A DNA stretch of 41,237 nt. It comes from an uncultured Oscillospiraceae bacterium (GTDB taxonomy: Bacteria; Bacillota; Clostridia; Oscillospirales; Oscillospiraceae). The stretch covers positions 1-41,237 of the forward strand of contig CANROC010000022.1 of NCBI GenBank assembly GCA_947632175.1, in the 5' to 3' direction. Every line of letters begins with the position of its first letter. Within the stretch, counting starts at the first letter, position 1. The notes beneath the pieces were generated by a model. It worked only from the letters and a program-made list of their open reading frames with translations. It did no database searches and was not told the origin of the DNA. This document shows, piece by piece, positions 1 to 41,237 of this stretch. The position numbers and the translations under genes are program-made.

Positions 1-200
1 GTTTTGCGGAGTGTGCGGACCGGGGTCCCCGGCGGGCGAAGCCCGCTGGGGGGAGGAGGAGCGATGCCAGCGCCCGACTACGCCCGCAGGCGTGTTTCGA
101 GGCCAACCGCCGCGCAGCGGCGGCTCTTAGGCCGAGATGGGCGACCGGAGGGAGCCCGAGGCAAAGCGGCATCGGCGACGACGAGGCCGTGCGCGGAGCA
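1..200. repeat. Non-coding palindromic repeat sequence upstream of the GH3 gene
   Basis: No gene is supported here, although one frame stays open into the GH3 gene. The stretch is made of short GC-rich palindromes. About 81-145 matches, in reverse complement and with few differences, 11758-11824 in the second repeat island; both carry a CCGCCG..CGGCGG core followed by CTCTTAG. It is the same class of intergenic mosaic as at 8.3-9.0 kb and 11.2-11.9 kb. Confidence 0.65.
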
Positions 201-208
201 AAACAGCA

Positions 209-254
209 GAAAAAGATTTCGGAAATGTCCGCAGACATTTCCGAAATCTTTTTC
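209..254. repeat. Perfect 21-bp inverted repeat, loop CGCA
   Basis: Left arm 209-229 and right arm 234-254 are perfect reverse complements around a 4-nt CGCA loop. It is the first of three stacked hairpins ahead of the GH3 promoter. It has an A-rich start and a T-rich end, so it could act as a terminator in either direction. Confidence 0.85.
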
Positions 255-267
255 GCACGTTCCCCTT

Positions 268-298
268 TGTCGAAAAAGGCCGCAGGCCTTTTTCGACA
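268..298. repeat. Perfect 14-bp inverted repeat, loop GCA
   Basis: Arms 268-281 and 285-298 pair perfectly around a 3-nt loop. It is the second stacked hairpin, 13 nt after the first. Its stem ends in a T run, as in a factor-independent terminator. Confidence 0.8.
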
Positions 299-303
299 AC
301 CTA

Positions 304-333
304 CCGCGCCAGACGGCGCGGGGCATTTTTTTA
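304..333 (+). terminator. Probable intrinsic terminator before the GH3 promoter
   Basis: A 7-bp GC stem (304-310 with 315-321, loop AGAC) is followed after GGCA by a run of seven T. It would stop transcription entering from the left, isolating the promoter at 343-371. Confidence 0.6.
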
Positions 334-342
334 GAATGGGTC

Positions 343-371
343 TTCCCATTTCCCGGCTTATCGTTTATAAT
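343..371 (+). promoter_or_regulatory. Probable sigma-A promoter of the GH3-kinase cluster
   Basis: A perfect TATAAT at 366-371 lies 17 bp after TTCCCA (343-348, 4 of 6 consensus bases). It is 34 bp upstream of the chosen GH3 start, whose ribosome site is GGGCGGAGGG at about 389-398. Confidence 0.6.
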
Positions 372-405
372 AGTTCTATATGATTATAGGGCGGAGGGAA
401 CGGAT

Positions 406-2736
406 ATGGAGACAGACGGACTGCAGGACCATGAGCGGCGGCACCTTGCGCTGCTGCGCAAGCTGGCGCCGGAGTGCGCGGTGCTTTTGAAAAAACGGGG
501 GAACTTCCCCCTTTCCGAGCCATGCGATATCGCCCTTTACGGCGCGGGGGCCCGGAGGACGCTGAAGGGCGGCACGGGGTCCGGGGACGTGAACTCCCGG
601 TTCTACGTGACCGTGGAGCAGGGCCTGGAGGAGCAGGGCTTTCGCGTCACCTCCAAGGCGTGGCTCCGGGGCTTTGACGAGACGGGCTCCGCCGACGGCC
701 TTGCCTTGGACGGGGCGGGGGACACCGCCCTCTACGTCCTGGCCCGTACCTCCGGCGAGGGGTGGGACCGGGCCGACGTCCCCGGCGACTACCGCCTGAC
801 GGAGACGGAGATCCGGGACATCCTTTTATGCCAGGAGAAATACGACCACTTTCTCCTGGTGCTCAACGTCTGCGGCCCGGTGGACTTAAGCCCCGTTCTG
901 GGCGTGGACAACATCCTGCTCCTTTCGCAGCTGGGCGCGGTGACGGGCCGGGCGCTGACGGACATCCTCTTGGGGAACGCCGTCCCCTCGGGGAAGCTGG
1001 CCTCCACCTGGGTGCGCTCCGAGGACATCTGCCGTGTTGGCGACTTCGCAACGCCCGACAACGTCCGCTACCGCGAGGGCGTCTACGTGGGGTACCGCTA
1101 CTACGACGCCGTGGGCGTGACGCCCCTCTACCCCTTTGGCTTTGGCCTTTCCTACACCGACTTTGCCCTGGGCGCGGTGAAGACAGTTCTCACCGGCGGG
1201 GAGGTGCGCGTCTCGGTCCCCGTTTTTAACGCCGGCCGCTTCCCCGGCCGGGAGACCGTCCAGGTCTACGTCTCCGCCCCCTGGGGGACTCTGGACAGGC
1301 CCGTGAAGGAGCTGGCGGGATACGCCAAGACACGCCTACTTTCCCCCGGCGAGGCCCAGCGGGTGGAGGTCACTTTCCCCATGACGCGCCTTGCGGGCTT
1401 TGACGAAAAGACCTTGTCCTATCTTCTGGAAAAGGGCGAATATCTGATCTTCGCGGGCACGGACAGCGCCCACGTGGAGCTCACGGCGGCGGTGGAGCTG
1501 CCGGAGACCCTCACCGTCCGGAGAGTGGAGGACATCGGCGGGAAGACGGACTTTGCCGACTGGCGGCCCGAAGCGCCCGTCTGGCTCCCGGTTTCGGCGG
1601 AGGTCCCGCGCCTTGTCTACACCGGGCAGGACCTGGCGGAGGCCCCCGCGCCGGAGGACGTGACCCCCTCCAAGGAGGCCATGAGCCGCGCCATGCGGCT
1701 TTCCGACGACGAGCTCATCGCCCTGTGCATGGGCGCCTTCCGACCCGATACCAAAAAGCTCAGCGTCATCGGCTCCGCCGGCTTTTCCGTGGCCGGGGCG
1801 GCGGGGGAGACCTGCGGGAAGCTTTCGGACATCCCGGCGCTGGTGATGGCCGACGGGCCGGCGGGCCTGCGCCTTGCCAAGTATTTTACCCGGGATAAGG
1901 GCGAGGCCAGGGAGGTGACGAGCCCCGCCGAGCTTCCGGAGAAGCTGACGGCCAAGGAGCGCCTCAAGCGCCTTTTGAGGCCGGAGACCATGCGCTATAC
2001 CCCGGTGGTGGACCAGTTCTGCACCGCCGTCCCCATCGCCACCGCCCTGGCCCAGAGCTTCGACCCGGCGCTTTTGGAGCGGGTGGGCCGGCTCATCGGG
2101 GAGGAGATGGCCATCTTCGGCGTGGATCTGTGGCTGGCCCCCGCCCTCAACATCCACCGCTCGCCCTTATGCGGACGGAACTTTGAATACTACTCCGAGG
2201 ACCCGCTGGTCTCCGGCCTCGCCGCCGCCGCCGTCACAAAGGGCGTCCAGTCCGTCCCCGGCCGGGGCGTCACCGTGAAGCACTTTTGCTGCAACAGCCA
2301 GGAGACGGACCGGTATATCTCCAACAGCCAGGTGAGCCAGAGAGCTCTGCGGGAGATCTACATACGCGGCTTTGAGATTTGCATCCGTGAGGCCGACCCC
2401 GCGGCGGTGATGACCTCCTATAACCTCTTGAACGGCGTTCACACCTCCGAGCGCGCGGACCTGAGCGAGGGGCTTCTGCGCCGGGAGTGGGGCTGGCGGG
2501 GGCTCATCATGACCGACTGGGTGATCGCCGGCGCCGCCGGAAAGGGGCGGTACCGGGCGGCCAGGGCCGCCGACAGCATCGCCGCCGGGAACCTCTTTAT
2601 GCCCGGTTCCCCGGCGGACTGGCGGGCCGCCAGGAAGGCGCTGGAGGACGGCGTCCTCCACGGACGGAGGGCGCGGCTCACCGCCGCCTTTGTCATCGAT
2701 ACGGCGCGGCGGCTGAAGGGGCCGCGCAAGACGTGA
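406..2736 (+). CDS. Glycoside hydrolase family 3 protein, domain-permuted (beta-glucosidase-like)
   Basis: A 776-residue enzyme expected to hydrolyse beta-linked glucosides or related glycosides; the substrate cannot be read from sequence. Its domains run in permuted order. First comes the GH3 C-terminal alpha/beta sandwich (about 25-250, with SGEGWDR at 116-122 and YPFGFGLSYTDF). Then comes the fibronectin-III-like domain (about 268-362), and last the TIM-barrel domain (about 430-776). The barrel keeps DGPAGLR (D483), KHF (K625, H626) and MTDW, whose D704 is the expected nucleophile. The same permuted order is known in some Ruminococcus and Butyrivibrio beta-glucosidases. No signal peptide is seen, so it probably acts in the cytoplasm on imported oligosaccharides. 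The frame is open from position 4, but the ATG at 406 has the ribosome site and promoter, and the earlier part is repeat DNA. The kinase gene follows 38 bp later. Confidence 0.88.
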   Translation: METDGLQDHERRHLALLRKLAPECAVLLKKRGNFPLSEPCDIALYGAGARRTLKGGTGSGDVNSRFYVTVEQGLEEQGFRVTSKAWLRGFDETGSADGLALDGAGDTALYVLARTSGEGWDRADVPGDYRLTETEIRDILLCQEKYDHFLLVLNVCGPVDLSPVLGVDNILLLSQLGAVTGRALTDILLGNAVPSGKLASTWVRSEDICRVGDFATPDNVRYREGVYVGYRYYDAVGVTPLYPFGFGLSYTDFALGAVKTVLTGGEVRVSVPVFNAGRFPGRETVQVYVSAPWGTLDRPVKELAGYAKTRLLSPGEAQRVEVTFPMTRLAGFDEKTLSYLLEKGEYLIFAGTDSAHVELTAAVELPETLTVRRVEDIGGKTDFADWRPEAPVWLPVSAEVPRLVYTGQDLAEAPAPEDVTPSKEAMSRAMRLSDDELIALCMGAFRPDTKKLSVIGSAGFSVAGAAGETCGKLSDIPALVMADGPAGLRLAKYFTRDKGEAREVTSPAELPEKLTAKERLKRLLRPETMRYTPVVDQFCTAVPIATALAQSFDPALLERVGRLIGEEMAIFGVDLWLAPALNIHRSPLCGRNFEYYSEDPLVSGLAAAAVTKGVQSVPGRGVTVKHFCCNSQETDRYISNSQVSQRALREIYIRGFEICIREADPAAVMTSYNLLNGVHTSERADLSEGLLRREWGWRGLIMTDWVIAGAAGKGRYRAARAADSIAAGNLFMPGSPADWRAARKALEDGVLHGRRARLTAAFVIDTARRLKGPRKT

Positions 2737-2774
2737 ACAGGCGCGGGAGCATGACATCAAGGGAGGCTGACGGT

Positions 2775-4715
2775 GTGACGGGATCTGTGGAAGCCGCGGG
2801 GCGGCTTTTGGAGGCCGCCGGCGTGGCGGCGCTCATCATCGGACGCGACGGGGCGGACCGGTGGGCGGTGCGGTATCAAAACCCCGCCGCCAGGGCCCTG
2901 ATAGGGGAGCGGGGGACGGAGCTGGAGCGTGTGCTCTCGCCCCGCCTTGACCGTGCCCGCGGGGAGGAGCCGGTCTGGGAGGAGCGGCTCTGGGACAGGG
3001 ATCTGACCTTCCGCGTGTCCGATTGCGGCGGGGAGGAGCGGCTTTGCTTCATCCAGGACCGGACGGAGGAGAACCGCCGCCGGCAGGAGAGCGAGCAGGC
3101 GGCCCGCGCCGCCCTCCAGAGCGCCCTGGACGCGGCCAACGCCGCCAACCGGGCCAAATCCGACTTTTTATCCAGCATGTCCCACGACATCCGCACCCCC
3201 ATGAACGCCATCGTGGGCATGACCGCCATCGCCCGGGCGCATTTGGACCAGCGGGAGCGTGTGGCGGACTGCCTGGAGAAGATCGACCTGAGCTCCCGGC
3301 ATCTGCTGGCCCTCATCAACGACATCCTGGACATGTCCCGCATCGAGAGCGGCAAGATGACCATCGCGCCGGAGAGCTTCGCCATGGCGGACTTCATCCA
3401 CTCGCTCCTGGCGGTGTTCCGCCCTCAGGCGGACAAAAAGCGCCAGCGGGTGGAGCTGGACTTCACCGGCCTGCGCCACGAGCAGGTCCGGGGCGACGAG
3501 CTTCGCATCCAGCAGGTGCTCATCAACATCCTCTCCAACGCCGTGAAATTTACCCCGGAGGAGGGGACCATCGCCCTCACCGTCCGGGAGATCGCGGCGG
3601 AGAGCAAGGCGGGGCACAACTATTCCTTTTACGAGTTCAAGATCCGGGACACCGGCATGGGCATGAGCCCGGAATTTTTGGAGAAGGTCTTCCAGCCCTT
3701 TGAGCGCGCCAGCGCCGCCGCCCGCATCGAGGGCACGGGCCTTGGCATGACCATCACCCACAATCTGGTGAAGATGATGAACGGCGAGATCGCCGTGGAG
3801 AGCCGGGAGGGCGAGGGGACGGTCTTCACCGTGACCCTCCCCTTAGAGCGGGACGGCGACGGGGACGCCGGCCTTGCGGCCCTGCGGGATAAGCGCGTCC
3901 TGGCCGCCGACCGGGACGAGGCGTCCTTGAAGAACCTGCGGGAGATCCTCTCCGACCTTGGCATGACCTGCGATACCTGCGGCTCGGCCTACGAGGCCAC
4001 GGAGCTTGCCGCCGCCGCCCACACCGAGGGGCGGGACTACTTCGCCATCCTCCTGGGCTGGCGGCTTCCCGTGGTGGACGGCGTCCAGGCCTGCCACGAG
4101 CTGCGGGCCATTTTGGGCGGGGAGGTCCCCATCTTCGTGATGAGCTCCTTTGAGTGGACCCTCACCGCCGACGAGATGGCCAAATACGGCGTCACGGGCT
4201 TTATCCCCAAGCCTCTCTTCCGCTCCCGCCTGGGTCAGGCCCTTTACGCCTGGACCGAGGAGGGCAGGACGAAGGCTGAGCGGGACGCCATGGACGGGCA
4301 GGAGAGCTTCCGGGGCTTCCGGGTGCTGCTGGTGGAGGACAATGAGCTCAACCGCGAGATCGGCGTAGAGCTCATCGAGATGCTGGGGGCCGAGGCCGAC
4401 TGCGCCGAGGACGGCAGGCAGGCGGTGGACAAGTTCCGCGAAAGCCCTCCGGGGACCTACGACCTCATCTTCATGGATATCCAGATGCCCGTCATGAACG
4501 GCCTGGAGGCGGCCAGGGCCATCCGGGCCCTGCCGGAGGGGCGTGGGATGCGGGTGCCCATCGTGGCCATGAGCGCCAACGCCTTCGTGGAGGACATCCG
4601 CGCCAGCGAGCGGGCCGGCATGAACGCCCATATGCCAAAGCCGGTGAGCCTGGAGAGCCTCACCGGCGTGATGCGCCGCTTTCTGCGCGCTCCCGAGAGG
4701 GGGCAGGGCCGATGA
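2775..4715 (+). CDS. Soluble hybrid sensor histidine kinase with two receiver domains
   Basis: A 646-residue hybrid kinase with no membrane segment. The N-terminal about 100 residues look PAS-like. A HisKA domain follows with the phospho-acceptor in SMSHDIRTPMNA (H137). The HATPase_c domain has its N box (NILSNAVKF) and G boxes (DTGMGMS, GTGLGM). The first receiver (about 373-490) is degenerate: the phospho-aspartate position reads LLGWRLP, with Gly428 in place of Asp. The second receiver (about 515-640) is canonical, with MDIQMP and D568. The GTG start at 2775 follows AAGGGAGG at a good distance; an in-frame ATG at 2751 has a poorly placed site. The gene overlaps the next by 4 bp (ATGA), so the two are probably translationally coupled. 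The signal sensed is unknown; the sugar-related neighbours suggest a carbohydrate link, which is inference. Confidence 0.88.
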   Translation: MTGSVEAAGRLLEAAGVAALIIGRDGADRWAVRYQNPAARALIGERGTELERVLSPRLDRARGEEPVWEERLWDRDLTFRVSDCGGEERLCFIQDRTEENRRRQESEQAARAALQSALDAANAANRAKSDFLSSMSHDIRTPMNAIVGMTAIARAHLDQRERVADCLEKIDLSSRHLLALINDILDMSRIESGKMTIAPESFAMADFIHSLLAVFRPQADKKRQRVELDFTGLRHEQVRGDELRIQQVLINILSNAVKFTPEEGTIALTVREIAAESKAGHNYSFYEFKIRDTGMGMSPEFLEKVFQPFERASAAARIEGTGLGMTITHNLVKMMNGEIAVESREGEGTVFTVTLPLERDGDGDAGLAALRDKRVLAADRDEASLKNLREILSDLGMTCDTCGSAYEATELAAAAHTEGRDYFAILLGWRLPVVDGVQACHELRAILGGEVPIFVMSSFEWTLTADEMAKYGVTGFIPKPLFRSRLGQALYAWTEEGRTKAERDAMDGQESFRGFRVLLVEDNELNREIGVELIEMLGAEADCAEDGRQAVDKFRESPPGTYDLIFMDIQMPVMNGLEAARAIRALPEGRGMRVPIVAMSANAFVEDIRASERAGMNAHMPKPVSLESLTGVMRRFLRAPERGQGR

Positions 4716-6496
4716 GGGCGTATCAGGAGGAGTATCTGCGTCTCCTGGCCGGCGCCGCCCAGGGGCCCTCCCCGGAGGCCGTGGAGCGGGGGACCGCCCT
4801 TTTGCGGGAGAATCTTTTCCCCGTTCTGGACGATATCCTGGACGCCGGCGAGCAGGAGCTTTCCGACCTTTATGAGTTTGCGGAAAAGCTCATGAGCGGC
4901 CAGGCCCGGGACGTGGGGCTCCATTACCGCGTACACCTGGCGCTGATGGATTACGCCCGCCACGCGGGCAGGACCGATATGCTCCTGCGGGAGCTTTACA
5001 AGGTGGGCATGAGCCTGTATTACCTGGAGAACATGCTGGTCCCGGACAACACCAGGCTCTTTTCCATCAGGATGCGCCTTTGCTTCACCGAGTGCGCCTC
5101 CTACTTCGGCACGCCCCAATACGACGAGCTGGACGCCGAGAGCCGGGGGTACGTCCACCGGAGCATGGGCAACATCGCTCTGACCTATCACGATAGCGAC
5201 CCGACCACCACCAGGAACAAGCTTGCGGTCCTCGAAAGGTCCATCCGCGTCCTCTCGGACCCGGACGTCCGGGCCAGGACGCCGGAGCTTCCCTGGGATA
5301 CGTACCTCTACAAGAGCCACCAGGAGCGCACATCGCTTCTTGTCTCCCTGCGCCGGGGCGACGCGGGGCCGGAGACCTACGCCCAGGTGCTGGAATCGGC
5401 CCAGATCGTGCAGGAGCGGCAGCTGGCGGCCTTCCGGGAGCGGGGCGTCCCCCCGGAGCCCCGGTGGCAGTACGCCTACATGGCCGCCCGGTACCACTGC
5501 GGGGCCATGCTCCTGCCGGAGCTTTTGGACGGGCTTTACGCCCTGAGCCGCTCAAGGCCGGAGAACGACTTCAGCTCCCTGGGGTTCTTTGCCCACATGG
5601 GCGCGCCGGCGTACTACATGGATTACGCCAAGGGCCGTCCTGAGCCGGAGACCCTGGAGCGGGACGTGCGGGTGGAGCGCATGACCCGGCGGATGCGGGC
5701 CTATCTCTACGCCCTGCCGCCGGAGGAGAACAGCGACCTGCTCCACTTCCAACTGCGCCAGTTCCTCTATGTCTACGATGAGGACCAGGGCGTGATACCG
5801 TTTTTTGAGCTTGTGCAGGACTTTTTCGCCACCCGGTTTCCGGCGGGCTTCGTCCGCCAGTGGCTTGTGGGAAGGCTTGCCCGGACCCTCACCGCCTGGG
5901 CCGTGGAGGACTGCCCGGAGAAGCTGGCGGGCCTTTGCGGGACCCACAGCGCCGGGGAGGTCCGGGAGCGCCGGGGGGAGCTGGAGGACTTCGCCATGCG
6001 GGCGGGACGTCTGGCCGACATCGGTATGCTCCACTTCTCCTGCCTGGAGACAAGCGCCTGCCGCGGCCTTTTCGAGGAGGAGGAGGCCCTGCTGCGCCTC
6101 CACGCCCACCTGGGCGCCAATCTCCTGCGGGGGCACGGCTCCACCGAGGCCTTCGCGGACATCGCCCTGGGCCACCACCGGGCTTTCGATGAGCGCAGCG
6201 GCTATCCTTTGGACTTCTCCGCCCGGGGGCTGGCGGTCCGGCCTATGATCTGCCTCGTCTCCGTGGCCGACTGTCTGGCCCGTGCCGATGGGGACGCGAC
6301 CTTCCGGAGCCGCCCGGCTTTGTCTCTGGACGAGGCGCTGGAGCTTGTGGAAAAGGGCGCGGGGACGGTCTACGCCCCCTTCGCCGCCGCGCTCCTGACG
6401 AGTTTTGACCGCCGGGAGCACCTGCGCCGGAGCCTTCCGGCGTGGAGGGAGGAGGCCCTGGCGGACATCCGCCGCAGGGCCTCGGAACAGGAATAA
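4712..6496 (+). CDS. Degenerate HD-GYP-like signalling protein with helical N-terminus
   Basis: 594 residues. The first about 400 residues are predicted mainly helical and TPR-like, with no family I can name. The C-terminal about 160 residues follow the HD-GYP c-di-GMP phosphodiesterase pattern: LADIGML in place of HDIGKI (A435-D436), LRLHAHLGA in place of the HPxxG helix, HHRAFDERSGYP (H488 to P499) in place of HHExxDGxGYP, then an ALSLDEALELVEKGAGT segment. The missing first metal histidine and lysine of HDIGK suggest lost or altered catalysis. By position and 4-bp overlap it is the likely partner or output of the upstream hybrid kinase. Family assignment is by motif order only; it could instead be a c-di-GMP receptor or a scaffold. 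Confidence 0.7.
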   Translation: MRAYQEEYLRLLAGAAQGPSPEAVERGTALLRENLFPVLDDILDAGEQELSDLYEFAEKLMSGQARDVGLHYRVHLALMDYARHAGRTDMLLRELYKVGMSLYYLENMLVPDNTRLFSIRMRLCFTECASYFGTPQYDELDAESRGYVHRSMGNIALTYHDSDPTTTRNKLAVLERSIRVLSDPDVRARTPELPWDTYLYKSHQERTSLLVSLRRGDAGPETYAQVLESAQIVQERQLAAFRERGVPPEPRWQYAYMAARYHCGAMLLPELLDGLYALSRSRPENDFSSLGFFAHMGAPAYYMDYAKGRPEPETLERDVRVERMTRRMRAYLYALPPEENSDLLHFQLRQFLYVYDEDQGVIPFFELVQDFFATRFPAGFVRQWLVGRLARTLTAWAVEDCPEKLAGLCGTHSAGEVRERRGELEDFAMRAGRLADIGMLHFSCLETSACRGLFEEEEALLRLHAHLGANLLRGHGSTEAFADIALGHHRAFDERSGYPLDFSARGLAVRPMICLVSVADCLARADGDATFRSRPALSLDEALELVEKGAGTVYAPFAAALLTSFDRREHLRRSLPAWREEALADIRRRASEQE

Positions 6497-6528
6497 CTAG
6501 GGCGAATGCCCGTGAAAGAGGTGTGCCC

Positions 6529-7353
6529 GTGAGGGACAGAAACGCGAAAAAGGAAAAAATCAAAGAGGCCCTGCGCCAAAAGCGCGGCGTTGCCGTCACG
6601 TATTTCGTGCTGCGTCTGCTGGTGGTGCTGACCATGGTCCGTCAGGCCATGAACAGGAATTATGAGAACGTGGCCCTGTGCCTTTTCACTCTGGTCCTGT
6701 TCCTCCTGCCCTCCCTCATCGAGCGCAGGCTGAGGATCGAGTTTCCCGACGTCATGGAGATCATCATCCTTCTCTTCATCTTCGCCGGGGAGATTTTAGG
6801 GGAGATTGGCGCGTATTTCACGGTCTTTCAGGGGTGGGACGTGCTCCTGCACACCATGAACGGCTTCCTGTGCGCCGCCATCGGCTTTTCACTGGTGGAT
6901 ATGCTCAACCGCAACGAGCGCTTCTCCCTGTCCCTGTCGCCGGTCTACATGGCCATCGTGGCCTTCTGCTTCTCCATGACCATCGGGGTCTTCTGGGAGT
7001 TTTTTGAGTTTTCCGTGGACCGCCTCTTCCTCCGGGACATGCAGAAGGACGCGGTGGTCACCGCCATCTCCTCCGTGATGCTGGACCCCGCCGGGGGCAA
7101 TACCCACGTCATCATCAAGGATATCGAGGATGTCATCCTGGTCACCGCCGACGGCCAGATCCCTTTGGGCGTAGGCGGCTATATGGACATCGGCCTTGTG
7201 GACACCATGAACGACCTCTTCTCCAACTTCCTGGGTGCGGTGATCTTCTCCGTCATCGGCTTCATCTACCTCAAAAACCGCGGCCGCGGCAAGATCGCCC
7301 CCCGCTTCATCCCCCAGGTGCTGGACGTGGAGGAGAAGGAGAAAGACAAGTGA
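6529..7353 (+). CDS. Multi-pass membrane protein, YjdF/DUF2238-like
   Basis: 274 residues with a basic N-terminus (RDRNAKKEKIKEALRQKR) and about six hydrophobic segments. Conserved-looking polar residues sit in LLHTMNGFLCAAIGFSLVD and GVFWEFFEFSVD, the layout of the DUF2238/YjdF integral membrane family, whose function is unknown. The last segment (FLGAVIFSVIGFIYL) is followed by a charged cytoplasmic tail. The GTG at 6529 is chosen because AGAGG lies 7 nt upstream; the frame opens earlier, inside the preceding gene. It lies 32 bp after the HD-GYP-like gene, so it is probably in the same operon. Confidence 0.62.
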   Translation: MRDRNAKKEKIKEALRQKRGVAVTYFVLRLLVVLTMVRQAMNRNYENVALCLFTLVLFLLPSLIERRLRIEFPDVMEIIILLFIFAGEILGEIGAYFTVFQGWDVLLHTMNGFLCAAIGFSLVDMLNRNERFSLSLSPVYMAIVAFCFSMTIGVFWEFFEFSVDRLFLRDMQKDAVVTAISSVMLDPAGGNTHVIIKDIEDVILVTADGQIPLGVGGYMDIGLVDTMNDLFSNFLGAVIFSVIGFIYLKNRGRGKIAPRFIPQVLDVEEKEKDK

Positions 7354-7418
7354 TCCGCAAGACCATGGCGGGGCTTATCAACTGAAAATCAAAATTTGTG
7401 ATATAAGGAGGTTTCCCC

Positions 7419-8264
7419 ATGAAGATCTGCGTTCGCTGTCACGACATGGGCATGCACAGCTCGGAGGACATCGTCCGGCGGGCCAAGGAGCTGGGCATCG
7501 ACGGGGTCCAGCTGGTGGTCTACAAGAACTACCCGGACGTGCCCTACGCCCCCGGCGGCATCACCCACGAAAAGGCCCGTGAGATCGGAAATGCCCTGGC
7601 CGAGGGCGGGCTGTGCGTCCCCCTCATCGGCGCGTACTTCAATCCGGTCCACTCGGACAGGGCCAAGGCGGAGCGGTGCTTCCAAATCTTCTCCGAGTAC
7701 CTGGCCTGCGCCAAGGAGATGGGCGGGGCCTATGTGGGCAGCGAGACCGGCTCCTACAACGACGACAAGTGGACCTACAACCCCAAAAACCGCACCGAGG
7801 AGGCGTACGGCATCGTCGTGGACACCTTCTCGCGCCTGGCGGACATCGCCGCCGAACACGGCGTCAGCATCGCCATGGAGGGCGCCGCCGGCCACGTCTG
7901 CTGGCAGCCGGAGGTGCTGGACGCGGTGGTGAAGCGCATGGATAAGCCCAACGTGCGCATCATCTTCGACCTCTACAACTACATGGACGCCGGGAGCCAG
8001 CATGAGTACCTGGACATCCTGGACCGCGGCCTGCGCATCTTCAAAGGCCGCATCCTCCTCTTCCACATCAAGGACTGCCTCCTCACCGCCGACGGCTCCG
8101 CCCCCAAGCAGGTCCCCTTCGGCAAGGGCGACCTCGATAAACGCGCCATCCTCTCCCGCATCAAGGCCTACGACCCCGACGCCGTCCTGATGCTGGAGGG
8201 CACCACCACCGACGATTTGCCGTTTGCGGTGCAGACGATAAGGGAGATCTGGGAGAGCGTGTAA
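7419..8264 (+). CDS. Sugar phosphate isomerase/epimerase family (xylose-isomerase-like TIM barrel)
   Basis: 281 residues of the AP-endonuclease-2/xylose-isomerase-like barrel family, which binds a divalent metal and isomerises or epimerises sugars or cyclitols. Family landmarks are VGSETG, the AMEGAAGH strand, FDLYNYMDAG, LFHIKD and the final MLEG, which supply the expected acidic and histidine metal ligands. The exact substrate is not determinable. The start has an excellent ribosome site (ATAAGGAGG, 7 nt before ATG). It follows the membrane protein by 65 bp on the same strand, so it may share the upstream transcript. With the GH3 enzyme it suggests sugar catabolism. A repeat island begins right after its stop. 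Confidence 0.82.
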   Translation: MKICVRCHDMGMHSSEDIVRRAKELGIDGVQLVVYKNYPDVPYAPGGITHEKAREIGNALAEGGLCVPLIGAYFNPVHSDRAKAERCFQIFSEYLACAKEMGGAYVGSETGSYNDDKWTYNPKNRTEEAYGIVVDTFSRLADIAAEHGVSIAMEGAAGHVCWQPEVLDAVVKRMDKPNVRIIFDLYNYMDAGSQHEYLDILDRGLRIFKGRILLFHIKDCLLTADGSAPKQVPFGKGDLDKRAILSRIKAYDPDAVLMLEGTTTDDLPFAVQTIREIWESV

Positions 8265-9019
8265 AGAACCCAACGGGACCACATCTGCCGCTTCGCGGCT
8301 GTCCCCGACCTAGGAGGGGCTGGCGTATCAGGGGCGGGTGCGATTTGTCGGAACCATTCTGTCATCCAACGCTCGCTGCCCCCCTGCCCCCCTCCTACGA
8401 GGAGGGGGCACGAAGACCGGGGCTGGTGCGTTTTATCGGAACCGCTCTGATATTGTAACCTCTTTAGCCCCTCCCAGGTCGGGGACAGCCGCGAAGCGGC
8501 AGGAGTGGTGATGCAATCCAACCACGCGCGCATTTGTCGCCTGCGGCGACGCTTTCCCCTGCGGGGAAGGCCACCCTTCCGGCGCTTCGCGCCACCTCCC
8601 CCAAGGGGGAGGCTAAGAAGGTTGCGGCGCTTCGCGCCGCCTTTATAAAAGATTGCGCCGCAAAGCGGCGCAAACCTTTTTCGCCCCCTCCTCGTAGGAG
8701 GGGGGCAGGGGGGCAGCGAGCGTGGGTCGATAGAGCGGTTCTGACGATCCGCATCTGCCAAAGCCCCTCCCCTCGGGAGGGGTGCCCGAGCGAAGCGATG
8801 GGCAGGGTGGGGGCGTCTGTCGGACCCCGCACGGGCGGGTTTAGAACCCGCCCCTACAGACAAAATGGGACAATTTTCCACAAACATAACGTGAAATGTC
8901 ATCGAAACGCGGGCCGCCAGGAGTGGCGGCCCCTACGGCGTTGATGGAAGGCAATTTGGAAAATGCACGGGCGGGTTCTAAACCCGCCGGCCTTTGTTTG
9001 CGCCGCGTTCATAAAGAGT
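8265..9019. repeat. Non-coding island of palindromic repeat modules (island 1)
   Basis: No convincing gene lies here; open frames on both strands lack ribosome sites and are low-complexity. The island contains: (a) a near-identical inverted pair, 8279-8322 and 8465-8508, with core CGCTTCGCGGCTGTCCCCGA; (b) a second inverted pair, about 8363-8410 and 8690-8732, centred on CCCCCTCCTCGTAGGAGGGG; (c) the palindrome GGGCGGGTT-TAG-AACCCGCCC at 8833-8853, with a variant near 8969-8988; (d) a 40-bp module at 8903-8942, repeated perfectly at 11445-11484. Modules a and b are nested, so much of 8279-8732 could fold into a long structure. Confidence 0.8.
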
Positions 9020-9056
9020 TTCGCCGCGCTTTTCAGCGCGGCGAAAGGTTTTTCTT
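9020..9056 (+). terminator. Strong hairpin between the repeat island and the DUF1015 gene
   Basis: An 11-bp GC-rich stem, TTCGCCGCGCT paired with AGCGCGGCGAA around TTTC, is followed on the plus strand by AGGTTTTTCTT. The T run suits plus-strand termination. The hairpin also lies directly behind the stop of the minus-strand DUF1015 gene and may end that transcript too. Confidence 0.5.
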
Positions 9057-10269
9057 ATTTGATTTTCCGGCACTCCAGATAGTACCGTTTGTCCCGGGCG
9101 TGGCCGATGGAGAAGCTTTTTTTGGGGAAGACGCCGTCGGAGATGACGGTTTTGAAGAGCTCGGATTTGTCCATGGCGGGGAGGAGGAAGCCCACGGCGC
9201 CGGGTTCCTCGGTGAGCTTTAAGAGAGATTCCTCGTCGTGGATGTAGTCCACCTCGCCGCCGGTCATGGCGGCGTATTCCTCGATGAAGCTTTGCAAGAG
9301 CTCGATCATCCCGCCGAAGCTCCGGCCGCGGACGCGGATGGTCCCGATTTTTTTGCCACCGGCGGCGATCTCCAGCTCCCGTCCGTCGGGGACCTGGAGC
9401 TTCTGGACGGCGACCTCCAGGAATTTTTCCACGTCCACGCCGAAGACCACACGGTGGATGGGCTGGAAGATGACGCCGGGGTCGTAGACGTTGTTGAGCT
9501 CCACCAGCGCGTAGCGGGCGGGGTGGCGCGCCGCCTCCTCCGGGGTGAGGCCGGCCTTGGTGCGGTTCCACAGTTCCTTGGCCGCCGCCAGGGAGTGGTT
9601 GCCGTCGCCGATGACGATTTGCACCTCCCGCTGGGCAAGCACCTCCAGGGCGTGTTCCACGCCCTCCAGCTCCTCGCCGGTGACCTGCCAGCCCGCGATG
9701 CGGCCGCCGCCCTCCATGAGCTCAAAGTCGTAGAGCTTGCGCATGGCGTGGGTCCGGGCGTGGAGGGGTTCCACCACGGTGAGGGCAGGGTCGTCGATGA
9801 GCACCATGATGTGGGGCAGCTCCAGCGGCGCGTTCTCCCGGATCTTCATCCGGGGCGGGAGCCTGTCCGCCACTGTCCGCTCGCTGGCCCGCACGGGGGA
9901 GGCGGAGGCGGGGGAGTAGTCGTAAGCGTCCAGGTCCAGCGCCCCCACAAGCCCCCGGCGGATGCCGCCGGTGACGTGGCGCTCCACGTAGACGAAGCAG
10001 TGGGGCAGCTCCTCAAAGACGTTGGCCTCCAGACAGCCGCGCATGGCGGCGTTGGCGCTTTGGGCCATGTCCAGGGGGTTCACGTCGTTGAGGTACGCCT
10101 CGGGGAGGATCATATGGTAGGTGGAGAGCTTGTCGGCAACGCGTCTGTCCACCCGGTCCCAGTAGTCCCGCTCGGAGGTGAACTGGTCGCAGGCGATGAC
10201 GCTCCAATCGGCCATATCCCCGGTGGCGGGGAGCAGGATATCGGTGGGCACAAAAGCCGGTTTGTTCAT
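9055..10269 (-). CDS. DUF1015 family protein
   Basis: 404 residues, matching the DUF1015 family in length and landmarks: VPTDILLPATGDMADWSVIA at the start, VIGDGNHSLAAAK (the family's best conserved motif) near 220-232, and ALVELNNVYDPGV. The family is widespread in Firmicutes and often lies near amino-acid metabolism genes; no activity can be assigned. It is predicted cytoplasmic with no membrane segments. The ATG at 10269 is the only good start and follows AAAGGAA, 12 nt away, somewhat distant. It has its own promoter (10303-10331) and is monocistronic, facing into repeat island 1. Confidence 0.85.
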   Translation of the reverse strand: MNKPAFVPTDILLPATGDMADWSVIACDQFTSERDYWDRVDRRVADKLSTYHMILPEAYLNDVNPLDMAQSANAAMRGCLEANVFEELPHCFVYVERHVTGGIRRGLVGALDLDAYDYSPASASPVRASERTVADRLPPRMKIRENAPLELPHIMVLIDDPALTVVEPLHARTHAMRKLYDFELMEGGGRIAGWQVTGEELEGVEHALEVLAQREVQIVIGDGNHSLAAAKELWNRTKAGLTPEEAARHPARYALVELNNVYDPGVIFQPIHRVVFGVDVEKFLEVAVQKLQVPDGRELEIAAGGKKIGTIRVRGRSFGGMIELLQSFIEEYAAMTGGEVDYIHDEESLLKLTEEPGAVGFLLPAMDKSELFKTVISDGVFPKKSFSIGHARDKRYYLECRKIK

Positions 10270-10302
10270 GAGGTTATTCGTTCCTTTCAGGGTAGTTCTA
10301 GC

Positions 10303-10331
10303 ATTTTACCAGCTTTGGCCGGAAAAGTCAA
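10303..10331 (-). promoter_or_regulatory. Sigma-A promoter of the DUF1015 gene
   Basis: Read on the minus strand, TTGACT (10326-10331) and TAAAAT (10303-10308) are separated by 17 bp, about 34 bp upstream of the start codon. It is divergent from the promoter at 10393-10421. Confidence 0.75.
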
Positions 10332-10392
10332 AACAAAAAGAGGGAATAAGGCCACGGACCAGGAATTTCTGTGAATTTTTTCCCGGTTTACC

Positions 10393-10421
10393 TTGCAAAA
10401 CCTGGAGAGATATGGTATATT
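10393..10421 (+). promoter_or_regulatory. Sigma-A promoter of the cytidylate-kinase-like gene
   Basis: TTGCAA (10393-10398), a 17-bp spacer and TATATT (10416-10421). The start codon is 64 bp further on, preceded by AAAGGAGGA. Confidence 0.75.
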
Positions 10422-10484
10422 ATATAAAAGAAGGCCCGCAACAAACGTCGCATTCCGTCACTTCGCATAAAGGAGGACCGCCAT

Positions 10485-11108
10485 ATGAAAAAGACTGTCA
10501 TCGCCATCAGCCGCGCCTGGGGCGCCCACGGGACCGTGGTGGGGAGCAAGCTGGCCGCGCTTTTGGGCATCCCCATGTTCGATAAGAAGATCATCGACCT
10601 GGCCAGCGAGAAAAGCGGCCTCTCCCCGGACTACATCGGCGGATTGGAGGAGCGTGTGACGGGCTCGTTCCTCTTCAACCTGGCCGCGGGGGCGGCACCC
10701 ATGCACGGGTATCACCACAACTACGAGATCCCCATGAGCTATACCGCTTTCTCCGCCCAGGCCAACGTCATCCAGGAGATCGCCAACAAGGGCAGCGCCG
10801 TTATCATCGGCCGGTGCTCGGACTACCTCTTGCGGGAGGACCCGGACTGCGTGAAGGTCTTCCTCTACGCCGACGAGGCCGACCGCCTGGAGCAGTGCAA
10901 GCGGGAGTTCGATTTGGACGACAAGGGCGCCCAGCAGCAGCTCCGGAAGATGGACCGCAGCCGTCAGAATTACTACAAGAACTTCACCGGCGAAACCTGG
11001 GGCCAGGCCGCCTCCCACGACCTGTGTATCAACGTCACCAAAATCGGCGTAGACGGCGCCGTGGGGCTTATTATGCAGTATTTGAAAGCGGCGGGAAGGA
11101 TCGAGTGA
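10485..11108 (+). CDS. Cytidylate kinase-like family protein
   Basis: 207 residues of the cytidylate-kinase-like P-loop family (PF13189 type). The N-terminal strand-loop reads VIAISRAWGAHGTVVGSKLA, where GAHGTVVGSK replaces the usual GSGGSxIGxx loop. GIPMFDKKIIDLA follows, then GSAVIIGRCSDYLL, the typical second motif. A charged helical lid (EQCKREFDLDDKGAQQQLRKMDRSRQ) precedes a C-terminal INVTKIGVDGAV segment. Members are common in Clostridia and are thought to be nucleotide kinases, but substrates are mostly unproven. It has a clear ribosome site, its own promoter and its own terminator, so it is monocistronic. Confidence 0.88.
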   Translation: MKKTVIAISRAWGAHGTVVGSKLAALLGIPMFDKKIIDLASEKSGLSPDYIGGLEERVTGSFLFNLAAGAAPMHGYHHNYEIPMSYTAFSAQANVIQEIANKGSAVIIGRCSDYLLREDPDCVKVFLYADEADRLEQCKREFDLDDKGAQQQLRKMDRSRQNYYKNFTGETWGQAASHDLCINVTKIGVDGAVGLIMQYLKAAGRIE

Positions 11109-11131
11109 CGGACCGTGTCAAAACTATTTGT

Positions 11132-11160
11132 GCCCCTCCCGGTGGGAGGGGCGGTTTTTT
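11132..11160 (+). terminator. Intrinsic terminator of the cytidylate-kinase-like gene
   Basis: A 9-bp GC stem (11132-11140 with 11144-11152, loop GGT) is followed by GG and six T, 24 nt after the stop codon. Confidence 0.85.
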
Positions 11161-11945
11161 GTGGGCGGATAATGCGACGGAGAGCCGCGCGGCAGGGAAA
11201 AGCCCTCCCTCCGGGAGGGGTGGCCGAGGGTCGCGACGGCCAGGGTGGGTGCGGCTATGATACCCCTCAAAAACCTCAACCTTCGCTTCCCCCCTGCCCC
11301 CCTCCTACGAGGAGGGGGCACTGAGACGGGGGATGGTGCGGGTTATCGGAAGCGTTCCGTGCCGCAACGTGGCACGGGCGGGTTTAGAACCCGCCCCCAC
11401 AGGGGAATGGAAGGTTATCCCATTCAATTTACGCCGGAAATTTTCGAAACGCGGGCCGCCAGGAGTGGCGGCCCCTACGGCGTTCATCGGGTGCAATCCG
11501 GGCCCTGCAACGTGGGCCGCTGTGGGCACCGGCCCGTACGGTGTTGATTGAACGCAATTCAAACTGTAGGGGCGGGTTCCATGTGTCTGCCCGTCCCCTC
11601 GTCCCCCGTTCCCGCCGCGGCTGGCAAATCGAAGAATGCGGCGAAGCCGCAAACCTTTTAAAAAGCCCCCTCCTCGTAGGAGGGGGGTAGGGGGTAGCGA
11701 AGGTGGGATGACAGGGCGGTATCGATACGTTCGATCCCTCAGTCTCGCTGCGCTCGACAGCTCGTCTCCGCGCTAAGAGCCGCCGCTTTGCGGCGGTTGC
11801 GCTTCGACACGCGCCTGCGGGCGCAGCCTTTACGAAAGGGAGCCTTCAAAAAGGTTGCGCCGCAATGCGGCGCCTTTGAAAATTGCGCTTGCGGCGCAAA
11901 CCATTTTGCGTAGGGGCGGGTTCCAAACCCGCCCGGTCATCTTTC
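11161..11945. repeat. Non-coding island of palindromic repeat modules (island 2)
   Basis: About 785 bp with no supported gene, built from the modules of island 1. 11281-11320 repeats the CCCCCTCCTACGAGGAGGGGG module in the orientation of 8381-8410; 11667-11705 carries it inverted. 11445-11484 is a perfect 40-bp copy of 8903-8942. GGGCGGGTT..AACCCGCCC palindromes lie near 11376-11396 and 11914-11935. 11200-11250 resembles 8761-8815. 11758-11824 is the inverted copy of 81-145. Spacing and order differ between the islands, so this is a mosaic, not a simple segmental duplication. Confidence 0.8.
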
Positions 11946-11948
11946 AGA

Positions 11949-12935
11949 TTATTGCCTTACGCTGAAATGTCCCCGCTCGTCGGTCATGTCGTGGAGGGTT
12001 ATTTGGTTGTCGCGGACGTATTGCTTGGTCCACAGGAGGACCAGGTCACGGTAGCGGTACAGCTTGTCCCCCGAGGAGTCCCCGTATAAGCGGGCCAGCT
12101 CTGACGCCGGGGGGATGGCGGCGTAGAAGGCGTCGTCCAGGGCCTCCAGCTCGGCAAGTATATCCGGCGCGGGCATGGAGGCGTACCGGGCAAGGTTTTC
12201 CGGCGTGAGAGACAGCGTGAGGGAACGCGTCTCCGGATCGGGGAAGGCGTTTTCGGCAAGCCACCGGGCTTCGCTTTGCGTTTTGATCTTCGGCATACGC
12301 GCCCACACCGCCGGCGGGAGCCGGTCCAGCGTGGCGCTTCTCAGCCGTTTTTCCTCCAAAAACCGGCCGCGCCCCTTGGCGTGGGGGAGGTAAAAGCGGA
12401 TATCCTCGGTCTTGTACGCCGAGAGGAGGTCGAGAAAGCGCTCCGCCTGTCCGGCGTTCTCCTCGGTGATGGGCGCGCTGATAAAGACGGGGAGACCGGC
12501 GTCGTTGGCCGCCGCCAGCATGGCCGTCAGGAGGCGAAAGTCGCCCCGCCTCCCGGCAAAGGCGTCGTGGTACTCCGGAAGTCCGTAGAAGGTGAGGTCA
12601 ATGAGCTCCACGCCGGCCTGCCGGATCCGCTCCATAAGCTCCCGGATGTCCCGGTCGGGCCTTTCCCGGAAGCCGTTCATCTGCAAAAACCGCCCGGCGG
12701 GCGAACCGATCTCCCGGCAGAAGGCGATATGGTCGAACAGCATAGGCGTGTCCATGCAGTAGCCGATATAATATCCGAACCCGACCGGCGACTCCGCCGC
12801 AAGTCGCCGCGCCAGGGCCTTGCCCCGCTCGTATTCCGCGCCGACGGGATGGCCGTCGTATGCCAAAAGGCAGTGCCGGCACCGGCAGTTACAGGGGACG
12901 CAGAGGTTTTCCATTTGAAAGGAAACGGTTTCCAT
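11949..12935 (-). CDS. Radical SAM protein
   Basis: 328 residues with a 4Fe-4S radical SAM signature CxxxCxxC at C15, C19 and C22 (CNCRCRHC), followed by a typical partial-barrel pattern (LMERIRQAGVELIDLTFYG; AAANDAGLPVFISAPITEEN). No second cysteine cluster (SPASM or twitch) is seen in the C-terminal half, so it is not an obvious peptide maturase. The reaction is unknown. The ATG at 12935 is chosen because GGAGG lies 8 nt upstream; a GTG at 12956 overlapping the upstream stop has no usable site. It is the last gene of a four-gene minus-strand operon and ends next to repeat island 2. Confidence 0.8.
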   Translation of the reverse strand: METVSFQMENLCVPCNCRCRHCLLAYDGHPVGAEYERGKALARRLAAESPVGFGYYIGYCMDTPMLFDHIAFCREIGSPAGRFLQMNGFRERPDRDIRELMERIRQAGVELIDLTFYGLPEYHDAFAGRRGDFRLLTAMLAAANDAGLPVFISAPITEENAGQAERFLDLLSAYKTEDIRFYLPHAKGRGRFLEEKRLRSATLDRLPPAVWARMPKIKTQSEARWLAENAFPDPETRSLTLSLTPENLARYASMPAPDILAELEALDDAFYAAIPPASELARLYGDSSGDKLYRYRDLVLLWTKQYVRDNQITLHDMTDERGHFSVRQ

Positions 12936-12952
12936 ACAGACGTCCTCCAAAT

Positions 12953-13891
12953 TCACCTTTCCGCGATCAGCGTGGCCATGGCGCCGTAGATGCCGGCGTC
13001 GTTGTAGAGAGTGGCGAGGACGATGGGGGTGTCCTTACAGGCGGGGAAGGCGAGGGGGCGGTAGTGGGCGCGGGTCATGTCCAGGAGGAGCTGGCCGGCG
13101 CGGGAGACGCCGCCGCCCAGGACGATGGCCTCCGGGTCCACGGTGCCGGTCACCGCGGCGAGGCCCCGGGCCAGATACGCGCAATACTCGTCCGCAATCC
13201 TCAGGGCCAGGGGGTCGCCGGCGTTGGCGGCGTCCCAGACGGCCCTGGCATCCGGGTCGGGGAGGGAGCGGAGGGTCGAGGGCTCGGCGGAGGCGGACAG
13301 GGCCTCGCGCGCCAGGCGCGCGCAGCCGGTGGCGGAGGCGTACTGCTCCAGGCAGCCGTGGCCGCCGCAGTTGCATTGGAGCGCCTCCTGGGGATTGACG
13401 GGGATGTGGCCGATCTCGCCGCCGGCGCGGTGGGCGCCGCGAAGACACTTGCCGTCTAAAATGATGCCGCCGCCCACGCCGGTGCCCAGGGTCACCAGGA
13501 CCATGCTTTTGTAGCCCATACCGCCGCCGCGCCACGCCTCGCCCATAGCGGCCAGGTTGGCGTCGTTGTCGCCCACGGCCCGAAGGCCGGTGAGGCGCTC
13601 AAGCACCGGGAGGAGGGGCTGGTGGTCCCAGCCTAAGTTGACGGCGCTGGCCGTGCCGTCGGGCCAGACCTGACCGGGAGCGCCTACGCCCAGGCCCAGG
13701 TAAGCGTCCCCGGAAAAGGGGCGCTTTTTCATGTCCGTAAGGATGGAGGCGGCGATGTCGCCGGGGATGTGGGCCCCGTGTTCGCTTGTGTCCGTAGGGA
13801 TGGACCACTGGTCGAGAAGCGTGCCGTCCTCGGAAAAGAGGCCGAGCTTTACCGTGGTGCCGCCAATGTCGATGCCGTAGCCGTAAGTCAT
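12953..13891 (-). CDS. glcK: ROK family glucokinase
   Basis: 312 residues, the usual ROK glucokinase length. The phosphate-binding motif GIDIGGTTVKLGLF is at 6-19 and the catalytic aspartate lies in GDNDAN (D110). The zinc site is H162 with C173, C175 and C180 (GHIPVN, then CNCGGHGCLE). The expected reaction is ATP-dependent phosphorylation of glucose or a related hexose in the cytoplasm. The start overlaps the upstream gene's stop by 4 bp and uses GGAGG inside that gene, so translation is probably coupled. N-acetylmannosamine or another sugar as substrate cannot be excluded. Confidence 0.88.
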   Translation of the reverse strand: MTYGYGIDIGGTTVKLGLFSEDGTLLDQWSIPTDTSEHGAHIPGDIAASILTDMKKRPFSGDAYLGLGVGAPGQVWPDGTASAVNLGWDHQPLLPVLERLTGLRAVGDNDANLAAMGEAWRGGGMGYKSMVLVTLGTGVGGGIILDGKCLRGAHRAGGEIGHIPVNPQEALQCNCGGHGCLEQYASATGCARLAREALSASAEPSTLRSLPDPDARAVWDAANAGDPLALRIADEYCAYLARGLAAVTGTVDPEAIVLGGGVSRAGQLLLDMTRAHYRPLAFPACKDTPIVLATLYNDAGIYGAMATLIAER

Positions 13892-14538
13892 AGTGATTCC
13901 TCCGTTTCAAGAATAGAGCCGATGTCGCACAGCTCGATGCCGGGAAAGCTCCGCTCGCTAAGGCCGCGGGAGCGGATGAAATCGCGGATAGCCTGGTAGT
14001 CCGGATGGGCGGTGAGGTCGCCGTTGAAGACGATCTCGTCTCCCACCCGCCCCGAGGCACCGCCCAGGAAGCCCATGGGGAAGCCGGGGAGGGAGACGAA
14101 GCCCTCCCGGATCTTCAAAAGGGACAGGCCCGGCTCTTTGATGAGCGCCGCGTAGATGCCGGGGTCCGAGGTGATGAGGCTCCCGCCGTCCACCACCACG
14201 CAGGCGCATTTGGCGTAGCCCTGGCGGACGTTCACCTCCCGGAAGCCCAGGGCGCGGCAGGCTTCTCGCAGGGCCGGGGCGGTGATGTCCGGCCGGTGGA
14301 CGAGAAGCCCGTCCAGCACCACGGCGCACAGGGCGGCGTTCTCGGGGTAGCGGGGGAGGGGGACGCCCTCATAAAAGATGGGCCGCCCGCGCACCGGGCA
14401 AAGACGCAGGTCCGCGTGGGACGAAACGCCGGGTCCGAAGCGGGGGTCGTCCTCTATGAGGCGCAGCACGTGGCCGCGCTCACGCAGATACGTTTTCAGC
14501 GGCTCACAGGCGCGATGGGAGAGCCAGACCGCGCTCAT
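13888..14538 (-). CDS. DUF6873 family protein (predicted GME-fold)
   Basis: 216 residues. The pattern LRLCPVRG..., RQGYAKCACVVVDGGSLITSD, SLPGFPMGFLGGASG and DEIVFNGDLTAHPDY is that of the clostridial DUF6873 family, predicted to share the fold of guanidino-group-modifying enzymes. The activity is unknown. It overlaps both neighbours by 4 bp (DUF3810 upstream, ROK kinase downstream), which indicates one transcript and coupled translation. It is predicted cytoplasmic. Confidence 0.75.
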   Translation of the reverse strand: MSAVWLSHRACEPLKTYLRERGHVLRLIEDDPRFGPGVSSHADLRLCPVRGRPIFYEGVPLPRYPENAALCAVVLDGLLVHRPDITAPALREACRALGFREVNVRQGYAKCACVVVDGGSLITSDPGIYAALIKEPGLSLLKIREGFVSLPGFPMGFLGGASGRVGDEIVFNGDLTAHPDYQAIRDFIRSRGLSERSFPGIELCDIGSILETEESL

Positions 14539-15668
14539 GGGGCGGTATGGGCGGCGAGGTACGCGTGGGCCTCGTCGATGTAATACGCCACCAGGAGGTC
14601 CACGCAGGCCCCGTAGGAGCGGATGCCCAGCTCCTGGCCCTGGGCCTTTAAGTAGCCGTCGTAGACTTGGGAGCTGACCTTCTCCACCGGACCCTCAAAC
14701 TGGGCCCAGTAGGCGTTGTTGTCGTTCCAGTCCACCGCCATGGGCCAGGTGATGAAGGCGGAGAGCTCGCCCCAACGCTGGGCTTCCACCTGGTAGAGGG
14801 CGTTGGAGAGGTAGATGGCGCCGGCCAGGTACCCGGAGTATGTAAAGACCGGATCGCCGGAGGAGACGCAGGCGGCGATGCCCAGGAAATTGGCCTCCAG
14901 CTCCGAGGTGACGCCCCGCTGGTGGGCCAGCTCGTGGGCGATGGTATCCGGGATGAGGCACCCCGGCGCGTCGATGTTGATGTTGGATTCACCGGAGAAA
15001 GGGAAGAAGACGCCGGTGAAGCCCATCCAGGAGGAGAGGCGCGAGAATAAATACATCTTCTTGGGCGTCCGGGAGCGCATAGCGAGGAACGGGAACTCCT
15101 CGGAGAGGTTGTCGTAGACGTGTTTAGAGGCGTCGATGGCGCCGTCCAGGTCCTCCTGCCAGTGGCCGTCGGCGTCGCGGTTGACATTCCCGGCGTTCTC
15201 GGCGGCGCGGCGGAGGAAATATTCCGTCACGGCCTCCAGGTCCTCCGGCTCCACCGCCCCCACGGCCAGGCCGCTTTTCTCGGTGAAGCTGTCGGCGCGG
15301 TAGTCGATGGCGAAGATCCACAAAAAGACGGTGAGGACGTAGAGGAGGATGAGCGCCAGCGTCAGCACCCGCCGCCCCAGAGTCTTCCAGTGCTCCGCGG
15401 CGCGGACGGTGAGGATGACCGTCCGCGCGAGGAACCAGAGGACGAAGACCCCCGCCGCCACGTACTCCAGCTCCATGACGGAGAAGGGCAGGAGGCCGAA
15501 GACCGTCCCCAGGGCGTTCTTCACCGGGCGGGAGAACCAGGCGGTGCAAAAATTGGCGGCGGCCCGGGAGCCGGCAAGGACCAGGAACAGCGCGATAAGG
15601 ATGATGGGAACGAGCCAGGCCGCGAGCCTTCCCACAGGGATCTTTTTCTTTTTTTCCAACGTTTCCAC
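14535..15668 (-). CDS. DUF3810 family membrane protein with HExxH metalloprotease motif
   Basis: 377 residues. A short basic N-terminus is followed by three hydrophobic segments (about 15-34, 60-86, 101-122) and a large extracytoplasmic or cytoplasmic domain. That domain contains DTIAHELAHQRG, with H245, E246 and H249 as a zinc site and E256 or E258 as a candidate third ligand. This is the layout of DUF3810 proteins, predicted zinc metallopeptidases. The start codon is GTG at 15668 (the sequence begins METLEKKKK), with AGGGGG 10 nt upstream. It is the first gene of the operon running to the radical SAM gene, with its own promoter at 15704-15732. Confidence 0.8.
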   Translation of the reverse strand: METLEKKKKIPVGRLAAWLVPIILIALFLVLAGSRAAANFCTAWFSRPVKNALGTVFGLLPFSVMELEYVAAGVFVLWFLARTVILTVRAAEHWKTLGRRVLTLALILLYVLTVFLWIFAIDYRADSFTEKSGLAVGAVEPEDLEAVTEYFLRRAAENAGNVNRDADGHWQEDLDGAIDASKHVYDNLSEEFPFLAMRSRTPKKMYLFSRLSSWMGFTGVFFPFSGESNINIDAPGCLIPDTIAHELAHQRGVTSELEANFLGIAACVSSGDPVFTYSGYLAGAIYLSNALYQVEAQRWGELSAFITWPMAVDWNDNNAYWAQFEGPVEKVSSQVYDGYLKAQGQELGIRSYGACVDLLVAYYIDEAHAYLAAHTAP

Positions 15669-15703
15669 GGCGGCGCACCCCCTGAGTTTTTCTTGTCCTC
15701 ACC

Positions 15704-15732
15704 ATTATAGCATACGGATGCAAAATTTCCAA
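15704..15732 (-). promoter_or_regulatory. Sigma-A promoter of the DUF3810-DUF6873-ROK-radical SAM operon
   Basis: On the minus strand TTGGAA (15727-15732) and a perfect TATAAT (15704-15709) are 17 bp apart, 35 bp upstream of the GTG start. Confidence 0.75.
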
Positions 15733-15755
15733 CTTGTAAAAATTGAAATTCGCTC

Positions 15756-15784
15756 TTTCTTATTTGTAGCTTTCGTGCTATAAT
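15756..15784 (+). promoter_or_regulatory. Probable promoter of the SLH/CE4 deacetylase gene
   Basis: A perfect TATAAT at 15779-15784 lies 17 bp after a poor -35 (TTTCTT, 15756-15761). It diverges from the operon promoter at 15704-15732. The weak -35 hints at activator dependence, which is inference. Confidence 0.5.
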
Positions 15785-15825
15785 GCAAAAACAGACATGC
15801 TTCGACAAAAGAGGAGAGAGGAGCT

Positions 15826-17790
15826 ATGAAAAAGAAAGTTCTGATCCTGATCGCGTCCATCGGGGCCGTGGCGGTGCTTACGTCGGCCTTCGTTCTCCTG
15901 TCGTCCAAAGCGACGGAGAGCGGACCGTCCGGCGCGGGGGAGCCCTCGGAGGCCGCCAGCGGACCCGTCGTGGACAGCGGCGTCCCGGGCGGGACCGGAG
16001 ATGAGAAGGACCCGGACGCGGAGGATCCGAACGGAGAGGACGGCCCGGAAGCGCAGCCCGACACCGAAAGCGTCGCCGATGCCGCGAGGTTCCTTGCGGA
16101 GCTGGGGATCCTGCGGGGCGACCGCGTGGACGAGGCGGGGAACGTGGAGCTGGACCTTGAGACCACCCTCACCCGCGAGCAGGCGGCGGCTCTGATCGCC
16201 AGGACGCGGGGATACGCCTTTGACGGGGAGGATATGGCTTTCCCGTGCCCCTTTGACGATGTCTCCCCGTGGGCGGCCGGGGCCGTGGGATATCTCAACT
16301 GTTCCGGCGTGATCTCCGGTTACAGCGACACCTCCTTTGAGGGGAACGGCCTTGTGGAGGGGCGGGAGCTCCTGTCCATGGCCCTCCACTCCGCCGGCTA
16401 CGGCGGCGATTACGCTTACGACGACATCCTGAGCTTCGCCGAAGACCTGGGCCTTGCGGACGGCAGGCTCGGGGACGGGACGAAGCCCGTTACCCGCGGG
16501 GAGGCCGCCGTCATCCTGAAAAAACTGCTCGCCCTCCCGTTCAAAGGGTCCGACCGGACGCCTCTGACCGTTCTCGCGGAGTCCGGCGCCGTCACGGCGG
16601 AGCAGCTTGCCGCCGCGGGGCTTGAGGGGACCGTGCCGGGACTGCGGGCGGACGCCATCGGACCTGACGACGCGGCGGAAAAGTGCGCGCCCCTGATGGT
16701 CACGGTACATACGCGTAACCTGCGGTTCGAGCCCGTCGCCGACATCACCGGGACCGTCGTGGAAGACGGCGTGGTCGCCCTGCCGCTCTATGCGCTGAAA
16801 GGCGCGGCGTACATCACCGTCACGGACGCGGCGGGGAATGAGCTCCCCTGGACCGCGCTCTCCGCCGACCCGGAGGGGGAGGTGGCGTACCTCCACTGCG
16901 CGGCGGCTTTCCCGGCGATGGAGTCTGCCGAACCCGGCGCGGCCGTGGCGGACCTTGCCTTTGTGTATTCCGATAAGGCCACGCTCATCCAGGCCCCCGC
17001 GTCCGTGAAAGGAAGGCCGGGACTGCCTGTTCTCGACGCCTCCGGGCGCTTCGTGGGCATCACCACCGCCGCCGGCGTTGCCGCCGCCCGTGTGCCCGAG
17101 GAGACGACGGACCTTTATGACCTGGGGAAGACATACTGGCCCGAGGAGGCCCTGCCCTTCAGGCCCCGTGGGATCGACCCCACAAAGCCCATGGTGGCCG
17201 TCACCTATGACGACGGTCCCAGCAAGGTCAACACGCCCAAGCTCCTGGACATTTTGGAGGAGAACAACGCCGTGGCCACCTTCTTTGAGTGCGGCTACAT
17301 GCTGGTCAACTACACCGGCTCCCTCCAGCGGATGGAGGACATGGGCTGTGAGATCGGCAACCACTCTTACAGTCACGCCAACCTCAAAAAGCTGAGCGCC
17401 GAAGAGATCCGGGACGAGATCGCCAGGACCAACGAGATCATCCGAAGCGTCGTGGGCCACGACGCCACGGTGGTCCGCGCCCCCTACGGCAGCGTGAACG
17501 ACACGGTGAAGTCCACCGTGGACGTGCCCCTCATCCAATGGAACGTGGACACCCTGGACTGGAAGATCCGCGAGGCGGACTCCGTGATCGGCAAGGTGTT
17601 CGCCAACAAAAAACTGGACGGATACATCATCCTGATGCACTCCCTCTACGCCAGCACCGTGGAGGCCTCCCGCACCATCATTCCCCGGCTCATTGAGATG
17701 GGCTACCAGCCGGTCACCGTCTCGGAGCTTGCCTACTTCCGTGGCGTGGAGATGGAGAGCGGGAAGCTCTACAACAGCTTCAGGCCCTGA
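15826..17790 (+). CDS. SLH-anchored CE4 polysaccharide deacetylase with degenerate protease-like domain
   Basis: 654 residues. An N-terminal signal or anchor helix (about 4-26) is followed by an acidic Ser/Pro/Gly linker to about 75. Two SLH-like modules (about 80-245) contain TREQAAALIARTRGYAF and a DDVSPWAAGAVGYL segment. A middle region (about 285-430) resembles a trypsin/HtrA-type fold, ending GRPGLPVLDASGRFVGI (from 396) where active enzymes have a GNSGGP serine motif. The C-terminal NodB/CE4 domain (about 450-635) keeps TYDDGPS (D462, D463), HSYSH (H513, H517) and RAPYG (R551). The expected role is metal-dependent de-N-acetylation of peptidoglycan GlcNAc or another cell-wall glycan outside the cell. 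The ribosome site is GAGAGGAG before ATG. A strong terminator follows. Confidence 0.85.
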   Translation: MKKKVLILIASIGAVAVLTSAFVLLSSKATESGPSGAGEPSEAASGPVVDSGVPGGTGDEKDPDAEDPNGEDGPEAQPDTESVADAARFLAELGILRGDRVDEAGNVELDLETTLTREQAAALIARTRGYAFDGEDMAFPCPFDDVSPWAAGAVGYLNCSGVISGYSDTSFEGNGLVEGRELLSMALHSAGYGGDYAYDDILSFAEDLGLADGRLGDGTKPVTRGEAAVILKKLLALPFKGSDRTPLTVLAESGAVTAEQLAAAGLEGTVPGLRADAIGPDDAAEKCAPLMVTVHTRNLRFEPVADITGTVVEDGVVALPLYALKGAAYITVTDAAGNELPWTALSADPEGEVAYLHCAAAFPAMESAEPGAAVADLAFVYSDKATLIQAPASVKGRPGLPVLDASGRFVGITTAAGVAAARVPEETTDLYDLGKTYWPEEALPFRPRGIDPTKPMVAVTYDDGPSKVNTPKLLDILEENNAVATFFECGYMLVNYTGSLQRMEDMGCEIGNHSYSHANLKKLSAEEIRDEIARTNEIIRSVVGHDATVVRAPYGSVNDTVKSTVDVPLIQWNVDTLDWKIREADSVIGKVFANKKLDGYIILMHSLYASTVEASRTIIPRLIEMGYQPVTVSELAYFRGVEMESGKLYNSFRP

Positions 17791-17821
17791 GCGCCCCGAA
17801 AAAGCCCATTCGAAAAACGAA

Positions 17822-17863
17822 AACCGCCGGACCCCGCCTTCGCGCCGGGTCCGGCGGTTTTTG
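17822..17863 (+). terminator. Intrinsic terminator after the deacetylase gene
   Basis: A perfect 13-bp stem (17822-17834 with 17847-17859) ends in a five-T run and lies 32 nt after the stop codon. An A-rich flank on the other side allows some bidirectional activity. Confidence 0.9.
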
Positions 17864-17953
17864 CATGGCTGCCATGTCACAAAAAATGCGAAAATCGAAT
17901 ATGTGAAAACGAAAAAAATCCCGTCATATTTTCTTCATAATTTGTGCAAGGTA

Positions 17954-17982
17954 TTGAAATTTACGCGCAAGGGGTCTATAAT
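17954..17982 (+). promoter_or_regulatory. Strong sigma-A promoter of the giant SLH adhesin gene
   Basis: TTGAAA (17954-17959), a 17-bp spacer and a perfect TATAAT (17977-17982). The upstream DNA (17880-17950) is A/T-rich, compatible with an UP-like element. The predicted transcript has a leader of about 85 nt. Confidence 0.85.
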
Positions 17983-17995
17983 AATTGTAAATCCC

Positions 17996-18033
17996 GGCGG
18001 ACGTCCGCCATTTCCCCTCGGAGAGGGGAAATG
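17996..18033 (+). promoter_or_regulatory. Leader palindromes of the adhesin transcript
   Basis: A perfect 14-bp palindrome GGCGGACGTCCGCC (17996-18009) lies just after the predicted transcription start. It directly abuts an 11-bp perfect hairpin (18009-18019 with 18023-18033, loop GGA). The hairpin ends 40 nt before the ATG and does not cover the ribosome site. It may be an operator, an mRNA-stabilising 5' hairpin, or both. Confidence 0.55.
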
Positions 18034-18073
18034 ATGGGCTTTAGGAACTTTAATCTGAAAGCGAGGGTCAAGC

Positions 18074-21000
18074 ATGAAGAGATTTTTGGCAATGGTGTTG
18101 ACGGTCGTCATGGTCTTGTCGCTTTGTTCCTTCCAGGTCTTTGCGGCGGACGCGACGGAGAATAAGGATCATCTAAAGCTCCAGGATATCGATTGGAGTA
18201 AAGGTACCACTAATGTCAATGGGACGATTTTCAGCTTTTCGAGTACGCATAATTTAACAAATGCCACTAAATCCTTTAACACGCTCAGTGAGAACGACCC
18301 GGTGTCGTGTACAAAGGCGATGAAGATCGAGACCGGAACAGAGATCAAATTTACCGCGCCCGGCAAAGGGACGTTGTATCTCTATTTCTGCAAATTCGCG
18401 TCAGGCAACACGATCAAGATCAACGACCAGGCGAAGCCGTTGACCGCCGAAAAGTTCGAATACAGCACGAAAGCCAACGAATCCGTCACCGTTTCCAAGG
18501 GCTCCGGCAATCCGCAGCTCGGTTACATCGAGTGGGTTTCCGCCGGCCCCGACATATCTTTTGCAGATGCGGCGGATGAGGGCGTTCAGTTCAACATTCA
18601 CGTGGGCGCGACAGAACCCATTTCGGTCCCGTTTACCGTGTCGGGTTTTAAGGATGACCCGGCGCTTCAGGTTTTTGCGTTTTCCAACAATAAAAATATT
18701 ACCGCGACGGTCGCACGTGCGGAGGCCAGCGGGATCGCCACAACCGCAGCCAATTCTGTGAACGGGGACTATGTCCTGACAATCAAGCCTGACAGTGGGA
18801 TTAGTGCGGGCACCAAGGCCACGATTTATGTGGGTGTGGACAAAGAGGCACCGACAAGCGAAGAGACTGCCGAAGAAATGCAATGCGTGCAGACCATCAG
18901 CCTGACCGTCACGGAAGAATCCGAGCGAAAAGAGGCGCTTGAGGCCGGAACGCTTTATATGCCCGCCCTGGGGCTGTCGGATATTTCCAATCTTCATTTG
19001 AACGATGAGTTGATTTTCGTTCTGAAAGACCCGAGCGACGGCAAGACAAAAGCCATCGGATGGGACGGCAGTAATTGGCTTGTTGGCATTGATGTCAAGA
19101 AGGACGATAAGGGCAAGTATGTTGTGGTGGACAAGGACAAAGAAAATACCGTTGCCCTGAACGTCAGCGATGATACCTTTAGTATCAATAGCGGGTACGC
19201 AAAAGGCCGGCTCATAAGGAAATCATCCAGTGATCAATATTTTTCCCCGTCGAACTTGAAAGGCGGCACCAATGACACGCCTTTCGGAACTTCTAATAAA
19301 GATATGAGAATCTACACGGGATTGGACGGCGTGTTCTATCTGCGCGGCAACAGCGACGGAAAACAGTTTTTGGGATATAACAACGGATTTAAGGGTGTAT
19401 TCGATACCGCCGAGGAAGCCGAACAATACCGCATCCCGGTTGAGATCTACATAAAGGCGCCGTCTAATTCTATTCCCGTATACTACCATGACTATCAAAC
19501 CGCGGGTGAAATTGCAGCCACACAGTATGTGAAAGAAGGTACGAAATTCCGGCCTCCTGTTCCGAATGACGTGAGGATCGGCGATGAGACCTACACATTG
19601 TTCGGGTGGACCACGGACAACACATATATCGACGGAACGAATAATCTTCTCGGGGACGACGATTATGTCAACCTCTATCAATTTGACAAAACGTCAGGCA
19701 CGTACGGCCTTTTTGGGCTTAAATCTGAAACTGTAACGAAGTTAAAAAGTCATTTCCGTACACTTATTGAGTATGACGAGGATTCGAAAAACAAAAACCA
19801 AAAAGGAGAGGAGACTACCCCCAGGGCCAATGACTTCGTGGAACAGGATACGACGGACAAGACCAAGATCGACCTCTATCCCGTTTACGTTCTGAGCGGG
19901 AAAAACAAAGAGGTCACGGTTTCAAACGCCAGCGGGACCGCGTCTATCACCGTTGACAACGTCAGCACCAACGCCACGGCGCCCAGGTGGCGCGGGTCGC
20001 TGACCGTTCAGATCTTTATTGACGGCAAGCCGAGCGGCGACGCGCAGACCATGTACTTCTTCTACAACTCCGACAACACGGTGGATATCAAGCTGGAGCT
20101 GACGGATGAGGACGGAAACGCCATTAACGCCGAAACCTCCCCGTTTATCATCAACGCCGTCGTCGCCGAGCAGAGCGGCACCAGCAGCAACGGGGTAAAT
20201 GGCGGAATCGAGCGAAAAAGCAACGTTTTGACCGCCACAGGCGGAAAGTTGGACAACGTCATCGGCGGGAGCACCGTTAAAATCTACATGAGCACCCGCT
20301 ACCGCGCAGAATTTTATCTGAACAAAGAGAAAATCAACAAGCAATCGACCCAAATTAAGGCCATTTCGGATAACTATTATTCCACCACAGAAAACAGAAC
20401 GGACTTTGATCGTAATTTTGCCGGTAAAGAAGCTTTCATCGTAGCGAAGACGGCGGATTTTGAGAGCGGTGAATATGGTTCTGACGTTGAAAATATATCG
20501 CCTGAGGTATTTAAAAGTAACGATAAATTTTATGGCGCTAAAGGTGCCGGGGACGTTGCTACCCTGGAGCACGGCGGGCGGTATCTCTTTGGGTATATCG
20601 TCCAGACGTATGATGATCATTTTACCGTTCCCTCGCCCAAAGAGGCGCTTTCGGCGGGACAGGAGCTTTTACATGGAGAAACTTGGAAGTTAAAAAATGG
20701 CGCCGCTGAAACATACACCGATCAGAATAGCGGTGTGACATTCAGCGTTTCGAGCAACACCGCCCTTGCGGACGACGGGGTGTTCCGGTTTTACGCCTAC
20801 ACAGCCGGCAGCCTGACGATCACTAAGAACGTTGTCGGGCTTTCCACAAGCCGGGATTACACCTTCACCGTCACAGGGCCTGACAGCTTTAAAGAGGAAG
20901 TTACCATAGAAGACGTCACCGGCACAGGCTCTACAACCCTCACCGGCCTCGCTCCCGGCGAGTATACCGTCACGGAGGAGAATGCCGACGTCCCGGGGTA

Positions 21001-24000
21001 CGACCTTTACGTCTCCAACAAGAGAGTTACCGCCACCGTGGAGGCCGACGAGACGGCTGAAGTCACCTTCACGAACACTTATACCCGCAAAACCAGCGAT
21101 CTGCTGATCCGCAAAGAAGTCACCGGCGTTACAGATAATACGACAGAATTTAAGTTTACCCTTACGCTCACCGCGCCCAGTGGGGTGACGCTCAATTCCG
21201 ATGCGGAGTACAGCTACAGCGGGAGCAAGAGCGGCACGGTCAAGAGCGGCGGGACCTTTAAGTTGAAGGGCGGCGAGTATATCACCATCACCGGCATCCC
21301 TCAGGGGGTGACTTATACGGTCACCGAGACGCCTGACGCCAGCTTCACCTCCACCGCCACAGGGGACACCGGTACCATCGGCGAGGGGACCTCGAACGCC
21401 GTCTTTACCAACGCCCTCAAGACCGGGTCCCTCATGATCACCAAGACGGTCACCGGCGTGGACGGTCTTCAGGTGAAGAGGCAGTTTACCTTCACCCTCA
21501 CGCCGACGGACGTGGCTTACGAAAACGGTACGCCCACCGTGACGAACGCGACGCGCAACGCGGACGGCTCCTACACCGTCACGCTGGACTACGATTCCAC
21601 GCAACCCGTCAATGCCGTGACAGTGTCCGGCCTGCCCGTGGGCACATATTCCGTCACCGAGGCGCTTGACGCGGACAGCCTGTACACCGCGAGCGTTGAC
21701 GAGCCTTCCGTGACCGTCGCCGACGGGAAAACCGTGACGGTCATCGTCACCAACACCATGAAGACGGGCAGCCTGAAGGTATCCAAGACGGTGGATGTTA
21801 CGTCTGGAATACCGGCTGAAAGTGTTCCCGCCGGGACCAGCTTCCACTTCACAGTCACCTTTGACAAGTTCCCCGAGGGCGTGAGCCAGTTTGACGTGAT
21901 GGTGGGTACGGGTTCGCAGTCCGTCACGTCCGGCGGCGGGAATAAGGTGGAATTTGACCTCCAGGCCGATGGAAACATCACGCTGTCCGGCATCCCCGCC
22001 GGCGTGGCATACGAGGTCACCGAGAGCTTCGAAGACGTGCTCACAGGGCTCCACTATGAGCAGGCATGGACCGGCCAGAAGGGGAGTATTTCCTCCGGCA
22101 CGACTGCCAATGTTACCTGCAAGAATACCTACCATCTGCTCCAGAAAGACACCGGCGGACTGAGGATCATTAAGGAGGTCGACGGAGAGCCCAGCACCAA
22201 GGAGTTTACTTTCACCATCACATTTACCAAAGATGGGAAGCCTCTTACGGAGCTCGCCGATCACACTAAGTTGAGTGCCGACGGTGTTTTGACGGTCACA
22301 TTGAAAGCAGGGGAGACAGAGTTTATCCCCAATATCCCCGTCGGGACAAATTACCGGGTCGAGGAGACATTCGGGAGTACCGCCGATGAACCCTCGGATG
22401 TGACTGTGGTGCTTTCCGACAATGAGCCGGGCGACCAGGACCACCATGAGAACCGTTACGTTGAGGGCACGATCGGCAGACAGTACAACATCGACACGCT
22501 CACCTATACCAACCACTATCGGGGCAATCTCACGATCAGCAAGACGGTCGAGGGCGGCAATGTCGGGGACGAGTTCACCTTTACCGTCACACTCCCCGCC
22601 GGGACGTACAGCTATGTGGGCGACAAAACCGGCACCGTCTCCAACGGCGGCCAGATCACGCTCAAGGGCGGCGAATCCGTCACCATCAAGGGCCTCCCCG
22701 TCGGCGGGAAATGGTCCGTCACGGAGACGGGCGACCCCAACTACACCGCCGATAGTGTGACGCTCAGCGGGACCATTACGAAAGGCGCGACCGCCACGGC
22801 GGCCTTCAAGAATACCCGCAAGACCGGGTCGCTGACCGTGCGGAAGGTCGTCACCGGCAAGCTGGGGCTTGAGGAGACGGACAGGAGCTTCAACTTCACC
22901 GTCACGCTCACCGGCGCCGGCGAAGGCTTCACGGGGACATGCGGCGGCGTGAGCTTCACAAACGGCGTCGGGACCTTCCAGCTCAAGAAAGGCGAGAGCA
23001 AGACGCTCACCGGCCTGCCCGCGAACGCCGGGTATACGGTCCGGGAGACGGACGCCAACTCCGACGGGTATGTCACCACGGTACCGGACAACGCCGTCGG
23101 GACCGTCACGGAGGGCGGCGCCACCGTTACCTTTGTCAACGACAAGCCCGACACCGGGACGCTGACCATCGAGAACGTTGTCGTAAACGCCCCCGCCGGG
23201 GACGAGGACAGGGCGTTTACCTTCACCATCACGCTCTATCTTGACGCGGCTATGACCCAACAGGCCACGGACGTCAACGGAGAGCACGGGGGCCTGACCT
23301 TTGAAAACGGCGTCGCGACCTTCACGCTGAAAAACGGAGAGAGAATCACCGCCCGGGGCGAGGTCACCGCCGCCCAGGGAAGCCTCTACTACAGGATCGT
23401 GGAAACGCCGGCCCCGAATTATAAGGCGTCCTCCGTGACCAACGACACAAACGGCCAAGCCGGCGGCGCGACAGTGACGGGCGCGTTCACCCAGGCCAGC
23501 GCCAACACCACCGTCACCTTCACCAACACCTACGAGGCGCCCCGCCAGCCAAGTGGGCCCACAGGGCCGGGCCCCTATACGCCGCCTCCCACGCTGAACA
23601 CCGAGGACCATTTTGCCTACATCATGGGCTACGGCGACAATGAAGTGCGGCCCGGCGGGGACATCACCCGCGCCGAGATCGTCACCATCCTCTTCCGGCT
23701 CCTGACCGATGAGACGAGGGCAAAGTACATGGCCGCCGAGAATGTCTTCCCGGATGTGAAGGACACCGACTGGTTTGCCCTGGCCGCCAACACCATGGCG
23801 AACATGGGCATCGTCTATGGAGACGAGAGCGGTTTCCGGCCCAACGACCCCATTACCCGCGCGGAGATGGCCGCCATTGTGAGCAGGTTCTTCGAATACA
23901 GCGGGGATACAGCCTTTGACGGCAGGTATTCCGACGTGAAGGAGGACGACTGGTTCGCGGGATTCGTCCATATGGTCTCCCGCGTCGGCATCATGCTGGG

Positions 24001-24289
24001 CGACAGCGAGGACACCTTCAGCCCGCTGGACCATCTGACCCGTGCCCAGGCCATGGCCGTGATGAACAGGCTCCTGGGCCGGAAGATTGACCGGCGCGGG
24101 TTCCTCGAGGGGATGATCGCGTGGGTCGATAACGACGACAAGAGCGCCTGGTACTACGCCGACGTCCAGGAGGCCACCAACTCCCACACGTGCCAGGAGG
24201 TCACCGAGGACGGCGTCACCTACGAGCGGTGGACGGAGCTTACGGACAACCGCGACTGGACCGAATTTGAGCACGGCATCGGCGAGTGA
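18074..24289 (+). CDS. Giant SLH-anchored surface protein with eight DUF5979/prealbumin-like repeats
   Basis: 2071 residues. A classical signal peptide (KRFLAMVLTVVMVLSLCSFQVFA, cleaved after about residue 24) is followed by a region of about 880 residues. Its first part resembles a clostridial carbohydrate-binding-like beta domain (TGTEIKFTAPGKGTLYLYF), and near 475-520 there is an InlB-like stretch (YTLFGWTTDNTYI). Eight prealbumin/DUF5979-type repeats start near 912, 1008, 1118, 1232, 1361, 1484, 1585 and 1695. Seven carry the Lys (K918, K1014, K1124, K1238, K1367, K1490, K1591), Glu and Asn pattern of intramolecular isopeptide domains. A Pro-rich linker (about 1822-1845) leads to three SLH modules (about 1848-2005) with TRAEIV, TRAEMA and TRAQAM motifs. 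There is no LPxTG. It is expected to be a cell-surface stalk held to wall polymers by SLH. The weak ribosome site is GAGGG, 6 nt before ATG. Confidence 0.88.
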   Translation: MKRFLAMVLTVVMVLSLCSFQVFAADATENKDHLKLQDIDWSKGTTNVNGTIFSFSSTHNLTNATKSFNTLSENDPVSCTKAMKIETGTEIKFTAPGKGTLYLYFCKFASGNTIKINDQAKPLTAEKFEYSTKANESVTVSKGSGNPQLGYIEWVSAGPDISFADAADEGVQFNIHVGATEPISVPFTVSGFKDDPALQVFAFSNNKNITATVARAEASGIATTAANSVNGDYVLTIKPDSGISAGTKATIYVGVDKEAPTSEETAEEMQCVQTISLTVTEESERKEALEAGTLYMPALGLSDISNLHLNDELIFVLKDPSDGKTKAIGWDGSNWLVGIDVKKDDKGKYVVVDKDKENTVALNVSDDTFSINSGYAKGRLIRKSSSDQYFSPSNLKGGTNDTPFGTSNKDMRIYTGLDGVFYLRGNSDGKQFLGYNNGFKGVFDTAEEAEQYRIPVEIYIKAPSNSIPVYYHDYQTAGEIAATQYVKEGTKFRPPVPNDVRIGDETYTLFGWTTDNTYIDGTNNLLGDDDYVNLYQFDKTSGTYGLFGLKSETVTKLKSHFRTLIEYDEDSKNKNQKGEETTPRANDFVEQDTTDKTKIDLYPVYVLSGKNKEVTVSNASGTASITVDNVSTNATAPRWRGSLTVQIFIDGKPSGDAQTMYFFYNSDNTVDIKLELTDEDGNAINAETSPFIINAVVAEQSGTSSNGVNGGIERKSNVLTATGGKLDNVIGGSTVKIYMSTRYRAEFYLNKEKINKQSTQIKAISDNYYSTTENRTDFDRNFAGKEAFIVAKTADFESGEYGSDVENISPEVFKSNDKFYGAKGAGDVATLEHGGRYLFGYIVQTYDDHFTVPSPKEALSAGQELLHGETWKLKNGAAETYTDQNSGVTFSVSSNTALADDGVFRFYAYTAGSLTITKNVVGLSTSRDYTFTVTGPDSFKEEVTIEDVTGTGSTTLTGLAPGEYTVTEENADVPGYDLYVSNKRVTATVEADETAEVTFTNTYTRKTSDLLIRKEVTGVTDNTTEFKFTLTLTAPSGVTLNSDAEYSYSGSKSGTVKSGGTFKLKGGEYITITGIPQGVTYTVTETPDASFTSTATGDTGTIGEGTSNAVFTNALKTGSLMITKTVTGVDGLQVKRQFTFTLTPTDVAYENGTPTVTNATRNADGSYTVTLDYDSTQPVNAVTVSGLPVGTYSVTEALDADSLYTASVDEPSVTVADGKTVTVIVTNTMKTGSLKVSKTVDVTSGIPAESVPAGTSFHFTVTFDKFPEGVSQFDVMVGTGSQSVTSGGGNKVEFDLQADGNITLSGIPAGVAYEVTESFEDVLTGLHYEQAWTGQKGSISSGTTANVTCKNTYHLLQKDTGGLRIIKEVDGEPSTKEFTFTITFTKDGKPLTELADHTKLSADGVLTVTLKAGETEFIPNIPVGTNYRVEETFGSTADEPSDVTVVLSDNEPGDQDHHENRYVEGTIGRQYNIDTLTYTNHYRGNLTISKTVEGGNVGDEFTFTVTLPAGTYSYVGDKTGTVSNGGQITLKGGESVTIKGLPVGGKWSVTETGDPNYTADSVTLSGTITKGATATAAFKNTRKTGSLTVRKVVTGKLGLEETDRSFNFTVTLTGAGEGFTGTCGGVSFTNGVGTFQLKKGESKTLTGLPANAGYTVRETDANSDGYVTTVPDNAVGTVTEGGATVTFVNDKPDTGTLTIENVVVNAPAGDEDRAFTFTITLYLDAAMTQQATDVNGEHGGLTFENGVATFTLKNGERITARGEVTAAQGSLYYRIVETPAPNYKASSVTNDTNGQAGGATVTGAFTQASANTTVTFTNTYEAPRQPSGPTGPGPYTPPPTLNTEDHFAYIMGYGDNEVRPGGDITRAEIVTILFRLLTDETRAKYMAAENVFPDVKDTDWFALAANTMANMGIVYGDESGFRPNDPITRAEMAAIVSRFFEYSGDTAFDGRYSDVKEDDWFAGFVHMVSRVGIMLGDSEDTFSPLDHLTRAQAMAVMNRLLGRKIDRRGFLEGMIAWVDNDDKSAWYYADVQEATNSHTCQEVTEDGVTYERWTELTDNRDWTEFEHGIGE
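20807..23541 (+). repeat. Coding repeats: eight tandem prealbumin-like modules
   Basis: Each module is about 95-130 codons. It opens with a GSLTITKxV-type strand, has a xxYTVTE strand late in the unit and closes with xVTFTNT. Repeats 2 and 6 share a GTV(K/S)xGG..LKGGE segment, the closest pair visible. The eighth unit opens GTLTIENVV, so the lysine position is Asn1701. Confidence 0.8.
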
Positions 24290-24325
24290 TCCCACCGCGC
24301 GGAAACGCAAAAACGAAAAATAAAA

Positions 24326-24362
24326 CTTCGGGGCTTTTAGAGTTCTTCTAAAAGCCCCGAAG
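24326..24362 (-). terminator. Intrinsic terminator of the GGGtGRT operon
   Basis: A perfect 15-bp stem (24326-24340 with 24348-24362, 7-nt loop). On the minus strand it is followed by TTTTATTTTTCG, and it lies 30 nt beyond the GGGtGRT stop. On the plus strand no T run follows, so it serves the adhesin gene only weakly. Confidence 0.85.
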
Positions 24363-24391
24363 CGTTTGATCAGGTGATATTGGCGGAAATC

Positions 24392-25393
24392 TTACTTGTT
24401 GAGCGCCTGGTCCACGGCCACGGCCACGGCGACGGTGGCGCCGACCATGGGGTTGTTGCCCATGCCCAGGAAGCCCATCATCTCCACGTGAGCGGGGACG
24501 GAGCTGGAGCCGGCGAACTGGGCGTCGGAGTGCATACGGCCCATGGTGTCGGTCATGCCGTAGCTGGCGGGGCCGGCGGCCATGTTGTCCGGGTGCAGCG
24601 TGCGGCCCGTGCCGCCGCCGGAGGCCACGGAGAAGTACTTCTTGCCCTGCTCAATGCACTCCTTCTTGTAGGTGCCGGCCACGGGGTGCTGGAAGCGGGT
24701 GGGGTTGGTGGAGTTGCCGGTGATGGAGACGTCTACGCCCTCATGGTGCATGATGGCCACGCCCTCGCGCACGTCGTCCGCGCCGTAGCAGCGCACGGCC
24801 GCGCGCTCGCCGTTGGAGTAGGGGATCTCACGGACGATCTTCAGCTCGCCGGTGTAGTAGTCGAACTGGGTCTGGACGTAGGTGAAGCCGTTGATGCGGG
24901 AGATGATCTGGGCGGCGTCCTTGCCAAGGCCGTTGAGGATGACGCGCAGGGGGGTCTTGCGGGCCTTGTTGGCGTTGCGGGCAATGCCGATGGCGCCCTC
25001 AGCGGCGGCGAAGGACTCGTGGCCCGCCAGGAACGCGAAGCACTTGGTGTCGTCCCTGAGGAGCATGGCGCCCAGGTTCCCGTGGCCCAGGCCCACCTTG
25101 CGGTCGTCGGCCACGGAGCCCTTGATGCAGAAGCTCTGCAGGCCGATGCCGATGACCTCGGCGGCCTCGGCGGCGGACTTGACGCCGCGCTTTAAGGCGA
25201 TGGCCGCGCCCACGGTGTAGGCCCAGCAGGCGTTCTCAAAGCAGATGGGCTGGATGCCGCGGACGATGTTGTAGGCGTCCACGCCGGCGTCGTCGCAGAT
25301 CTTCTTGGCCTCCTCCAGGGAGGCGATACCGTTCTCATTGAGGACGGCATTGACGTTGTCTATTCTTCTCTCATAGCTTTCAAAAAGAGCCAT
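24392..25393 (-). CDS. GGGtGRT protein
   Basis: 333 residues, named for its conserved glycine-rich motif, here SGGGTGRT (G259-T265). Other conserved-looking stretches are GLGHGNLGAMLLRDDTKCFAF, EGVDVSITGNSTNPTRFQHP and GFLGMGNNPMVGATVAVAVAV. The family is known mainly from anaerobes and has no proven activity. It is nearly always paired, as here, with a NifU-like scaffold protein, which suggests an Fe-S or metal-cluster role (inference). The ribosome site AAGGAGG is excellent, and the gap to the upstream gene is 18 bp. Expression should be high given the promoter. Confidence 0.88.
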   Translation of the reverse strand: MALFESYERRIDNVNAVLNENGIASLEEAKKICDDAGVDAYNIVRGIQPICFENACWAYTVGAAIALKRGVKSAAEAAEVIGIGLQSFCIKGSVADDRKVGLGHGNLGAMLLRDDTKCFAFLAGHESFAAAEGAIGIARNANKARKTPLRVILNGLGKDAAQIISRINGFTYVQTQFDYYTGELKIVREIPYSNGERAAVRCYGADDVREGVAIMHHEGVDVSITGNSTNPTRFQHPVAGTYKKECIEQGKKYFSVASGGGTGRTLHPDNMAAGPASYGMTDTMGRMHSDAQFAGSSSVPAHVEMMGFLGMGNNPMVGATVAVAVAVDQALNK

Positions 25394-25411
25394 TGTTTCG
25401 TCCTCCTTCTC

Positions 25412-26104
25412 TTATTCGTGGCGCGGGTCGATGTACTTGGCGGCATCCTTGAAGCGGCCGTAGGTGCCGGTGGCGGCCTTCATGGCCTCGTTGGCGTCGG
25501 TGCCTTTCTTGATGGCCTCCATCATCTTGCCGATATGTACGAACTCATAGCCGATGATCTGGTTCTCCTCGTCCAGGGCAAGGCGGGTGATGTAGCCCTC
25601 GGTGAGCTCCAGATAGCGGGGACCCTTGGCCTTGGTGGCGAAGATGGTGCCCACCTGGCCGCGGAGACCCTTGCCCAGGTCTTCCAGGGACGCGCCGATG
25701 ACAAGGCCGCCCTCGGAGAAAGCGGACTGGCTGCGGCCGTAGACGATCTGCAAAAAGAGCTCCCGCATGGCGGTGTTGATGGCGTCGCAGACGAGGTCGG
25801 TATTCAAGGCCTCCAGAATGGTCTTGCCGATGAGGATCTCGCCGGCCATGGCGGCGGAGTGGGTCATGCCGGTGCAGCCGATGGTCTCCACCAGGGCCTC
25901 CTCGATGACGCCCTCCTTGATGTTCAGCGTGAGCTTGCAGGCGCCCTGCTGGGGGGCGCACCAGCCAATGCCGTGGGTGAAACCGGAGATATCCTTGATC
26001 TCCTTGGCCTGGACCCACTTGCCCTCCTCGGGGATGGGGGCCGGGCCGTGATATGCGCCCTTGGCAACGGGACACATTTTTTCAACTTCTGCGGAATAGA
26101 TCAT
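25412..26104 (-). CDS. NifU-like iron-sulfur cluster assembly scaffold protein
   Basis: 230 residues with an IscU/NifU-N-like core. ETIGCTGMTHSAAMAGE (C77) corresponds to the IscU strand-helix around its second cysteine. C49 and C56 in GWCAPQQGACKL and C11 in MCPVAKG are further candidate ligands. It is longer than IscU (about 130 residues) and has a C-terminal extension (GYITRLALDEENQIIGYEF onwards) typical of the clostridial form paired with GGGtGRT. No cysteine desulfurase is adjacent. It is the first gene of the operon, with a good ribosome site (AAGGGA). Confidence 0.8.
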   Translation of the reverse strand: MIYSAEVEKMCPVAKGAYHGPAPIPEEGKWVQAKEIKDISGFTHGIGWCAPQQGACKLTLNIKEGVIEEALVETIGCTGMTHSAAMAGEILIGKTILEALNTDLVCDAINTAMRELFLQIVYGRSQSAFSEGGLVIGASLEDLGKGLRGQVGTIFATKAKGPRYLELTEGYITRLALDEENQIIGYEFVHIGKMMEAIKKGTDANEAMKAATGTYGRFKDAAKYIDPRHE

Positions 26105-26164
26105 GTTGAACTCCCTTCTTTATTCTTTATTCGCGGCTTGCCGCGGGAAATTGGCACTGAGAAC

Positions 26165-26193
26165 ATTATACCAAGATGAAAAACACATGTCAA
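26165..26193 (-). promoter_or_regulatory. Perfect consensus sigma-A promoter of the NifU-like/GGGtGRT operon
   Basis: On the minus strand TTGACA (26188-26193), exactly 17 bp, then TATAAT (26165-26170): both hexamers match consensus perfectly. The leader is about 55 nt. Confidence 0.92.
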
Positions 26194-26248
26194 TAAATTA
26201 ACGCGCTTCAATTTCACAAAATCCTCCCCGTGCCGGCGAAGCGAATCG

Positions 26249-26277
26249 TTGACTTTTATAGGGAAACGTGTTAAACT
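26249..26277 (+). promoter_or_regulatory. Sigma-A promoter of the DUF4203-PHP gene pair
   Basis: TTGACT (26249-26254), 17 bp, TAAACT (26272-26277), 47 bp upstream of the start codon. It is divergent from the GGGtGRT operon promoter. Confidence 0.7.
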
Positions 26278-26324
26278 CCGGATAGATTCCCGCCGGGAAT
26301 ATAAAAAATCAAGGAGGAAACGGT

Positions 26325-27293
26325 ATGGAGGAACTTTTGGGGTTTGATCTCCTCGAGGGCATAGAGGATATAGTCTCCGGGGCCACGGATTGGTTTGGGG
26401 TCGCGGTCCTGTTGGGAGTGCTGCTGGTCGGGCTTTTCAATTGCTTTCTCGGCTTCAAGCTTTTCCGGTTTGTGGTGAGCGTGAGCTTCGGAGCGGTCTT
26501 TGCGGCCATTGGCGCTGTCATCGGAAGGGGACTTTTCGAGGAGCTTACGTTCGTTATCTTCGTTGTTGCCGTCGGCTTTTTTGCCCTGGGGGCGTGGCTG
26601 GGGGTCAAGCTCTACAAGGTGGGGGTCTTTCTCTACCTCATGGCGGTGACCGTGGTGGTAGCGCTGCTGATCTTCATGGGATTGGATATGGACTCCACCG
26701 CGTCGCTGGTCCTGGCCCTGTTTCTGGGGATCGCCATGGGGGTTGTGGGCGTCATACTCGTCAAGCCCGTGGTCATTTTGTCCACCGGCATCAACGGCGG
26801 CATCAACGTCGGAATGGCGGCGGCGGGCCTTTTGGGCTCCACGCCCGCGGGCGTGCTGTGCGGGCTCCTGCTTGCGGTCCTCGGCATCATCGTGCAGTTT
26901 AAGATGGAGAATAAGACGCCCGCCGCGGTCCCGGCCAACGGCGGCCCTGTGCCTTATCAGCCCGCGCCCTATCAGCCCACGCCGGCCCAGTCCGCCCCTG
27001 TGCAGACGGTGCCCTATCAGCCCGCGCCGGCCCAGCCGGAGCCTGTGCAGACGGTGCCCTATCAGCCCGAGCCGGAGACGCCCGTTGAGGAAACGCCTGT
27101 TGCAGAGATGCCTGTTGAGGAGACGCCTGTTATAGAGACGACTGTTGTAGAGACGCCTGTTGAGGAGACGCATGCTACGGTGCCTTATCAGCCTGAGCCG
27201 GAGACGCCCGTCGAGGAGACGCCTGCCGCGGAGACGCCTAGTATAGAGATGCCCGCCGCGGAGGAGAGCGGCGAGGAGAAGCGGGAACCGTGA
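26325..27293 (+). CDS. DUF4203-like multi-pass membrane protein with Pro/Glu-rich repeat tail
   Basis: 322 residues. The N-terminal about 200 residues hold some seven hydrophobic segments with small-residue runs (GVLLVGLFNCFLGFKLF, FGAVFAAIGAVIGRGLF, GIAMGVVGVILVKPVVIL), the pattern of the DUF4203 (TM7S3/TMEM198-like) membrane domain of unknown function. The remaining about 115 residues are a low-complexity tail of VPYQPxP units followed by PVEETP units. Such a tail would be disordered and strongly acidic. The ribosome site CAAGGAGG is excellent. The PHP gene begins 4 nt after the stop, so the two are co-transcribed. Confidence 0.75.
   Translation: MEELLGFDLLEGIEDIVSGATDWFGVAVLLGVLLVGLFNCFLGFKLFRFVVSVSFGAVFAAIGAVIGRGLFEELTFVIFVVAVGFFALGAWLGVKLYKVGVFLYLMAVTVVVALLIFMGLDMDSTASLVLALFLGIAMGVVGVILVKPVVILSTGINGGINVGMAAAGLLGSTPAGVLCGLLLAVLGIIVQFKMENKTPAAVPANGGPVPYQPAPYQPTPAQSAPVQTVPYQPAPAQPEPVQTVPYQPEPETPVEETPVAEMPVEETPVIETTVVETPVEETHATVPYQPEPETPVEETPAAETPSIEMPAAEESGEEKREP
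26945..27260 (+). repeat. Coding low-complexity repeats (VPYQPxP and PVEETP units)
   Basis: Short imperfect DNA repeats encode four VPYQP-type units and about seven P(V/A)EETP/PVxETP-type units. The DNA repeats make length variation by slippage likely. Confidence 0.75.
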
Positions 27294-27297
27294 AACC

Positions 27298-28131
27298 GTG
27301 AAAAAGACACTTGATATCCACACCCACACCTGCTTTTCCGACGGCACGGACACGCCGGAGGAGCTGATGGACAAGGCGCTGGCAAAGGGCGTCACGACGC
27401 TGGCCGTCACCGACCACGACACCGTGGAGGGCGTGAAGGCGGCGCTGACGCGGGTCCCCCGGGGCCTTACGCTCATCCCCGGCGTGGAGCTTTCCTGCCG
27501 GGGCAGAGCGGGGAAGTGTCACATTTTGGGGCTGGGGGTGGATGTGGAGAGCGCCGCGCTCAAATCGGCGCTGGAGACCCTGGCGTCCCTGCGGCGGGCG
27601 AAGCTGGAGCGGCGGCTTGGGATGCTGGCCGACCGGGGCCTTAAGCTCCCGGACCGGGAGGCGGAGGCCCTCCGGGCCCTGCCGTCGGCGGGCAAGCCCC
27701 ACATCGTGGCGGCGCTGATCCGGCTGGGCCTTATGGAGGACCGGGAGGCGGCTTTCGCCCTCTTGAAGGAGGGCGACCGGGGGACCGACAGGCTGGACGC
27801 CGAGACCGCCGTGGCCGCCGTTCTGGCCGCCGGCGGCGTCCCCGTCTGGGCCCATCCCCGGGGCGGCGTGGACGGCGCGGTGGAGGAGGCGGAGTTCCGG
27901 GCGCTCTTGCCGGAGCTCATCTCCTACGGCCTTGGGGGAATGGAGTGCTGGTACTCCCTGTACCCATCCTCCCTCTGTCGGGAGCTTTCCTGGATCGCCG
28001 GGGAAAACGGCCTCCTCATCTCCGCCGGAAGCGACTACCACGGGGACAATAAAGCCGTCCCCCTGGGACAGCTCAGCGCCGACGAGCCGGGGCCGTCCAA
28101 AGCGGACGTGTCGGTCCTGACGGCCCTGTAA
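27298..28131 (+). CDS. PHP-domain phosphoesterase (YciV/RNase AM-like)
   Basis: 277 residues covering a complete PHP domain with metal ligands in DIHTHTCFSDG (H8, H10, D15), TDHD (D39, H40, D41), PGVELS (E64), AHPRGG and SAGSDYHG. The order and the internal GKPHIVAALIRLGL segment match the 3',5'-nucleotide bisphosphate phosphatase / 5'-3' exoribonuclease AM group. It probably acts in cytoplasmic nucleotide or RNA 5'-end turnover. The GTG at 27298 lies 4 nt after the upstream stop; no strong ribosome site is seen, so coupling to the DUF4203 gene is likely. Confidence 0.87.
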   Translation: MKKTLDIHTHTCFSDGTDTPEELMDKALAKGVTTLAVTDHDTVEGVKAALTRVPRGLTLIPGVELSCRGRAGKCHILGLGVDVESAALKSALETLASLRRAKLERRLGMLADRGLKLPDREAEALRALPSAGKPHIVAALIRLGLMEDREAAFALLKEGDRGTDRLDAETAVAAVLAAGGVPVWAHPRGGVDGAVEEAEFRALLPELISYGLGGMECWYSLYPSSLCRELSWIAGENGLLISAGSDYHGDNKAVPLGQLSADEPGPSKADVSVLTAL

Positions 28132-28135
28132 ATCA

Positions 28136-28173
28136 AAAGATCCCTTTGCCTTTCGGTGGGCAAAGGGATCTTT
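28136..28173. terminator. Bidirectional terminator between PHP (+) and M48 (-) genes
   Basis: A perfect 15-bp stem (28136-28150 with 28159-28173, 8-nt loop) lies between two convergent genes, 4 nt after the PHP stop. The T runs are short on both sides. Confidence 0.8.
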
Positions 28174-28189
28174 ATGTCTGCCGGCAAAC

Positions 28190-29410
28190 TTACTTGGTAT
28201 CCGCCTTCTCAATGGCGGCGATGCGCTGGCTGAGGGTGGGGTGGGAGTAGTAGAGCTTCACCAGCAGGGGAGAGGGGGCGAGGTCCGAAAGGCTGTCGCT
28301 GCTGAGCTTTTTGAGGGCGGTGACCAAGTCGCGCCCGCAGCCCTCCTTTACCGCGTGGGCGTCGGCCCGATACTCGGCGCGGCGGGTGAGGGCGTTGGAC
28401 ATCAGGGAGAGGAGGGGCGTGAGCAGAGGGAGCTCGACGATCGAGACCAGCACATAGGCGAAGCCGTAATTGACCCCCGCGAAGCCGAAGTCCGGATAGA
28501 GGACGCCGGTGCGCACGGTGAGCCACACGGCCAGGACGATGACCACCACCTGCAAAACGCTCAGAGGCATCGATCGCAGCGTGTCCTTGTGCAGGCCGTG
28601 GCCCAGCTCATGGGCGAAGACCGCCACGATCTCATCGGTGGTCATGGTGTCCAGGAGCGTGTCGTAGAGGACGATGGTCTTCATTTTCCCGAAGCCGGAG
28701 AAATAGGCGTTGGCGCGGGAGTCGCGCCGGGAGCCGTCCATGACCTGGATCTGGCGGACGGTATAGCCGTTGGCCGTGAGCAGGGCCGTCAGCTTCTCCC
28801 GAAGCTCCCCGTCGGGCATGGGCGTGAATTTGTTGAAGAGCTTGGAAAAGACGGGATGGAGCGCCGCCAGACCCAGGAGAAACAAGGCCATGATGCCGGA
28901 GAAGAGCAGGAGCGTCCAGTCGCCCAGGGCCTCGTAGATGAGGATGAAGAGGCACACCATCCCCAGGGTGAGGACACCGGAGATGAGGAAGGACCGGATC
29001 TGGTCTATGACGAAGGTCTTCATGGTGCGCTTGTTGAAGCCGTACTTTTCGTCGATGACCATGGAGCCCACATAGGAGAAGACCGCCCCGGCCACGGCGT
29101 CCAGGACCAGCACAAAGAGCAGGACCTCCACGGCCGCCAGATACACGTTTCCCGAGGGCGCGAGCCTTGGGAGGACATCAAAAGCGAGAAGCGCGAAATA
29201 GATGACGAACTCCGTCACCGTTTCCACCAGGTCCAGCGCGCAGGTCTCCCCGTGATATTTCAGCCACCTGGCGTATTTCTCCCCGTCGTACACGTCCCGG
29301 ACGTTCTCCGGCACGGGGTTGTCCTTGGAGCGCCAATCGAGGAACGACAGAAGCAGTCTGTACAGAAAGGCGGCGGCATAAAGGAGCAGGCTCAAAAGCT
29401 TAAAATCCAT
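28190..29410 (-). CDS. M48 family membrane metallopeptidase (Ste24/CAAX protease-like)
   Basis: 406 residues with several membrane segments around a zinc site: VFAHELGHGLH (H267, E268, H271), with the third ligand expected from the EYRADAHA segment. The N-terminal M48 pattern includes NVRDVYDGEKYARWLKYH and DEKYGFNKRT. It is expected to degrade or process membrane-associated proteins with the active site on the cytoplasmic side. The start at 29410 is chosen over an ATG at 29431 because GGGAGG sits 7 nt before it. The gene is monocistronic with its own promoter and terminator. Confidence 0.88.
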   Translation of the reverse strand: MDFKLLSLLLYAAAFLYRLLLSFLDWRSKDNPVPENVRDVYDGEKYARWLKYHGETCALDLVETVTEFVIYFALLAFDVLPRLAPSGNVYLAAVEVLLFVLVLDAVAGAVFSYVGSMVIDEKYGFNKRTMKTFVIDQIRSFLISGVLTLGMVCLFILIYEALGDWTLLLFSGIMALFLLGLAALHPVFSKLFNKFTPMPDGELREKLTALLTANGYTVRQIQVMDGSRRDSRANAYFSGFGKMKTIVLYDTLLDTMTTDEIVAVFAHELGHGLHKDTLRSMPLSVLQVVVIVLAVWLTVRTGVLYPDFGFAGVNYGFAYVLVSIVELPLLTPLLSLMSNALTRRAEYRADAHAVKEGCGRDLVTALKKLSSDSLSDLAPSPLLVKLYYSHPTLSQRIAAIEKADTK

Positions 29411-29462
29411 CAGAAACCCTCCCGATTCCATGTTTTGTTTGTCAGGAGCCGCGATATAACGA

Positions 29463-29491
29463 ATTGTACAACAACATCACGCCACAGTCAA
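29463..29491 (-). promoter_or_regulatory. Sigma-A promoter of the M48 protease gene
   Basis: On the minus strand TTGACT (29486-29491), 17 bp, TACAAT (29463-29468), 52 bp upstream of the start codon. It begins just past the stop of the upstream HAAS/DUF4097 gene. Confidence 0.75.
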
Positions 29492-29507
29492 GGACGGTTT
29501 GTCCCAC

Positions 29508-30590
29508 TCAGCCAAAGCTTACTGTGATATCCCCGGACATGGTCTTGACCCGGACCTGGTTGGGGCCGGCGCAGCGGTGGCCGGAGATCTCCACGTCGCC
29601 GGTGTTGGTTTTGGTGGTCAAGGTGTAGAGAGTGTCGGAGCCGGGAAGGGCCAGCTCCACGTCGCCGCTGACGGAGTCGATGCCCAGGCGCTCACAGGGG
29701 ACGGTGAGGGCCAGGTCGATGTCGCCGCTGACGCTCCCGGCGGTGAGGCGCCGCGTCGCCGCGATGGCCCCGGCATCGATGTCGCCGCTGACGGTCTTCA
29801 GGTCCAGCTCGGCGGCGTTCAGGTCCTCTATGTCTACGCCGCCGGAGACGGTGGAGACGGCGGCCTCCGGGGCGGAGACCTCGGTCAGGTCCACATCGCC
29901 TGAGACGGTGATGACGCTGAGCTTTCCCTCCATGCGGGCATACGCCAGAGTCACGTCGCCGGAGGCCAGCTTCACATAGAGCTGGGCGGGGGAGACGTTG
30001 CGGCACTCCACGTCCCCGGAGACGGAGTTGACGTTGACGGCGGGGCCGCCGGAGGCCGGAAGGAGAAGCCTTAAATAAAGCTCCTTGAACGCCCCGTTGA
30101 AGTTGGGGATGGGGACGGTAAAATCCCGGCCGAATAGCCCAAGGGTCAGGGTTTTGCCCCACTCGCCGTTTTTGACCCGCCGCACGGTGACGACGCTCTC
30201 ACCGGTGATGTCGTAGCGCCAGGTGTCGGAGGCCGTGTACTCGATGTGTATCTGCCCGTCGGGCGAGGGGAGTATATCGATACTGCCGGAGGTGTCGAAG
30301 ACCTCGATCCTGCTGACGGAGTCGGGGGAGAAGACGCGCGTGACCTTCCCCGGACGCACGCTTTCCCCGGCGGGCGCGCTGTCCTCCTCTTTCTGCCAGG
30401 TGCTTTTCAGCTCCCGGACGATGTCCTCAACGCTCCCCATGGCGGCTACGGCCTCCTCCTCGGACATGCCGTCCTCCATGCGGTCGTCGATGGCCTCGGC
30501 ATAGAAGTTCACGGTGCGCTGGACCTCCTCCGCCGAGGGGCAAAAGCGCAGAGCGCGGCAGAGCTCGTCTAAAAATTCAGATTTTGTCAT
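29508..30590 (-). CDS. HAAS (DUF1700)-DUF4097 adhesin-like beta-repeat protein
   Basis: 360 residues. Residues about 1-65 form an HAAS/DUF1700 helical domain (TKSEFLDELCRAL, EEAVAAMGSVEDIVRELK). This domain typically pairs with PadR regulators. Residues about 90-360 form a DUF4097-type beta-helix with at least eight xVSGDVxL/xVSGDIxL turns (LASGDVTLA, TVSGDVDLT, SVSGDIDLA, SVSGDVELA, TMSGDITVS). No signal peptide or membrane span is evident. The ATG lies inside the end of the PadR gene (14-bp overlap) after AAGGA, so translation is coupled. The function is unknown; such pairs often occur in cell-envelope stress loci (established association, mechanism inferred). Confidence 0.85.
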   Translation of the reverse strand: MTKSEFLDELCRALRFCPSAEEVQRTVNFYAEAIDDRMEDGMSEEEAVAAMGSVEDIVRELKSTWQKEEDSAPAGESVRPGKVTRVFSPDSVSRIEVFDTSGSIDILPSPDGQIHIEYTASDTWRYDITGESVVTVRRVKNGEWGKTLTLGLFGRDFTVPIPNFNGAFKELYLRLLLPASGGPAVNVNSVSGDVECRNVSPAQLYVKLASGDVTLAYARMEGKLSVITVSGDVDLTEVSAPEAAVSTVSGGVDIEDLNAAELDLKTVSGDIDAGAIAATRRLTAGSVSGDIDLALTVPCERLGIDSVSGDVELALPGSDTLYTLTTKTNTGDVEISGHRCAGPNQVRVKTMSGDITVSFG

Positions 30591-30900
30591 TTCCTTGATC
30601 CCCCTTGATGTAGTTGTAGGCCCGCGTCACGTCCTCCCACTCGGTGAGGAAGGCCCGGATGCGCTCCCGGCCCGCGTCCGTGATGCGGTAGTATTTTCTC
30701 AGCCGCCCGTTATGTTCACGGGACCAGACAGTCAGCGCCCCGGCGGCCTCCAGGCGCTTTAAGATGGGGTAGAGCGTGGATTCGCTCATCGCCACAAAGG
30801 GTGAGATGTCCTTGATGATCTGATACCCATAGGACTCCCCGTCCGACAGGGCCTTCAGCACGCACACCTCCAGGATCCCCCGGCGAAGCTGTATATCCAT
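30577..30900 (-). CDS. PadR family transcriptional regulator
   Basis: 107 residues, one winged helix domain of the PadR type. It starts MDIQLRRGILEVCVLKAL, continues GESYGYQIIKDIS and SESTLYPILKRLEAAGAL (recognition helix region), then RKYYRITDAGRERI. PadR proteins are usually repressors that bind a dyad in their own promoter. A dyad (30922-30942) does overlap this gene's promoter, so autorepression with the downstream HAAS/DUF4097 gene is likely. The ribosome site AAGGAGG is excellent. The inducer is unknown. Confidence 0.92.
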   Translation of the reverse strand: MDIQLRRGILEVCVLKALSDGESYGYQIIKDISPFVAMSESTLYPILKRLEAAGALTVWSREHNGRLRKYYRITDAGRERIRAFLTEWEDVTRAYNYIKGDQGNDKI

Positions 30901-30921
30901 GGATACACCTCCTTACGCATC

Positions 30922-30952
30922 ATACTATACGCCGCGTAGTATCATATGTCAA
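30922..30952 (-). promoter_or_regulatory. PadR operon promoter with overlapping dyad operator
   Basis: On the minus strand TTGACA (30947-30952), 17 bp, TATAGT (30924-30929). The dyad ATACTA-N9-TAGTAT (30922-30927 and 30937-30942) covers the -10 and half the spacer, where a repressor would block polymerase. The assignment to PadR is inference. Confidence 0.75.
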
Positions 30953-30970
30953 GAGGTATTTTGCGCATTC

Positions 30971-30999
30971 TTGACATTCCGGCGGGGCGGTGATACAAT
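30971..30999 (+). promoter_or_regulatory. Strong divergent promoter toward the tRNA-Leu-like region
   Basis: A perfect TTGACA (30971-30976), 17 bp, TACAAT (30994-30999). The 31006-31122 region downstream has no reading frame or recognised RNA, so the transcript probably runs into the elements at 31123 onward, or it is a short non-coding RNA. Confidence 0.7.
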
Positions 31000-31050
31000 A
31001 GTCCACGCCCCAGGGGATACGGTTACTGACCGGTCCACAGGCGAAAAAGC

Positions 31051-31106
31051 TTATGTAAACCGATTTCGAGCATAGAGATTGACATAATACGAGGTTTACA
31101 TAACAT
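31051..31106 (+). promoter_or_regulatory. Promoter with flanking 11-bp inverted repeat before the first tRNA-Leu-like element
   Basis: TTGACA (31079-31084), 16 bp, TAACAT (31101-31106); the predicted start is a few bases before 31123. A perfect inverted repeat (31051-31061 and 31093-31103) brackets the -35 and overlaps the -10. It is a plausible operator for a regulator not identified here. Confidence 0.55.
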
Positions 31107-31122
31107 AAAGTTGACGTAACAC

Positions 31123-31175
31123 GCGGGTATGGCGGAATTGGCAGACGCGCAGGATTTAGGTGGCGTGACCTTAGT
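31123..31175 (+). other. tRNA-Leu 5'-half-like element 1
   Basis: From 31123 the sequence follows a bacterial tRNA-Leu(TAG) closely: acceptor strand GCGGGTA, D arm GGCGGAATTGGCAGACGC, then the anticodon 5' stem CAGGA and loop TTTAGGT. Similarity stops there. No 3' stem, variable arm, T arm or acceptor 3' strand follows. The continuation GGCGTGACCTTAGTGAAA resembles that of element 2 (31806), and AGGT/ACCT can form a small hairpin. It forms the leader of the 199-residue gene. It may be a tRNA remnant or a tRNA-like cis element. Confidence 0.6.
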
Positions 31176-31192
31176 GAAAAAGCGGTGAGAAA

Positions 31193-31792
31193 ATGGCTGA
31201 ATATAAATTGCCGAAGGACTTTTTCGAGAATAATCTTATTAGACCGTACTCGACGCCCCAGTTTTTCCTGGTGACCCAGGTTATTGAAGGACACGAGGAG
31301 CTGAACAGTAAAGTTAAAAAATTGATCGCACAGTTCGACGAGGAGTTGACGGCAAAGGACGAGGCACAACTGCGGCTTATTGAGGAAACGAACGATCCGG
31401 CGGCGCTTGTTGATTTGATGCGTAAGAATTTACGTGTGCCTAATATGGGGACCTATATTGGCAAGGTCCTGACGTATCAGAGCGAATGCTTGCCGCTTTT
31501 GCTGAAGCGATATTTGACCAGCGGTCATGATGGGTTCATTGAGGCGTCGGCAAGAGTTTTGGCTGTGGCGGATGAGAGTTACGTCCGGCAGCTTCAGGAA
31601 ATGTATGGCCGGATAAGAAACCCCTACGCCAGAGCTTTCGCCTGCCTTGTTTTTGGACAGCGCGGGATGAAGGACATGCTTGCGTTTTTGGTCGGCGAAT
31701 ATGAGAACTTCAAAAGAAATTATATTGGCGAAGGCTTTGAGCAGTTTCCCCTTGCTGCCATATATCTGCTGAACGGAAAACCTATCATTTAG
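31193..31792 (+). CDS. Hypothetical protein, predicted helical (199 residues)
   Basis: I do not recognise the family. The protein begins MAEYKLPKDFFENNLIRPYS and is helical throughout, with no signal peptide, membrane segment or cysteine cluster. Its second half (YVRQLQEMYGRIRNPYARAFACLVFG) has a weak HEAT-like rhythm. Codon use is more A/T-rich than in neighbours (many TTT, ATT, GAT, TTG codons), suggesting recent acquisition. The ribosome site before the ATG is weak (GGTGAG). Its leader is the tRNA-Leu-like element at 31123, and a second such element follows its stop by 14 nt. Orphan immunity proteins of toxin systems often look like this, but nothing shows that here. Confidence 0.7.
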   Translation: MAEYKLPKDFFENNLIRPYSTPQFFLVTQVIEGHEELNSKVKKLIAQFDEELTAKDEAQLRLIEETNDPAALVDLMRKNLRVPNMGTYIGKVLTYQSECLPLLLKRYLTSGHDGFIEASARVLAVADESYVRQLQEMYGRIRNPYARAFACLVFGQRGMKDMLAFLVGEYENFKRNYIGEGFEQFPLAAIYLLNGKPII

Positions 31793-31805
31793 TAAGCCTC
31801 AACGC

Positions 31806-31858
31806 GCACCCGTGGTGAAATTGGCATACACGATGGATTAGGTGCTGTTACCTTATTG
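31806..31858 (+). other. tRNA-Leu 5'-half-like element 2
   Basis: It begins GCACCCGTGGTGAAATTGGC, the 5' part of a tRNA-Leu with acceptor strand and D arm, then GGATTAGGTGC. As in element 1, the tRNA resemblance ends at the anticodon loop, and the tail TTAGGTGCTGTTACCTTATTG aligns with TTAGGTGGCGTGACCTTAGTG of element 1. The short sequence after it (to 31898) aligns loosely with the start of the 31193 gene, so it may be the front end of a lost second copy of that gene. Confidence 0.55.
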
Positions 31859-31898
31859 AAACGTTTTTGAGGTGAACGGATAAATTTAAACAGAATAC

Positions 31899-31982
31899 GC
31901 GGGCATGGTGTAATGGCAGCCACGGTGGTCTTAGGAGCCACTGGAGAGATCCGTGCAGGTTCGAATCCTGTTGCCCGCACCA
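31899..31982 (+). tRNA. tRNA-Leu (anticodon TAG)
   Basis: A complete 84-nt cloverleaf including an encoded CCA. The acceptor GCGGGCA pairs with TGCCCGC. The D arm is short (GTG/CAC). The anticodon stem GTGGT/GCCAC carries loop CTTAGGA with TAG at 31932-31934. The 13-nt variable arm contains GGA/TCC, as in class II tRNAs. The T stem GCAGG/CCTGT has loop TTCGAAT. It would decode CTA and, by wobble, other CTN codons. A terminator follows 31 nt after the CCA. Confidence 0.85.
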
Positions 31983-32012
31983 GCGTCGTCGCGGAAGCGG
32001 CGATAGTTCCTC

Positions 32013-32043
32013 AAAGGGCAGACGCAAGAGGCGTCTGCCTTTT
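32013..32043 (+). terminator. Intrinsic terminator after the tRNA-Leu gene
   Basis: A stem of about 13 bp (32013-32025 with 32031-32043, loop AAGAG; one G-T pair) ends in TTTT. It separates the tRNA region from the export operon. Confidence 0.8.
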
Positions 32044-32121
32044 GACTTGCTTGCCCGCTTTTGTTGGCTTACGGTTTGTTTGTCTTTCGGGTCGTGTTTG
32101 CGTGTATTCGCGACAAAGGGA

Positions 32122-32151
32122 TTGACAGCCGCTTGAAGTTTCAGGTAAAAT
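32122..32151 (+). promoter_or_regulatory. Sigma-A promoter of the NHLM-type export operon
   Basis: TTGACA (32122-32127), 18 bp, TAAAAT (32146-32151). The first gene begins about 158 bp later, leaving a leader of about 150 nt (32158-32308) with no recognised riboswitch. It is the only clear promoter seen before 39.7 kb on this strand. Confidence 0.7.
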
Positions 32152-32308
32152 CGATACTGCCTTACTATGGGGTGATTGGATGCATCGGAAAGGGCGTTGA
32201 CGGCCCCTGCCATGACGACGTGGAGACCGTCCAAACACCTTCGGAGCAAGCGCAACCAACTGTTACGCATACACAATGAACTGAGACTCAAAAAAGGAGG
32301 AAAAGAAC

Positions 32309-32554
32309 ATGACAGACGACAAGAAAATGATGCACGGAGAGGTATCCCCCGAACAGGAGAACATTCTGGAGAACGTCTCCGGGGGAAAAGTGGAGTTCAC
32401 AAAGCCGGTTTATGATCAGAATCCCTATATCGTCCCGTGCCCCGCCTGCGGGGGAGGGATCGACATTGACAGCGTGAATCCTCCGTATAGGGTGCATTGC
32501 AGCTCCTGCGGCCGCTGGTTCCACTATGAGGGAGTAACGCTGGTCGAGGAGTAA
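32309..32554 (+). CDS. Double-glycine-leader zinc-ribbon-like secreted peptide precursor 1
   Basis: 81 residues. Residues 1-26 form a charged leader ending ILENVSGG, with GG at 25-26 and hydrophobic residues at -4 (V23) and -7 (L20), the pattern cut by C39 peptidases. The 55-residue core holds two cysteine knuckles, C44-P-A-C47-G and C64-S-S-C67-GRWF, 16 residues apart, like a zinc ribbon. It has no Ser/Thr/Cys-rich core of the lanthipeptide kind. Cleavage and export by the C39 ABC transporter two genes downstream is the natural inference. The gene starts after AAAAAAGGAGG, nearly the same leader DNA as precursor 2 (38579), pointing to duplication. I know of no described family; it could be a bacteriocin, a signal or a metal-binding surface factor. 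Confidence 0.82.
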   Translation: MTDDKKMMHGEVSPEQENILENVSGGKVEFTKPVYDQNPYIVPCPACGGGIDIDSVNPPYRVHCSSCGRWFHYEGVTLVEE

Positions 32555-32659
32555 CGGTCTGTACGAGGAGAAAAAAGGCCGGTACCGGCAGATAACCCCC
32601 AAACGTGCCTGCGGACGAGCCGGGGACGTGACGGAGGGCTTCGCGAAGGAGGGGCGGCG

Positions 32660-33136
32660 ATGGAAAAGGGGCTGTTTCGGCAGAAGACGCTGGACAAGGT
32701 ATCGAGCCCGGAGCAGATGAACGAGTATATCCGGGTGACCGGTCCGGGGGTGTGGCTGGTGCTGGGGGCGGTTATCGCGCTTTTGGCGGGGCTGATCGTC
32801 TGGTCGGCGCTGGGGCGGCTGGAGACCACGGTGACAGCCGTGGCGGTGTCGGGGCCGGACAGCGGGACGGTGTGCTACATAGCGGAGAGCGACCTGGACG
32901 AAGTCCGGGCCGGGCAGACCGTGCACATCGGCGGGGCGGACTATACCCTTTCCGAGGTGGCCCCGAGACCCGTGGCGGTGGACGGGAGCTTCGACGCCTA
33001 CGCCCTGCACGTGGGCGGCCTGGAGGTCGGCCAGTGGGTGTACCCGGCGAAGCTGGACGGGACGCTGGAGGCCGGCGTCTACGAGGCCGGGATCGTGGTG
33101 GACAGCGTGCCGCCCATCTCCTTTTTGCTGAACTGA
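32660..33136 (+). CDS. Short NHLM-type HlyD-like secretion adaptor
   Basis: 158 residues. The N-terminus (FRQKTLDKVSSPEQMNEYIRVTGPGVWL) followed by one membrane helix (about 32-50) matches NHLM bacteriocin-system HlyD-like secretion proteins. The outer part (about 55-158) is a short beta-rich module (SDLDEVRAGQTVHIGG) with no coiled-coil hairpin. Typical family members are clearly longer, so this is a minimal adaptor suited to a cell with no outer membrane. It has an excellent ribosome site (AAGGAGG) and lies 7 nt before the ABC1 gene. It should sit in the membrane with the two ABC subunits. Confidence 0.78.
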   Translation: MEKGLFRQKTLDKVSSPEQMNEYIRVTGPGVWLVLGAVIALLAGLIVWSALGRLETTVTAVAVSGPDSGTVCYIAESDLDEVRAGQTVHIGGADYTLSEVAPRPVAVDGSFDAYALHVGGLEVGQWVYPAKLDGTLEAGVYEAGIVVDSVPPISFLLN

Positions 33137-33143
33137 GGCGCCC

Positions 33144-35315
33144 ATGAAGAAGGAGATCAGAAAGCCCGTCACAAAGGGCGCGGCAAAGGTGCCGGTGGTC
33201 ATGCAGATGGAGGCGCTGGAGTGCGGCGCGGCCAGCCTTGCCATGGTGCTGGCCTTTTACAATAAGTGGGTCCCTCTGGAGCAGGTGCGCGCCAACTGCG
33301 GCGTGAGCCGGGACGGCTCCAACGCCAAAAACGTGCTGAAAGCCGTCAGATCCTACGGCCTCACGGCGAAAGCCTACCGGCTGGAGCCGGAGGACCTGCG
33401 GGAGGACGGGATGTTCCCCTGCATCATCCACTGGGACTTCAACCACTTTGTGGTGCTGGACGGCTTCAAGGGCGGCAAGGCCATACTGAACGACCCGGCC
33501 CGGGGTGTCGTCCCGGTGAGCATGGAGACCTTCGACGAGTCCTTCACCGGCGTGTGCCTGATGTTCGAGCCGGGGGAGGACTTTCAGCCCGGCGGCAGTC
33601 CCAAGAGCATGGCGGGCTACGCCAGAAAGCGCCTCACCGGCGCGGGAGCCGCGCTGGCGTTCGTGATGCTCACCACGCTCATAAGCTCCCTGTTCGGCGT
33701 CCTGAGCCCCGCCTTCTCCCGGGCCTTCCTGGACCGGCTTCTGACGGGCCGGAACCCGGAGTGGCTGTGGCCCTTTGTGCTGATCCTGGCGGGGGTGAGC
33801 GTCTTGCAGCTCGTGGTGGCGTGGGTGCAGGCCATATGGTCCCTGCGCATCACGGGCAAGCTGGCCTCGGTGGGATCGGCCACGTTCCTGTGGAAGGTCC
33901 TGCATATGCCCATGGAGTTTTTCTCCCAGCGCATGGCCGGAGATATCCAACAGCGGCAGGCCGCCAACGCCTCCATCGCCCAGGAGCTGGTGAATACCCT
34001 GGGCCCGCTGGTGCTCAACGCCATCATGACGGTGTTCTATCTGGCGGTCATGCTGCGCTATTCCTGGATATTGACCATGGTGGGTCTTTTTTCCGTGGTC
34101 ATTGACCTTGCGGTGAGCCGGTTCATCTCCAAAAAGCGGGTGAACATCACCCGGGTGCAGATGCGCGACTCCGGGAAGCTGGCCTCCTCCACCATGGCGG
34201 CCATCGAGATGATGGAGACCATCAAGGCCGCCGGGGCGGAGAACGGGTATTTTGAACGGTGGGCCGGCTACCAGGCCAGCGTCAACACACAGGAGACGCG
34301 CTTTGCCAAAACCGACGCGTACCTGGGCCTCATTCCCTCCGTCGTGAACATCGTCTGCAATATGACCATCCTCTTCCTGGGCGTGCTCTTCGTCATGCGG
34401 GGCAGCTTCACCGTCGGTATGGTCATGGCCTTCCAGGGCTTCCTCATGAGCTTCACCGCCCCGGCGACGACCCTCATCGGCGCGGGACAGACCGTCCAGG
34501 AGATGCGTACCCAGATGGAACGAGTGGAGGACGTGATGGAGTACCCCGAGGACAGCGTCATGGCCGAGGGGGAGGCGCGGGAGACCTGCGGCAAGCTCTC
34601 CGGCGCCCTGGAGCTGCGCCACGTCACCTTCGGCTACTCCAAGCTGGCCGAGCCCCTCATCGAGGATTTCAATCTCTCTCTGAAGCCGGGGAGCCGGGTG
34701 GCCCTCGTGGGCGGGTCCGGCTGCGGGAAATCTACGCTGGCCAAGCTCATCTCCGGCCTCTACCGGCCCTGGAGCGGCGAGATCCTCTTCGACGGCAAGC
34801 CCATAGACGAGATCGACCGGAGCGTCTTCACCGGATCGCTGGCGGTGGTGGATCAGGACGTGATCCTCTTCGAGGACACCATCGCCAACAACATCAAGAT
34901 GTGGGATAAGTCCATCGAGGACTTTGAGATGATCTTAGCGGCCCGTGACGCGGGCATCCACAGCGACATCGTGAAGCGCGAGGGCGGGTATAACCACAAG
35001 CTCACCGAGGGGGGCCGGGATTTCTCTGGCGGCCAGCGCCAGCGCATGGAGATCGCCCGGGTCCTGGCGCAGGACCCCACCATCCTCATCCTGGACGAGG
35101 CCACCTCCGCCCTGGACGCCAGGACGGAGTACGAGGTGGTGAAGTCCATCAAGGACCGGGGCGTCACCTGCATCGTGGTGGCCCACCGGCTCAGCACCGT
35201 CCGGGACTGCGACGAGATCATCGTCCTGGACCGGGGGAAAGTGGCGGAGCGCGGTACCCACGAGGAGCTTTACGCCAAGGGCGGGGTCTATACCCGCCTT
35301 GTGTCCAACGACTGA
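33144..35315 (+). CDS. NHLM-type peptidase-containing ABC transporter (C39 peptidase, TMD, NBD)
   Basis: 723 residues. The N-terminal C39 cysteine peptidase is complete: C27 in ALECGAASLAMVLAFY, H101 in FNHFVVLDG and D117 in LNDPARG. A six-helix transmembrane domain (about 160-440) follows. The ABC ATPase carries Walker A GGSGCGKST (523-531), signature FSGGQRQR, Walker B ILILDEATSALD and a switch histidine in VAHRLS. It should cut leaders after GG and pump the cores out using ATP. Both flanking precursors have matching leaders. It belongs with the adaptor before it and the partner ABC after it, as in NHLM bacteriocin clusters, and the three genes are closely spaced. Confidence 0.93.
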   Translation: MKKEIRKPVTKGAAKVPVVMQMEALECGAASLAMVLAFYNKWVPLEQVRANCGVSRDGSNAKNVLKAVRSYGLTAKAYRLEPEDLREDGMFPCIIHWDFNHFVVLDGFKGGKAILNDPARGVVPVSMETFDESFTGVCLMFEPGEDFQPGGSPKSMAGYARKRLTGAGAALAFVMLTTLISSLFGVLSPAFSRAFLDRLLTGRNPEWLWPFVLILAGVSVLQLVVAWVQAIWSLRITGKLASVGSATFLWKVLHMPMEFFSQRMAGDIQQRQAANASIAQELVNTLGPLVLNAIMTVFYLAVMLRYSWILTMVGLFSVVIDLAVSRFISKKRVNITRVQMRDSGKLASSTMAAIEMMETIKAAGAENGYFERWAGYQASVNTQETRFAKTDAYLGLIPSVVNIVCNMTILFLGVLFVMRGSFTVGMVMAFQGFLMSFTAPATTLIGAGQTVQEMRTQMERVEDVMEYPEDSVMAEGEARETCGKLSGALELRHVTFGYSKLAEPLIEDFNLSLKPGSRVALVGGSGCGKSTLAKLISGLYRPWSGEILFDGKPIDEIDRSVFTGSLAVVDQDVILFEDTIANNIKMWDKSIEDFEMILAARDAGIHSDIVKREGGYNHKLTEGGRDFSGGQRQRMEIARVLAQDPTILILDEATSALDARTEYEVVKSIKDRGVTCIVVAHRLSTVRDCDEIIVLDRGKVAERGTHEELYAKGGVYTRLVSND

Positions 35316-35326
35316 GGAGGCGCGCT

Positions 35327-37504
35327 ATGGGATGGTTTGACGAACAGATACGCCAGCGCCGCCTCCAGGACCGGCAGGCCTTGGAGGAGGGCTTCGCCTC
35401 CATCGCGGGGGCGGTCCTGGGCCGCCGGATCGTGCCGGAGGACGAGACACAGCGCGCCAAAAGCGCCATCGACGAGGTCCTGCGCTTCTACCACGCCAAG
35501 AGCCGGGAGGTGCCCGACTCGGTGAAGGACTTTGACGAGCAGCTGGAGTTTCTTCTGCGCCCCTACGGCATCATGCGCCGGCGGGTGACGCTGGAGAAGG
35601 GCTGGTACAAGGACGCGGTGGGGGCCATGCTTGCCCGCCGGCGGGACAACGGCGCCCTCACGGCCATGATCCCCACGGGCCTTTCCGGCTACACCTACAT
35701 AGACCCCGACACGGGCAAACGTCAGCGTGTGAACGCCCGGACGGAGGAGCTTTTTGAAAAAGAGGCCGTCGCCTTCTATAAGCCTTTCCCCCAGGGGAAG
35801 ATGGGCATCCCGGGCCTTATGAGGTACATCGCCTCCTGCACGTCCTGGGGAGACTGGGTCCTCTTCGCCGCCTCCGTGCTGGCGGTGAGCCTGGTGGGAC
35901 TGCTGATGCCCCGGCTCAATAATCTCTTATTCTCCCGGGTGGCGGACAGCGGCAGCGTCACGGTGCTGGCGGCGCTGGTGAGCTTCATGCTCCTTGTGAG
36001 CGTCAGCTCCCGGCTTTTGGAGACGGCCAAGCGCCTGCTCACCGCGCGCATGAGCACGAAGGTCTCCGTATCCGTGGAGGCCGCGGGGATGATGCGGCTT
36101 TTCTCCCTGCCGGCCAACTTCTTCCGGTCTTACAGCACCGGCGAGATGACCAGCCGCGTCACGAACATCAAGACGCTGTCCACTCTGCTCATCTCCTCGG
36201 TGGCGGCGGTGGGGCTGACCAGCTTATTCTCCCTTTTGCAGATCACCCAGATCTTCGCCTACGCCCCGGCGCTGGTGACGCCGGCGCTGGCGATCGTGGC
36301 GGTGACGTTGGCGTTCTCGGTGCTCACCTCCGTCCGCCAGCGGGGCGTCACACAGCAGCAGATGGAGGAGAACGCCCGGGAGAACGGCCTTACATACGCC
36401 CTCATCAGCGGCGTACAGAAGGTGAAGCTCTCCGGCGCGGAGAAGCGCGCCTTCGCCAAGTGGAGCGAGCAGTACGCCAAGGGGGCGCGGCTCCGGTACG
36501 ACCCGCCCATGTTCCTGAAGGTGAACGGCGTCATCAGCCTCGCCATCTCCCTCACGGGGACGCTGGTGATGTACGTGGCGGCGGTGGAAAGCGGCGTGTC
36601 CGCGGCGGAATACTACGCCTTCAACTCCGCCTACGCCATGCTGAGCGGCGCTTTCATGTCCCTGGCCGGCATCGCGGCCATGGTGGGGCAGATCGCCCCC
36701 ATCCTCCACATGGCAAAGCCCATATTGGAGGCCGAGCCGGAGATCGGGTCGGACAAACAGGTGGTGGAGCGCCTCTCCGGCGGCATCGAGCTCAACAACG
36801 TCTCCTTCCGCTACTCGGAGGATATGCCCAATGTGGTGGACGACCTGAGCCTCAGGATCCGTCCCGGGCAGTATGTGGCCATCGTGGGCAGGACCGGCTG
36901 CGGCAAGAGTACGCTCATGCGGCTTCTGCTGGGCTTTGAGACGCCCCAGAGGGGGGCCATCTACTACGACGGCCGGGACATGGCCGGCCTCGACCTCAAG
37001 AGCCTCCGGCGGCGCATGGGCGTGGTGATGCAGGACGGCAAGCTCTTTCAGGGGGATATCTACTCCAACATCACCATCTCCGCGCCGGGCCTCACCATGG
37101 ACGATGCCTGGGCGGCGGCGGAGATGGCGGGCGTGGCGGAGGACATCCGGCAGATGCCCATGGGGATGCACACTCTCATATCCGAGGGCAGCGGCGGCAT
37201 CTCCGGCGGCCAGCGCCAGCGGCTCCTCATCGCCCGGGCCATCGCCCCGAAGCCCCGCGTCCTCCTGTTCGACGAGGCCACGTCGGCCCTCGACAACATC
37301 ACCCAGCGTGTGGTGTCCGAGTCCCTCGACAAGCTCAAATGCACCCGCATCGTCATCGCCCACCGGCTCAGCACCATCCGCCGCTGCGACCGGATCATCG
37401 TCCTGGACGGCGGCCGCATCATAGAGGACGGCACCTACGACGACCTCATCGCCCAAAACGGCTTCTTCGCCGACCTCGTGGAGAGACAGAGGCTGGATAC
37501 GTAA
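35327..37504 (+). CDS. NHLM-type ABC transporter partner (no peptidase domain)
   Basis: 725 residues. The N-terminal about 165 residues are soluble and lack the C39 triad (KDFDEQLEFLLRPYGIMRRRV, YIDPDTGKRQRVN). Such a non-peptidase front domain is characteristic of the second NHLM ABC protein. Six membrane helices (about 170-460) and an ATPase domain follow, with Walker A GRTGCGKST (K527), signature ISGGQRQR, Walker B LLFDEATSALD and IAHRLS. It probably forms a heterodimer with the peptidase-bearing transporter. The start is 11 nt after the previous stop with GAGGAGG before ATG. Confidence 0.92.
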   Translation: MGWFDEQIRQRRLQDRQALEEGFASIAGAVLGRRIVPEDETQRAKSAIDEVLRFYHAKSREVPDSVKDFDEQLEFLLRPYGIMRRRVTLEKGWYKDAVGAMLARRRDNGALTAMIPTGLSGYTYIDPDTGKRQRVNARTEELFEKEAVAFYKPFPQGKMGIPGLMRYIASCTSWGDWVLFAASVLAVSLVGLLMPRLNNLLFSRVADSGSVTVLAALVSFMLLVSVSSRLLETAKRLLTARMSTKVSVSVEAAGMMRLFSLPANFFRSYSTGEMTSRVTNIKTLSTLLISSVAAVGLTSLFSLLQITQIFAYAPALVTPALAIVAVTLAFSVLTSVRQRGVTQQQMEENARENGLTYALISGVQKVKLSGAEKRAFAKWSEQYAKGARLRYDPPMFLKVNGVISLAISLTGTLVMYVAAVESGVSAAEYYAFNSAYAMLSGAFMSLAGIAAMVGQIAPILHMAKPILEAEPEIGSDKQVVERLSGGIELNNVSFRYSEDMPNVVDDLSLRIRPGQYVAIVGRTGCGKSTLMRLLLGFETPQRGAIYYDGRDMAGLDLKSLRRRMGVVMQDGKLFQGDIYSNITISAPGLTMDDAWAAAEMAGVAEDIRQMPMGMHTLISEGSGGISGGQRQRLLIARAIAPKPRVLLFDEATSALDNITQRVVSESLDKLKCTRIVIAHRLSTIRRCDRIIVLDGGRIIEDGTYDDLIAQNGFFADLVERQRLDT

Positions 37505-37562
37505 ACGGATATAAAGGCTGCGGCTTTTATATATAAAATTCTTTTATAGGAGGAAAAAGACA

Positions 37563-37760
37563 ATGACAGTTTCGGACAAGATCAGAGTTGTGTTCAGCGT
37601 TATAGCGGCGGCCGGGTTGTTCGGCGTGTGCTTTGTGCTCCAAAGCAACGAGGCGCTGCCCATGTGGACACGCATTCTGGTGGATGTGCTGGCCGTGATC
37701 AACCTGGTGTGCACCATCGTGACCAACCAGGAGCTGGCAAAGAAGGCAAAAAAGCAATAA
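37563..37760 (+). CDS. Small two-helix membrane protein
   Basis: 65 residues, not recognised. Two hydrophobic helices (about 8-27 and 36-54) are joined by a short loop (LQSNEALPMWTR), with a lysine-rich C-terminus (LAKKAKKQ). There is no double-glycine motif, so it is not obviously cargo. A strong ribosome site (AGGAGG) supports expression. In this position it could be a self-immunity protein or a transporter accessory subunit; that is inference from context only. Confidence 0.75.
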   Translation: MTVSDKIRVVFSVIAAAGLFGVCFVLQSNEALPMWTRILVDVLAVINLVCTIVTNQELAKKAKKQ

Positions 37761-37771
37761 AAGGAAGGAAT

Positions 37772-37794
37772 GCCGCCGGCCCCCGGCCGGCGGC
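37772..37794 (+). other. Intra-operon GC hairpin
   Basis: A perfect 10-bp stem (37772-37781 with 37785-37794, loop CCC) without a T run. It could mark an RNA-processing or mRNA-stability boundary between the exporter genes and the downstream genes. Confidence 0.5.
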
Positions 37795-37815
37795 GCTTGT
37801 GTTCAAGGAAAGGGA

Positions 37816-38559
37816 ATGGTCATGGTGAAAAAGAAGTTTATAAAGCTTGCGGCGCTGGCGCTGGCGGTGCTCCTGGTCTTGGGCGCATGCGGCAAGACGG
37901 AGGCAAAGAGCGGCTCCCCGGAGGACGCCTCGGGCTTCGTCTCCCTGGCGGAGGCGGTGCCGGATGTGATCCTGGAGATACGGTATTATTCCACCTACAA
38001 CTTCGTGGGCGACAGGATCGCGGGCTATGAAGAGCCCTGCGCCCTTTTGACCCGTGAGGCGGCGGAGGCCCTGAAGGGCGCGTCCGCCGACGCGATGAAG
38101 CAGGGCTACCGCCTGAAGATCTACGACGCCTATCGGCCCCAGACGGCGGTGGACAACTTCGTGGAGTGGGCGGAGGACGTGGACGACACCCGCATGAAGG
38201 CGTATTTTTACCCCGAGCTGGACAAATCCGTCCTCTTCGATCAGGGCTACATCGCCGCCAAGTCCGGCCACAGCCGGGGCAGTACCCTGGACCTGACGCT
38301 CTTTGACATGGCCACGGGCAAGGAGCTGGACATGGGCGGCACCTTCGACTATTTCGGGGAGCTCAGCCACCCGGACTACGTGGGGGACCTGACGGAGGAG
38401 CAGATCGCGAACCGCAATACCCTCCGGGATATCATGGTCAGCAACGGCTTTAAGCCCCTGGCCGAGGAGTGGTGGCACTTCACCCTGGCCGACGAGCCCT
38501 ACCCGGACACCTACTTCACCTTCCCGGTGACCAGCGAATCCGTGGCATCTGACAAATAA
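37816..38559 (+). CDS. VanX-like D-Ala-D-Ala dipeptidase lipoprotein (M15D)
   Basis: 247 residues. A lipoprotein signal with lipobox LGAC (C25) places it on the outer face of the membrane. The M15D zinc dipeptidase motifs are intact: DAYRPQT (R107), SGHSRGSTLD (H152, D159) and EEWWHF (E218, H221), with the same spacing as in VanX. The expected reaction is hydrolysis of D-Ala-D-Ala. Vancomycin-type VanX is cytoplasmic, so this exported form more likely acts on wall-derived dipeptides. No vanH, vanA or VanRS genes are present, so it is not a resistance cluster. ATG at 37816 is used; an in-frame ATG at 37822 is equally possible. Confidence 0.87.
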   Translation: MVMVKKKFIKLAALALAVLLVLGACGKTEAKSGSPEDASGFVSLAEAVPDVILEIRYYSTYNFVGDRIAGYEEPCALLTREAAEALKGASADAMKQGYRLKIYDAYRPQTAVDNFVEWAEDVDDTRMKAYFYPELDKSVLFDQGYIAAKSGHSRGSTLDLTLFDMATGKELDMGGTFDYFGELSHPDYVGDLTEEQIANRNTLRDIMVSNGFKPLAEEWWHFTLADEPYPDTYFTFPVTSESVASDK

Positions 38560-38578
38560 TCTTAAAGGAGGAAAAAAC

Positions 38579-38803
38579 ATGTCAGACGAGAAGAAAACGG
38601 CGCCGAAGAACGCCCTGGACGAGAAGACCTTGGAGGGTATCGCCGGCGGGGGCTTCACTATGCCGCCCCCTGTCCTGTCCATACAGTGTCCCTGTGGGGC
38701 AAAGATAACCTACGAAAGCAGTATGGATAGGGTGCAGTGTACTGACTGCGGCCGCTGGTTCTGGGTCATCAACGGCATGCTGATAGAGGAAAAGCAGGGC
38801 TGA
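38579..38803 (+). CDS. Double-glycine-leader zinc-ribbon-like secreted peptide precursor 2
   Basis: 74 residues, paralogous to precursor 1. The leader ends LDEKTLEGIAGG (GG at 23-24; hydrophobics at -4, -7 and -12: I21, L18, L13), a textbook C39 site. The 50-residue core has C37-P-C39-G and C54-T-D-C57-GRWF. The second knuckle and the following WxxxxGxLIEE match precursor 1, while the first is CxC instead of CxxC. The ATG follows TTAAAGGAGG and the first codons resemble those of precursor 1. It lies 19 nt after the dipeptidase stop, the last intact gene of the operon. Confidence 0.82.
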   Translation: MSDEKKTAPKNALDEKTLEGIAGGGFTMPPPVLSIQCPCGAKITYESSMDRVQCTDCGRWFWVINGMLIEEKQG

Positions 38804-38846
38804 CCGCGCGCCCTGTTTTTCGAGAAAAACATAAGGAGGAACGACT

Positions 38847-39694
38847 ATGAAGGGAACTTCCAAAACGGCGCGACTGGGAGCGCTGGCGCTGGCGGTTCTG
38901 ATGCTTCTATGTCTGCTCACGGCCTGCGGCGGGAAGGACGAGGCCATCACCACGCCTGCCGAGCTCGACAAGCCCGACCACACCGTGGGCGTGGCCGTGG
39001 GCTCCTCCGGGGACACGGCGGCGGCCAGGAACTTCCACAACGTGGGAATCAACCGCAGCTCCGACAGCGCCTTCCGGGACACCGAGAAGCTCTATTACAA
39101 CAACTATTCCGACATGGTGGAGGCGCTCAAACAGAACAAGACGGCACCATAGAATACGCCGGCGCGCCGGGCATGAAGCCCCTCAGCTATATGAAGAACA
39201 ACCGCCTGATGGGCTATGAGGTGGACCTGGCGACCCGCTTCTGCAAGGAATACGGCTACGGTCCGCACATCCAGATCGTGGAGTTTCCCACCATGCTGGC
39301 CGGTCTTGAGGCCGGCAAATACGACATCGGCGCCGGGGGCATCACCGTCTCCGACGAGCGCGCGGAGAAGATGAACTTCACCGATCCCACATATACCGGC
39401 GGCGTGGTGGTGGCGGTGGCCGGCGTGAATATCAGCGGCGTGGCCGTGTCCGTCGTGGCCTTCGCCATCAACTTCGCGGCCTACGTCTCCGAGATGATGC
39501 GCACGGGCATCGAGGCCGTGAACAAGGGCCAGTGGGAGGCCGCCCAGGCCCTGGATTACGACTTCATCGGCCAGTCCGAGAGCATCCGGCGCTTCGGCGA
39601 GAAGAACCTCCTGGGCCACAAGCGTGTGCTGGGCCTCCAGACCGTGTACGAGGAGATTTTGGCCCAGTCCATCGTCCCCCGCATGGGCGCATAA
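38847..39694 (+). pseudogene. Decayed amino-acid ABC transporter gene (substrate-binding protein/permease fusion)
   Basis: The 5' part encodes a lipoprotein signal (lipobox LTAC) and the first lobe of an extracellular solute-binding protein family 3 domain (VGVAVGSSGDTAA, YSDMVEALKQ). It stops at 39150. Homology resumes near 39138 in another frame (GTIEYAG.., LMGYEVDLATRFCKEYGYG, GLEAGKYDIGAGGITVSDER). It then jumps directly into an amino-acid permease segment (VAFAINFAAYVSEMMRTGIEAV, KGQWEAAQALDYD) and ends in an unrelated tail. At least one frameshift and two internal deletions are needed. It still has a good ribosome site, so only a truncated lipoprotein would be made. Confidence 0.82.
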
Positions 39695-39721
39695 CCCCGG
39701 TTTACCGCAATGTCACAGCCG

Positions 39722-39763
39722 CACCCCCACCAAGCGAAAGCAAAGGCGGGGGTGATTTCTTCT
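39722..39763 (+). terminator. Probable terminator of the export locus
   Basis: A stem of about 10 bp (39722-39731 with 39745-39754, one A/C mismatch) is followed by ATTTCTTCT, 25 nt after the end of the decayed transporter gene. Confidence 0.55.
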
Positions 39764-39846
39764 CATAAAACCACGGCGATACTGCGCCCGAGACACGCGA
39801 AGGTGTCTCCCGTCACGGTGACGACAGGCAGATCCCCGCGGGACGT

Positions 39847-40464
39847 TCAGCTTTTCGTGGTCAAGCGGCCGCCGTCCATTTCCGAAACGGTATCGCACAG
39901 CGCGTCTATGTCCCCGGCGTAATGGGAGGTGAGCAGGATGGTCGTGCCGCGCCCACGGACGGTTTTCAAAAGCTCCCGGATCTCCAGGACTCCACGCTTG
40001 TCAAGGCCGTTCATGGGCTCATCCAGAATGAGAAGCCTTGGCTCCTCCATGATCGCCTGGGCGATGCCGAGGCGGTGCCTCATGCCGAGGGAGTATGTGG
40101 AGACGCGCTTTCTGCTGTCAGGGTCGAGTCCCACGGCCGTCATGGCGTCGCGGATCCGGCCCGCACCGATGGCGTTCCGGAGGGACGCCAGCAGCTTGAG
40201 GTTCTGAAAGCCGCTCAGCGAGCCGATAAACCCCGGCGTTTCCAGGATGATCCCGATGTCCTGCGCCGCCGCCGGCTTCACGGCCCTCCCGCCGATCAGA
40301 ATACGGCCGCTGTCAACGGTCAGAAAGCCGCTGACGCACTTAAGCAGCACGGTTTTCCCGGAGCCGTTGCGCCCGACGATCCCGTGGATCAGGCCGCTTT
40401 CAAAGCGGACGGACACGTGGTCCAGGACCTGTTCGTTCCCAAAGGACTTTGTCACGTCAATCAC
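39847..40464 (-). CDS. ABC-2 type transporter ATP-binding protein
   Basis: 205 residues, an ABC ATPase with Walker A GRNGSGKTV, signature YSLGMRHRLGIA (the LGM form usual for ABC-2 exporters), Walker B LLILDEPMNGLD and switch histidine in LLTSHY. The open frame extends further upstream, but that part overlaps the permease gene. The GTG at 40464, followed by IDVTKSFGNEQVLDHVSV, fits the family start and overlaps the permease stop by 8 bp, so translation is coupled. Partner of the upstream permease; substrate unknown (peptide, lipid and drug efflux are all possible). Confidence 0.85.
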   Translation of the reverse strand: MIDVTKSFGNEQVLDHVSVRFESGLIHGIVGRNGSGKTVLLKCVSGFLTVDSGRILIGGRAVKPAAAQDIGIILETPGFIGSLSGFQNLKLLASLRNAIGAGRIRDAMTAVGLDPDSRKRVSTYSLGMRHRLGIAQAIMEEPRLLILDEPMNGLDKRGVLEIRELLKTVRGRGTTILLTSHYAGDIDALCDTVSEMDGGRLTTKS

Positions 40465-41152
40465 ATCTATACCGCTCGTGTATATCCCTCCCGCAAAAGA
40501 CTGCCGTGGAGACGGCGCCCATGACCAGGATCGCCGCTCCCTGGACGCACACGGCGTAGAGGACCGTGGGCCGCGGCGGCCCATAGGGACTGAAGCCGAG
40601 AGCCTTGAGGCTCACCCAGCTCACCGGCGAAAAGAAAGTTAGCCGGCTTCCCAGGGTCATCCCGCCGAGGAACATCTGGAAATACGCCAGGCCCACAAGC
40701 GCCCCCGCCGCGATGGGCCCGCAAAACTTTCCCACCAGGATGTTGCAGGCAAAGATCAGCGTCCCGAGAAAGGCGGCGTTAAGCCACATGAGGCCGATGC
40801 TCAGCAAAGTCGCCTCCACGGCGCCGAACCTGTTCAAAAGGGCCATGTCCACCGATACCGCCACGGGACACCCGTATGCACCGGCGATCCCCGGCTCCAC
40901 CGCCAGGGTCTTCAGGACCGTGCCCCAGCCGGTGGACAGCTCCACATGGGGGAGCAGGACCGCGACCGAACAGGCCCACACAAAGAGCGCGTAGAGGAGC
41001 GACATGACCATGATATAGCATAACTGCCCCAGCGCCCAGGCCGCCCGGCCGGTCCGGACCAGCTCGTAGTACGTCTGCACATCAAAAAACGGCGCGTCGG
41101 AGAAGAGAAGCACCGTCAAGGCCCCGTAGAGAAAAAGCATGGCCGGCGACAT
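40457..41152 (-). CDS. ABC-2 type permease, probably N-terminally shortened
   Basis: 231 residues with about six hydrophobic segments (MLFLYGALTVLLF, LCYIMVMSLLYALFVWACSV, ATLLSIGLMWLNAAFLGTLI, AAGALVGLAYFQMFLGGMTL, AAILVMGAVSTAVF). The first ATG (41152) has no ribosome site, and an in-frame stop lies six codons upstream. The first membrane helix and cytoplasmic N-terminus usual in such permeases are missing. Either the 5' end was lost or a frameshift separates it. It overlaps the ATPase gene, so the pair was a functional operon at least originally. Confidence 0.6.
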   Translation of the reverse strand: MSPAMLFLYGALTVLLFSDAPFFDVQTYYELVRTGRAAWALGQLCYIMVMSLLYALFVWACSVAVLLPHVELSTGWGTVLKTLAVEPGIAGAYGCPVAVSVDMALLNRFGAVEATLLSIGLMWLNAAFLGTLIFACNILVGKFCGPIAAGALVGLAYFQMFLGGMTLGSRLTFFSPVSWVSLKALGFSPYGPPRPTVLYAVCVQGAAILVMGAVSTAVFCGRDIHERYRCD

Positions 41153-41237
41153 GAGGTGCGGGAATGCTCATGTGCGGTAAAGTAACACAATAATTTGATA
41201 GGCAACCGCCCCTATTCCGTAATTTGAAAGACCGGCT
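41153..41237. other. Window edge upstream of the permease, no gene seen
   Basis: This 85-bp stretch is A/T-richer than its surroundings and holds no supported frame. No consensus promoter for the minus-strand pair is evident, although TTGCCT occurs on that strand. The missing front of the permease gene is not recognisable here in another frame. Confidence 0.4.

Follow-up and report, generated by a model that had tools for sequence, protein, structure and literature searches.

By its sequence, the operon at positions 32309-38803 of the stretch of DNA analysed here (41,237 nucleotides, hereafter the window) was confirmed to encode an exporter of the NHLM type together with two small ORFs that have double-glycine leaders and four-cysteine cores. 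The operon is probably an NHLM/PCAT-type export system whose cargo consists of small, apparently unmodified metal-binding miniproteins. This kind of exporter is already known, and in our best reading the apparently unmodified metal-ribbon cargo is the new part.

The exporter and its two candidate precursors

The features of the operon and its surroundings were as follows, all on the forward (+) strand.

32122..32151, +, sigma-70-like promoter (TTGACA-18-TAAAAT, 11 of 12 consensus matches) upstream of P1
32309-32554, +, gene of precursor 1 (P1), 81 aa, with GG at residues 25-26 and an AGGAGG-like site upstream
32309..32386, +, double-glycine leader of P1, 26 aa, ending in ILENVSGG (L at -7, V at -4, GG at -2/-1)
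32387..32551, +, core of P1, 55 aa, zinc-ribbon-like (CPAC..CSSCGRWF), predicted mature start K27
32660..33136, +, short HlyD-like adaptor, 158 aa, one TM segment by hydropathy, N-terminal TIGR03794 match
33144..35315, +, NHLM ABC1 (C39 peptidase, permease and ATPase; TIGR03796, catalytic triad, Walker motifs)
35327..37504, +, NHLM ABC2 (permease and ATPase, no peptidase; TIGR03797, Walker A/B, ISGGQ)
37563..37760, +, 65-aa two-TM ORF (two hydrophobic stretches, no family above cut-off)
37771..37795, +, terminator-like hairpin after the 65-aa ORF (11 pairs, 10 of them G-C)
37816..38559, +, VanX-like M15 D-Ala-D-Ala dipeptidase lipoprotein (PF01427, 147.8 bits)
38579-38803, +, gene of precursor 2 (P2), 74 aa, with GG at residues 23-24 and an AGGAGG-like site upstream
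38579..38650, +, double-glycine leader of P2, 24 aa, ending in LDEKTLEGIAGG (L at -12, L at -7, I at -4, then GG)
38651..38800, +, core of P2, 50 aa, zinc-ribbon-like (CPCG..CTDCGRWF), predicted mature start G25

ABC1 scored 931.5 bits against TIGR03796 (cut-off 853.3) and possessed C27, H101 and D117 along with the Walker motifs, in agreement with the original prediction of a C39-peptidase ABC transporter with an intact triad. Its C39 domain was the single one found in the window's genome (E <= 0.001). The triad was intact in 80 of 81 sources (80 related loci and the window), the exception being L073, where the gene is split over two frames. Against the bacteriocin_ABC family TIGR01193, the exporter reached 337.7, below the cut-off of 523.85. 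ABC2, the non-peptidase partner, scored 724.8 bits against TIGR03797 (cut-off 709.4). The predicted HlyD-like adaptor was recovered in part: its N-terminus matched TIGR03794, but the protein has only 158 aa, and with about the first 48 residues aligned it scored 34.1 bits, below the cut-off of 156.2. A homologue was found in 80 of the 81 sources (it was absent from L030) and none of these 80 frames exceeded 250 aa, which makes the short form typical of these loci.

The two genes with GG leaders, predicted to flank the transporter, were both present and on the same strand, but P2 does not abut it, as the 65-aa ORF and then the M15 lipoprotein gene lie between ABC2 and P2. Position -12 of the P1 leader is E, where a hydrophobic residue is usual. 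Cut after GG and left unmodified, the metal-free cores would have average masses of about 6174 Da (P1) and 5625 Da (P2). Neither TIGR03798 nor TIGR03793 was among the NCBIfam matches of the two leaders at E <= 1, and no known bacteriocin family in Pfam or NCBIfam was above cut-off for P1 or P2. The operon has a GG leader beside a C39 exporter, a feature of class II double-glycine bacteriocins.

The 65-aa ORF is a candidate immunity protein. It had no homologue in the 80 loci at E <= 1e-3, and homologues of the M15 gene were confined to L006 and L007, there on the other strand; a conserved immunity gene was thus rejected. The M15 lipoprotein scored 213.3 against NF033115, below the cut-off of 320, and its membership of the export system is uncertain. 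The promoter scan found 2 sites, with 1.5 expected by chance, and the hairpin is weak evidence of a terminator because 6 such sites were found where 5.3 were expected. A genomic island at the tRNA-Leu gene (31899-31982) was considered and is unsupported, since the 3′ end of the tRNA has no second copy in the window and no tRNA was found in L145, L005-L009 or L074.

Predicted fold and possible modification of the cores

Two Cys pairs and a ribbon sequence pattern were found in the cores, the invariance of the cysteines being due in part to the selection of rows. A profile of 15 cores matched the solved structures of LysW (3.2e-6), RNAP subunit P (5.2e-6) and eS27 (1.7e-5). The AlphaFold2 model of P2 was confident and all-beta (pLDDT 88.9), with LysW as its best VIA match, and the predicted structure is that expected of a zinc ribbon fold; the P1 model was weaker (pLDDT 70.0). 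Foldseek returned no match at E <= 0.001, and the assignment of the fold therefore draws on the profile matches, the AlphaFold2 model and VIA. Both precursors scored below the cut-off of 27 for the LysW family PF21344 (P1 15.8 bits, P2 12.1 bits). Taken as sequences and models, the cores of P1 and P2 fit a four-cysteine zinc ribbon, as originally predicted, and are predicted to bind metal.

No LanM, YcaO or radical-SAM gene was found among the ORFs of the operon. LanC-like genes were absent from all 26 genomes searched for them and YcaO genes from all 13, the window's genome included in both cases. Modification by a lanthipeptide, YcaO or local radical-SAM pathway was therefore rejected for the window by gene absence, and the expectation that no modification enzyme lies alongside was upheld. 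That the cargo is unmodified as well is an inference from the absence of candidate enzymes, since some relatives pair Cys-rich precursors with an adjacent radical-SAM enzyme.

Those relatives bear on the alternative that the cores are RiPP substrates, whose cysteines would be crosslinked before export, in the manner of ranthipeptides or sactipeptides, by an enzyme, radical-SAM or otherwise, whose gene lies elsewhere in the genome. In the relatives a SPASM radical-SAM gene adjoins Cys-rich precursors, mostly with Nif11 leaders; enzymes closely similar to that of L045, used as the query (58-100% identity), were found in L012, L013, L014, L033, L037, L044, L045, L054 and L066. The window's genome itself has three SPASM radical-SAM genes, but all are on other contigs and two of them adjoin substrates of their own (SCIFF and ACGX). 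The nearest radical-SAM ORF in the window, about 19 kb away, reaches no family cut-off and matched the L045 enzyme weakly (25% over 118 residues, E 5e-5). In loci where 8 kb or more of downstream sequence was present, 21 of the 24 short-leader zinc-like precursors were without a radical-SAM match and 3 were with one. As the core pattern also matches ordinary zinc ribbons, crosslinking by a distant enzyme appears quite improbable.

The cargo does not form as sharply distinct a class as was suggested: in relatives, four-Cys cores are also carried on Nif11 leaders, with TIGR03798 (E <= 0.01) matching 42 of 75 four-Cys precursors, and in several of those loci a radical-SAM gene lies alongside.

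Putative cargo in related loci

The original prediction proposed looking for like ORFs beside the exporter in other genomes, and these were readily found: similar ORFs with GG leaders and zinc-ribbon cores accompany the same exporter family in many Clostridia. In the 80 related loci, strict GG-leader ORFs numbered 170 on the exporter strand vs 4 on the other. With the looser criterion of any GG in residues 11-82, the counts were 347 and 52. Two CxxC pairs were present in 46 of 169 distinct cores (500 shuffles: mean 3.0, maximum 7), and when CxC was also allowed, in 64 cores, against 8.6 expected from shuffles (maximum 17). The 169 cores include those of the window and still contain the window ORF 25019-25195, taken as spurious, being antisense to a GGGtGRT gene.

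Like ORFs occurring mostly without the transporter had been named as a finding that would speak against the prediction, and here the outcome was mixed. Of the 10 family genomes in which a GG and zinc-ribbon-like ORF was read, 7 had the exporter, compared with 40 of 300 (hypergeometric 4e-5), a figure that covers a subset of the matches to a profile that had itself been built from ORFs next to exporters. The remaining three genomes with a GG and zinc-ribbon-like ORF had no detectable C39 peptidase and are 82, 76 and 66% complete. In G109, G216 and G294 similar GG ORFs lie far from the exporter. The A1 profile matched 264 of 300 family genomes; this count was set aside, and the matches listed were mostly partial (model positions ~33-66) within longer frames. 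The ORFs distant from an exporter, and those in genomes without a C39 gene, could indicate intracellular zinc-ribbon proteins with real or accidental leader-like ends and an incidental exporter neighbourhood. Given the strand bias at the exporter loci and the enrichment of the exporter in the genomes read, this is very unlikely.

The exporter block was 83-86% identical in DNA to L005-L009 and L074, whereas the cargo and most flanks could not be aligned, as is expected of changeable cargo. The cargo varied between neighbouring genera and within the genus, and the same exporter family was found with LysM (L065, L080) and NlpC/P60-like (L084) cargo, both peptidoglycan-binding modules. The dN/dS ratio exceeded 1 in 3 of 10 cargo pairs: 1.07 in the zinc core of L008/L009 (ABC1 there 0.22), 1.44 in L045/L054 and 9.2 in L006/L007 ‘b’, the last resting on a tiny dS. 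These ratios, mixed and from few sites, do not amount to general positive selection of the cargo.

Proposed role and relation to known systems

Under the export reading, the C39 domain of ABC1 would dock the leader helix and cut after GG, and ABC1, ABC2 and the short HlyD-like protein would then move the core of 50-55 residues out. Outside the cell the four cysteines may bind a metal, zinc or another, or may be paired in disulfides. The role we would put forward, at slightly less than an even chance, is antagonism or signalling directed toward other gut bacteria, with the 65-aa ORF as candidate immunity protein. A metal-scavenging or wall-bound role ranks next. In that case the miniproteins would serve as metal ligands after secretion, or as metal buffers associated with the wall, and would have no antagonistic role; their four-Cys metal-ribbon cores, acidic and without hydrophobic segments in P1 and P2, are consistent with this, as are the peptidoglycan-binding cargo of the family and the M15-type peptidase gene between exporter and P2. 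However, a housekeeping metal buffer should not differ between and within genera as this cargo does, and neither a gene for metal transport nor a zinc regulator was seen among the 29 window ORFs scanned, making such a buffer an unlikely explanation.

LysW is a cytosolic carrier. The cores resemble it in predicted fold and four-Cys pattern, but P1 and P2 fall below its family cut-off. Class II bacteriocins share with this operon the GG leader, the dedicated C39 ABC exporter, a small unmodified-looking core and a possible small membrane immunity ORF. Unlike them, P1 and P2 are acidic and zinc-ribbon-like with four cysteines, the exporter is NHLM and below TIGR01193, and activity is putative.

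According to Haft 2010 (PMC2887384), NHLM systems with Nif11/NHLP-leader precursors (TIGR03793-TIGR03798) include some for which no TOMM or lanthionine enzyme was identified. The window resembles the systems described there in its ABC1 and ABC2 families above cut-off, its HlyD-like partner and its hypervariable GG-leader cargo. It differs in its leaders, its zinc-ribbon-like cores, the lack of an enzyme nearby and the short HlyD-like partner. For the LahT PCAT of Lachnospiraceae C6A11, a broadly tolerant C39 domain is described, with recognition in the last 13 leader residues (PMC6363468). A C39 exporter serving several precursors is common to both systems, but the LahA precursors have Nif11 leaders and belong to a lanthipeptide operon, and no LanC-like gene was found in the window's genome. 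In the full-text literature searched, which lay largely outside the subscription journals, no description of a zinc-ribbon cargo of NHLM exporters was recognised.

More tentatively, a single NHLM/PCAT exporter in gut Clostridia might act as a general secretion line for genome-dispersed miniproteins whose double-glycine leaders can be exchanged, and the whole would then be a secretome and not a RiPP cluster. Such cargo would be unmodified and folded, with LysM and NlpC/P60-like modules and further four-Cys types alongside the zinc ribbons. NHLM exporters are usually assigned to pathways of modified peptides (RiPPs), and for this reason, in our view, genome mining tends to start from modification enzymes. 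If metal-ribbon miniproteins without modification are what many of these exporters carry, then a considerable share of the small proteins secreted by gut anaerobes has escaped notice. A single exporter, two short genes, a defined cleavage site and a predicted mature mass make the system a tractable one, and it raises the mechanistic question of how a transporter of peptides copes with a fold that binds metal.

The NHLM exporter and its flanking precursors

The following elements were arranged in order on the forward strand.

32122-32151, forward strand: promoter-like site, the first element of the set
32309-32554, forward strand: P1, small ORF with a double-glycine (GG) leader
32660-33136, forward strand: HlyD-like protein, 158 aa, matching the N-terminus of TIGR03794 only
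33144-35315, forward strand: ABC1, ABC transporter with a C39 peptidase triad, above the NCBIfam cut-off of TIGR03796
35327-37504, forward strand: ABC2, partner ABC without peptidase, above the NCBIfam cut-off of TIGR03797
37563-37760, forward strand: 65-aa ORF with two TM segments, between ABC2 and the M15 gene
37816-38559, forward strand: VanX-like M15 lipoprotein, between the 65-aa ORF and P2
38579-38803, forward strand: P2, small GG-leader ORF, last in order

The exporter conforms to the standard NHLM type. The original prediction of a C39-peptidase ABC transporter with an intact C27/H101/D117 triad and a non-peptidase partner was confirmed by both cut-offs and by the triad in ABC1. The predicted HlyD-like adaptor was recovered in part, the remainder of TIGR03794 being unmatched by the 158-aa protein. 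The C39 domain of ABC1 was the sole one detected in the window's genome (97.7% complete; E <= 0.001). P1 and P2 matched no Pfam or NCBIfam family above a cut-off, and the A1 profile, trained on exporter-adjacent ORFs, found no further match starting within the leader in this genome at E <= 10. The 65-aa membrane ORF is put forward as a candidate immunity protein, a role for which conservation gives no support.

The account of LahT in PMC6363468 places its recognition motif within the 13 C-terminal leader residues and has it accept very different cores. By analogy, cleavage by ABC1 would fall before K27 in P1 and before G25 in P2, and cores of 55 (P1) and 50 (P2) residues would be exported. The P2 leader matches L-12/L-7/I-4/GG; the P1 leader has no hydrophobic residue at -12.

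Elsewhere in the window, an amino-acid solute-binding/permease gene remnant (38847-39694) was in two frames, with SBP_bac_3 in the second; it is apparently broken and outside the export system. A surface protein of 2071 aa (18074-24289), bearing DUF7601, DUF5979 and SLH domains, lay within a lower-G+C stretch.

Zinc-ribbon-like precursors in related loci and genomes

Related loci were collected by a single ABC1 scan of genome contigs, and the best 80 of 498 were retained (identity 66-88%), so close relatives are over-represented in the set. Across the 1.18 Mb of these loci, 170 short ORFs carrying a strict GG leader and preceded by a Shine-Dalgarno-like site lay on the exporter strand vs 4 on the opposite strand; a relaxed control (any GG in residues 11-82) gave 347 vs 52. 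There were 169 distinct precursors, including three window hits, one of which was judged spurious. Core cysteines were absent from 70. Two CxxC pairs separated by 10-54 residues were present in 46; 500 core shuffles gave 2.98 on average and at most 7. With CxC also permitted, the count was 64 cores vs 8.6 expected (maximum 17). Besides the window, 25 of the 80 loci had the two-CxxC type, and any precursor under the strict rule was found in 57 of these 81 sources. The strand bias and the excess over shuffles mark zinc-ribbon-like cores as genuine and common cargo. The search for GG-leader ORFs beside the same exporter thus recovered the predicted type, as one among several. Other apparent cargo included short helix-like peptides, LysM (PF01476) cores (L065:12476-12811, L080:10562-10768) and an NlpC/P60-like domain (PF00877; L084:5542-5949) with, on motif reading, Ala in place of the expected catalytic Cys.

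Among 300 family genomes, TIGR03796 was matched in 40 at E <= 1e-150, 34 of them above cut-off. GG-leader zinc-ribbon-like ORFs occurred together with the exporter in G000 (the window's genome), G008, G109, G216, G224, G280 and G294, and without a C39 match in G057 (76% complete), G113 (82%) and G139 (66%); none was present in the stretches read of G181 and G171. On the refuting condition, that such homologues occur mostly without transporters, the outcome was mixed: seven of the ten genomes had the exporter, and the three with no C39 match were 66-82% complete. The hypergeometric value (7/10 vs 40/300) was 4e-5, a figure biased towards association: training of the A1 profile had used exporter-adjacent ORFs, nearness to the exporter guided the choice of some stretches, and only part of the A1 hits were read.

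No description of zinc-ribbon cargo of NHLM exporters was found in the open-access literature searched.

Modification enzymes

In line with the original prediction, no LanC-like PF05147 (0/26 genomes: the window's and 25 with two-CxxC loci) and no YcaO (0/13) was found; radical-SAM proteins in related loci are a caveat. With the L045 radical-SAM protein as tblastn query, matches were found in 18 of 80 loci, L045 counted. Nine were close (58-100% identity; L012, L013, L014, L033, L037, L044, L045, L054, L066), L078 was at 42%, seven loci had a distant type (26-29%; two of these also in the close group), and L047, L052 and L055 matched weakly. The matches were found mainly alongside precursors with long leaders of the Nif11 type. 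Among loci that extended downstream of ABC1 by 8 kb or more, and with the three weak loci scored as without, 19 long-leader zinc-like precursors had a match and 15 had none; for the short-leader kind, to which P1 and P2 belong, the counts were 3 and 21.

SPASM radical-SAM proteins were present in 26/26 genomes. The window's genome had three, none on the window's contig. Two were SCIFF and ACGX maturases that passed their cut-offs, each adjoining its own peptide; the third was a TIGR04133-like protein that did not. The ACGX-repeat Cys-rich peptide and the radical-SAM protein that matures it, which scored 579 bits against TIGR04340, were on G000:C2 (L098:359-1642). A radical-SAM ORF in the window (11949-12956, opposite strand, ~19 kb from the exporter) fell below every NCBIfam cut-off and aligned weakly with the L045 enzyme.

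An ORF with an HxxxDG motif, which we take to be condensation/acyltransferase-like, lay near ABC2 and the precursors in the close relatives L005 (13077-14375) and L074. It was shared by seven further loci at 27-29% identity (L027, L028, L031, L032, L039, L049, L050) and had no Pfam match at 1e-5.

A SPASM family (L045:12916-14313, L101:219-1610 and homologues), scoring under the cut-off for each of the best 25 NCBIfam matches listed, adjoined Nif11-leader Cys-rich precursors, several terminating in a YEKGLWLCN-like motif; together these may represent a RiPP type not yet described. The second, distant radical-SAM type (26-29% identity to the first) adjoined precursors with CAC..GGGG-like repeats in the core (L023:12927-13274, L017:14278-14628, L012, L013, L048).

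Cargo exchange and possible role

The block 32660-37501 shared 83-86% DNA identity with L005-L009 and L074, the L074 alignment reaching only 37042, where that locus stops. P1 and P2 had no DNA alignment in any of these loci, and the flanks aligned partly (the M15 gene in L006/L007; 6601-7325 in L008). In G181, of the same genus, the exporter was at just 68-70% DNA identity, with a single GA-leader, Cys-free ORF within the 17 kb read; four further same-genus genomes had no TIGR03796 match at E <= 1e-150. G216 and G294, taken as the genomes of L006 and L007, had one TIGR03796 exporter apiece. In stretches picked by the A1 profile or P1 matches, G294 had 19 GG-leader ORFs over seven contigs and G216 had 10 over five, partly on contigs other than the exporter's. 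A second four-Cys pattern, C..C.HF..DCPYG....CP, was found in G294 (L136, in tandem, and L138) and G216 (L140). The cargo is interchangeable between relatives and can be dispersed in the genome.

Patterns similar to the second four-Cys one occurred at L008:5733-5978 and L009:80-319. Another ABC2-like piece (L008:3-700, 75% DNA identity) lay upstream of the main exporter at a distance of ~7 kb and may point to tandem exporters. Around the exporters of loci L005-L084, STAS domains (46/81 sources), SpoIIE phosphatases (40), HATPase_c_2 (38) and sigma-70-type factors (32) were recorded; none matched in the window. The STAS/SpoIIE/HATPase_c_2 set is partner-switching-like and, as does the sigma-70-type factor, often occurs near NHLM exporters of gut Clostridia.

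The ratio dN/dS exceeded 1 in 3/10 cargo pairs and was 0.14-0.37 in the remaining seven; for ABC1 it was 0.08 and 0.22 in two of the same locus pairs. The acidic cores (pI 5.1 for P1, 4.9 for P2) argue against a simple cationic pore-former. Interaction with other bacteria is the role suggested by the turnover of cargo among relatives, the many paralogues and the companions that bind peptidoglycan.
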